Source: Paramacrobiotus metropolitanus (Eukaryota; Tardigrada; Eutardigrada; Parachela; Macrobiotidae). From it: a stretch of DNA of 64,000 bases. A program made the translations under genes and the position numbers. The DNA lies in contig NW_026570446.1 in NCBI RefSeq assembly GCF_019649055.1, positions 57,203 to 121,202 of the forward strand, written 5' to 3'. Under the pieces are notes generated by a model. That model made no database searches. It had not been told where the DNA came from and was given only the letters and a program-made list of their open reading frames with translations. Positions 1 to 64,000 of the stretch are shown here, piece by piece (positions within the stretch are counted from its first letter, which is position 1; each line of letters opens with the position of its first letter).

Positions 1-3000
1 CTACGTGGTGAAACTGCTCCAAAGTCTGCTTTAATAGTTATTCGATGCGCTGAGCACGAATCTGAAATTGGTTTGCAAAAAAAATTTCACCAGAAAAGTT
101 ACTGTCAGACGTCACATTTTCGCCATGTTGTCAGAACTCAATAACTACGTGGTGAAACTGCTCCAAAGTCTGCTTTAAGGGTTATTCGATGCGCTGAGCA
201 CGAATCCGAAACCTGGTTTGCAAAAAAATTTCACCAGAAAAAGTTACTGTCAGACGCGTCACATTTTCGCCATGTTGTCAGAACTCAATAACCGTGGTGA
301 AACTGCTCCAAAGTCTGCTTTTAAGGGTTATTCGATGCGCTGAGCACGAATTTGAAAGTCGGTTTGCAAAAAAATTTCACCGAAAAAGTTATGGAAAACT
401 TGACTATTCACCGGCATTTTAGATCTCAATAACTACGTGGTGAAACTGCTCCAAAGTCTGCTTTTGGGTTATTTGATGCGCTGAGCACGAATCTGAGATC
501 GGTTTGCAAAAAAAATTTCACCAGAAAAGTTACTGTCAGACGTGTCACATTTTCGCCATGTTGTCAGAACTCAATAACTACGTGGTGAAACTGCTCCAAA
601 GTCTGCTTTAAGGTTATTCGATGCGCTGAGCACGAATCTGAAATCGGTTTGCAAAAAAATTTCACCAGAAAAGTTACTGTCAGACGTGTCACATTTTCGC
701 CATGTTGTCAGAACTCAATAACTACGTGGTGAAACTGCTCCAAAGTCTGCTTTTAAGGGTTATTCGATGCGCTGAGCACGAATTTCAAGTCGGTTTGCAA
801 AAAAATTTCACCGAAAAAAGTTATGGAAAACTTGACTTTTCACCGGCATTTTGGATCCTCAATAACCAGCGTGGTGAAACTGCTCCAAAGTCTGCTTTTA
901 AGGGTTATTTGATGCGCTGAGCACGAATCTGATATCGGTTTGCAAAAAAAATTTCACCAGAAAAGTTACTGTCAGACGTGTCACATTTTCGCCATGTTGT
1001 CGGAATCTCAATAACTACGTGGTGAAACTGTCTCCAAAGTCTGCTTTTAAAGTTCGATGCGCTGAGCACGAATTTCAAGTCGGTTTGCAAAAAAAATTTC
1101 ACCAAAAAGTTATGGAAAACTTGACTATTCACCGGCATTTTTAGATCTCAATAACTACGTGGTGAAACTGCTCCAAAGTCTGCTTTTAAGGTTATTCGAT
1201 GCGCTGAGCACGAATCTCAAGTCGGTTTGCAAAAAAATTTCACCGAAAAAAGTTACTGTCAGACGTGTCACATTTTCGCCATGTTGTCAGAACTCAATAA
1301 CTACGTGGTGAAACTGCTCCAAAGTCTGCTTTAAGGGTTATTCGATGCGCTGAGCACGAATCTGAAATCGGTTTGCAAAAAAATTTCACCAGAAAAGTTA
1401 CTGTCAGACGTCACATTTTCGCCATGTTGTCAGAACTCAATAACTACGTGGTGAAACTGCTCCAAAAGTCTGCTTTTAAGGGTTATTCGATGCGCTGAGC
1501 ACGAACTGAAATTGGTTTGCAAAAAATTTCACCAGAAAAAGTTACTGTCAGACGTGTCACATTTTCGCCATGTTGTCAGAACTCAATAACTACGTGGTGA
1601 AACTGCTCCAGAGTCTGCTTTTAAGGGTTATTCGATGCGCTGAGCACGAATTTCAAGTCGGTTTGCAAAAAAAATTTCAACGAAAAAAGTTATGGAAAAC
1701 TTGACTTTTCACCGGCATTTTTAGATCTCAATAACTACGTGGTGAAACTGCCCAAAGTCTGCTTTTAAGGGTTATTTGATGCGCTGAGCACGAATCTCAA
1801 GTCGGTTTGCAAAAAAATTTCACCAGAAAAGTTACTGTCAGACGTCACATTTTCGCCATGTTGTCAGAACTCAATAACTACGTGGTGAAACTGCTCCAAA
1901 AGTCTGCTTTTTAAGGGGTTATTTCGATGCGCTGAGCACGAATCTCAAGTCGGTTTGCAAAAAAATTTCACCGAAAAAAGTTATGGAAAACTTGACATTC
2001 ACCGGCATTTTTTAGATCTCAATAACTACGTGGTGAAACTGCTCCAAAGTCTGCTTTAAGGGTTATTCGATGCGCTGAGCACGAATCTGAAATCGGTTTG
2101 CAAAAAAATTTCACCAGAAAAGTTACTGTCAGACGTCACATTTTCGCCATGTTGTCAGAACTCAATAACTACGTGGTGAAACTGCTCCAAAGTCTGCTTT
2201 AAGGGTTATTCGATGCGCTGAGCACGAATCTGAAATCGGTTTGCAAAAAAAATTTCACAGAAAAGTTACTGTCAGACGTCACATTTTCGCCATGTTGTCA
2301 GAACTCAATAACTACGTGGTGAAACTGCTCCAAAGTCTGTTTTTAAGGGTTATTTGATGCGCTGAGCACGAATTTCAAGTCGGTTTGCAAAAAAATTTCA
2401 CCAGAAAAGTTATGGAAACTGACTTTTCACCATTTTGATCTCAATAACTACGTGGTGAAACTGCTCCAAAGTCTGCTTTATGGGTTATTTGATGCGCTGA
2501 GCACGAATCTGAAATCGGTTTGCAAAAAAAATTTCACCAGAAAAGTTACTGTCAGACGTCACATTTTCGCCATGTTGTCAGAACTCAATAACTACGTGGT
2601 GAAACTGCTCCAAAGTCTGCTTTTAAGGGTTATTCGATGCGCTGAGCACGAATTTCAAGTCGGTTTGCAAAAAAATTTCACCGAAAAAGTTATGGAAACT
2701 TGACTATTCACCGGCATTTTAGATCTCAATAACTACGTGGTGAAACTGCTCCAAAGTCTGTTTTTAAGGGTTATTCGATGCGCTGAGCACGAATCTGAAA
2801 TCGGTTTGCAAAAAAAATTTCACCAGAAAAGTTACTGTCAGACGTGTCATTTTCGCCATGTTGTCAGAACTCAATAACTACGTGGTGAAACTGCTCCAAA
2901 GTCTGCTTTTAAGGGTTATTCGATGCGCTGAGCACGAATCTGAAATTCGGTTTGCAAAAAATTTCACCAGAAAAGTTACTGTCAGACGTGTCACATTTTC

Positions 3001-6000
3001 GCCATGTTGTCAGAACTCAATAACTACGTGGTGAAACTGCTCCAAAGTCTGCTTTTAAGGGTTATTCGATGCGCTGAGCACGAATTTGAACTCGGTTTGC
3101 AAAAAATTTCACCGAAAAAAGTTATGGAAAACTTGACTTTTCACCGGCATTTTTAGATCTCAATAACTACGTGGTGAAACTGCTCCAAAGTCTGCTTTTA
3201 AGGGTTATTCGATGCGCTGAGCACGAATCTGAATCGGTTTGCAAAAAAATTTCACCAGAAAAGTTACTGTCAGACGTGTCACATTTTCGCCATGTTGTCA
3301 GAACTCAATAACTACGTGGTGAAACTGCTCCAAAGTCTGCTTTTAAGGGTTATTCGATGCGCTGAGCACGAATCTGAAATCGGTTTGCAAAAAATTTCAC
3401 CAGAAAAGTTACTGTCAGACGTGTCACATTTTCGCCATGTTGTCAGAACTCAATAACTACGTGGTGAAACTGCTCCAAAGTCTGCTTTTAAGGTTATTCG
3501 ATGCGCTGAGCACGAATCTGAAATTGGTTTGCAAAAAAATTTCACCAGAAAAGTTACTGTCAGACGTGTCACATTTTCGCCATGTTGTCAGAACTCAATA
3601 ACTACGTGGTGAAACTGCTCCAAAGTCTGCTTTTAAGGGTTATTCGATGCGCTGAGCACGAATTTCAAGTCGGTTTGCAAAAAAAATTTCACCGAAAAAG
3701 TTATGGAAAACTTGACTTTTCACCGGCATTTTTAGATCTCAATAACAACGTGGTGAACTGCTCAAAGTCTGCTTTTAAGGGTTATTTGATGCGCTGAGCA
3801 CGAATCTGATCTCGGTTTGCAAAAAAATTTCACCAGAAGAAGTTACTGTCAGACGTGTCACATTTTCGCCATGTTGTCAGAACTCAATAACTACGTGGTG
3901 AAACTGCTCCAAAGTCTGCTTTTGAGGTTATTTCGATGCGCTGAGCACGAATTTCAAGTCGGTTTGCAAAAAAAATTTCACCGAAAAAAGTTATGGAAAA
4001 CTGACTATTCACCGGCATTTTTAGATCTCAATAACTACGTGGTGAAACTGCTCCAAAAGTCTAGCTTTTAAGGGTTATTCGATGCGCTGAGCACGAATCT
4101 GAAATCGGTTTGCAAAAAAAATTTCAGAAAAAGTTACTGTCAGACGTGTCACATTTTCGCCATGTTGTCAGAACTCAATAACTACGTGGTGAAACTGCTC
4201 CAAAGTCTGCTTTTAAGGGTTATCTGATGCGCTGAGCACGAGTCTGATATCGGTTTGCAAAAAAAATTTCACCAGAAAAGTTACTGTCAGACGTGTCACA
4301 TTTTCGCCATGTTGTCAGAACTCAATAACTACGTGGTGAAACTGCTCCAAAGTCTGCTTTTAAGGGTTATTCGATGCGCTGAGCACGAATTTCAAGTCGG
4401 TTTGCAAAAAATTTCACCGAAAAAGTTATGAAAACTTGACTATTCACCGGCATTTTAGATCTCAATAACTACGTGGTGAAACTGCTCCAAAGTCTGCTTT
4501 TAGGGTTATTCGATGCGCTGAGCACGAATCCGAAATTGGTTTGCAAAAAAATTTCACCAGAAAAGTTACTGTCAGACGTGTCACATTTTCGCCATGTTGT
4601 CAGAACTCAATAACTACGTGGTGAAACTGCTCCAAAGTCTGCTTTTAGGGTTATTCGATGCGCTGAGCACGAATTTCAAGTCGGTTTGCAAAAAAATTTC
4701 ACCGAAAAGTTATGGAAAACTTGACTATTCACCGGCATTTTAGATCTCAATAACTACGTGGTGAAACTGCTCCAAAGTCTGCTTTAAGGGTTATTTGATG
4801 CGCTGAGCACGAATCTCTGAGATCGGTTTGCAAAAAAATTTCACCAGAAAAGTTACTGTCAGACGTGTCACATTTTCGCCATGTTGTCAGAACTCAATAA
4901 CTACGTGGTGAAACTGCTCCAAAGTCTGCTTTTAATAGTTATTCGATGCGCTGAGCACGAATCTGAAATCGGTTTGCAAAAAAAATTTCACCAGAAAAGT
5001 TACTGTCAGACGTGTCACATTTTCGGCATGTTGTCAGAACTCAATAACTACGTGGTGAAACTGCTCCAAAGTCTGCTTTTAAGGGTTATTTCTGCGCTGA
5101 GCACGAATCTGAAATCGGTTTGCAAAAAAAATTTCACCAGAAAAGTTACTGTCAGACGTGTCACATTTTCGCCATGTTGTCAGAACTCAATAACTACGTG
5201 GTGAAACTGCTCCAAAGTCTGCTTTAAGGGTTATTTGATGCGCTGAGCACGAATCTGATTTCGGTTTGCAAAAAAATTTCACCTGAAGAAGTTACTGTCA
5301 GACGTGTCACATTTTCGCCATGTTGTCAGAACTCAATAACTACGTGGTGAAACTGCTCCAAAGTCTGCTTTTGCTGTTATTCGATGCGCTGAGCACGAAT
5401 TTCAAGTCGGTTTGCAAAAAAATTTCACCGAAAAAGTTATGGAAAACTTGACTATTCACCGGCATTTTAGATCTCAATAACTACGTGGTGAAACTGCTCC
5501 AAAGTTTGCTTTTAAGGTTATTCGATGCGCTGAGCACGAATCTGAAATCGGTTTGCAAAAAAATTTCCCAGAAAAGTTACTGTCAGACGTGTCACATTTT
5601 CGCCATGTTGTCAGAACTCAATAACTACGTGGTGAAACTGCTCCAAAGTCTGCTGTTAAGGTTATTCGATGCGCTGAGCACGAATCTGAAATCAGTTTGC
5701 AAAAAAAAATTTCACCAGAAAAGTTACTGTCAGACGTGTCACATTTTCGCCATGTTGTCAGAACTCAATAACCACGTCGTGAAACTGCTCCAAAGTCTGC
5801 TTTTAAGGGTTATTCGATGCGCTGAGCACGAATTTCAAGTCGGTTTGCAAAAAAATTTCACCGAAAAAGTTATGGAAAACTTGACTTTTCACCGGCATTT
5901 TGATCTCAATAACTACGTGGTGAAACTGCTCCAAAGTCTGCTTTTAAGGGTTATTTGATGCGCTGAGCACGAATCTGATTTCGGTTTGCAAAAAAATTTC

Positions 6001-9000
6001 ACCAGAAAAGTTACTGTCAGACGTGTCACATTTTCGCCATGTTGTCAGAACTCAATAACTACGTGGTGAAACTGCTCCAAAGTCTGCTTTTAAGGTTTTC
6101 GATGCGCTGAGCACGAATTTCAAGTCGGTTTGCAAAAAAATTTCACCGAAAAAAGTTATGGAAAACTTGACTATTCACCGGCATTTTTAGATCTCAATAA
6201 CTACGTGGTGAAACTGCTCCAAAGTCTGCTTTTAAGGGTTATTCGATGCGCTGAGCACGAATCTGAGATCGGTTTGCAAAAAAAATTTCACCAGAAAAAG
6301 TTACTGTCAGACGTGTCACATTTTCGCCATGTTGTCAGAACTCAATAACTACGTGGTGAAACTGCTCCAAAGTCTGCTTTTAAGGGTTATTCGATGCGCT
6401 TGAGCACGAATCTGAAATCGGTTTGCAAAAAAAATTTCACCAGAAAAGTTACTGTCAGACGTGTCACATTTTCGCCATGTTGTCAGAACTCAATAACTAC
6501 GTGGTGAAACTGCTCCAAAGTCTGCTTTTAGGGTTATTCGATGCGCTGAGCACGAATTTCAAGTCGGTTTGCAAAAAAATTTCACCGAAAAGTTATGGAA
6601 AACTTGACTTTTCACCGGCATTTTGATCTCAATAACAACGGGTGAAACTGCTCCAGAGAGTCTGCTTTAAGGGTTATTTGATGCGCTGAGCACGAATCTG
6701 ATTTCGGTTTGCAAAAAAATTTCACCAGAAAAGTTACTGTCAGACGTGTCACATTTTCGCCATGTTGTCAGAACTCAATAACTACGTGGTGAAACTGCTC
6801 CAAAGTCTGCTTTTAAGGTTTTTCGATGCGCTGAGCACGAATTTCAAGTCGGTTTGCAAAAAAATTTCACCGAAAAAGTTATGGAAAACTTGACTATTCA
6901 CCGGCATTTTAGATCTCAATAACTACGTGGTGAAACTGCCCAAAGTTTGCTTTGAAGGTTATTCGATGCGCTGAGCACGAATCTGAAATCGGTTTGCAAA
7001 AAAATTTCACCAGAAAAGTTACTGTCAGACGTGTCACATTTTCGCCATGTTGTCAGAACTCAATAACTACGTGGTGAAACTGCTCCAAAGTCTGCTGTTA
7101 AGGCGTTATTCGATGCGCTGAGCACGAATTTCAAGTCGGTTTGCAAAAAAATTTCACCGAAAAAAGTTATGAAAACTTGACTTTTCACCGGCATTTTGAT
7201 CTCAATAACTACGTGGTAAAACTGCTCCAAAGTCTGCTTTTAAGGGTTATTCGATGCGCTGAGCACGAATCTGAATTCGGTTTGCAAAAAAAATTTCACC
7301 AGAAGAAGTTACTGTCAGACGTGTCACATTTTCGCCATGTTGTCAGAACTCAATAACTACGTGGTGAAACTGCTCCAAAGTCTGCTTTTAAGGTTATTCG
7401 ATGCGCTGAGCACGAATTTCAAGTCGGTTTGCAAAAAAATTTCACCGAAAAGTTATGGAAAACTTGACTATTCACCGGCATTTTAGATCTCAATAACTAC
7501 GTGGTGAAACTGCTCCAAAGTCTGCTTTTAAGGTTATTCGATGCGCTGAGCACGAATCTGAAATCGGTTTGCAAAAAAATTTCACCAGAAAAGTTACTGT
7601 CAGACGTGTCACATTTTCGCCATGTTGTCAGAACTCAATAACTACGTGGTGAAACTGCTCAAAGTCTGCTTTTAAGGGTTATTCGATGCGCTGAGCACGA
7701 ATTTCAAGTCGGTTTGCAAAAATATTTCACCGGAAAAAAGTTATGGAAAACTTGACTTTTCACCGGCATTTTGGATCCTCAATAACAACGTGGTGAAACT
7801 GCTCCAAAGTCTGCTTTTAAGGGTTATTTGATGCGCTGAGCACGAATCTGATTTCGGTTTGCAAAAAAAATTTCACCAGAAGAAGTTACTGTCAGACGTG
7901 TCACATTTTCGCCATGTTGTCGGAACTCAATAACTACGTGGTGAAACTGCTCCAAAGTCTGCTTTTAAGCGTTTTTCGATGCGCTGAGCACGAATTTCAA
8001 GTCGGTTTGCAAAAAAAATTTCACCGAAAAAAGTTATGGAAAACTTGACTATTCACCGGCATTTTTAGATCTCAATAACTACGTGGTGAAACTGCTCCAA
8101 AGTTTGCTTTTGAAGGTTATTCGATGCGCTGAGCACGAATCTGAAATCGGTTTGCAAAAAAAATTTCCCCAGAAAAAGTTACTGTCAGACGTGTCACATT
8201 TTCGCCATGTTGTCAGAACTCAATAACTACGTGGTGAAACGGCTCCAAAGTCTGCTTTTAAGAGTTATTCGATGCGCTGAGCACGAGTCTGAGATCGGTT
8301 TGCAAAAAAATTTCACCAGAAAAGTTACTGTCAGACGTGTCACATTTTCGCCATGTTGTCAGAACTCAATAACTACGTGGTGAAACTGCTCCAAAGTCTG
8401 CTTTTAAGGGTTATTCGATGCGCTGAGCACGAATCTGAAATCGGTTTGCAAAAAAATTTCACCAGAAAAGTTACTGTCAGACGTGTCACATTTTCGCCAT
8501 GTTGTCAGAACTCAATAACTACGTGGTGAAACTGCTCCAAAGTCTGCTTTTAGGGGTTATTCGATGCGCTGAGCACGAATTTCAAGTCGGTTTGCAAAAA
8601 AATTTCACCGAAAAAAGTTATGGAAAACTTGACTATTCACCGGCATTTTAGATCTCAATAACTACGTGGTGTAACTGCTCAAAAAGTCTGCTTTTAAGGG
8701 TTATTTGATGCGCTGAGCACGAATCTGAGATCGGTTTGCAAAAAAATTTCACCAGAAAAGTTACTGTCAGACGTGTCACATTTTCGCCATGTTGTCAGAA
8801 CTCAATAACTACGTGGTGAAACTGCTCCAAAGTCTGCTTTTAATAGTTATTCGATGCGCTGAGCACGAATCTGAAATTGGTTTGCAAAAAAAATTTCACC
8901 AGAAAAGTTACTGTCAGACGTGTCACATTTTCGCCATGTTGTCAGAACTCAATAACTACGTGGTGAAACTGCTCCAAAGTCTGCTTTTAAGGGTTATTCT

Positions 9001-12000
9001 TTGCGCTGAGCACGAATCTGAAATCGGTTTGCAAAAAAATTTCACCAGAAAAGTTACTGTCAGACGTGTCACATTTTCGCCATGTTGTCAGAACTCAATA
9101 ACTACGTGGTGAAACTGCTCCAAAGTCTGCTTTTAAGGGTTATTTGATGCGCTGAGCACGAATCTGATTTCGGTTTGCAAAAAAAATTTCACCAGAAGAA
9201 GTTACTGTCAGACGTGTCACATTTTCGCCATGTTGTCGGAACTCAATAACTACGTGGTGAAACTGCTCCAAAGTCTGCTTTTAAGCGTTTTTCGATGCGC
9301 TGAGCACGAATTTCAAGTCGGTTTGCAAAAAAAATTTCACCGAAAAAGTTATGGAAAACTTGACTATTCACCGGCATTTTTAGATCTCAATAACTACGTG
9401 GTGAAACTGCTCCAAAGTTTGCTTTTGAAGGTTATTCGATGCGCTGAGCACGAATCTGAAATCGGTTTGCAAAAAAAATTTCCCCAGAAAAAGTTACTGT
9501 CAGACGGGTCACATTTTCGCCATGTTGTCAGAAATCAATAACTAGCGTGGTGAAACTGCTCCAAAGTCTGCTTTTAAGGGTTATTCGATGCGCTGAGCAC
9601 GAATCTGAAATCGGTTTGCAAAAAAATTTCACCAGAAAAGTTACTGTCAGACGTGTCACATTTTCGCCATGTTGTCAGAACTCAATAACTACGTGGTGAA
9701 ACTGCTCCAAAGTCTGCTTTTAAAGGTTATTCGATGCGCTGAGCACGAATTTCAAGTCGGTTTGCAAAAAAATTTCACCGAAAAAGTTATGGAAAACTTG
9801 ACTTTTCACCGGCATTTTTGGGATTTCAATAACAACGTGGTGAAACTGCTCCAAAGTCTGCTTTTAAGGGTTATTTGATGCGCTGAGCACGAATCTGATT
9901 CGGTTTGCAAAAAAATTTCACCAGAAAAGTTACTGTCAGACGTGTCACATTTTCGCCATGTTGTCAGAACTCAATAACTACGTGGTGAAACTGCTCCAAA
10001 GTCTGCTTTTAAGGTTTTTCGATGCGCTGAGCACGAATTTCAAGTCGGTTTGCAAAAAAATTTCACCGAAAAGTTATGGAAAACTTGACTATTCACCGGC
10101 ATTTTTAGATCTCAATAACTACGTGGTGAAACTGCTCCAAAGTCTGCTTTTAAGGTTATTCGATGCGCTGAGCACGAATCTGAAATCGGTTTGCAAAAAA
10201 ATTTCACCAGAAAAGTTACTGTCAGACGTGTCACATTTTCGCCATGTTGTCAGAACTCAATAACTACGTGGTGAAACTGCTCCAAAGTCTGCTTTTAAGA
10301 GTTATTCGATGCGCTGAGCACGAATCTGAGATCGGTTTGCAAAAAAATTTCACCAGAAAAAGTTACTGTCAGACGTGTCACATTTTCGCCATGTTGTCAG
10401 AACTCAATAACTACGTGGTGAAACTGCTCCAAAGTCTGCTTTTAAGGGTTATTCGATGCGCTGAGCACGAATCTGAAATTGGTTTGCAAAAAAATTCACC
10501 AGAAAAGTTACTGTCAGACGTGTCACATTTTCGCCATGTTGTCAGAACTCAATAACTACGTGGTGAAACTGCTCCAAAGTCTGCTTTTAGGGTTATTCGA
10601 TGCGCTGAGCACGAATTTCAAGTCGTTTTGCAGAAAAAATTTCACCGAAAAAGTTATGGAAAACTTGACTATTCACCGGCATTTTAGATCTCAATAACTA
10701 CGTGGTGAAACTGCTCAAAGTCTGCTTTTAAGGGTTATTTGATGCGCTGAGCACGAATCTGAGATCGGTTTGCAAAAAAATTTCACCAGAAAAGTTACTG
10801 TCAGACGTGTCACATTTTCGCCATGTTGTCAGAACTCAATAACTACGTGGTGAAACTGCTCCAAAGTCTGCTTTTAATAGTTATTCGATGCGCTGAGCAC
10901 GAATCTGAAATCGGTTTGCAAAAAAATTTCACCAGAAAAAGTTACTGTCAGACGTGTCACATTTTCGGCATGTTGTCAGAACTCAATAACTACGTGGTGA
11001 AACTGCTCCAAAGTCTGCTTTTAAGGGTTATTTCGCGCTGAGCACGAATCTGAAATGGTTTGCAAAAAAAATTTCACCAGAAAAGTTACTGTCAGACGTG
11101 TCACATTTTCGCCATGTTGTCAGAACTCAATAACTACGTGGTGAAACTGCTCCAAAGTCTGCTTTTAAGGGTTATTCGATGCGCTGAGCACGAATTTCAA
11201 GTCGGTTTGCAAAAAATTTCACCGAAAAAAGTTATGGAAAACTTGACTTTTCACCGGCATTTTGATCTCAATAACTACGTGGTGAAACTCCTCCAAAGTC
11301 TGCTTTTAAGGGTTATTTGATGCGCTGAGCACGAATCTGATTCGGTTTGCAAAAAAAATTTACCAGAAGAAGTTACTGTCAGACGTGTCACATTTTCGCC
11401 ATGTTGTCAGAACTCAATAACTACGTGGTGAAACTGCTCCAAAGTCTGCTTTTAAGGGTTATTCGATGCGCTGAGCACGAATTTCAAGTCGGTTTGCAAA
11501 AAAATTTCACCGAAAAAAGTTATGGAAAACTTGACTATTCACCGGCATTTTTAGATCTCAATAACTACGTGGTGAAACTGCTCCAAAGTCTGCTTTTAAG
11601 GGTTATTCGATGCGCTGAGCACGAAATTCAAGTCGGTTTGCAAAAAAATTTCACCGAAAAAGTTATGGAAAACCTGACTATTCACTGGCATTTTTAGGTC
11701 TCAATAACTACGTGGTGAGAGACTGCTCCAAAGTCTGTTTTAAGGGTTATTCGATGCGCTGAGCACGAATTTCAAGTCGGTTTGCAAAAAAATTTCACCG
11801 AAAAAAGTTATGGAAAACTTGACTATTCACCGGCATTTTAGATCTCAATAACTACGTGGTGAAACTGCTCAAAAGTCTGCTTTTAAGGGTTATTTGATGC
11901 GCTGAGCACGAATCTGAGATCGGTTTGCAAAAAAATTTCACCAGAAAAAGTTACTGTCAGACGTGTCACATTTTCGCCATGTTGTCAGAACTCAATAACT

Positions 12001-15000
12001 ACGTGGTGAAACTGCTCCAAAGTCTGCTTTTAAGGGTTATTCGATGCGCTGAGCACGGAATTCAAGTCGGTTTGCAAAAAAAATTTCACCGAAAAAAGTT
12101 ATGGAAAACTTGACTATTCACCGGCATTTTAGATCTCAATAACTACGTGGTGAAACTGCTCCAAAGTCTGCTTTTAAGGGTTATTCGATGCGCTGAGCAC
12201 GAATTTCAAGTCGGTTTGCAAAAAAATTTCACCGAAAAGTTATGGAAAACTTGACTATTCACCGGCATTTTAGATCTCAATAATTACGTGGTGTAACTGC
12301 TCAAAAGTCTGCTTTTAAGGGTTATTTGATGCGCTGAGCACGAATCTGAGATCGGTTTGCAAAAAAATTTCACCAGAAAAGTTACTGTCAGACGTGTCAC
12401 ATTTTCGCCATGTTGTCAGAACTCAATAACTACGTGGTGAAACTGCTCCAAAGTCTGCTTTTAAGGTTATTCGATGCGCTGAGCACGAATCTGAAATCGG
12501 TTTGCAAAAAAATTTCACCAGAAAAGTTACTGTCAGACGTGTCACATTTTCGCCATGTTGTCAGAACTCAATAACTACGTGGTGAAACTGCTCCAAAGTC
12601 TGCTTTTAAGGTTATTCGATGCGCTGAGCACGAATTTCAAGTCGGTTTGCAAAAAAATTTCACCGAAAAAGTTATGGAAAACTTGACTATTCACCGGCAT
12701 TTTTAGATCTCAATAACTACGTGGTGAAACTGCTCCAAAGTCTGCTTTTAAGGGTTATTCGATGCGCTGAGCACGAATTCAAGTCGGTTTGCAAAAAAAT
12801 TTCACCGAAAAAATTATGGAAAACTTGACTATTCACCGGCATTTTTAGATCTCAATAACTACGTGGTGAAACTGCTCCAAAGTCTGCTTTTAAGGGTTAT
12901 TCGATGCGCTGAGCACGAATTTCAAGTCGGTTTGCAAAAAAATTTCACCGAAAAAAGTTACTGTCAGACGTGTCACATTTTCGCCATGTTGTCAGAACTC
13001 AATAACTACGTGGTGAAACTGCTCCAAAGTCTGCTTTTAAGGTTATTCGATGCGCTGAGCACGAATTTCAAGTCGGTTTGCAAAAAAAATTTCACCGAAA
13101 AAAGTTATGGAAAACTTGATTAATTCACGGGCATTTTAGATCTCAATAACTACGTGGTGAAACTGCTCCAAAGTCTGCTTTTAAAGGTTATTTGATGCGC
13201 TGAGCACGAATCTGAAATCGGTTTGCAAAAAAATTTCACCAGAAAAGTTACTGTCAGACGTGTCACATTTTCGCCATGTTGTCAGAACTCAATAACTACG
13301 TGGTGAAACTGCTCCAAAGTCTGCTTTTAAGGGTTATTCGATGCGCTGAGCACGAATTTCAAGTCGGTTTGCAAAAAAATTTCACCGAAAAGTTATGGAA
13401 AACTTGACTATTCACCGGCATTTTAGATCTCAATAACTACGTGGTGAAACTGCTCCAAAGTCTGCTTTTAAGGGTTATTCGATGCGCTGAGCACGAAATT
13501 CAAGTCGGTTTGCAAAAAAATTTCACCGAAAAAAGTTATGGAAAACTGACTATTCACCGGCATTTTAGATCTCAATAACTACGTGGTGAAACTGCTCCAA
13601 AGTCTGCTTTTAAGGGTTATTCGATGCGCTGAGCACGAAATTCAAGTCGGTTTGCAAAAAAATTTCACCGAAAAAGTTATGGAAAACCTGACTATTCACC
13701 GGCATTTTAGATCTCAATAACTACGTGGTGAAACTGCTCCAAAGTCTGCTTTTAAGGGTTATTCGATGCGCTGAGCACGAATTTCAAGTCGGTTTGCAAA
13801 AAAATTTCACCGAAAAAAGTTATGGAAAACTTGACTATTCACCGGCATTTTAGATCTCAATAACTACGTGGTGAAACTGCTCCAAAGTCTGCTTTTAAGG
13901 GTTATTTGATGCGCTGAGCACGAATCTGAAATCGGTTTGCAAAAAAATTTCACCAGAAAAGTTACTGTCAGACGTGTCACATTTTCGCCATGTTGTCAGA
14001 ACTCAATAACTACGTGGTGAAACTGCTCCAAAGTCTGCTTTTAAGGTTATTCGATGCGCTGAGCACGAATTTCAAGTCGGTTTGCAAAAAAATTTCACCG
14101 AAAAAAGTTATGGAAAACTTGACTATTCACCGGCATTTTAGATCTCAATAACTACGTGGTGAAACTGCTCCAAAGTCTGCTTTTAAGGGTTATTCGATGC
14201 GCTGAGCACGAATCTGAGATCGGTTTGCAAAAAAAATTTCACCAAAAAAGTTACTGTCAGACGTGTCACATTTTCGCCATGTTGTCAGAACTCAATAACT
14301 ACGTGGTGAAACTGCTCCAAAGTCTGCTTTTAAGGGTTATTCGATGCGCTGAGCACGAATCTGAAATCGGTTTGCAAAAAAATTTCACCAGAAAAGTTAC
14401 TGTCAGACGTGTCACATTTTCGCCATGTTGTCAGAACTCAATAACTACGTGGTGAAACTGCTCCAAAGTCTGCTTTAAGCGTTTTTCGATGCGCTGAGCA
14501 CGAATTTCAAGTCGGTTTGCAAAAAAATTTCACCAAAAAAGTTATGGAAACTTGACTCTATTCACGGGCATTTTAGATCTCAATAACTACGTGGTGAAAC
14601 TGCTCCAAAGTCTGCTTTTAAGGTTATTTGATGCGCTGAGCACGAATCTGAAATCGGTTTGCAAAAAAAATTTCACCAGAAAAAGTTACTGTCAGACGTG
14701 TCACATTATCGCCATGTTGTCAGAACTCAATAACTACGTGGTGAAACTGCTCCAAAGTCTGCTTTTAAGGTTTTTTCGATGCGCTGAGCACGAATTTCAA
14801 GTCGGTTTGCAAAAAAATTTCACCGAAAAAGTTATGGAAAACTTGACTATTCACCGGCATTTTAGATCTCAATAACTACGTGGTGAAACTGCTCCAAAGT
14901 CTGCTTTTAAGGGTTATTCGATGCGCTGAGCACGAAATTCAAGTCGGTTTGCAAAAAAATTTCACCGAAAAGTTATGGAAAACTGACTATTCACCGGCAT

Positions 15001-15675
15001 TTTAGATCTCAATAACTACGTGGTGAAACTGCTCCAAAGTCTGTTTTAAGGGTTATTTGATGCGCTGAGCACGAATTTCAAGTCGGTTTGCAAAAAAAAT
15101 TTCACCGAAAAAAGTTATGGAAAACTTGACTATTCACCGGCATTTTTAGATCTCAATAACTACGTGGTGAAACTGCTCCAAAGTCTGCTTTTAAAGGTTA
15201 TTTGATGCGCTGAGCACGAATCTGATATCGGTTTGCAAAAAAATTTCACCAGAAGAAGTTACTGTCAGACGTGTCACATTTTCGCCATGTTGTCAGAACT
15301 CAATAACTACGTGGTGAAACTGCTCCAAAGTCTGCTTTTAAGGTTATTCGATGCGCTGAGCACGAATTTCAAGTCGGTTTGCAAAAAAATTTCACCGAAA
15401 AAGTTATGGAAAACTTGACTATTCACCGGCATTTTTAGATCTCAATAACTACGTGGTGAAACTGCTCCAAAGTCTGTTTTAAGGGTTATTCGATGCGCTG
15501 AGCACGAATCTGAGATCGGTTTGCAAAAAAAATTTCACCAAAAGTTACTGTCAGACGTCACATTTTCGCCATGTTGTCAGAACTCAATAACTACGTGGTG
15601 AAACTGCTCCAAAGTCTGCTTTTAAGGGTTATTCGATGCGCTGAGCACGAATTTCGGTCGGTTTGCAAAAAAATT

Positions 15676-15715
15676 TCACCGAAAAAAAAGTTATTTCACC
15701 GTTATGAAAACTTGA
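15676..15715 (+). repeat. Small internal duplication at the B-module boundary
   Basis: After the caccgaaaaaaaag stretch the sequence reads ttatttcaccgttatgaaaac, so ttatttcaccg is inserted before the normal ttatg. It is a 10-12 bp partial duplication of the preceding tttcaccg segment. Confidence 0.7.
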
Positions 15716-18700
15716 CTTTCACCGGCATTTTTAGATCTCAATAACTACGTGGTGAAACTGCTCCAAAGTCTGCTTTTAAGGGTTATTTGATGCGCTGAGC
15801 ACGAATCTGAAATCGGTTTGCAAAAAAAATTTCACTAGAAGAAGTTACTGTCAGACGTGTCACATTTTCGCCATGTTGTCAGAACTCAATAACTACGTGG
15901 TGAAACTGCTCCAAAGTCTGCTTTTAAGGGTTATTCGATGCGCTGAGCACGAATTTCAAGTCGGTTTGCAAAAAAATTTCACCGAAAAAAGTTATGGAAA
16001 ACTTGACTATTCACCGGCATTTTTAGATCTCAATAACTACGAGGTGAAACTGCTCCAAAGTCTGCTTTTAAGGGTTATTCGATGCGCTGAGCACGAAATT
16101 CAAGTCGGTTTGCAAAAAAATTTCACCGAAAAAGGTTATGGAAAACTTGACTATTCACCGGCATTTTTAGATCTCAATAACTACGTGGTGAAACTGCTCC
16201 AAAGTCTGCTTTTAAGGGTTATTCGATGCGCTGAGCACGAAATTCAAGTCGGTTTGCAAAAAAATTTCACCGAAAAATTATGGAAAACTTGACTATTCAC
16301 CGGCATTTTAGATCTCAATAACTACGTGGTGAAACTGCTCCAAAGTCTGCTTTTAAGGGTTATTCGATGCGCTGAGCACGAATTTCAAGTCGGTTTGCAA
16401 AAAAATTTCACCGAAAAAGTTATGGAAAACTTGACTATTCACCGGCATTTTAGATCTCAATAACTACGTGGTGAAACTGCTCCAAAGTCTGCTTTTAAGG
16501 TTATTCGATGCGCTGAGCACGAATCTGAAATCGGTTTGCAAAAAAATTTCACCAGAAAAGTTACTGTCAGACGTGTCACATTTTCGCCATGTTGTCAGAA
16601 CTCAATAACTACGTGGTGAAACTGCTCCAAAGTCTGCTTTTAAGGTTATTCGATGCGCTGAGCACGAATTTCAAGTCGGTTTGCAAAAAAATTTCACCGA
16701 AAAAGTTATGGAAAACTTGACTATTCACCGGCATTTTTAGATCTCAATAACTACGTGGTGAAACTGCTCCAAAGTCTGCTTTTAAGGGTTATTCGATGCG
16801 CTGAGCACGAATCTGAGATCGGTTTGCAAAAAAATTTCACCAAAAGTTACTGTCAGACGTGTCACATTTTCGCCATGTTGTCAGAACTCAATAACTACGT
16901 GGTGAAACTGCTCCAAAGTCTGCTTTTAAGGGTTATTCGATGCGCTGAGCACGAATCTGAAATCGGTTTGCAAAAAAATTTCACCAGAAAAGTTACTGTC
17001 AGACGTCACATTTTCGCCATGTTGTCAGAACTCAATAACTACGTGGTGAAACTGCTCCAAAGTCTGCTTTTAAGGGTTATTCGATGCGCTGAGCACGAAT
17101 TTCAAGTCGGTTTGCAAAAAAATTTCACCGAAAAAGTTATGGAAAACTTGACTATTCACCGGCATTTTAGATCTCAATAACTACGTGGTGAAACTGCTCC
17201 AAAGTCTGCTTTTAAAGGTTATTTGATGCGCTGAGCACGAATCTGAAATCGGTTTGCAAAAAAATTTCACCAGAAAAGTTACTGTCAGACGTGTCACATT
17301 TTCGCCATGTTGTCAGAACTCAATAACTACGTGGTGAAACTGCTCCAAAGTCTGCTTTTAAGGTTTTTCGATGCGCTGAGCACGAATTTCAAGTCGGTTT
17401 GCAAAAAAATTTCACCGAAAAATGGAAAACTTGACTATTCACCGGCATTTTAGATCTCAATAACTACGTGGTGAAACTGCTCCAAAGTCTGCTTTTAAGG
17501 GTTATTCGATGCGCTGAGCACGAAATTCAAGTCGGTTTGCAAAAAAAATTTCACCGAAAAAGGTTATGGAAAACTTGACTATTCACCGGCATTTTTAGAT
17601 CTCAATAACTACGAGGTGAAACTGCTCCAAAGTCTGCTTTTAAGGGTTATTCGATGCGCTGAGCACGAAATTCAAGTCGGTTTGCAAAAAAAATTTCACC
17701 GAAAATGTTATGGAAAACTTGACTATTCACCGGCATTTTTAGATCTCAATAACTACGTGGTGAAACTGCTCCAAAGTCTGTTTTTAAGGGTTATTTGATG
17801 CGCTGAGCACGAATTTCAAGTCGGTTTGCAAAAAAAATTTCACCGAAAATGTTATGGAAAACTTGACTATTCACCGGCATTTTTAGATCTCAATAACTAC
17901 GTGGTGAAACTGCTCCAAAGTCTGAATTTAAGGGTTATTTGATGCGCTGAGCACGAATCTGAAATCGGTTTGCAAAAAAAATTTCACCAGAAAAGGTTAA
18001 TGTCAGACGTGTCACATTTTCGCCATGTTGTCAGAACTCAATAACTACGTGGTAAAACTGCTCCAAGGTCTGCTTTTAAGGGTTATTCGATGCGCTGAGC
18101 ACGAATTTCAAGTCGGTTTGCAAAAAAATTTCACCGAAAAAAGTTATGGAAAACTTGACTATTCACCGGCATTTTAGATCTCAATAACTACGTGGTGAAA
18201 CTGCTCCAAAGTCTGCTTTTAAGGGTTATTCGATGCGCTGAGCACGAATCTGAGATCGGTTTGCAAAAAAATTTCACCAAAAAAGTTACTGTCAGACGTC
18301 ACATTTTCGCCATGTTGTCAGAACTCAATAACTACGTGGTGAAACTGCTCAAAGTCTGCTTTTAAGGGTTATTCGATGCGCTGAGCACGAATCTGAAATC
18401 GGTTTGCAAAAAAATTTCACCAGAAAAGTTACTGTCAGACGTGTCACATTTTCGCCATGTTGTCAGAACTCAATAACTACGTGGTGAAACTGCTCCAAAG
18501 TCTGCTTTTAAGGGTTATTCGATGCGCTGAGCACGAATTTCAAGTCGGTTTGCAAAAAAAATTTCACCGAAAAAAGTTATGGAAAACTTGACTATTCACC
18601 GGCATTTTAGATCTCAATAACTACGTGGTGAAACTGCTCCAAAGTCTGCTTTTAAGGGTTATTTGATGCGCTGAGCACGAATCTGAGATCGGTTTGCAAA

Positions 18701-19478
18701 AAAAATTTCACCAGAAAAGTTACTGTCAGACGTCACATTTTCGCCATGTTGTCAGAACTCAATAACTACGTGGTGAAACTGCTCCAAAGTCTGCTTTTAA
18801 TAGTTATTCGATGCGCTGAGCACGAATCTGAAATCGGTTTGCAAAAAAAATTTCACCAGAAAAGTTACTGTCAGACGTGTCACATTTTCGGCATGTTGTC
18901 AGAACTCAATAACTACGTGGTGAAACTGCTCCAAAGTCTGCTTTTAAGGGTTATTTCGATGCGCTGAGCACGAATCTGAAATCGGTTTGCAAAAAAATTT
19001 CACCAGAAAAGTTACTGTCAGACGTGTCACATTTTCGCCATGTTGTCAGAACTCAATAACTACGTGGTGAAACTGCTCCAAAGTCTGCTTTTAAGGGTTA
19101 TTCGATGCGCTGAGCACGAATTTCAAGTCGGTTTGCAAAAAAATTTCACCAAAAAAGTTATGGAAAACTTGACTTTTCACCGGCATTTTTGATCTCAATA
19201 ACTACGTGGTGAAACTGCTCCAAAGTCTGCTTTTAAGGGTTATTTGATGCGCTGAGCACGAATCTGAATCGGTTTGCAAAAAAATTTCACCAGAAAAGTT
19301 ACTGTCAGACGTGTCACATTTTCGCCATGTTGTCAGAACTCAATAACTACGTGGTGAAACTGCTCCAAAGTCTGCTTTTAAGTTATTCGATGCGCTGAGC
19401 ACGAATTTCAAGTCGGTTTGCAAAAAAATTTCACCGAAAAAGTTATGGAAAACTTGACTATTCACCGGCATTTTAGAT

Positions 19479-19682
19479 CTCAATAACTACGTGGTGAAAC
19501 TGCTCCAAAGTCTGCTTTTAAGGGTTATTCGATGCGCTGGCATTTTAGATCTCAATAACTACGTGGTGAAACTGCTCCAAAGTCTGGGGTTATTCGATGC
19601 GCTGAGCACGAAAAGTCGGTTTGCAAAAAAATTTCACCGAAAAAAGTTATGGAAAACCTGACTATTCACCGGCATTTTAGAT
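19479..19682 (+). repeat. Two truncated satellite monomers
   Basis: The unit starting at 19479 stops after gatgcgctg and jumps directly to gcattttagat, leaving a 72 bp monomer (19479-19550). The next unit (19551-19682, about 132 bp) lacks the tail of the ctgcttttaa stretch, reading gtctggggttattcg, and part of the following tttcaagtc stretch, reading gaaaagtcgg. These are internal deletions in an otherwise regular array, joined at little or no homology. Confidence 0.85.
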
Positions 19683-22600
19683 CTCAATAACTACGTGGTG
19701 AAACTGCTCCAAAGTCTGCTTTTAAGGGTTATTTGATGCGCTGAGCACGAATTTCAAGTCGGTTTGCAAAAAAATTTCACCGAAAAGTTATGGAAAACTT
19801 GACTATTCACCGGCATTTTAGATCTCAATAACTACGTGGTGAAACTGCTCCAAAGTCTGCTTTTAAGGGTTATTTGATGCGCTGAGCACGAATCTGAGAT
19901 CGGTTTGCAAAAAAATTTCACCAGAAAAGTTACTGTCAGACGTGTCACATTTTCGCCATGTTGTCAGAACTCAATAACTACGTGGTGAAACTGCTCCAAA
20001 GTCTGCTTTTAATAGTTATTCGATGCGCTGAGCACGAATCTGAAATCGGTTTGCAAAAAAATTTCACCAGAAAAGTTACTGTCAGACGTGTCACATTTTC
20101 GCCATGTTGTCAGAACTCAATAACTACGTGGTGAAACTGCTCCAAAGTCTGCTTTTAAGGTTATTCGATGCGCTGAGCACGAATTTCAAGTCGGTTTGCA
20201 AAAAAATTTCACCGAAAAAAGTTATGGAAAACTTGACTATTCACCGGCATTTTTAGATCTCAATAACTACGTGGTGAAACTGCTCCAAAGTCTGCTTTTA
20301 AGGGTTATTCGATGCGCTGAGCACGAATCCCAGTCGGTTTGCAAAAAAATTTCACCGAAAAAAGTTATGGAAAACGTGACTATTCACCGGCATTTTAGAT
20401 CTCAATAACTACGTGGTGAAACTGCTCCAAAGTCTGCTTTTAAGGGTTATTCGATGCGCTGAGCACGAATTTCAAGTCGGTTTGCAAAAAAATTTCACCG
20501 AAAAAAGTTATGGAAAACTTGACTATTCACCGGCATTTTAGATCTCAATAACTACGTGGTGAAACTGCTCCAAAGTCTGCTTTTAAGGGTTATTCGATGC
20601 GCTGAGCACGAATCTGAAATCGGTTTGCAAAAAAATTTCACCAGAAAAAGTTATTGTCAGATCGTGTCACATTTTCGCCATGTTGTCAGAACTCAATAAC
20701 TACGTGGTGAAACTGCTCCAAAGTCTGCTTTTAAGGGTTATTCGATGCGCTGAGCACGAATTTCAAGTCGGTTTGCAAAAAAATTTCACCGAAAAAAGTT
20801 ATGGAAAACTTGACTATTCACCGGCATTTTAGATCTCAATAACTACGTGGTGAAACTGCTCCAAAGTCTGCTTTTAAGGGTTATTCGATGCGCTGAGCAC
20901 GAATCTGAAATCGGTTTGCAAAAAAATTTCACCAGAAAAAGTTACTGTCAGACGTGTCACATTTTCGCCATGTTGTCAGAACTCAATAACTACGTGGTGA
21001 AACTGCTCCAAAGTCTGCTTTTAAGGTTATTCGATGCGCTGAGCACGAATTTCAAGTCGGTTTGCAAAAAAATTTCACCGAAAAAAGTTATGGAAAATTT
21101 GACTATTCACCGGCATTTTAGATCTCAATAACTACGTGGTGAAACTGCTCCAAAGTCTGCTTTTAAGGGTTATTCGATGCGCTGAGCACGAATTTCAAGT
21201 CGGTTTGCAAAAAAATTTCACCGAAAAAGTTATGGAAAACTTGACTATTCACCGGCATTTTAGATCTCAATAACTACGTGGTGAAACTGCTCCAAAGTCT
21301 GTTTTTAAGGGTTATTCGATGCGCTGAGCACGAATTTCAAGTCGGTTTGCAAAAAAATTTCACCGAAAAAGTTATGGAAAACTTGACTATTCACCGGCAT
21401 TTTAGATCTCAATAACTACGTGGTGAAACTGCTCAAAGTCTGCTTTTAAGGGTTATTCGATGCGCTGAGCACGAATTTGAGTCGGTTTGCAAAAAAAATT
21501 TCACCAGAAAAGTTACTGTCAGACGTGTCACATTTTCGCCATGTTGTGAGAACTCAATAACTACGTGGTGAAACTGCTCCAAAGTCTGCTTTTAAGGGTT
21601 ATTCGATGCGCTGAGCACGAATCTGAAATCGGTTTGCAAAAAAATTTCACCAGAAGAAGTTACTGTCAGACGTGTCACATTTTCGCCATGTTGTCAGAAC
21701 TCAATAACTACGTGGTGAAACTGCTCCAAAGTCTGCTTTTAAGGGTTATTCGATGCGCTGAGCACGAATTTCAAGTCGGTTTGCAAAAAAAATTTCACCG
21801 AAAAAAGTTATGGAAAACTTGACTATTCACCGGCATTTTTAGATCTCAATAACTACGTGGTGAAACTGCTCCAAAGTCTGCTTTTAAGGGTTATTCGATG
21901 CGCTGAGCACGAAATTCAAGTCGGTTTGCAAAAAAATTTCACCGAAAAATTATGGAAAACCTGACTATTCACCGGCATTTTTAGATCTCAATAACTACGT
22001 GGTGAAACTGCTCCAAAGTCTGCTTTTAAGGGTTATTCGATGCGCTGAGCACGAATTTCAAGTCGGTTTGCAAAAAAATTTCACCGAAAAAGTTATGGAA
22101 AACTTGACTATTCACCGGCATTTTTAGATCTCAATAACTACGTGGTGTAACTGCTCAAAAGTCTGCTTTTAAGGGTTATTTGATGCGCTGAGCACGAATC
22201 TGAGATCGGTTTGCAAAAAAAATTTCACCAGGAAAAGTTACTGTCAGACGTGTCACATTTTCGCCATGTTGTCAGAACTCAATAACTACGTGGTGAAACT
22301 GCTCCAAAGTCTGCTTTAATAGTTATTCGATGCGCTGAGCACGAATCTGGAGATCGGCTTGCAAAAAAATTTCACCAGAAAAGTTACTGTCAGACGTGTC
22401 ACATTTTCGCCATGTTGTCAGAACTCAATAACTACGTGGTGAAACTGCTCCAAAGTCTGCTTTTAAGGGTTATTCGATGCGCTGAGCACGAATTTCAAGT
22501 CGGTTTGCAAAAAAATTCTCACCAGAAAAGTTATGGAAAACTTGACTATTCACCGGCATTTTAGATCTCAATAACTACGTGGTGAAACTGCTCCAAAGTC

Positions 22601-25600
22601 TGCTTTTAAGGGTTATTCGATGCGCTGAGCACGAAATTCAAGTCGGTTTGCAAAAAAATTTCACCGAAAAATTATGGAAAACTTGACTATTCACCGGCAT
22701 TTTAGATCTCAATAACTACGTGGTGAAACTGCTCCAAAGTCTGCTTTTAAGGGTTATTCGATGCGCTGAGCACGAATTTCAAGTCGGTTTGCAAAAAAAT
22801 TTCACCGAAAAAGTTACTGTCAGACGTGTCACATTTTCGCCATGTTGTCAGAACTCAATAACTACGTGGTGAAACTGCTCCAAAGTCTGCTTTTAAGGGT
22901 TATTCGATGCGCTGAGCACGAATTTCAAGTCGGTTTGCAAAAAAAATTTCACCGAAAAAGTTATGGAAAACTTGACTATTCACCGGCATTTTTAGATCTC
23001 AATAACTACGTGGTGAAACTGCCCCAAAGTCTGCTTTTAAAGGTTATTTGATGCGCTGAGCACGAATCTGAAATCGGTTTGCAAAAAAATTTCACCAGAA
23101 AAGTTACTGTCAGACGTGTCACATTTTCGCCATGTTGTCAGAACTCAATAACTACGTGGTGAAACTGCTCCAAAGTCTGCTTTTAAGGTTATTCGATGCG
23201 CTGAGCACGAATTTCAAGTCGGTTTGCAAAAAAATTTCACCGAAAAAGTTATGGAAAACTTGACTATTCACCGGCATTTTAGATCTCAATAACTACGTGG
23301 TGAAACGGGCTCCAAAGTCTGTTTTAAGGGTTATTCGATGCGCTGAGCACGAATTTCAAGTCGGTTTGCAAAAAAATTTTCACCGAAAAAAGTTATGGAA
23401 AACTTGACTATTCACCGGCATTTTAGATCTCAATAACTACGTGGTGAAACTGCTCCAAAGTCTGCTTTTAAAGGTTATTTGATGCGCTGAACACGAATCT
23501 GAAATCGGTTTGCAAAAAAAATTTCACCAGAAAAAGTTACTGTCAGACGTATCACATTTTCGCCATGTTGTCAGAACTCAATAACTACGTGGTGAAACTG
23601 CTCCAAAGTCTGCTTTTAAGGGTTATTCGATGCGCTGAGCACGAATTTCAAATCGGTTTGCAAAAAAATTTCACCGAAAAAGTTATGGAAAACTTGACTA
23701 TTCACCGGCATTTTAGATCTCAATAACTACGTGGTGAAACTGCTCCAAAGTCTGCTTTTAAAGGTTATTCGATGCGCTGAGCACGAATTTCAAGTCGGTT
23801 TGCAAAAAAATTTCACCGAAAAAGTTATGGAAAACTTGACTTTTCACCGGCATTTTGATATCAATAACATCGTGGTGAAACTCCTCCAAAGTCTGCTTTT
23901 AAGGGTTATTTGATGCGCTGAGCACGAATCTGATATCGGTTTGCAAAAAATTTACCAGAAGAGTTACTGTCAGACGTGTCACATTTTCGCCATGTTGTCA
24001 GAACTCAATAACTACGTGGTGAAACTGCTCCAAAGTCTGCTTTTAAGGGTTTTTCGATGCGCTGAGCACGAATTTCAAGTCGGTTTGCAAAAAAATTTCA
24101 CCGAAAAAAGTTATGGAAAACTTGACTATTCACCGGCATTTTAGATCTCAATAACTACGTGGTGAAACTGCTCCAAAGTCTGCTTTTAAGGGTTATTCGA
24201 TGCGCTGAGCACGAAATTCAAGTCGGTTTGCAAAAAAATTTCACCGAAAAAGTTATGGAAAACTCTGATTATTCACCGGCATTTTAGGTCTCAATAACTA
24301 CGTGGTGAGACTGCTCCAAAAGTCTGTTTTAAGGGTTATTCGATGCGCTGAGCACGAATTTCAAGTCGGTTTGCAAAAAAATTTCACCGAAAAAAGTTAT
24401 GGAAAACTTGACTATTCACCGGCATTTTAGATCTCAATAACTACGTGGTAGTAACTGCTCCAAAGTCTGTTTTTAAGGGTTATTTGATGCGCTGAGCACG
24501 AATCTGAGATCGGTTTGCAAAAAAAATTTCACCAGAAAAGTTACTGTCAGACGTGTCACATTTTCGCCATGTTGTCAGAACTCAATAACTGTGGTGAAAC
24601 TGCTCCAAAGTCTGCTTTAATAGTTATTCGATGCGCTGAGCACGAATCTGAAATTGGTTTGCAAAAAAATTTCACCAGAAAAGTTACTGTCAGACGTGTC
24701 ACATTTTCGCCATGTTGTCAGAACTCAATAACTACGTGGTGAAACTGCTCCAAAAGTCTGCTTTACATAGGGTTATTCGATGCGCTGAGCACGAATCTGA
24801 AATCGGTTTGCAAAAAAATTTCACCAGAAAAGTTACTGTCAGACGTGTCACATTTTCGCCATGTTGTCAGAACTCAATAACTACGTGGTGAAACTGCTCC
24901 AAAGTCTGCTTTTAAGGTTATTCGATGCGCTGAGCACGAATTTCAAATCAGTTTGCAAAAAAATTTCACCGAAAAAGTTATGGAAAACTTGACTATTCAC
25001 CGGCATTTTAGATCTCAATAACTACGTGGTAAAACCGCTCCAAAGTCTGTTTTTAAGGGTTATTCGATGCGCTGAGCACGAATTTCAAGTCGGTTTGCAA
25101 AAAAATTTCACCGAAAAAGTTATGGAAAACTTGACTTTTCACCGGCATTTTGATACTCAATAACTGCACGTGGTGAAACTGCTCCAAAGTCTGCTTTTAA
25201 GGGTTATTCGATGCGCTGAGCACGAATCTGAAATCGGTTTGCAAAAAAATTTCACCAGAAGTTACTGTCAGACGTGTCACATTTTCGCCATGTTGTCAGA
25301 ACTCAATAACTACGTGGTGAAACTGCTCCCAAAAGTCTGTTTTTAAGTGGTTTTTCGATGCGCTGAGCACGAATTTCAAGTCGGTTTGCAAAAAATTTCA
25401 CCGAAAAAAGTTATGGAAAACTTGACTATTCACCGGCATTTTAGATCTCAATAACTACGTGGTGAAACTGCTCCAAAGTCTGCTTTTAAGGGTTATTCGA
25501 TGCGCTGTGAGCACGAATTTCAAGTCGGTTTGCAAAAAAAATTTCACCGAAAAAGTTATGGAAAACCTACTATTCACCGGCATTTTAGATCTCAATAACT

Positions 25601-28034
25601 ACGTGGTGAAACTGCTCCAAAGTCTGTTTTAAGGGTTATTCGATGCGCTGAGCACGAATTTCAAGTCGGTTTGCAAAAAAATTTCACCGAAAAAAGTTAT
25701 GGAAAACTTGACTATTCACCGGCATTTTAGATCTCAATAACTACGTGGTGAAACTGCTCAAAGTCTGCTTTTAAGGGTTATTTGATGCGCTGAGCACGAA
25801 TCTGAGATCGGTTTGCAAAAAAATTTCACCAGAAAAGTTACTGTCAGACGTGTCACATTTTCGCCATGTTGTCAGAACTCAATAACTACGTGGTGAAACT
25901 GCTCCAAAGTCTGCTTTTAATAGTTATTCGATGCGCTGAGCACGAATCTGAACCGGTTTGCAAAAAAATTTCACCAGAAAAGTTACTGTCAGACGTGTCA
26001 CATTTTCGGCATGTTGTCAGAACTCAATAACTACGTGGTGAAACTGCTCCAAAGTCTGCTTTTAAGGGTTATTCGATGCGCTGAGCACGAATCTGAAATT
26101 GGTTTGCAAAAAAAATTTCACCAGAAAAGTTACTGTCAGACGTGTCACATTTTCGCCATGTTGTCAGAACTCAATAACTACGTGGTGAAACTGCTCCAAA
26201 GTCTGCTTTTAAGGTTATTCGATGCGCTGAGCACGAATTTCAAGTCGGTTTGCAAAAAAATTTCACCGAAAAAGTTATGGAAAACTTGACTATTCACCGG
26301 CATTTTTAGATCTCAATAACTACGTGGTGAAACTGCTCCAAAGTCTGCTTTTAAGGGTTATTCGATGCGCTGAGCACGAATTTCAAATCGGTTTGCAAAA
26401 AAATTTCACCGAAAAAGTTATGGAAAACTTGACTATTCACCGGCATTTTAGATCTCAATAACTACGTGGTGAAACTGCTCCAAAGTCTGCTTTTAAGGGT
26501 TATTCGATGCGCTGAGCACGAATCTGAAATCGGTTTGCAAAAAAATTTCACCAGAAAAGTTACTGTCAGACGTGTCACATTTTCGCCATGTTGTCAGAAC
26601 TCAATAACTACGTGGTGAAACTGCTCCAAAGTCTGTTTTTATGGTTATTCGATGCGCTGAGCACGAATTTCAAGTCGGTTTGCAAAAAAATTTCACCGAA
26701 AAAAGTTATGGAAAACTTGACTATTCACCGGCATTTTAGATCTCAATAACTACGTGGTGAAACTGCTCCAAAGTCTGCTTTTAAGGGTTATTCGATGCGC
26801 TGAGCACGAATCTCAAGTCGGTTTGCAAAAAATTTCACCGAAAAAGTTATGGAAAACTTGACTATTCACCGGCATTTTAGATCTCAATAACTACGTGGTG
26901 AAACTGCTCCAAAGTCTGTTTTAAGGGTTATTCGATGCGCTGAGCACGAATTTCAAGTCGGTTTGCAAAAAAATTTCACCGAAAAAAGTTATGGAAAACT
27001 TGACTATTCACCGGCATTTTAGATCTCAATAACTACGTGGTGAAACTGCTCCAAAGTCTGTTTTTGAAGGTTATTCGATGCGCTGAGCACGAATCTGAAA
27101 TCGGTTTGCAAAAAAATTTCACCAGAAAAGTTACTGTCAGACGTGTCACATTTTCGCCATGTTGTCAGAACTCAATAACTACGTGGTGAAACTGCTCCAA
27201 AGTCTGCTTTTGAAGGGTTATTCGATGCGCTGAGCACGAATTTCAAGTCGGTTTGCAAAAAAATTTCACCGAAAAAGTTATGGAAAACTTGACTATTCAC
27301 CGGCATTTTTAGATCTCAATAACTACGTGGTGAAACTGCTCCAAAGTCTGCTTTTAAGGGTTATTCGATGCGCTGAGCACGAATTTCAAGTCGGTTTGCA
27401 AAAAAAATTTCACCGAAAAAGTTATGGAAAACTTGACTATTCACCGGCATTTTAGATCTCAATAACTACGTGGTGAAACTGCTCCAAAGTCTGCTTTTAA
27501 GGGTTATTCGATGCGCTGAGCACGGAATTCAAAGTCGGTTTGCAGAAAAAATTTCACCGAAAAATTATGGAAAACTTGACTATTCACCGGCATTTTAGAT
27601 CTCAATAACTACGTGGTGAAACTGCTCCAAAGTCTGCTTTTAAGGGTTATTCGATGCGCTGAGCACGAATCTGAAATCGGTTTGCAAAAAAATTTCACCA
27701 GAAAAGTTACTGTCAGACGTGTCACATTTTCGCCATGTTGTCAGAACTCAATAACTACATGGTGAAACTGCTCCAAAGTCTGCTTTAAGGGTTATTTTTC
27801 GATGCGCTGAGCACGAATTTCAAGTCGGTTTGCAAAAAAATTTCACCGAAAAAGTTATGGAAAACTTGACTATTCACCGGCATTTTTAGATCCCAATAAC
27901 TACGTGGTGAAACTGCTCCAAAGTCTGCTTTTAAGGGTTATTCGATGCGCTGAGCACGAAATTCAAATCGGTTTGCAAAAAAATTTCACCGAAAAAATTA
28001 TGGAAAACTTGACTATTCACCGGCATTTTTAGAT

Positions 28035-28144
28035 CTCAATAACTACGTGGTGAAACTGCTCCAAAGTTATTCGATGCGCTGAGCACGAATTTCAAGTTAT
28101 TTCGCGGTTATGGAAAACTTGACTATTCACCGGCATTTTTAGAT
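28035..28144 (+). repeat. Internally deleted satellite monomer, 110 bp
   Basis: The monomer loses ctgcttttaaggg (ccaaag joins directly to ttattcg) and also most of the A-run segment, reading tttcaagttatttcgcgg before ttatggaaaac. The next unit starts in normal register at 28145. It is a type B unit with two internal deletions. Confidence 0.8.
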
Positions 28145-29297
28145 CTCAATAACTACGTGGTGAAACTGCTCCAAAGTCTGCTTTTAAAGGTTATTCGATG
28201 CGCGAGCACGAATCTGAAATCGGTTTGCAAAAAAATTTCACCAGAAAAGTTACTGTCAGACGTGTCACATTTTCGCCATGTTGTCAGAACTCAATAACTA
28301 CGTGGTGAAACTGCTCCAAAGTCTGCTTTGAAGGGTTATTCGATGCGCTGAGCACGAATTTCAAGTCGGTTTGCAAAAAAATTTCACCGAAAAAAGTTAT
28401 GGAAAACTTGACTATTCACCGGCATTTTAGATCTCAATAACTACGTGGTGAAACTGCTCCAAAGTCTGTTTTAAGGGTTATTCGATGCGCTGAGCACGAA
28501 TTTCAAGTCGGTTTGCAAAAAAAATTTCACCGAAAAAAGTTATGGAAAACTTGACTATTCACCGGCATTTTAGATCTCAATAACTACGTGGTGAAACTGC
28601 CCAAAAGTCTGCTTTAAGGGTTATTCGATGCGCTGAGCACGAAATTCAAATCGGTTTGCAAAAAAATTTCACCGAAAAAATTAGGGAAAACCTGACTATT
28701 CACCGGCATTTTTAGGTCTCAATAACTACGTGGTGAAACTGCTCCAAAGTCTGTTTTTAAGGGTTATTCGATGCGCTGAGCACGAATCTGAAATCGGTTT
28801 GCAAAAAAAATTTCACCAGAAAAAGTTACTGTCAGACGTGTCACATTTTCGCCATGTTGTCAGAACTCAATAACTACATGGTGAAACTGCTCCAAAGTCT
28901 GCTTTTAAGCGTTTTTCGATGCGCTGAGCACGAATTTCAAGTCGGTTTGCAAAAAAAATTTCACCGAAAAAAGTTATGGAAAACTTGACTATTCACCGGC
29001 ATTTTTAGATCTCAATAACTACGTGGTGAAACTGCTCCGAAGTCTGCTTTTAAGGGTTATTCGATGCGCTGAGCACGAAATTCAAGTCGGTTTGCAGAAA
29101 AAATTTCACCGAAAAATTATGGAAAACCTGACTATTCACCGGCATTTTTAGGTCTCAATAACTACGTGGTGAAACTGCTCCAAAGTCTGTTTTTAAGGGT
29201 TATTCGATGCGCTGAGCACGAATTTCAAGTCGGTTTGCAAAAAAAATTTCACCGAAAAAAGTTATGGAAAACTTGACTATTCACCGGCATTTTAGAT

Positions 29298-32200
29298 CTC
29301 AATAACTACGTGGTGAAACTGCCCCAAAGTCTGCTTTTAAAGGTTATTTGATGCGCTGAGCACGAATCTGAAATCGGTTTGCAAAAAAATTTCACCAGAA
29401 AAGTTACTGTCAGACGTGTCACATTTTCGCCATGTTGTCAGAACTCAATAACTACGTGGTGAAACTGCTCCAAAGTCTGCTTTTGAAGGGTTATTCGATG
29501 CGCTGTGCACGAATTTCAAGTCGGTTTGCGAAAAAAATTTCACCGAAAAAGTTATGGAAAACTTGACTATTCACCGGCATTTTTAGATCTCAATAACTAC
29601 GTGGTGAAACTGCTCCAAAGTCTGCTTTTAAGGGTTATTCGATGCGCTGAGCACGAAATTCAAATCGGTTTGCAGAAAAAATTTCACCGAAAAAGTTATG
29701 GAAAACTTGACTATTCACCGGCATTTTTAGGTCTCAATAACTACGTGGTGAAACTGCTCCAAAGTCTGTTTTAAGGGTTATTCGATGCGCTGAGCACGAA
29801 TCTGAAATCGGTTTGCAAAAAAAATTTCACCAGAAAAGTTACTGTCAGACGTGTCACATTTTCGCCATGTTGTCAGAACTCAATAACTACGTGGTGAAAC
29901 TGCTCCAAAGTCTGCTTTTGAAGGTTATTCGATGCGCTGTGCACGAATTTCAAGTCGGTTTGCAAAAAAATTTCACCGAAAAAGTTATGGAAAACTTGAC
30001 TATTCACCGGCATTTTTAGATCTCAATAACTACGTGGTGAAACGGCTCCAAAGTCTGCTTTTAAGGGTTATTCGATGCGCTGAGCACGAATTTCAAGTCG
30101 GTTTGCAAAAAAAATTTCACCGAAAAAAGCTATGGAAAACTTGACTATTCACCGGCATTTTTAGATCTCAATAACTACGTGGTGAAACTGCCCCAAAGTC
30201 TGCTTTTAAGGGTTATTCGATGCGCTGAGCACGAAATTCAAATCGGTTTGCAGAAAAAATTTCACCGAAAAAATTATGGAAAACCTGACTATTCACCGGC
30301 ATTTTTAGGTCTCAATAACTACGTGGTGAAACTGCTCCAAAGTCTGTTTTTAAGGGTTATTCGATGCGCTGAGCACGAATCTGAAATCGGTTTGCAAAAA
30401 AAATTTCACCAGAAAAAGTTACTGTCAGACGTGTCACATTTTCGCCATGTTGTCAGAACTCAATAACTACGTGGTGAAACTGCTCCAAAGTCTGCTTTTA
30501 AGCGTTTTTCGATGCGCTAAACACGAATTTCAAGTCGGTTTGCAAAAAAATTTCACCGAAAAAAGTTATGGAAAACTTGACTATTCACCGGCATTTTTAG
30601 ATCTCAATAACTACGTGGTGAAACTGCTCCAAAGTCTGCTTTTAAGGGTTATTCGATGCGCTGAGCACGAAATTCAAAACGGTTTGCAAAAAAATTTCAC
30701 CGAAAAAAGTTATGGAAAACTTGACTATTCACCGGCATTTTTAGGTCTCAATAACTACGTGGTGAAACTGCTCCAAAGTCTGTTTTTAAGGGTTATTCGA
30801 TGCGCTGAGCACGAATTTCAAGTCGGTTTGCAAAAAAAATTTCACCGAAAAAAGTTATGGAAAACTTGACTATTCACCGGCATTTTTAGATCTCAATAAC
30901 TACGTGGTGAAACTGCCCCAAAGTCTGCTTTTAAAGGTTATTTGATGCGTTGAGCACGAATCTGAAATCGGTTTGCAAAAAAAATTTCACCAGAAAAAGT
31001 TACTGTCAGACGTGTCACATTTTCGCCATGTTGTCAGAACTCAATAACTACGTGGTGAAACTGCTCCAAAGTCTGCTTTTGAAGGTTATTCGATGCGCTG
31101 TGCACGAATTTCAAGTCGGTTTGCGAAAAAAATTTCACCGAAAAAAGTTATGGAAAACTTGACTATTCACCGGCATTTTTAGATCTCAATAACTACGTGG
31201 TGAAACTGCTCCAAAGTCTGCTTTTAAGGGTTATTCGATGCGCTGAGCACGAAATTCAAATCGGTTTGCAGAAAAAAATTTCACCGAAAAATTATGGAAA
31301 ACCTGACTATTCACCGGCATTTTTAGGTCTCAATAACTACGTGGTGAAACTGCTCCAAAGTCTGTTTTTAAGGGTTATTCGATGCGCTGAGCACGAGTCT
31401 GAGATCGGTTTGCAAAAAAAATTTCACCAAAAAAAGTTACTGTCAGACGTGCCACATTTTCGCCATGTTGTCAGAACTCAATAACTACATGGTGAAACTG
31501 CTCCAAAGTCTGCTTTTAAGGGTTATTTTTCGATGCGCTGAGCACGAATTTCAAGTCGGTTTGCAAAAAAATTTCACCGAAAAAAGTTATGGAAAACTTG
31601 ACTATTCACCGGCATTTTTAGATCTCAATAACTACGTGGTGAGACTGCTCCAAAGTCTGCTTTTAAGGGTTATTCGATGCGCTGAGCACGAAATTCAAAT
31701 CGGTTTGCAAAAAAATTTCACCGAAAAAATTATGGAAAACTTGACTATTCACCGGCATTTTTAGGTCTCAATAACTACGTGGTGAAACTGCTCCAAAGTC
31801 TGTTTTAAGGGTTATTCGATGCGCTGAGCACGAATTTCAAGTCGGTTTGCAAAAAAATTTCACCGAAAAAGTTATGGAAAACTTGACTATTCACCGGCAT
31901 TTTAGATCTCAATAACTACGTGGTGAAACTGCCCCAAAGTCTGCTTTTAAAGGTTATTTGATGCGCTGAGCACGAATCTGAAATCGGTTTGCAAAAAAAA
32001 TTTCACCAGAAAAAGTTACTGTCAGACGTGTCACATTTTCGCCATGTTGTCAGAACTCAATAACTACGTGGTGAAACTGCTCCAAAGTCTGCTTTTGAAG
32101 GTTATTCGATGCGCTGTGCACGAATTTCAAGTCGGTTTGCAGAAAAAATTTCACCGAAAAAGTTATGGAAAACTTGACTATTCACCGGCATTTTTAGATC

Positions 32201-33066
32201 TCAATAACTACGTGGTGAAACTGCTCCAAAGTCTGTTTTTAAGGGTTATTCGATGCGCTGAGCACGAATTTCAAGTCGGTTTGCAAAAAAAATTTCACCG
32301 AAAAAAGTTATGGAAAACTTGACTATTCACCGGAATTTTAGATCTCAATAACTACGTGGTGAAACTGCCCCAAAGTCTGCTTTTAAGGGTTATTCGATGC
32401 GCTGAGCACGAAATTCAAATCGGTTTGCAGAAAAAATTTCACCGAAAAAATTATGGAAAACCTGACTATTCACCGGCATTTTTAGGTCTCAATAACTACG
32501 TGGTGAAACTGCTCCAAAGTCTGCTTTTAAGGGTTATTCGATGCGCTGAGCACGAATCTGAAATCGGTTTGCAAAAAAAATTTCACCAGAAAAAGTTACT
32601 GTCAGACGTGTCACATTTTCGCCATGTTGTCAGAACTCAATAACTACGTGGTGAAACTGCTCCAAAGTCTGCTTTTAAGCGTTTTTCGATGCGCTGAGCA
32701 CGAATTTCAAGTCGGTTTGCAAAAAAATTTCACCGAAAAAAGTTATGGAAAACTTGACTATTCACCGGCATTTTTAGATCTCAATAACTACGTGGTGAAA
32801 CTGCTCCAAAGTCTGCTTTTAAGGGTTATTCGATGCGCTGAGCACGAAATTCAAATCGGTTTGCAGAAAAAATTTCACCGAAAAAATTATGGAAAACCTG
32901 ACTATTCACCGGCATTTTTAGGTCTCAATAACTACGTGGTGAAACTGCTCCAAAGTCTGTTTTTAAGGGTTATTCGATGCGCTGAGCACGAATTTCAAGT
33001 CGGTTTGCAAAAAAATTTCACCGAAAAAGTTATGGAAAACTTGACTATTCACCGGCATTTTTAGAT
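29298..33066 (+). repeat. Satellite block II: 7-8-monomer higher-order repeat
   Basis: Marker monomers repeat in a set order. An A unit with actgccccaaagtctgc begins at 29298, 30892 and 31918, and again at 33067. It is followed by a B unit with the rare gcgctgtgcacg, then B units with gaaattcaaatcgg and ttttaggtctc, an A unit, a B unit with agcgtttttcg or a close variant, and further B units. Intervals are 1594 bp (11 monomers, with an internal duplication), 1026 bp (7) and 1149 bp (8). The gctgtgcacg marker confirms the period, near 29504, 29938, 31100, 32114 and 33273. Matching units are nearly identical and homopolymer indels are fewer here than in block I, which suggests recent local amplification. 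Confidence 0.82.
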
Positions 33067-34526
33067 CTCAATAACTACGTGGTGAAACTGCCCCAAAGTC
33101 TGCTTTTAAAGGTTATTTGATGCGCTGAGCACGAATCTGAAATCGGTTTGCAAAAAAATTTCACCAGAAAAGTTACTGTCAGACGTGTCACATTTTCGCC
33201 ATGTTGTCAGAACTCAATAACTACGTGGTGAAACTGCTCCAAAGTCTGCTTTTGAAGGTTATTCGATGCGCTGTGCACGAATTTCAAGTCGGTTTGCGAA
33301 AAAAATTTCACCGAAAAAAGTTATGGAAAACTTGACTATTCACCGGCATTTTTAGATCTCAATAACTACGTGGTGAAACGGCTCCAAAGTCTGTTTTTAA
33401 GGGTTATTCGATGCGCTGAGCACGAATTTCAAGTCGGTTTGCAAAAAAAATTTCACCGAAAAAAGCTATGGAAAACTTGACTATTCACCGGCATTTTTAG
33501 ATCTCAATAACTACGTGGTGAAACTGCCCCAAAGTCTGCTTTTAAAGTTTATTTGATGCGTTGAGCACGAATCTGAAATCGGTTTGCAAAAAAAATTTCA
33601 CCAGAAAAAGTTACTGTCAGACGTATCACATTTTCGCCATGTTGTCAGAACTCAATAACTACGTGGTGAAACTGCTCCAAGGTCTGCTTTTGAAGGTTAT
33701 TCGATGCGCTGAGCACGAATTTCAAATCAGTTTGCAAAAAAAATTTCACCGAAAAAAGTTATGGAAAACTTGACTATTCACCGGCATTTTTAGATCTCAA
33801 TAACTACGTGGTGAAACTGCCCCAAAGTCTGCTTTTAAAGGTTATTTGATGCGTTGAGCACGAATCTGAAATCGGTTTGCAAAAAAAATTTCACCAGAAA
33901 AAGTTACTGTCAGACGTGTCACATTTTCGCCATGTTGTCAGAACTCAATAACTACGTGGTGAAACTGCTCCAAAGTCTGCTTTTGAAGGTTATTCGATGC
34001 GCTGTGCACGAATTTCAAGTCGGTTTGCGAAAAAAATTTCACCGAAAAAAGTTATGGAAAACTTGACTATTCACCGGCATTTTTAGATCTCAATAACTAC
34101 GTGGTGAAACGGCTCCAAAGTCTGTTTTTAAGGGTTATTCGATGCGCTGAGCACGAATTTCAAGTCGGTTTGCAAAAAAAATTTCACCGAAAAAAGCTAT
34201 GGAAAACTTGACTATTCACCGGCATTTTTAGATCTCAATAACTACGTGGTGAAACTGCCCCAAAGTCTGCTTTTAAAGGTTATTTGATGCGTTGAGCACG
34301 AATCTGAAATCGGTTTGCAAAAAAAATTTCACCAGAAAAAGTTACTGTCAGACGTATCACATTTTCGCCATGTTGTCAGAACTCAATAACTACGTGGTGA
34401 AACTGCTCCAAGGTCTGCTTTTGAAGGTTATTCGATGCGCTGAGCACGAATTTCAAATCAGTTTGCAAAAAAAATTTCACCGAAAAAAGTTATGGAAAAC
34501 TTGACTATTCACCGGCATTTTTAGAT
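33067..34526 (+). repeat. 5-monomer higher-order repeat, two copies of about 730 bp
   Basis: Unit one spans 33067-33795 (729 bp) and unit two 33796-34526 (731 bp). Each contains, in order: an A unit with actgcccca; a B unit with gctgtgcacg and ggtttgcgaaaaaaa; a B unit with gaaacggctcc and aaaaaagctatgg; an A unit with gatgcgttgag; and a B unit with ccaaggtctgc and tcaaatcagtttgc. Shared rare variants at matching positions show a direct tandem duplication of five monomers. Confidence 0.87.
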
Positions 34527-35584
34527 CTCAATAACTACGTGGTAAAACTGCTCCAAAGTCTGCTCTTAAAGGTGATTCGATGCGTTGAGCACGAATTTCA
34601 AGTCGGTTTGCAAAAAAAATTTCACCGAAAAAAGTTATGGAAAACTTGACTTTTCACCGGCATTTTTGGATATCAATAACATCGTGGTGAAACTCCTCCA
34701 AAGTCTGCTTTTAAGGGTTATTTGATGCGCTGAGCACGAATCTGATATCGGTTTGCAAAAAAAATTTCACCAGAAGAAGTTACTGTCAGACGTGTCACAT
34801 TTTCGCCATGTTGTCAGAACTCAACAACTACGTGGTGAAACTGCTCCAAAGTCTGCTTTTAAGGGTTTTTCGATGCGCTGAGCACGAATTTCAAGTCGGT
34901 TTGCAAAAAAATTTCACCGAAAAAAGTTATGGAAAACTTGACTATTCACCGGCATTTTTAGATCTCAATAACTACGTGGTGAAACTGCTCCAAAGTCTGC
35001 TTTTAAGGGTTATTCGATGCGCTAAGCACGAAATTCAAGTCGGTTTGCAAAAAAAATTTCAACGAAAAAGTTATGGAAAACTTGACTTTTCACCGGCATT
35101 TTTAGATCTCAATAACTACGTGGTGAAACTGCTCCAAAGTCTGCTTTTGAAAGTTTTTCGATGCGCTGAGCACGAATTTCAAGTCGGTTTGCAAAAAAAA
35201 TTTCACCGAAAAAAGTTATGGAAAACTTGACTATTCACCGGCATTTTTAGATCTCAATAACTACGTGGTGAAACTGCTCCAAAGTCTGTTTTTAAGGGTT
35301 ATTCGATGCGCTGAGCACGAATTTCAAGTCGGTTTGCAAAAAAAATTTCACCGAAAAAAGTTATGGAAAACTTGACTATTCACCGGCATTTTTAGATCTC
35401 AATAACTACGTGGTGAAACTGCCCCAAAGTCTGCTTTTAAAGGTTATTTGATGCGTTGAGCACGAATCTGAAATCGGTTTGCAAAAAAAATTTCACCGAA
35501 AAAAGTTATGGAAAACTTGACTATTCACCGGCATTTTTAGATCTCAATAACTACGTGGTGAAACTGCTCCAAAGTCTGCTTTTA
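34527..35584 (+). repeat. Satellite flank to the left of insert copy 1, itself duplicated
   Basis: About seven monomers, mostly type B, running up to the insert junction. Diagnostic variants are atatcaataacatcgtgg (near 34671), agaagaagttactg (near 34775), aactcaacaactacg (near 34817), gcgctaagcacgaaattc (near 35020) and tttgaaagtttttcg (near 35146). The last 814 bp or so matches the left flank of copy 3 (about 41050-41861). The last 578 bp matches the left flank of copy 2, and the last 440 bp that of copy 4. A related stretch with gatatcaataacatcg also occurs at 23857-24240. Confidence 0.85.
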
Positions 35585-35624
35585 TAATAATGGAAGTTTA
35601 TTGTCCTTGCAACGGAGCGGTTGC
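35585..35624 (-). promoter_or_regulatory. LINE 3' end with poly(A) signal and hairpin, copy 1
   Basis: On the minus strand the end reads: hairpin GCAAC-CGCTCC-GTTGC (35609-35624), then AATAAA (35598-35603), then ttccattatta running into the satellite. In some LINE clades the reverse transcriptase recognises a 3' hairpin followed by short tandem repeats. That role here is inference; the stem and hexamer are seen directly. Confidence 0.7.
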
Positions 35625-36102
35625 CCTCTAGGCTTCAGACAGCGGGAAGAAACAGAACGTAACAACAACACCAAGGAATAATGACATGTAAACATCAAGG
35701 TCATCGTTATGTAAAACACGAAGGAAACGTGGCAAAACGACAAGCATTAGCCATCAACATCACACGAAGAGACAGGAACAGAGTAGGAAGTAGGAACTTA
35801 TGTTGCGATTGCGAATAGTATAGTGTTACCTATGTGGAAAAAGGGAGGAGACGATCGCGCTGGGGTCGATGCATAAAACCAAAACCCACATACTAATAAA
35901 GTAATTATTGAATTTCACAGAAATTTTCAAAAAATAAAAACCGTGGGGAAAAGGAAAGCACCGACATTTACGCACGTAATTGCCTTGTAATGTCGTCTGA
36001 CAACTAATTCGCAATCACCGCGAAGTTTAGTACGTAGGGGGAAACAATGTACAGTACGCAGTGACCATGACAACAACAATAATAGCTGCACTAAACAATT
36101 TT

Positions 36103-36577
36103 TTAGATTTTTTTGACGATTTTAGCAGAAGGTAGATCCTGTAGATTCACCGTCTTCAGGGCTTCGGTGAAGGTATTCAACGTGATAAGCAGCAGATGGC
36201 AGCGGAAGTTCGTTCCAGACTGATACAAGGCTGTTGAGATGCGATTCGTGGGTAGTGATAACTGTTCGCCCACAGATGGTTGTCGGTGCCGGTTTGATAG
36301 GACACGGGTGCTTCATAAGACGTTCTGATGTCCTGGTGTTTCCTGCAACAGACTCAAGCACCGCAGCCGAGAATCGAAGTGGTAATACAACCATTTCACC
36401 CATCGGAATTACCCGAAATACTAATTTATACATGAACAACAAAGCTTTTTTCATACATCGGGTGCGGAGATCATCCCATTTAAGTTCTTTCAGACGTTCA
36501 CTGTAATTCAAGACATTGCTGCCGAGTCGTAGAGTTTTGGTGAACCTCCTTTGCATCGTTCAATTTCATTTGTCGAC
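36103..36577 (-). pseudogene. LINE ORF2 C-terminal fragment, copy 1, frameshifted
   Basis: The minus strand encodes the C-terminal tail of a LINE reverse-transcriptase protein. An RRFTKTLRLGSN segment is followed by YSERLKELKWDDLRTR, a MYKLVFRV helix-like segment, NTRTSERL and VWNELPLPSAAY. The order RRFTK..., YxERL, R-T, WNxLP is the usual tail after the polymerase domain. The endonuclease and the catalytic YxDD region are absent. Compared with copies 2-5, a gt pair is missing at about 36184 (gtgataagcagc against gtgatgtaagcagc), which shifts the frame after PLPSAAY. The frame at the 5' end is also shifted, because the T-run at about 36550 is one base short. If the frame were continuous it would end at a TAA at 36103-36105, after AKIVKKI. 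Not a functional protein. Confidence 0.8.
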
Positions 36578-37246
36578 TTTTCAACGAAAAAAGTTATGGA
36601 AAACTTGACTTTTCACCGGCATTTTTGGATCTCAATAACTACGTGGTGAAACTGCTCCAAAGTCTGCTTTTAAGGGTTATTCGATGCGCTAAGCACGAAA
36701 TTCAAGTCGGTTTGCAAAAAAATTTCAACGAAAAGTTATGGAAAACTTGACTTTTCACCGGCATTTTTAGATCTCAATAACTACGTGGTGAAACTGCTCC
36801 AAAGTCTGCTTTTGAAAGTTTTTCGATGCGCTGAGCACGAATTTCAAGTCGGTTTGCAAAAAAAATTTCACCGAAAAAAGTTATGGAAAACTTGACTATT
36901 CACCGGCATTTTTAGATCTCAATAACTACGTGGTGAAACTGGTCCAAAGTCTGTTTTTAAGGGTTATTCGATGCGCTGAGCACGAATTTCAAGTCGGTTT
37001 GCAAAAAAATTTCACCGAAAAAGTTATGGAAAACTTGACTATTCACCGGCATTTTAGATCTCAATAACTACGTGGTGAAACTGCCCCAAAGTCTGCTTTT
37101 AAAGGTTATTTGATGCGTTGAGCACGAATCTGAAATCGGTTTGCAAAAAAAATTTCACCGAAAAAAGTTATGGAAAACTTGACTATTCACCGGCATTTTT
37201 AGATCTCAATAACTACGTGGTGAAACTGCTCCAAAGTCTGCTTTTA
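36578..37246 (+). repeat. Satellite spacer between insert copies 1 and 2
   Basis: 669 bp, about 4.6 monomers. The non-integral number fits a monomer broken at both insert junctions. It carries gcgctaagcacgaaattc (near 36688), tttgaaagtttttcg (near 36810), actggtccaaag and a final actgcccca / gatgcgttgag A-like unit. This is the same order as the left flank of copy 1, so the spacer is a copy of that flank. Confidence 0.88.
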
Positions 37247-37286
37247 TAATAATGGAAGTTTATTGTCCTTGCAACGGAGCGGTTGC
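37247..37286 (-). promoter_or_regulatory. LINE 3' end with poly(A) signal and hairpin, copy 2
   Basis: The hairpin with 5 bp GCAAC/GTTGC arms lies at 37271-37286 and AATAAA (minus strand) at 37259-37264. The ATTATTA end abuts satellite at 37246. Sequence identical to copy 1. Confidence 0.7.
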
Positions 37287-37589
37287 CCTCTAGGCTTCAG
37301 ACAGCGGGAAGAAACAGAACGTAACAACAACACCAAGGAATAATGACATGTAAACATCAAGGTCATCGTTATGTAAAACACGAAGGAAACGTGGCAAAAC
37401 GACAAGCATTAGCCATCAACATCACACGAAGAGACAGGAACAGAGTAGGAAGTAGGAACTTATGTTGCGATTGCGAATAGTATAGTGTTACCTATGTGGA
37501 AATAGGGAGGGAGACGATCGCGCTGGGGTCGATGCATAAAACCAAAACCCACATACTAATAAAGTAATTATTGAATTTCACAGAAATTT

Positions 37590-38242
37590 TCAAAAAATAA
37601 AAACCGTGGGGAAAAGGAAAGCACCGACACTTACGCACGTAATTGCCTTGTAATGTCGTCTGACAACTAATTCGCAATCACCGTGAAGTTTAGTACGTAG
37701 GGGAAACAATGTACAGTACGCAGTGACCATGACAACAACAATAATAGCTGCACTAAACAATTTTTTTGATTTTTTGACGATTTTAGCAGAAGGTAGATCC
37801 TGTAGATTCACCGTCTTCAGGGCTTCGGTGAAGGTATTCAACGTGATGTAAGCAGCAGATGGCAGCGGAAGTTCGTTCCAGACTGATACAAGGCTGTTGA
37901 GATGCGATTCGTGGGTAGTGATAACTGTTCGCCCACAGATGGTTGTCGGTGCCGGTTTGATAGGACACGGGTGCTTCATAAGACGTTCTGATGTCCTGGT
38001 GTTTCCTGCAACAGACTCAAGCACCGCAGCCGAGAATCGAAGTGGTAATACAACCATTTCACCCATCGGAATTACCCGAAATACTAATTTATACATGAAC
38101 AACAAAGCTTTTTTCATACATCGGGTGCGGAGATCATCCCATTTAAGTTCTTTCAGACGTTCACTGTAAATCAAGACATTGCTGCCGAGTCGTAGAGTTT
38201 TGGTGAACCTCCTTTGCATCGTTCAATTTCATTTGTCGACTT
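37590..38242 (-). pseudogene. LINE ORF2 C-terminal fragment, copy 2, with read-through
   Basis: The best-preserved central frame, 209 codons from an internal ATG at 38219. Residues 3-12 carry RRFTKTLRLG, 18-30 YSERLKELKWDDL, 75-76 the R-T pair, and 113-118 VWNELP, followed by TLNTFTEALKTVNLQDL. These are the expected landmarks of a LINE reverse-transcriptase tail. After AKIVKK the frame depends on A-run length. Here it reads SKKLF and continues about 60 codons into what is normally 3' UTR, so the end is probably artefactual; copy 5 stops at KKIKKIV. A one-base-short T-run near 38214 puts the start out of frame with the 5' junction. The catalytic domain is missing, so no enzyme activity is expected. 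Confidence 0.8.
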
Positions 38243-41200
38243 TTTCAACGAAAAAAGTTATGGAAAACTTGACTTTTCACCGGCATTTTTGGATCTCAAT
38301 AACTACGTGGTGAAACTGCTCCAAAGTCTGCTTTTAAAAGTTATTCGATGCGCTGAGCACGAATTTCAAGTCGGTTTGCAAAAAAATTTCACCGAAAAAA
38401 GTTATGGAAAACTTGACTTTTCACCGGCATTTTTGGATCTCAATAACTACGTGGTGAAACAACTCCAAAGTCTGCTTTTAAGGGTTGTTCGATGCGCTGA
38501 GCACGAATCTGAAATCGGTTTGCAAAAAAATTTCACCAGAAAAGTTACTGTCAGACGTGTCACATTTTCGCCATGTTGTGAGAACTCAATAACTACGTGG
38601 TGAAACTGCTCCAAAGTCTGCTTTTAAGGGTTATTCGATGCGCTGAGCACGAATTTTAAGTCGGTTTGCAAAAAAAATTCACCGAAAAAGTTATGGAAAA
38701 CTTGACTTTTCACCGGCATTTTTGGATCTCAATAACTACGTGGTGAAACAGCTCCAAAGTCTGCTTTTAAGAGTTATTCGATGCGCTGAGCACGAATCTG
38801 AAATTGGTCTGCAAAAAAAATTTCACCAGAAAAGTTACTGTCAGACGTGTCACATCTTCGCCATGGTGTCAGAACTCAATAACTACGTGGTGAAACTGCT
38901 CCAAAGTCTGCTTTTAAGGGTTATTCGATGCGCTGAGCACGAATTTTAAGTCGGTTTGCAAAAAAATTTCAACGAAAAAAGTTATGGAAAACTTGCATTT
39001 TCACCCCGGCATTTTTGGATCTCAATAACTACGTGGTGAAACTGCTCCAAAGTCTGCTTTTAAAGTTATTCGATGCGCTGAGCACGAATTTCAAGTCGGG
39101 CTTGCAAAAAAAATTTCACCGAAAAGTTATGGAAAACTTGCATTTTCACCGGCATTTTGGATCTCAATAACTACGTGGTGAAACAGCTCCAAAGTCTGCT
39201 TTTAAGGGTTATTCGATGCGCTGAGCACGAATCTGAAATCGGTTTGCAAAAAAAATTTCACCAGAAAAAGTTACTGTCAGACGTGTCACATTTTCGCCTT
39301 GGTGTCAGAACTCAATAACTACGTGGTGAAACTGCTCCGAAGTCTGCTTTTAAGGGTTATTCGATGCGCTGAGCACGAATTTTAAGTCGGTTTGCAAAAA
39401 AAATTTCAACGAAAAAAGTTATGGAAAACTTGCATTTTCACCGGCATTTTTGGATCTCAATAACTACGTGGTGAAACTGCTCCAAAGTCTGCTTTTAAAA
39501 GTTATTCGATGCGCTGAGCACGAATTTTAAGTCGGGTTGCAAAAAAAATTTCACCGAAAAAAGTTATGGAAAACTTGACTTTTCACCGGCATTTTGATCT
39601 CAATAACTACGTGGTGAAACAGCTCCAAAGTCTGCTTTTAAGAGTTATTCGATGCGCTGAGCACGAATCTGAAATTGGTTCGCAAAAAAATTTCACCAGA
39701 AAAGTTACTGTCAGACGTCACATCTTCGCCATGGTGTCAGAACTCAATAACTACGTGGTGAAACTGCTCCAAAGTCTGCTTTTAAGGGTTATTCGATGCG
39801 CTGAGCACGAATTTTAAGTCGGTTTGCAAAAAAATTTCAACGAAAAAAGTTATGGAAAACTTGCATTTTCACCGGCATTTTGGATCTCAATAACTACGTG
39901 GTGAAACTGCTCCAAAGTCTGCTTTTAAAGTTATTCGATGCGCGGAGCACGAATTTCAAGTCGGGTTGCAAAAAAAATTTCACCGAAAAGTTATGGAAAA
40001 CTTGCATTTTCACCGGCATTTTTGGATCTCAATAACTACGTGGTGAAACAGCTCCAAAGTCTGCTTTAAGGGTTATTCGATGCGCTGAGCACGAATCTGA
40101 AATCGGTTTGCAAAAAAATTTCACCAGAAAAAGTTAAAGTCTCGTCAGATCGATGCGCTGAGCACGAATCTGAAATCGGTTTGCAAAAAAAATTTCACCA
40201 GAAAGTTACCACACGTGTCACATTTTCGTGTTGTCAGAACTCAATAACTACGTGGTGAAACTGTCCAAAGTCTGCTTTTAAGGGTTATTCGATGCGCTGA
40301 GCACGAATTTAAGTCGGTTTGCAAAAAAAATTTCAACGAAAAAAGTTATGGAAAACTTGCATTTTCACCGGCATTTTGATCTCAATAACTACGTGGTGAA
40401 ACTGCTCCAAAGTCTGCTTTTAAAGTTATTCGATGCGCTGAGCACGAATCTCAAGTCGGGTTGCAAAAAAAATTTCACCGAAAAGTTATGGAAAACTTGC
40501 ATTTTCACCGGCATTTTGATCTCAATAACTACGTGGTGAAACAGCTCCAAAGTCTGCTTTTAAGGGTTATTCGATGCGCTGAGCACGAATCTGAAATCGG
40601 TTTGCAAAAAAAATTTCACCAGAAAAAGTTACTGTCAGACGTGTCACATTTTCGCCTTGGTGTCAGAACTCAATAACTACGTGGTGAAACTGTCTGAAGT
40701 CTTGCTTTTAAGGGTTATTCGATGCGCTGAGCACGAATTTTAAGTCGGTTTGCAAAAAAAATTTCAACGAAAAAAGTTATGGAAAACTTGCATTTTCACC
40801 GGCATTTTTGGATCTCAATAACTACGTGGTGAAACTGCTCCAAAGTCTGCTTTTAAAAGTTATTCGATGCGCTGAGCACGAATTTTAAGTCGGTTGCAAA
40901 AAAAATTTCACCGAAAAAAGTTATGGAAAACTTGACTTTTCACCGGCATTTTTGGATCTCAATAACTACGTGGTGAAACTGCTAAAAAGTCTGCTTTAAA
41001 TGGTTATTCGATGCGCTGAGCACCAATCTGAAATTGGTTTGCAAAAAAAATTTCACCAGAAGAAGTTACTGTCAGACGTGTCACATTTTCGCCATGTTGT
41101 CAGAACTCAACAACTACGTGGCGAAACTGCTCCAAAGTCTGCTTTTAAGGGTTTTTCGATGCGCTGAGCACGAATTTCAAGTCGGTTTGCAAAAAAATTT

Positions 41201-41861
41201 CACCGAAAAAAGTTATGGAAAACTTGACTATTCACCGGCATTTTAGATCTCAATAACTACGTGGTGAAACTGCTCCAAAGTCTGCTTTTAAGGGTTATTC
41301 GATGCGCTAAGCACGAAATTCAAGTCGGTTTGCAAAAAAAATTTCAACGAAAAGTTATGGAAAACTTGACTTTTAACCGGCATTTTAGATCTCAATAACT
41401 ACGTGGTGAAACTGCTCCAAAGTCTGCTTTTGAAAGTTTTTCGATGCGCTGAGCACGAATTTCAAGTCGGTTTGCAAAAAAAATTTCACCGAAAAAAGTT
41501 ATGGAAAACTTGACTATTCACCGGCATTTTAGATCTCAATAACTACGTGGTGAAACTGCTCCAAAGTCTGTTTTAAGGGTTATTCGATGCGCTGAGCACG
41601 AATTTCAAGTCGGTTTGCAAAAAAAATTTCACCGAAAAAGTTATGGAAAACTTGACTATTCACCGGCATTTTTAGATCTCAATAACTACGTGGTGAAACT
41701 GCCCCAAAGTCTGCTTTTAAAGGTTATTTGATGCGTTGAGCACGAATCTGAAATCGGTTTGCAAAAAAATTTCACCGAAAAAGTTATGGAAAACTTGACT
41801 ATTCACCGGCATTTTAGATCTCAATAACTACGTGGTGAAACTGCTCCAAAGTCTGCCTTTA
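38243..41861 (+). repeat. Satellite spacer between insert copies 2 and 3
   Basis: 3.6 kb, about 25 monomers. The first 650 bp or so (B, B, A with gggttgttcg, B with ttttaagtcgg, A with cagctcc and cacatcttcgccatgg) matches the right flank of copy 5, and its first part that of copy 4. The middle is the right-hand subfamily: gaattttaagtcgg, cttgcattttcacc and ggatct. From about 41050 to 41861 it switches back to the left-hand subfamily and matches the 34770-35584 flank of copy 1, including aactcaacaactacg and gcgctaagcacgaaattc. This spacer therefore joins two subfamilies. Confidence 0.85.
40028..40239 (+). repeat. Rearranged double-partial monomer, 212 bp
   Basis: A type A unit runs normally to the gaaaaagtta stretch and then reads aagtctcgtcagatcgatg, jumping back into the gatgcgctgagcacg core. 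A second partial A unit follows, with a disturbed gaaagttaccacacgtgtc and a ccat deletion. This is a back-jump of roughly half a monomer, consistent with out-of-register exchange or an assembly join. Confidence 0.78.
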
Positions 41862-41901
41862 TAATAATGGAAGTTTATTGTCCTTGCAACGGAGCGGTTG
41901 C
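41862..41901 (-). promoter_or_regulatory. LINE 3' end with poly(A) signal and hairpin, copy 3
   Basis: The hairpin arms GCAAC/GTTGC lie at 41886-41901, AATAAA (minus) at 41874-41879, and the short ATTATTA end touches the satellite at 41861. Confidence 0.7.
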
Positions 41902-42278
41902 CCTCTAGGCTTCAGACAGCGGGAAGAAACAGAACGTAACAACAACACCAAGGAATAATGACATGTAAACATCAAGGTCATCGTTATGTAAAACACGAAG
42001 GAAACGTGGCAAAACGACAAGCATTAGCCATCAACATCACACGAAGAGACAGGAACAGAGTAGGAAGTAGGAACTTATGTTGCGATTGCGAATAGTATAG
42101 TGTTACCTATGTGGAAAAAGGAGGAGACGATCGCGCTGGGGTCGATGCATAAAACCAAAACCCACATACTAATAAAGTAATTATTGAATTTCACAGAAAT
42201 TTTCAAAAATAAAAACCGTGGGGAAAAGGAAAGCACCGACACTTACGCACGTAATTGCCTTGTAATGTCGTCTGACAA

Positions 42279-42857
42279 CTAATTCGCAATCACCGTGAAG
42301 TTTAGTACGTAGGGGAAACAATGTACAGTACGCAGTGACCATGACAACAACAATAATAGCTGCACTAAACAATTTTTTTTGATTTTTTTGACGATTTTAG
42401 CAGAAGGTAGATCCTGTAGATTCACCGTCTTCAGGGCTTCGGTGAAGGTATTCAACGTGATGTAAGCAGCAGATGGCAGCGGAAGTTCGTTCCAGACTGA
42501 TACAAGGCTGTTGAGATGCGATTCGTGGGTAGTGATAACTGTTCGCCCACAGATGGTTGTCGGTGCCGGTTTGATAGGACACGAGTGCTTCATAAGACGT
42601 TCTGATGTCCTGGTGTTTCCTGCAACAGACTCAAGCACCGCAGCCGAGAATCGAAGTGGTAATACAACCATTTCACCCATCGGAATTACCCGAAATACTA
42701 ATTTATACATGAACAACAAAGCTTTTTTCATACATCGGGTGCGGAGATCATCCCATTTAAGTTCTTTCAGACGTTCACTGTAATTCAAGACATTGCTGCC
42801 GAGTCGTAGAGTTTTGGTGAACCTCCTTTTGCATCGTTCAATTTCATTTGTCGACTT
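42279..42857 (-). pseudogene. LINE ORF2 C-terminal fragment, copy 3, longest open frame to the junction
   Basis: This copy keeps one frame from the 5' truncation point through the whole conserved tail. Its N-terminal side reads STNEIERCKRRFTKTL, which agrees with the usual lead-in to the RRFTK motif and shows that the T-run in copies 1 and 2 has lost a base. YSERLKELKWDDL, NTRTSERL and VWNELPLPSAAYITLNTF follow. After VKKIKK an extra A moves the frame to NCLVQLLLLL and it closes at 42279; copy 5 stops two codons after KKIKK. It is open but lacks the polymerase and endonuclease domains and has no start context, so it is a fragment and not a gene. Confidence 0.8.
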
Positions 42858-43673
42858 TTTCAACGAAAAAAGTTATGGAAAACTTGACTTTTCACCGGCA
42901 TTTTTGGATCTCAATAACTACGTGGTGAAACTGCTTCAAAGTCTGCTTTTAAAGTTATTCGATGCGCTGAGCACGAATTTCAAGTCGGTTTGCAAAAAAA
43001 ATTTCACCGAAAAAAGTTATGGAAAACTTGACTTTTCACCGGCATTTTTGGATCTCAATAACTACGTGCTGAAACTGCTCCAAAGTCTGCTTTTAAAAGT
43101 TATTCGATGCGCTGAGCACGAATTTCAAGTCGGGTTGCAAAAAAAATTTCACCGAAAAAAGTTATGGAAAACTTGCATTTTCACCGGCATTTTTGGATCT
43201 CAATAACTACGTGGTGAAACTGCTCCAAAGTCTGCTTTTGAAAGTTTTTCGATGCGCTGAGCACGAATTTCAAGTCGGTTTGCAAAAAAATTTTCACCGA
43301 AAAAAGTTATGGAAAACTTGACTATTCACCGGCATTTTTAGATCTCAATAACTACGTGGTGAAACTGGTCCAAAGTCTGTTTTTAAGGGTTATTCGATGC
43401 GCTGAGCACGAATTTCAAGTCGGTTTGCAAAAAAATTTCACCGAAAAAAGTTATGGAAAACTTGACTATTCACCGGCATTTTAGATCTCAATAACTACGT
43501 GGTGAAACTGCCCCAAAGTCTGCTTTTAAAGGTTATTTGATGCGTTGAGCACGAATCTGAAATCGGTTTGCAAAAAAAATTTCACCGAAAAAAGTTATGG
43601 AAAACTTGACTATTCACCGGCATTTTTAGATCTCAATAACTACGTGGTGAAACTGCTCCAAAGTCTGCTTTTA
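42858..43673 (+). repeat. Satellite spacer between insert copies 3 and 4
   Basis: 816 bp, about 5.6 monomers. The first part is B units with cttgcattttcacc and gggttgc (right-hand subfamily). From about 43238 (tttgaaagtttttcg) it matches the last 440 bp of the copy 1 left flank, including actggtccaaag, actgcccca and gatgcgttgag. It is a mosaic of a right flank and a left flank. Confidence 0.85.
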
Positions 43674-43713
43674 TAATAATGGAAGTTTATTGTCCTTGCA
43701 ACGGAGCGGTTGC
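43674..43713 (-). promoter_or_regulatory. LINE 3' end with poly(A) signal and hairpin, copy 4
   Basis: The hairpin lies at 43698-43713 and AATAAA (minus) at 43686-43691. The ATTATTA end is unchanged, although the bases just outside the stem differ (gttgccccctct). Confidence 0.7.
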
Positions 43714-44018
43714 CCCCTCTAGGCTTCAGACAGCGGGAAGAAACAGAACGTAACAACAACACCAAGGAATAATGACATGTAAACATCAAGGTCATCGTTA
43801 TGTAAAACACGAAGGAAACGTGGCAAAACGACAAGCATTAGCCATCAACATCACACGAAGAGACAGGAACAGAGTAGGAAGTAGGAACTTATGTTGCGAT
43901 TGCGAATAGTATAGTGTTACCTATGTGGAAAAAGGGAGGGAGACGATCGCGCTGGGGTCGATGCATAAAACCAAAACCCACATACTAATAAAGTAATTAT
44001 TGAATTTCACAGAAATTT

Positions 44019-44671
44019 TCAAAAATAAAAAACCGTGGGGAAAAGGAAAGCACCGACACTTACGCACGTAATTGCCTTGTAATGTCGTCTGACAACTAAT
44101 TCGCAATCACCGTGAAGTTTAGTACGTAGGGGAAACAATGTGCAGTACGCAGTGACCATGACAACAACAATAATAGCTGCACTAAACAATTTTTTTGATT
44201 TTTTGACGATTTTAGCAGAAGGTAGATCCTGTAGATTCACCGTCTTCAGGGCTTCGTGAAGGTATTCAACGTGATGTAAGCAGCAGATGGCAGCGGAAGT
44301 TCGTTCCAGACTGATACAAGGCTGTTGAGATGCGATTCGTGGGTAGTGATAACTGTTCGCCCACAGATGGTTGTCGGTGCCGGTTTGATAGGACACGGGT
44401 GCTTCATAAGACGTTCTGATGTCCTGGTGTTTCCTGCAACAGACTCAAGCACCGCAGCCGAGAATCGAAGTGGTAATACAACCATTTCACCCATCGGAAT
44501 TACCCGAAATACTAATTTATACATGAACAACAAAGCTTTTTTTCATACATCGGGTGCGGAGATCATCCCATTTAAGTTCTTTCAGACGTTCACTGTAATT
44601 CAAGACATTGCTGCCGAGTCGTAGAGTTTTGGTGAACCTCCTTGCATCGTTCAATTTCATTTGTCGACTTT
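44019..44671 (-). pseudogene. LINE ORF2 C-terminal fragment, copy 4, two frameshifts
   Basis: The same reverse-transcriptase tail as the other copies, but broken. An extra T in the run near 44540 separates the RRFTK...RTRCMKK part from the MYKLVFRV...VWNELP part. A missing g near 44256 (gcttcgtgaagg) shifts the frame after NTFTK. The remaining downstream frame then reads EALKTVNLQDLPSAKIVKKSKK and runs into the 3' UTR, as in copy 2. Not functional. Confidence 0.78.
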
Positions 44672-45197
44672 TTTCAACGAAAAAGTTATGGAAAACTTGA
44701 CTTTTCACCGGCATTTTTGGATCTCAATAACTACGTGGTGAAACTGCTCCAAAGTCTGCTTTTAAAAGTTATTCGATGCGCTGAGCACGAATTTCAAGTC
44801 GGTTTGCAAAAAAATTTCACCGAAAAAAGTTATGGAAAACTTGACTTTTCACCGGCATTTTTGATCTCAATAACTACGTGGTGAAACAACTCCAAAGTCT
44901 GCTTTTAAGGGTTGTTCGATGCGCTGAGCACGAATCTGAAATCGGTTTGCAAAAAAATTTCACCAGAAAAGTTACTGTCAGACGTGTCACATTTTCGCCA
45001 TGTTGTGAGAACTCAATAACTACGTGGTGAAACTGCTCCAAAGTCTGCTTTTAAGGGTTATTCGATGCGCTGAGCACGAATTTTAAGTCGGTTTGCAAAA
45101 AAAATTCACCGAAAAAAGTTATGGAAAACTTGACTTTTCACCGGCATTTTTAGATCTCAATAACTACGTGGTGAAACTGCTCCAAAGTCTGCTTTTA
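44672..45197 (+). repeat. Satellite spacer between insert copies 4 and 5
   Basis: 526 bp, about 3.6 monomers, the shortest spacer. Order: B, B, A with gggttgttcg and ccatgttgtgagaac, B with ttttaagtcgg and aaaaaaattcacc. This equals the right flank of copies 2 and 5 and runs straight into the copy 5 junction. The left flank of copy 5 (gacttttcaccgg) therefore differs from that of copies 1-4 (gactattcaccgg), although the junction itself is the same. Confidence 0.88.
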
Positions 45198-45237
45198 TAA
45201 TAATGGAAGTTTATTGTCCTTGCAACGGAGCGGTTGC
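45198..45237 (-). promoter_or_regulatory. LINE 3' end with poly(A) signal and hairpin, copy 5
   Basis: The hairpin lies at 45222-45237 and AATAAA (minus) at 45210-45215. The ATTATTA end abuts satellite at 45197. Sequence as in the other copies. Confidence 0.7.
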
Positions 45238-45705
45238 CCTCTAGGCTTCAGACAGCGGGAAGAAACAGAACGTAACAACAACACCAAGGAATAATGACAT
45301 GTAAACATCAAGGTCATCGTTATGTAAAACACGAAGGAAACGTGGCAAAACGACAAGCATTAGCCATCAACATCACACGAAGAGACAGGAACAGAGTAGG
45401 AAGTAGGAACTTATGTTGCGATTGCGAATAGTATAGTGTTACCTATGTGGAAAAGGGAGGAGACGATCGCGCTGGGGTCGATGCATACAAAACCAAAACC
45501 CACATACTAATAAAGTAATTATTGAATTTCATAGAAATTTTCAAAAAATAAAAAAACCGTGGGGAAAAGGAAAGCACCGACACTTACGCACGTAATTGCC
45601 TTGTAATGTCGTCTGACAACTAATCTGCAATCACTGTGAAGTTTAGTACGTAGGGGAAACAATGTACAGTACGCAGTGACCATGACAACAACAATAATAG
45701 CTGCA

Positions 45706-46196
45706 CTAAACAATTTTTTTGATTTTTTTGACGATTTTAGCAGAAGGTAGATCCTGTAGATTCACCGTCTTCAGGGCTTCGGTGAAGGTATTCAACGTGA
45801 TGTAAGCAGCAGATGGCAGCGGAAGTTCGTTCCAGACTGATACAAGGCTGTTGAGATGCGATTCGTGGGTAGTGATAACTGTTCGCCCACCGATGGTTGT
45901 CGGTGCCGGTTTGATAGGACACGGGTGCTTCATAAGACGTTCTGATGTCCTGGTGTTTCCTGCAACAGACTCAAGCACCGCAGCCGAGAATCGAAGTGGT
46001 AATACAACCATTTCACCCATCGGAATGACCCGAAATACTAATTTATACATGAACAACAAAGCTTTTTTTCACATCGGGTGCGGAGATCATCCCATTTAAG
46101 TTCTTTCAGACGTTCACTGTAATTCAAGACATTGCTGCCGAGTCGTAGAGTTTTGGTGAACCTCCTTTTGCATCGTTCAATTTCATTTGTCGACTT
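45706..46196 (-). pseudogene. LINE ORF2 C-terminal fragment, copy 5, frameshifted
   Basis: The MYKLVFRV...NTRTSERL...VWNELPLPSAAYITLNTF...QDLPSAKIVKKIKKIV frame runs from 46059 to a stop at 45706. This short KKIKKIV ending is the most plausible original C-terminus, because the other copies differ from it only by A-run length. Upstream, the RRFTK part is in another frame owing to the loss of two bases near 46070 (tttcacatcggg against tttcatacatcggg). As in copy 3, the T-run at about 46166 has the full length, so the 5' part is open to the junction. The catalytic domain is absent. Confidence 0.8.
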
Positions 46197-49100
46197 TTTC
46201 AACGAAAAAAGTTATGGAAAACTTGACTTTTCACCGGCATTTTTGGATCTCAATAACTACGTGGTGAAACTGCTCCAAAGTCTGCTTTTAAAAGTTATTC
46301 GATGCGCTGAGCACGAATTTCAAGTCGGTTTGCAAAAAAAATTTCACCGAAAAAAGTTATGGAAAACTTGACTTTTCACCGGCATTTTTGGATCTCAATA
46401 ACTACGTGGTGAAACAACTCCAAAGTCTGCTTTTAAGGGTTGTTCGATGCGCTGAGCACGAATCTGAAATCGGTTTGCAAAAAAAATTTCACCAGAAAAA
46501 GTTACTGTCAGACGTGTCACATTTTCGCCATGTTGTGAGAACTCAATAACTACGTGGTGAAACTGCTCCAAAGTCTGCTTTTAAGGGTTATTCGATGCGC
46601 TGAGCACGAATTTTAAGTCGGTTTGCAAAAAAAAATTCACCGAAAAAAGTTATGGAAAACTTGACTTTTCACCGGCATTTTTGGATCTCAATAACTACGT
46701 GGTGAAACAGCTCCAAAGTCTGCTTTTAAGAGTTATTCGATGCGCTGAGCACGAATCTGAAATTGGTTCGCAAAAAAAATTTCACCAGAAAAAGTTTCTG
46801 TCAGACGTGTCACATCTTCGCCATGGTGTCAGAACTCAATAACTACGTGGTGAAACTGCTCCAAAGTCTGCTTTTAAAAGTTATTCGATGCGCTGAGCAC
46901 GAATTTCAAGTCGGGTTGCAAAAAAAATTTTACCGAAAAAAGTTATGGAAAACTTGCATTTTCACCGGCATTTTGGATCTCAATTAACTACGTGGTGAAA
47001 CAGCTCCAAAGTCTGCTTTTAAGGGTTATTCGATGCGCTGAGCACGAATCTGAAATTGGTTAGCAAAAAAAATTTCACCAGAAAAGTTACTGTCAGACGT
47101 CACATTTTCGCCATGGTGTCCGAACTCAATAACTACGTGGTGAAACTGCTCCAAAGTCTGCTTTTAAGGGTTATTCGATGCGCTGAGCACGAATTTTAAG
47201 TCGGTTTGCAAAAAAAATTTCAACGAAAAAAGTTATGGAAAACTTGCATTTTCACCGGCATTTTTGGATCTCAATAACTACGTGGTGAAACTGCTCCAAA
47301 GTCTGCTTTTAAAAGTTATTCGATGCGCTGAGCACGAATTTCAAGTTGGGTTGCAAAAAAAATTTCACCGAAAAAAGTTATGGAAAACTTGACTTTTCAC
47401 CGGCATTTTTGGATCTCAATAACTACGTGGTGAAACTGCTAAAAAGTCTGCTTTAAATGGTTATTCGATGCGCTGAGCTCGAATCTGAAATTGGTTTGCA
47501 AAAAGAATTTCACCAGAAAAAGTTACTGTCAGACGTGTCACATTTTCGCCATGTTGTGAGAACTCAATAACTACGTTGTGAAACTGCTCCAAAGTCTGCT
47601 TTAAAGGGTTATTCGATGCGCTGAGCACGAATTTCAAGTCGGTTTGCAAAAAAAATTTCAACGCAAAAAGTTATGGAAAACTTGCATTTTCACCGGCATT
47701 TTTGGATCTCAATAACTACGTGGTGAAACTGCTCCAAAGTCTGCTTTTAAAAGTTATTCGATGCGCTGAGCACGAATTTCAAGTCGGGTTGCAAAAAAAA
47801 TTTCACCGAAAAAGTTATGGAAAACTTGACTTTTCACCGGCATTTTTGGATCTCAATAACTACGTGGTGAAACTGCTAAAAAGTCTGCTTTAAATGGTTA
47901 TTCGATGCGCTGAGCACGAATCTGAAATCGGTTTGCAAAAAAAATTTCACCAGAAAAAGTTACTGTCAGACGTGTCACATTTTCGCCATGTTGTCAGAAC
48001 TCAATAACTTCGTGGTAAAACTGCTCAAAGGTCTGCTTTTAAGGGTTATTCGATGCGCTGAGCACGAATTTTAAGTCGGTTTGCAAAAAAAATTTCACCT
48101 GAAAAAGTTATGGAAAACTTGACTTTTCACCGGCATTTTTGGATCTCAATAACAACGTGGTGAAACAGCTCCAAAGTCTGCTTTTAAGGGTTATTCGATG
48201 CGCTGAGCACGAATCTGAAATCGGTTTGCAAAAAAAATTTCACCAGAAAAGTTACTGTCAGACGTGTCACATTTTCGCCATGTTGTGACAACTCAATAAC
48301 TACGTGGTGAAACTGCTCCAAAGTCTGCTTTAAGGGTTATTCGATGCGCTGAGCACGAATTTTAAGTCGGTTTGCAAAAAAAATTCACCGAAAAAGTTAT
48401 GGAAAACTTGACTTTTCACCGGCATTTTTGGATCTCAATAACTACGTGGTGAAACAGCTCCAAAGTCTGCTTTTAAGAGTTATTCGATGCGCTGAGCACG
48501 AATCTGAAATTGGTTCGCAGAAAAAATTTCACCAGAAAAGTTACTGTCAGACGTGTCACATTTTCGCCATGGTGTCAGAACTCAATAACTACGTGTTGAA
48601 ACTGCTCCAAAGTCTCCTTTTAAGGGTTATTCGATGCGCTGAGCACGAATTTTGAGTCGGTTTGCAAAAAAATTTCAACGAAAAAGTTATGGAAAACTCG
48701 CATTTTCACCGGCATTTTGGATCTCAAATAACTACGTGGTGAAACTGCTCCAAAGTCTGCTTTTAAAAGTTATTCGATGCGCTGAGCACGAATTTCAAGT
48801 CGGGTTGCAAAAAAAATTTTACCGAAAAAAGTTATGGAAAACTTGCATTTTCACCGGCATTTTTGGATCTCAATAACTACGTGGTGAAACAGCTCCAAAG
48901 TCTGCTTTTAAGGGTTATTCGATGCGCTGAGCACGAATCTGAAATTGGTTAGCAAAAAAAATTTCACCAGAAAAAGTTACTGTCAGACGTGTCACATTTT
49001 CGCCATGGTGTCCGAACTCAATAACTACGTGGTGAAACTGCTCCAAAGTCTGCTTTTAAAAGTTATTCGATGCGCTGAGCACGAATTTCAAGTCGGGTTG

Positions 49101-52100
49101 CAAAAAAAATTTCAACGAAAAAAGTTATGGAAAACTTGCATTTTCACCGGCATTTTTGGATCTCAATAACTACGTGGTGAAACTGCTCCAAAGTCTGCTT
49201 TTAAAAGTTATTCGATGCGCTGAGCACGAATTTCAAGTTGGGTTGCAAAAAATTTCACCGAAAAGTTATGGAAAACTTGACTTTTCACCGGCATTTTGAT
49301 CTCAATAACTACGTGGTGAAACTGCTCCAAAGTCTGCTTTTAAATGGTTATTCGATGCGCTGAGCACGAATCTGAAATTGGTTTGCAAAAGAATTTCACC
49401 AGAAAAAGTTACTGTCAGACGTGTCACATTTTCGCCATGTTGTGAGAACTCAATAACTACGTGGTGAAACTGCTCCAAAGTCTGCTTTTAAGGGTTATTC
49501 GATGCGCTGAGCACGAATTTCAAGTCGGTTTGCAAAAAAAATTTCAACGCAAAAAGTTATGGAAAACTTGCATTTTCACCGGCATTTTTTGATCTCAATA
49601 ACTACGTGGTGAAACTGCTCCAAAGTCTGCTTTTAAAAGTTATTCGATGCGCTGAGCACGAATTTCAAGTCGGGTTGCAAAAAAAATTTCACCGAAAAAA
49701 GTTATGGAAAACTTGACTTTTCCCCGGCATTTTTGGATCTCAATAACTACGTGGTGAAACTGCTAAAAAGTCTGCTTTAAATGGTTATTCGATGCGCTGA
49801 GCACGAATCTGAAATTGGTTTGCAAAAAAAATTTCACCAGAAAAAGTTACTTTCAGACGTGTCACATTTTCGCCATGTTGTCAGAACTCAATAACTACGT
49901 GGTGAAACAGCTCCAAAGTCTGCTTTTAAAGGTTATTCGATGCGCTGAGCACGAATCTGAAATCGGTTTGCAAAAAAAATTTCACCAGAAAAAGTTACTG
50001 TCAGACGTCACATTTTCGCCATGTTGTCAGAACTCAATAACTTCGTGGTAAAAACTGCTCAAAGTCTGCTTTTAAGGGTTATTCGATGCGCTGAGCACGA
50101 ATTTTAAGTCGGTTTGCAAAAAAAATTTCAACGAAAAAAGTTATGGAAAACTTGACTTTTCACCGGCATTTTTGGATCTCAATAACTACGTGGTGAAACA
50201 GCTCCAAAGTCTGCTTTTAAGGGTTGTTCGATGCGCTGAGCACGAATCTGAAATCGGTTTGCAAAAAAAATTTCACCAGAAAAAGTTACTGTCAGACGTG
50301 TCACATTTTCGCCATGTTGTGACAACTCAATAACTACGTGGTGAAACTGCTCCAAAGTCTGCTTTTAAGGGTTATTCGATGCGCTGAGCACGAATTTTAA
50401 GTCGGTTTGCAAAAAAAAATTCACCGAAAAAAGTTATGGAAAACTTGACTTTTCACCGGCATTTTTGGATCTCAATAACTACGTGGTGAAACAGCTCCAA
50501 AGTCTGCTTTTAAAAGTTATTCGATGCGCTGAGCACGAATCTGAAATTGGTTTGCAAAAAAAATTTCACCAGAAAAAGTTACTGTCAGACGTGTCACATT
50601 TTCGCCATGTTGTCAGAACTCAATAACTACGTGGTGAAACAGCTCCAAAGTCTGCTTTTAAAGGTTATTCGATGCGCTGAGCACGAATCTGAAATCGGTT
50701 TGCAAAAAAAATTTCACCAGAAAAAGTTACTGTCAGACGTGTCACATTTTCGCCATGTTGTCAGAACTCAATAACTTCGTGGTGAAACTGCCCAAGTCTG
50801 CTTTTAAGGGTTATTCGATGCGCTGAGCACGAATTTTAAGTCGGTTTTGCAAAAAAAAATTTCAACGAAAAAAAGTTATGGAAAACTTGACTTTTCACCG
50901 GCATTTTTGATCTCAATAACTACGTGGTGAAACTGCTCCAAAGTCTGCTTTTAAGGGTTGTTCGATGCGCTGAGCACGAATCTGAAATCGGTTTGCAAAA
51001 AAATTTCACCAGAAAAGTTACTGTCAGACGTCACATTTTCGCCATGTTGTGAGAACTCAATAACTACGTGGTGAAACTGCTCCAAAGTCTGCGTTTAGGG
51101 TTATTCGATGCGCTGAGCACGAATTTTAAGTCGGTTTGCAAAAAAAATTTCACCGAAAAAAGTTATGGAAAACTTGACTTTTCACCGGCATTTTTGGATC
51201 TCAATAACTACGTGGTGAAACAGCTCCAAAGTCTGCTTTTAAGAGTTATTCGATGCGCTGAGCACGAATCTGAAATTGGTTCGCAAAAAAATTTCACCAG
51301 AAAAAGTTACTGTCAGACGTGTCACATTTTCGCCATGGTGTCAGAACTCAATAACGACGTGTTGAAACTGCTCCAAAGTCTCCTTTTTAAGGGTTATTCG
51401 ATGCGCTGAGGTCACGAATTTGGTCGGTTTGCAAAAAAATTTCAACGAAAAAAGTTATGGAAAACTTTGCATTTTCACCGGCATTTTTGATCTCAATAAC
51501 TACGTGGTGAAACTGCTCCAAAGTCTGCTTCTAAAAGTTATTCGATGCGCTGAGCACGAATTTCAAGTCGGGTTGCAAAAAAAACTTAACCGAAAAGTTA
51601 TGGAAAACTTGCATTTTCACCGGCATTTCTGGATCTCAATAACTACGTGGTGAAACAGCTCCAAAGTCTGCTTTTAAAGGTTATTCGATGCGCTGAGCAC
51701 GAATCTGAAATCGGTTTGCAAAAAAAATTTCACCAGAAAAAGTTACTGTCAGACGTGTCACATTTTCGCCATGTTGTCAGAACTCAATAACTTCGTGGTA
51801 AAACTGCTCCAAGGTCTGCTTTTAAGGGTTATTCGATGCGCTGAGCACGAATTTTAAGTCGGTTTGCAAAAAAAATTTCAACGAAAAAAGTTATGGAAAA
51901 CTTGACTTTTCACCGGCATTTTTGGATCTCAATAACTACGTGGTGAAACAGCTCCAAAGTCTGCTTTTAAGGGTTGTTTGATGCGCTGAGCACGAATTTT
52001 AAGTCGGGTTGCAAAAAAAATTTCACCGAAAAAAGTTATGGAAAACTTGCATTTTCACCGGCATTTTTGGATCTCAATAACTACGTGGTGAAACAGCTCC

Positions 52101-53000
52101 AAAGTCTGCTTTATGGGTTATTCGATGCGCTGAGCACGAATCTGAAATCGGTTTGCAAAAAAAATTTCACCAGAAAAAGTTACTGTCAGACGTGTCACAT
52201 TTTCGCCATGTTGTGAGAGCTCAATAACTACGTGGTGAAACTGCTCCAAAGTCTGCTTTTGAAGGTTATTCGATGCGCTGAGCACGAATCTGAAATCGGT
52301 TTGCAAAAAAAATTTCACCAGAAAAGTTACTGTCAGACGTCACATTTTCGCCATGTTGTCAGAACTCAATAACTACGTGGTGAAACTGCTCCAAGGTCTG
52401 CTTTTAGGGTTATTCGATGCGCTGAGCACGAATTTTAAGTCGGGTTTTCAAAAAAATTTCACCGAAAAAGTTATGGAAAACTTGACTTTCACCGGCATTT
52501 TGATCTCAATAACTACGTGGTGAAACAGCTCCAAAGTCTGCTTTTAAGAGTTATTCGATGCGCTGAGCACGAATCTGAAATAGGTTCGCAAAAAAATTTC
52601 ACCAGAAAAGTTACTGTCAGACGTGTCACATTTTCGCCATGTTGTAAGAACTCAATAACTACGTGGTGAAACTGCTCCAAAGTCTGCTTTAAGGGTTATT
52701 CGATGCGCTGAGCACGAATTTTAAGTCGGTTTGCAAAAAAATTTCACCGAAAAGTTATGGAAAACTTGACTTTTCACCGGCATTTTTGGATCTCAATAAC
52801 TACGTGGTGAAACAGCTCCAAAGTCTGCTTTTAAGAGTTATTCGATGCGCTGAGCACGAATCTGAAATTGGTTCGCAAAAAATTTCACCAGAAAAGTTAC
52901 TGTCAGACGTGTCATTTTCGCCATGGTGTCAGAACTCAATAACTACGTGGTGAAACTGCTCCAAAGTCTGCTCTTTGCTAGGGTTATTCGATGCGCTGAG
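46197..53000 (+). repeat. Satellite block III: right-hand subfamily, fairly regular
   Basis: About 47 monomers with A and B alternating more regularly than in block I. Diagnostic variants are B with cttgcattttcacc, ggatctc instead of agatctc, and either tttcaagtcgggttgc or ttttaagtcggtttgc; and A with gtgaaacagctcc, ggttcgcaaa and ccatggtgtcag. Sub-repeats include actgctaaaaagtctgc followed by ttaaatggttattcg (near 47440, 47875 and 49765; also 40980) and ggttagcaaaa (near 47060 and 48952). The ttttaag variant places a TAA in the long repeat frame. No gene is present. Confidence 0.87.
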
Positions 53001-55083
53001 CACGAATTTTAAGTCGGTTTGCAAAAAAAATTTGCAACGAAAAACGTTATGGAAAACTTGACTTTCACCGGCATTTTTGATCTCAATAACTACGTGGTGA
53101 AACAGCTCCAAAGTCTGCTTTAAGAGTTATTCGATGCGCTGAGCACGAATCTGAAATTGGTTCGCAAAAAAATTTCACCAGAAAAGTTACTGTCAGACGT
53201 CACATTTTCGCCATGGTGTCAGAACTCAATAACGACGTGTTGAAACTGCTCCAAAGTCTCCTTTTAAGGGTTATTCGATGCGCTGAGACACGAATTTAAG
53301 TCGGTTTGCAAAAAAAATTTCACCGAAAAAGTTATGGAAAACTTGCATTTTCACCGGCATTTTTGGATCTCAATAACTACGTGGTGAAACTGCTCCAAAG
53401 TCTGCTTTTAAAGTTATTCGATGCGCTGAGCACGAATTTGAAAGTCGGGTTGCAAAAAAAATTTCACCGAAAAGTTATGGAAAACTTGCATTTTCACCGG
53501 CATTTTTGATCTCAATAACTACGTGGTGAAACTGCTCCAAAGTCTGCTTTTAAGGGTTATTCGATGCGCTGAGCACGAATTTTAAGTCGGTTTGCAAAAA
53601 AAATTTCACGAAAAAAGTTATGGAAAACTTGCATTTTCACCGGCATTTTGATCTCAATAACTACGTGGTGAAACTGCTCCAAAGTCTGCTTTTAAGGGTT
53701 ATTCGATGCGCTGAGCACGAATTTCAAGTCGGTTGCAAAAAAAATTTCACCAAAAAAGTTATGGAAAACTTGACATTTTCACCGGCATTTTGATCTCAAT
53801 AACTACGTGGTGAAACTGCTCCAAAGTCTGCTCTTTAAGGGTTATTCGATGCGCTGAGCACGAATTTTAAGTCGGTTTGCAAAAAAATTTCACCGAAAAA
53901 GTTATGGAAAACTTGATTTTCACCGGCATTTTGATCTCAATAACTACGTGGTGAAACTGCTCCAAAGTCTGCTTTTAAGAGTTATTCGATGCGCTGAGCA
54001 CGAATCTGAAATTGGTTTGCAAAAAAATTTCACCAGAAAAGTTACTGTCAGACGTGTCACATTTTCGCCATGGTGTCAGAACTCAATAACTACGTGGTGA
54101 AACTGCTCCAAAGTCTGCTTTTAAGGGTTATTCGATGCGCTGAGCACGAATTTAAGTCGGTTTGCAAAAAAATTTCAACGAAAAGTTATGGAAAACTTGA
54201 TTTTCACCGGCATTTTGATCTCAATAACTACGTGGTGAAACTGCTCCAAAGTCTGCTTTTAAAAGCTCATTCGATGCGCTGAGCACGAATTTGAAGTCGG
54301 TTGCAAAAAAATTTCACCGAAAAAAGTTATGGAAAACTTGCATTTTCACCGGCATTTTGATCTCAATAACTACGTGGTGAAACTGCTCCAAAGTCTGCTT
54401 TTAAGGTTATTCGATGCGCTGAGCACGAATCTGAAATCGGTTTGCAAAAAAAATTTCACCAGAAAAGTTACTGTCAGACGTGTCACATTTTCGCCATGTT
54501 GTGATCTCAATAACTACGTGGTGAAACTGCTCCAAAGTCTGCTTTTAAGGTTATTCGATGCGCTGAGCACGAATCTGAAATCGGTTTGCAAAAAAAATTT
54601 CACCAGAAAGTTACTGTCAGACGTGTCACATTTTCGCCATGTTGTCAGAACTCAATAACTACGTGGTAAAACTGCTCCAAGGTCTGCTTTTAAGGGTTAT
54701 TCGATGCGCTGAGCACGAATTTTAAGTCGGTTTGCAAAAAAAAATTTCACCGAAAAGTTATGGAAAACTTGACTTTTCACCGGCATTTTTGATCTCAATA
54801 ACTACGTGGTGAAACAGCTCCAAAGTCTGCTTTTAAGAGTTATTCGATGCGCTGAGCACGAATCTGAAATCGGTTCGCAAAAAAAATTTCACCAGAAAAG
54901 TTACTGTCAGACGTGTCACATTTTCGCCATGTTGTCAGAACTCAATAACTACGTGGTGAAACTGCTCCAAAGTCTGCATTTAAGGGTTATTCGATGCGCT
55001 GAGCACGAATTTTAAGTCGGTTTGCAAAAAAAATTTCACCGAAAAAAGTTATGGAAAACTTGACTTTTCACCGGCATTTTGAT

Positions 55084-55276
55084 CTCAATAACTACGTGGT
55101 GAATAAAGTCTACGATGCGCTGAGCACGAATCTGAGGTTTGCTTTCACCAGAAAAGTTACTGTCAGACGTGTTTAAGGTTATTCGATGCGCTGAGCACGA
55201 ATCTGAAATCGGTTTGCAAAAAAATTTCACCAGAAAAGTTACTGTCAGACGTCACATTTTCGCCATGTTGTCAGAA
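55084..55276 (+). repeat. Rearranged monomer pair, 193 bp
   Basis: The unit begins normally, skips from gtggtgaa to taaagtctacgatgcgctg, loses the A-run (tctgaggtttgctttcacc), and reaches gtcagacgtgt. It then jumps back to ttaaggttattcgatg and completes a normal A unit. It therefore contains the gatgcgctgagcacg core twice within one and a third monomer lengths. Confidence 0.8.
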
Positions 55277-58200
55277 CTCAATAACTACGTGGTGAAACTG
55301 CTCCAAAGTCTGCTTTTAAGGGTTATTCGATGCGCTGAGCACGAATTTTAAGTCGGTTTGCAAAAAAATTTCACCGAAAAAGTTATGGAAAACTTGCATT
55401 TTCACCGGCATTTTGATCTCAATAACTACGTGGTGAAACAGCTCCAAAGTCTGCTTTTAAGAGTTATTCGATGCGCTGAGCACGAATCTGAAATCGGTTT
55501 GCAAAAAAAATTTCACCAGAAAAGTTACTGTCAGACGTGTCACATTTTCGCCATGTTGTGAGAACTCAATAACTACGTGGTGAAACTGCTCCAAAGTCTG
55601 CTTTTAAGGGTTATTCGATGCGCTGAGCACGAATTTTAAGTCGGTTTGCAAAAAAAATCACCGAAAAAAGTTATGGAAAACTTGACTTTTCACCGGCATT
55701 TTGATCTCAATAACTACGTGGTGAAACAGCTCCAAAGTCTGCTTTTAAGAGTTATTCGATGCGCTGAGCACGAATCTGAAATCGGTTTGCAAAAAAGTTT
55801 CACCAGAAAGTTACGTCAGACGTGTCACATTTTCGCCATGTTGTCAGAACTCAAGAACTTCGTGGTGAAACTGCTCCAAAGTCTGCTTTAAGGGTTATTC
55901 GATGCGCTGAGCACGAATTTTAAGTCGGTTTGCAAAAAAAATTTCACCGAAAAAGTTATGGAAAACTTGCATTTTCACCGGCATTTTGATCTCAATAACT
56001 ACGTGGTGAAACAGCTCCAAAGTCTGCTTTAAGAGTTATTCGATGCGCTGAGCACGAATCTGAAATTGGTTCGCAAAAAAATTTCACCAGAAAAGTTACT
56101 GTCAGACGTGTCACATTTTCGCCATGTTGTCAGAACTCAATAACTACGTGGTGAAACTGCTCCAAAGTCTGCTTTTAAGGGTTATTCGATGCGCTGAGCA
56201 CGAATTTTAAGTCGGTTTGCAAAAAAAATTTCACCGAAAAAGTTATGGAAAACTTGACTTTTCACCGGCATTTTTGATCTCAATAACTACGTGGTGAAAC
56301 TGTTCCAAAGTCTGCTTTTAAGGGTTATTCGATGCGCTGAGCACGAATTTCGTCGGTTTGCAAAAAAATTTCACCGAAAAGTTATGGAAAACTTGTATTT
56401 TCACCGCATTTTTGGATCTCAATAACTACGTGGTGAAACAGCTCCAAAGTCTGCTTTTAAGGGTTATTCGATGCGCTGAGCACGAATCTGAAATCGGTTT
56501 GCAAAAAAAATTTCACCAGAAAAAGTTACTGTCAGACGTGTCACATTTTCGCCATGTTGTGAGAACTCAATAACTACGTGGTGAAACTGCTCCAAAGTCT
56601 GCTTTTAAGGTTATTCGATGCGCTGAGCACGAATTTGAAATCGGTTTGCAAAAAAATTTCACCAGAAAGTTACTGTCAGACGTGTCACATTTTCGCCATG
56701 TTGTCAGAACTCAATAACTACGTGGTGAAACTGCTCCAAAGTCTGCTTTTAAGGGTTATTCGATGCGCTGAGCACGAATTTCAAGTCGGGTTGCAAAAAA
56801 AATTTCACCGAAAAAAGTTATGGAAAACTTGCATTTTCACCGGCATTTTTGGATCTCAATAACTACGTGGTGAAACAGCTCCAAAGTCTGCTTTTAAGGG
56901 TTATTCGATGCGCTGAGCACGAATCTGAAATTGGTTCGCAAAAAAAATTTCACCAGAAAAAGTTACTGTCAGACGTGTCACATTTTCGCCATGTTGTGAG
57001 AACTCAATAACTACGTGGTGAAACTGCTCCAAAGTCTGCTTTTAAGGGTTATTCGATGCGCTGAGCACGAATTTTAAGTCGGTTTGCAAAAAAAAATCAC
57101 CGAAAAAGTTATGGAAAACTTGACTTTTCACCGGCATTTTTGATCTCAATAACTACGTGGTGAAACTGCTCCAAAGTCTGCTTTATAAGTTATTCGATGC
57201 GCTGAGCACGAATTTCAAGTCGGTTTGCAAAAAAATTTCACCGAAAAAGTTATGGAAAACTTGCATTTTCACCGGCATTTTTGATCTCAATAACTACGTG
57301 GTGAAACTGCTCCAAAGTCTGCTTTTAAGGGTTATTCGATGCGCTGAGCACGAATTTGAAATCGGTTTGCAAAAAAAATTTCACCAGAAAAGTTATGGAA
57401 ATGTCACATTTTCGCCATGTTGAGATCTCAATAACTACGTGGTGAAACTGCTCCAAAGTCTGCTTTTAAGGTTATTCGATGCGCTGAGCACGAATCTGAA
57501 ATCGGTTTGCAAAAAAATTTCACCAGAAAAGTTACTGTCAGACGTGTCACATTTTCGCCATGTTGTCAGAACTCAATAACTACGTGGTGAAACTGCTCCA
57601 AAGTCTGCTTTTAAGGGTTATTCGATGCGCTGAGCACGAATTTAAGTCGGTTTGCAAAAAAAATCACCGAAAAGTTATGGAAAACTTGCATTTCACCGGC
57701 ATTTTGATCTCAATAACTACGTGGTGAAACAGCTCCAAAGTCTGCTTTTAAGGGTTATTCGATGCGCTGAGCACGAATCTGAAATCGGTTTGCAAAAAAA
57801 ATTTCACCAGAAAAGTTACTGTCAGACGTCACATTTTCGCCATGTTGTAGAACTCAATAACTACGTGGTGAAACTGCTCCAAAGTCTGCTTTTAAGGGTT
57901 ATTCGATGCGCTGAGCACGAATTTTAAGTCGGTTTGCAAAAAAAATTTCACCGAAAAAAGCTATGGACAACTTGATTTTCACCGGCATTTTTGATCTCAA
58001 TAACTACGTGGTGAAACTGCTCCAAAGTCTGCTTTTAAAGTTATTCGATGCGCTGAGCACGAATTCAAATCGGTTTGCAAAAAAAATTTCACCGAAAAGT
58101 TATGGAAAACTTGCATTTTCACCGGCATTTTGATCTCAATAACTACGTGGTGAAACTGCTCCAAAGTCTGCTTTTAAGGGTTATTCGATGCGCTGAGCAC

Positions 58201-61200
58201 GAATCTGAAATCGGTTTGCAAAAAAATTTCACCAGAAAAGTTATGTCAGACGTCACATTTTCGCCATGTTGTCAGACTCAATAACTACGTGGTGAAACAG
58301 CTCCAAAGTCTGCTTTAAGGTTATTCGATGCGCTGAGCACGAATTTTAAGTCGGTTTGCAAAAAAAATTTCACCGAAAAAAGTTATGAAAACTTGATTTT
58401 CACCGGCATTTTGATCTCAATAACTACGTGGTGAAACTGCTCCAAAGTCTGCTTTTAAGGGTTATTCGATGCGCTGAGCACGAATTTCGTCGGTTTGCAA
58501 AAAAAATTTGACCGTGAAAAGTTATGGAAAACTTGACTTTTCACCGGCATTTTTGATCTCAATAACTACGTGGTGAAACAGCTCCAAAGTCTGCTTTTAA
58601 GGGTTATTCGATGCGCTGAGCACGAATCTGAAATCGGTTTGCAAAAAAATTTCACCAGAAAAGTTATGTCAGACGTGTCACATTTTCGCCATGTTGTGAG
58701 AACTCAATAACTACGTGGTGAAACTGCTCCAAAGTCTGCTTTTAAGGTTATTCGATGCGCTGAGTACGAATCTGAAGTCGGTTTGCAAAAAAAATTTCAC
58801 CAGAAAAGTTATGTCAAACGTGACATTTTCGCCATTTGTCAGGACTCAATAACTACGTGGTGAAACTGCTCCAAAGTCTGCTTTTAAGGGTTATTCGATG
58901 CGCTGAGCACGAATCTGAAATCGGTTTGCAAAAAAAATTTCACCAGAAAAGTTACTGTCAGACGTCACATTGTCGCCATGTTGTCAGAACTCAATAACTA
59001 CGTGGTGAAACTGCTCCAAAGTCTGCTTTTAAGGGTTATTCGATGCGCTGAGCACGAATTTTAAGTCGGTTTTGCAAAAAAATTTCACCGAAAAAGTTAT
59101 GGAAAACTTGACTTTCACCGGCATTTTTGATCTCAATAACTACGTGGTGAAACTGCTCCAAAGTCTGCTTTTAAGGGTTATTCGATGCGCTGAGCACGAA
59201 TCTGAAATCGGTTTGCAAAAAAATTTCACCAGAAAAGTTACTGTCAGACGTCACATTTTCGCCATGTTGTGAGAACTCAATAACTACGTGGTGAAACTGC
59301 TCCAAAGTCTGCTTTTAAGGGTTATTCGATGCGCTGAGCACGAATTTTAAGTCGGTTTGCAAAAAAAATTTCACCAAAAAGTTATGTCAAACGTTCACAT
59401 TTTCGCCATTTGAGATCTCAATAACTACGTGGTGAAACTGCTCCAAAGTCTGCTTTTAAGGTTATTCGATGCGCTGAGCACGAATCTGAAATCGGTTTGC
59501 AAAAAAAATTTCACCAGAAAAAGTTATGGAAAACTGTCACATTTTCGCCATTTTGGATCTCAATAACTACGTGGTGAAACTGCTCCAAAGTCTGCTTTTA
59601 AGGTTATTCGATGCGCTGAGCACGAATCTCAAGTCGGTTTGCAAAAAAAATTTCACCAGAAAAGTTACTGTCAGACGTCACATTTTCGCCATGTTGTCAG
59701 AACTCAATAACTACGTGGTGAAACTGCTCCAAAGTCTGCTTTTAAGGGTTATTCGATGCGCTGAGCACGAATTTTAAGTCGGTTTGCAAAAAAATTTCAC
59801 CGAAAAAAGTTATGGAAAACTTGACTTTTCACCGGCATTTTTGATCTCAATAACTACGTGGTGAAACAGCTCCAAAGTCTGCTTTTAAGGGTTATTCGAT
59901 GCGCTGAGCACGAATCTGAAATCGGTTTGCAAAAAAATTTCACCAGAAAAGTTACTGTCAGACGTGTCACATTTTCGCCATGTTGTGAGAACTCAATAAC
60001 TACGTGGTGAAACAGCTCCAAAGTCTGCTTTAAGGGTTATTCGATGCGCTGAGCACGAATTTAAGTCGGTTTGCAAAAAAAAATCACCGAAAAAAGTTAT
60101 GGAAAACTTGACTTTTCACCGGCATTTTGATCTCAATAACTACGTGGTGAAACTGCTCCAAAGTCTGCTTTTAAGGGTTATTCGATGCGCTGGAGCACGA
60201 ATTTTAAGTCGATTTGCAAAAAAAATTTCAACGAAAAAAGTTATGGAAAACTTGCATTTTCACCGGCATTTTGGATCTCAATAACTACGTGGTGAAACTG
60301 CCCAAAGTCTGCTTTAAGGGTTATTCGATGCGCTGAGCACGAATCTCAAGTCGGTTTGCAAAAAAATTTCACCAAGTTACTGTCAGACGTGTCACATTTT
60401 CGCCATTTTGAGATCTCAATAACTACGTGGTGAAACAGCCCAAAGTCTGCTTTTATGAGTTATTCTGATGCGCTGAGCACGAATCTGAAATCGGTTTGCA
60501 AAAAAAATTTCACCAGAAAGTTACTGTCAGACGTGTCACATTTTCGCCATGTTGTGAGAACTCAATAACTACGTGGTGAAACTGCTCCAAAGTCTGCTTT
60601 TAAGGGTTATTCGATGCGCTGAGCACGAATCTTAAGTCGGTTTTGCAAAAAATTTCACCGAAAAAAGTTATGGAAAACTTGACTTTTCACCGGCATTTTG
60701 ATCTCAATAACTACGTGGTGAAACTGCTCCAAAGTCTGCTTTTATGGTTATTCGATGCGCTGAGCACGAATTTAAGTCGGTTTGCAAAAAAAATTTCACC
60801 GAAAGTTATGGAAAACTTGCATTTTCACCGGCATTTTTGATCTCAATAACTACGTGGTGAAACTGTCCAAAGTCTGCTTTAAGGGTTATTCGATGCGCTG
60901 AGCACGAATTTCAAGTCGGTTTGCAAAAAATTTCACCGAAAAAAGTTATGGAAAACTTGTCATTTCACCGGCATTTTTGATCTCAATAACTACGTGGTGA
61001 AACTGCTCCAAAGTCTGCTTTTAAGGGTTATTCGATGCGCTGAGCACGAATCTTAAGTCGGTTTGCAAAAAAATTTCACCAGAAAAGTTACTGTCAGACG
61101 TCACATTTTCGCCATGTTGTCAGATCTCAATAACTACGTGGTGAAACTGCTCCAAAGTCTGCTTTGGGTTATTCGATGCGCTGAGCACGAATTTTAAGTC

Positions 61201-63527
61201 GGTTTGCAAAAAAAATTCACCGAAAAAGTTATGGAAAACTTGACTTTTCACCGGCATTTTGATCTCAATAACTACGTGGTGAAACTGCTCCAAAGTCTGC
61301 TTTTAAGAGTTATTCGATGCGCTGAGCACGAATCTGAAATCGGTTTGCAAAAAAATTTCACCAGAAAGTTACTGTCAGACGTGTCACATTTTCGCCATGT
61401 TGTCAGAACTCAATAACTACGTGGTGAAACTGCTCCAAAGTCTGCTTTAAGGGTTATTCGATGCGCTGAGCACGAATTTAAGTCGGTTTGCAAAAAAAAT
61501 TTCAACGTAAAAAGTTATGGAAAACTTGATTTTCACCGGCATTTTTGATCTCAATAACTACGTGGTGAAACAGCTCCGAAAGTCTGCTTTTAAGAGTTAT
61601 TCGATGCGCTGAGCACGAATCTGAAATTGGTTTGCAAAAAAAATTTCACCAGAAAAGTTTACTTGTCAGACGTGTCACATTTTCGCCATGTTGTGAGAAC
61701 TCAATAACTACGTGGTGAAACTGCTCCAAAGTCTGCTTTTAAGGGTTATTCGATGCGCTGAGCACGAATTTTAAGTCGGTTTGCAAAAAAAAATTTCACC
61801 GAAAAAGTTATGGAAAACTTGATCTTCACCGGCATTTTTGATCTCAATAACTACGTGGTGAAACTGCTCCAAAGTCTGCTTTTAAGGGTTATTCGATGCG
61901 CTGAGCACGAATTCGAAATCGGTTTGCAAAAAAAATTTCAACGAAAAAGTTATGGAAAACTTGCATTTTCACCGGCATTTTGATCTCAATAACTACGTGG
62001 TGAAACTGCTCCAAAGTCTGCTTTAAGGGTTATTCGATGCGCTGAGCACGAATTTCAAGTCGGTTTGCAAAAAAATTTCAACCGAAAAAAGTTATGAAAA
62101 CTTGATTTTCACCGGCATTTTTGATCTCAATAACTACGTGGTGAAACTGTCCAAAGTCTGCTTTTAAAAGTTATTCGATGCGCTGAGCACGAATTTGAAA
62201 TCGGTTTGCAAAAAAATTTCACCGAAAAAAGTTATGGAAAACTTGCATTTTCACCGGCATTTTTGATCTCAATAACTACGTGGTGAAACAGCTCCAAAGT
62301 CTGCTTTTTAAGGTTATTCGATGCGCTGAGCACGAATTCTTAAAGTCGGTTTGCAAAAAAAATTTCACCAGAAAAGTTACTGTCAGACGTGTCACATTTT
62401 CGCCATGTTGTCGAACTCAATAACTACGTGGTGAAACTGCTCCAAAGTCTGTTTTAAGGGTTATTCGATGCGCTGAGCACGAATTTTAAGTCGGTTTGCA
62501 AAAAAAATTTCACCGAAAAAAGTTATGGAAAACTTGACTTTTCACCGGCATTTTGATCTCAATAACTACGTGGTGAAACAGCTCCAAAGTCTGCTTTTAA
62601 GGGTTATTCGGATGCGCTGAGCACGAATCTGAAATTGGTTTGCAAAAAAAATTTCACCAGAAAAGTTATTGTCAGACGTCACATTTTCGCCATGTTGTGA
62701 GAACTCAATAACTACGTGGTGAAACTGCTCCAAAGTCTGCTTTAAGGGTTATTCGATGCGCTGAGCACGAATTTGTCGGTTTGCAAAAAAAATTTCACCG
62801 AAAAAAGTTATGGAAAACTTGACTTTTCACCGGCATTTTTGATCTCAATAACTACGGTGAACTGCTCCAAAGTCTGCTTTTATGGGTTATTCGATGCGCT
62901 GAGCACGAATCTGAAATTGGTTTGCAAAAAAATTTCACCAGAAAGTTACTGTCAGACGTGTCACATTTTCGCCATGCTGTGAGAACTCAATAACTACGTG
63001 GTGAAACTGCTCCAAAGTCTGCTTTTATGGTTATCGATGCGCTGAGCACGAATTTTAAGTCGGTTTGCAAAAAAATTTCACCGAAAAAAGTTATGGAAAA
63101 CTTGATTTTCACCGGCATTTTTGATCTCAATAACTACGTGGTGAAACAGCTCCAAAGTCTGCTTTAAAGGGTTATTCGATGCGCTGAGCACGAATCTGAA
63201 ACCGGTTTGCAAAAAAATTTCACCAGAAAAGTTACTGTCAGACGTGTCACATTTTCGCCATGTTGTCAGAACTCAATAACTACGTGGTGAAACTGCTCCA
63301 AAGTCTGCTTTATGGTTATTCGATGCGCTGAGCACGAATTTTAAGTCGGTGCAAAAAAAAAATCACCGAAAAAAGTTATGGAAAACTTGACTTTTCACCG
63401 GCATTTTTGATCTCAATAACTACGGTGAAACTGCTCAAAGTCTGCTTTTAAGGGTTATTCGATGCGCTGAGCACGAATTTTAAGTCGGTTTGCAAAAAAA
63501 TTTCACCGAAAAAAGTTATGGAAACTT

Positions 63528-63567
63528 GCATTTTCACCGGCATTCATTCACCGGCATTTTTGATCTC
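63528..63567 (+). repeat. Small direct duplication inside a B monomer
   Basis: The sequence reads ttttcaccggcattcattcaccggcatttttgatc, so ttcaccggcatt is present twice in tandem. This is a local slippage-type duplication in an otherwise normal B unit. Confidence 0.8.
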
Positions 63568-64000
63568 AATAACTACGTGGTGAAACTGCTCCAAAGTCTG
63601 CTTTTAAGGGTTATTCGATGCGCTGAGCACGAATCTGAAATCGGTTTGCAAAAAAAATTTCACCAGAAAAGTTACTGTCAGACGTCACATTTTCGCCATG
63701 TCAGAGATCTCAATAACTACGTGGTGAAACTGTCCAAAGTCTGCTTTTAAGGTTATTCGATGCGCTGAGCACGAATCTGAAATCGGTTTGCAAAAAAAAT
63801 TTCACCAGAAAAGTTACTGTCAGACGTCACATTTTCGCCATGTTGTCAGAACTCAATAACTACGTGGTGAAACTGCTCCAAAGTCTGCTTTTAAGGGTTA
63901 TTCGATGCGCTGAGCACGAATTTTAAGTCGGTTTGCAAAAAAAAATCACCGAAAAAAGTTATGGAAAACTTGACTTTCACCGGCATTTTGGATCTCAATA

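Follow-up and report, generated by a model that had tools for sequence, protein, structure and literature searches.

The window, that is, the whole 64-kb stretch of DNA that was analysed, was parsed in its entirety against two satellite monomer types (A and B). The parse leaves five long non-satellite stretches in the same orientation (994, 996, 996, 998, and 999 bp; Table 1), together with six short ones of 1–13 bp each. The junctions are alike in all five long inserts, the satellite breaking off on the left at position 42 of the 145-bp monomer and resuming on the right at position 94; the left junction reads CTGCTTTTA up to the break and TAATAATGG beyond it, and the right junction TTTGTCGAC and then TTTTTCAACG, with some uncertainty in the length of the T run. 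The original prediction of five inserts of about 1 kb that share orientation, ends, and both junctions is thus borne out in 5/5 cases, and the start-to-start distances it gave (1662, 4615, 1812, and 1524 bp) are reproduced from the parsed coordinates. Pairwise divergence among the inserts amounts to 4–13 substitutions per kb. When insert 3 was searched against the window by blastn (E up to 0.01), it recovered itself and the other four at 98.2–99.0% identity, and no further copy outside the 10.6-kb cluster. The substitutions are nearly star-like, and few alignment columns group copies: close to a G run, copies 2 and 4 have one additional G, and copies 3 and 5 share an A within that stretch. Copies 4 and 5 are neighbours, yet far apart in insert sequence.

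Table 1. Inserts, spacers, reference flanks, and hybrid joins, in window coordinates
Feature	Position	Strand	Description
Insert copy 1	35585..36578	-	5′-truncated LINE-like fragment; 3′ end at 35585
Insert copy 2	37247..38242	-	
Insert copy 3	41862..42857	-	Minus strand: 192 stop-free codons starting at the truncation point
Insert copy 4	43674..44671	-	
Insert copy 5	45198..46196	-	Most diverged: 10–13 substitutions vs other copies
Left flank reference	34820..35584	+	Monomers A*, a, b, c, d and broken monomer e (positions 1–42)
Monomer d	35398..35542	+	Apparently a B-then-A hybrid; same marker set at 37060, 41678, 43487
Right flank reference	46197..46834	+	Broken monomer r (positions 94–145), then f, g, h, i
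Spacer 1	36579..37246	+	r, then a-b-c'-d-e
Spacer 2	38243..41861	+	r f g h i, 13 whole monomers and 2 pieces, hybrid B monomer, A* a b c d e
Spacer 3	42858..43673	+	r f ff, then b c' d e
Spacer 4	44672..45197	+	r f g, hybrid monomer 45012–45155, e
Hybrid joins	36631, 40958, 43199, 45012		Mapped joins

The coding strand of the inserts is the minus strand, and therefore each insert has the 3′ end of the element on its left and the truncated 5′ end on its right; an AATAAA can be read near the 3′ end. Stop-free minus-strand runs extend over 210 codons in copy 2 (as long in 0 of 100 shuffles), 192 in copy 3 (3 of 500), 145 and 141 in copies 1 and 4 (3 of 100 each), and 120 in copy 5 (11 of 100). 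The insert is likely a LINE-like fragment, judging from C-terminal motifs of its predicted product that appear to resemble those of LINEs. A Pfam search of this product gave only sub-cut-off matches to unrelated families; Pfam may lack a model for the region downstream of the RT core, into which the fragment would presumably fall. The PDB search returned two designed repeat proteins (E 0.02–0.1), and the predicted structure has a mean pLDDT of 35. No relative was found in viral contigs, no match to the 1501 bp around copy 2 in phages, nothing in 34500–47500 that reached the gathering score of an Rfam family, no exact match to one 20-base monomer string in viral_contigs or genome_contigs, and none of four 20-base strings in the literature text. 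Comparison of junction phases in all five copies revealed no target-site duplication at the insert. A long duplication masked by the array is disfavoured, as 94 bp is the sole sub-monomer length compatible with the junction phase, and this candidate has three mismatches within its first 52 bp in copies 1–4 and two in copy 5. LINE insertions accompanied by target deletions are known.

The satellite flanks are shared among copies as well. On the left, the marker set of monomer d occurs four times in the window, always adjoining the left side of copies 1–4, and the closest A monomer outside the cluster differs from d at six positions. Four monomers are common to copies 1 and 2 and to copies 2 and 3, with means of 0.25 and 0.51 substitutions per 144 bp, respectively, and none of 14 same-pattern background pairs is as close as either. 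Three are common to copies 2 and 4 at 0.33 (0 of 371 background pairs as close) and to copies 1 and 4 and copies 3 and 4 at 0.67 (1 of 371 in each case), and five to copies 1 and 3 at 0.40, a length for which the background has no pair. Next to copy 5 the left flank is represented by one left-type base only (142A), the broken monomer e not being diagnostic. Monomer c carries the variant 25G at the left flanks of copies 2 and 4, with C there in copies 1 and 3, a pattern that suggests a duplicated two-copy block. On the right, monomers f-g-h are common to copies 2, 4, and 5, and r-f-g-h shows zero substitutions among them except the hybrid base of copy 4; in the background, ABA triples are as close in 4 of 2753 cases and, for copies 2 and 5, ABAB quadruples in 2 of 550. 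Copy 3 has one right-hand monomer in common with the others, a single-monomer comparison that is uninformative (798–878 of 17955 background comparisons as close), and copy 1 only the 52-bp piece r. The identity of the right flanks alone is weaker evidence than that of the left flanks.

The four spacers measure 668, 3619, 816, and 526 bp, equal to 4.61, 24.96, 5.63, and 3.63 monomers at 145 bp, and their constant part is the broken monomer, 52 + 42 = 94 bp (0.65 monomer). A shared fraction of about 0.6, which had been predicted for three spacers, holds for three of the four (4.61, 5.63, 3.63); spacer 2 departs from it owing to a scar at 40137 that is out of register, in which positions 1–111 of a B monomer are followed by 13 foreign bases (40137–40149) and then by B 51–148. 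By base counts, every spacer opens with right-domain alleles and closes with left-domain alleles, and all four are right-flank/left-flank hybrids joined in register, each with a different switch point. In spacer 1, the switch lies between position 142 of r and position 44 of the next monomer when judged against f, with position 61 of the monomer after r as the upper bound against the whole right domain. In spacer 2, it falls within the hybrid B monomer at 40958–41105, after position 41 (78 being a less firm lower bound) and before 105, and in spacer 3 between position 142 of ff and position 42 of b. In the hybrid monomer of spacer 4, the switch is placed between positions 126 and 142, with left-type evidence consisting of one base: 73T is found in 0/103 left versus 36/59 right monomers, 126T in 7/104 versus 66/67, and 142A in 101/102 versus 0/26. 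Spacer 3 carries an extra discontinuity, f being followed by ff without g-h-i. The hybrid spacers resemble the traces that misaligned homologous exchange would leave.

The insert coincides with the boundary of the left-type and right-type sub-arrays. Counts of the labels L, R, Q, and B are partly circular because the labels were chosen after the flanks had been inspected; a label-free change-point scan, based on whole-monomer substitution distances among complete monomers that lie beyond position 12000 and outside the cluster, with at least eight monomers per side, places the best split at the insert for both A and B, with close runner-up splits (341.4 vs 342.8 for A; 253.9 vs 255.3 for B). 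Among B monomers, distances inside the right domain are little smaller than those between domains (5.15 vs 5.37), and right-type ends are also present in 12/135 left-side A monomers. A second, more gradual change in composition near 10–12 kb has no insert, and therefore sub-array boundaries also occur without one. The coincidence of insert and boundary was not part of the original prediction.

Taken together, these observations are best explained, with a probability of roughly three in four, by a single truncated insertion that was later amplified with its flanks into five copies by misaligned in-register exchange. One 5′-truncated LINE-like fragment would have entered a 145/148-bp satellite array once, and the insertion site would probably have lost ~51 bp of one monomer (51 bp plus an undefined whole number of monomers). 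Misaligned in-register exchange would then have taken place at least four times, each time linking one copy's right flank with another's left and in the end leaving five copies with right-to-left hybrid spacers between them. A plausible order is that the pair of copies 1 and 2 arose first, that this block was duplicated to give copies 3 and 4, and that copy 5 came last; the f-to-ff discontinuity in spacer 3 demands an additional step in the model. The predicted co-amplification of a LINE-like fragment with its satellite flanks thus stands, given the identical junctions, the near-substitution-free common monomers, and monomer d being private to copies 1–4, and the proposed unequal exchange or segmental amplification is sharpened by the mapping of four distinct switch points. 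The accompanying idea of a new composite satellite unit is not supported: all five copies found in the window lie in a single 10.6-kb cluster, and a tandem composite or higher-order unit is rejected within the 64 kb because the start-to-start distances of 1662, 4615, 1812, and 1524 bp follow no regular period.

The exchange may have taken the form of crossing over, unequal between sisters or homologues, or of break-induced replication. The latter, or template switching, in place of reciprocal crossing over is a possible though less favoured variant of the same amplification; it also yields in-register joins and could accommodate the step from f to ff, but the window holds the duplicated product only, and nothing in it separates the two routes. 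The main rival to amplification is assembly error, in which noisy long reads of one or two haplotypes were laid head to tail, for example, two copies from one haplotype and three from the other, such that some copies are alleles or false duplicates. Blocks 1–2 and 3–5 each have left-type and right-type outer flanks, like two alleles, and mis-joined noisy reads in a satellite would likewise be in register. Moreover, homopolymer shortenings are frequent and patchy (1.3–20.9 per kb, counted in 2-kb bins), which points to common consensus error and leaves some probability of false joins in the assembly, and spacer 2 contains a damaged stretch at 40137–40240. However, spacers 1, 3, and 4 join right to left flank at different points inside the blocks, and therefore several copies per haplotype would be needed even with such an artefact. 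The copies also differ by 4–13 substitutions, and exact matches between units (700 bp on the left, insert, and 500 bp on the right) reach only 260–673 bp at their longest in the ten pairs; the right flank past copy 2 runs ~2.7 kb before the 40958 hybrid, which appears short for a haplotype join. Assembly error is thus regarded as unlikely, and exchange in the genome probably made the five copies. Site specificity is known for some non-LTR elements, but separate integrations of such an element at one monomer position are rejected as extremely improbable because truncation point and flanks are shared: a preferred target could account for a constant 3′ junction, though not for the common 5′ truncation or the 51-bp gap in 5/5 copies, and private flank monomers are common to most copies, in agreement with the earlier argument that independent events would not share junctions and truncation.

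ATHILA copies are reportedly duplicated together with flanking satellite. The excerpted text of PMC12046899 describes the invasion of Arabidopsis satellite centromeres by this retroelement and subsequent satellite homogenisation; as here, a retroelement within a satellite array undergoes local copying by array recombination, whereas ATHILA is an LTR element and the present insert is a LINE-like, 5′-truncated fragment at an array sub-type boundary. Likewise, transposable-element insertions, including G2/Jockey-3, lie inside the mainly complex-satellite centromeres of the Drosophila simulans clade, according to passages of PMC11620609; amplification of one insertion with its flanks, as proposed here, is not described in those passages. 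The model in which satellites and higher-order repeats evolve by unequal exchange (Smith 1976, outlined in sections of PMC8997354) also has blocks of distinct monomers duplicated together through misaligned exchange. In contrast to that outline, a non-satellite insert tags the exchanged block here, and therefore the switch points can be read individually, and there is no regular higher-order unit with the insert. The same sections note that break-induced replication has been proposed for higher-order satellite repeats and that the route of array expansion is debated among crossing over, break-induced replication, and end joining (PMC8997354). Satellites of 145 bp appear in portions of reports on the plants Euphrasia (PMC9372453) and Passiflora (PMC11049143), a likeness of length, those portions printing no monomer sequence. 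In the literature searched, represented by partial texts of reviews and neighbouring cases, no description of an amplified insert at a satellite boundary was found.

Amplification by exchange is a known kind of event, and the coincidence with a sub-array boundary is the interesting part. The debate on array expansion draws mostly on arrays in which single events are difficult to discern. A non-satellite tag on an array boundary reveals them, each spacer showing the flank monomers that were brought together, their register, and the place of the switch to within ~16–64 bp. The insert may therefore record exchanges that reshaped the array. It is a more speculative and rather doubtful proposition that the insert is a barrier to satellite homogenisation as well as its recorder, with the four right-to-left hybrids as a count of the surviving duplicative exchanges: any exchange across the insert must duplicate or delete it, and therefore the two sides would have diverged into left and right sub-arrays on surviving chromosomes. 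If the insert does hinder homogenisation, mobile elements would help divide satellite arrays into domains.

One satellite with a unit of ~144-145 bp spans almost the entire window (Tandem Repeats Finder). Parsed with two monomer types drawn from the window itself, A (145 bp) and B (148 bp), and with unrelated stretches permitted, it broke down into 423 monomers or pieces plus unrelated sequence: five stretches of 994-999 bp (the inserts, copies 1-5) and six of 1-13 bp. Positions 1-12000 form a B-rich domain, which shifts gradually near 10-12 kb to an A-richer pattern, with no insert there. As the original prediction held, the inserts share their satellite junctions on both sides: all five exit monomer A after position 42 and resume at 94, with 51 bp of the monomer missing at each in this parse, and the junctions read identically save for the lengths of runs and a single base to the left of copy 3. 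In alignment, any two inserts are separated by 4-13 substitutions and 6-15 gap columns per kb, with homopolymer runs holding many of the gaps, and the majority of differences are unique to a single copy. Within a G-rich stretch, copies 2 and 4 have an extra G in common, and copies 3 and 5 an A. Copies 1-4 are 4-6 substitutions apart and copy 5 stands 10-13 from them, yet its right flank has none relative to copy 2; rates are unequal.

Inserts, spacers, duplicated segments and scars in the window (left flanks are read toward the insert; e and r are broken monomers, positions 1-42 and 94-145; ff is the monomer after f)
Feature	Coordinates	Description
Copy 1	35585-36578	Left A*, a, b, c, d, e (reference order); right r, then directly a
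Copy 2	37247-38242	Left a, b, c, d, e (one difference); right r, f, g, h (0 substitutions)
Copy 3	41862-42857	Left A*, a, b, c, d, e (three differences); right r, f (one substitution)
Copy 4	43674-44671	Left b, c, d, e (two differences); right r, f, g, h (0 substitutions save one hybrid base)
Copy 5	45198-46196	Left e alone, non-diagnostic, preceded by one left-type base; right r, f, g, h (0 substitutions)
Spacer 1	36579-37246	Switch from r position 142 to next monomer's position 44 (versus f) or 61; 61A 2/104 left, 0/67 right
Spacer 2	38243-41861	Switch within B monomer at 40958, from right-type 5' part to 105G
Spacer 3	42858-43673	Switch from ff position 142 to b position 42; 42G 8/105 left, 0/61 right
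Spacer 4	44672-45197	Switch within monomer at 45012, 126T to 142A (sole left-type base)
Duplication, 10 monomers	10256-11699, 18180-19537	No insert; mean 0.81 substitutions per monomer
Duplication, 9 monomers	13142-14436, 15737-17030	No insert; mean 0.78 substitutions per monomer
Scar 19538	19479-19743	Out-of-register join or short foreign stretch
Scar 28098	28035-28250	Out-of-register join or short foreign stretch
Scar 40137	40028-40240	Out-of-register join or short foreign stretch
Scar 55104	55084-55300	Out-of-register join or short foreign stretch
Scar 63545	63545-63560	Out-of-register join or short foreign stretch

The flanking monomers were compared by substitutions only, against every pair of non-overlapping runs with the same pattern elsewhere (mean ~4-4.6 substitutions per 144 bp). 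Equally close background pairs for the left flanks numbered 0 or 1 (out of 14 or 371, by length), the background for copy 1 against copy 3 holding no pair of that length; for the right flanks they numbered 4 of 2753 triples and, for copy 2 against copy 5, 2 of 550 quadruples. Left-flank monomer d looks like a hybrid by its bases: judged by three marker positions it begins like the B monomers at 30892, 33503, 33796 and 34234, and it finishes as type A. All of its markers together are found at four places in the window, always adjoining an insert, and the closest A monomer outside the cluster of inserts and spacers has six differences. The marker set of r is also found in two ordinary right-domain monomers (50033, 51783).

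Allele counts differ between the sub-array to the left of copy 1 and the one beyond copy 5 on the right. Adenine at both 126 and 142 marks 117 of the 135 typable A monomers on the left (12 of the others have right-type ends and 6 are mixed) and none of 67 on the right. Right-only labels, that is, A monomers with CA at 123-124 plus right-type ends or B monomers with A at 23, are borne by 0/246 typed monomers on the left and 52/122 on the right. In a label-free change-point scan of monomer distances, excluding the cluster, A monomers split best at 35398|46249 (170 monomers, 154 splits) and B monomers at 34672|46394 (113 monomers, 97 splits), the insert thus being the best location for both, with adjacent runner-up splits scoring almost equally. 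Within the cluster, right-type sequence lies to the right of every insert, and each spacer changes once from right-type to left-type ahead of the next insert.

This switch is in register in all four spacers. In the 40958 monomer, the right-type part has 27A (0/106 left, 3/55 right) and 41A (0/111 left, 4/56 right), and the left-type 105G occurs in 10/110 monomers on the left and 0/56 on the right. Out-of-register scars exist elsewhere in the array, so such joins in the spacers would not have escaped notice. Misaligned homologous exchange, joining one copy's right flank to another copy's left flank, would generate these hybrid spacers, a pattern that fits crossing over and break-induced replication alike. 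Copies 2 and 4 carry variant 25G in monomer c and copies 1 and 3 lack it, which suggests that a block of two copies was duplicated as a whole. The two insert-free segmental duplications indicate that block amplification happens in other parts of the array too.

The cluster may instead represent two haplotypes joined end to end, one with copies 1-2 and the other with copies 3-5. Each block has complete outer flanks, as expected of two haplotypes, but internal duplication would still be required within each. Judged from homopolymer shortening (1.3-20.9 per kb in 2-kb bins), the assembly is taken to be noisy. Shortening is low (1.3-3.9 per kb) at 30-36, 42-44, 46-48 and 50-52 kb and 6.8-20.9 elsewhere, which suggests uneven polishing. 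The five scars, which have out-of-register joins or foreign stretches of 1-13 bases and, around most, several small deletions, stem either from end joining or from patches of the assembly that were poorly corrected.

As to how the insert came to mark the boundary, the 51-bp gap could be larger by any number of whole monomers, and far more may thus have been deleted by the insertion. A large deletion upon insertion would explain together why part of a monomer is missing, why a target-site duplication is lacking and why the boundary is sharp. Alternatively, the insert may have come first and both sides later diverged because exchange across the insert duplicates or removes it, or the insertion may have fallen by chance onto an already existing boundary. 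A target-site duplication shorter than one monomer would need to be 94 bp, and is unlikely because the first 52 bp of the candidate mismatch at three positions in copies 1-4 and two in copy 5, the other 42 bp being uninformative since they are near-identical between any pair here.

The inserts are coded on the minus strand. Reading from the truncation point, copy 3 stays free of stops for 192 codons, a length that 3/500 shuffles reached; the stop-free stretch is 210 codons in copy 2 (0/100), 145 in copy 1 and 141 in copy 4 (3/100 each), and 120 in copy 5 (11/100). The translation contains stretches such as RRFTK...YSERLKELKWDDLRTRC...MYKL and SVWNELP, which we take to resemble the C-terminal tail of CR1/L2/Jockey-like non-LTR reverse transcriptases, and AATAAA is near the left (3') end. 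The insert is thus likely a LINE fragment, and only likely because no confirmation came from Pfam, PDB, viral contigs or a structure model.

Unequal exchange and retroelements within satellites are established, according to PMC8997354, PMC12046899 and PMC11620609. Among the matches listed, none describes a lone insertion with copies that mark both the boundary of a sub-array and four readable exchange points; the type of event is already known.
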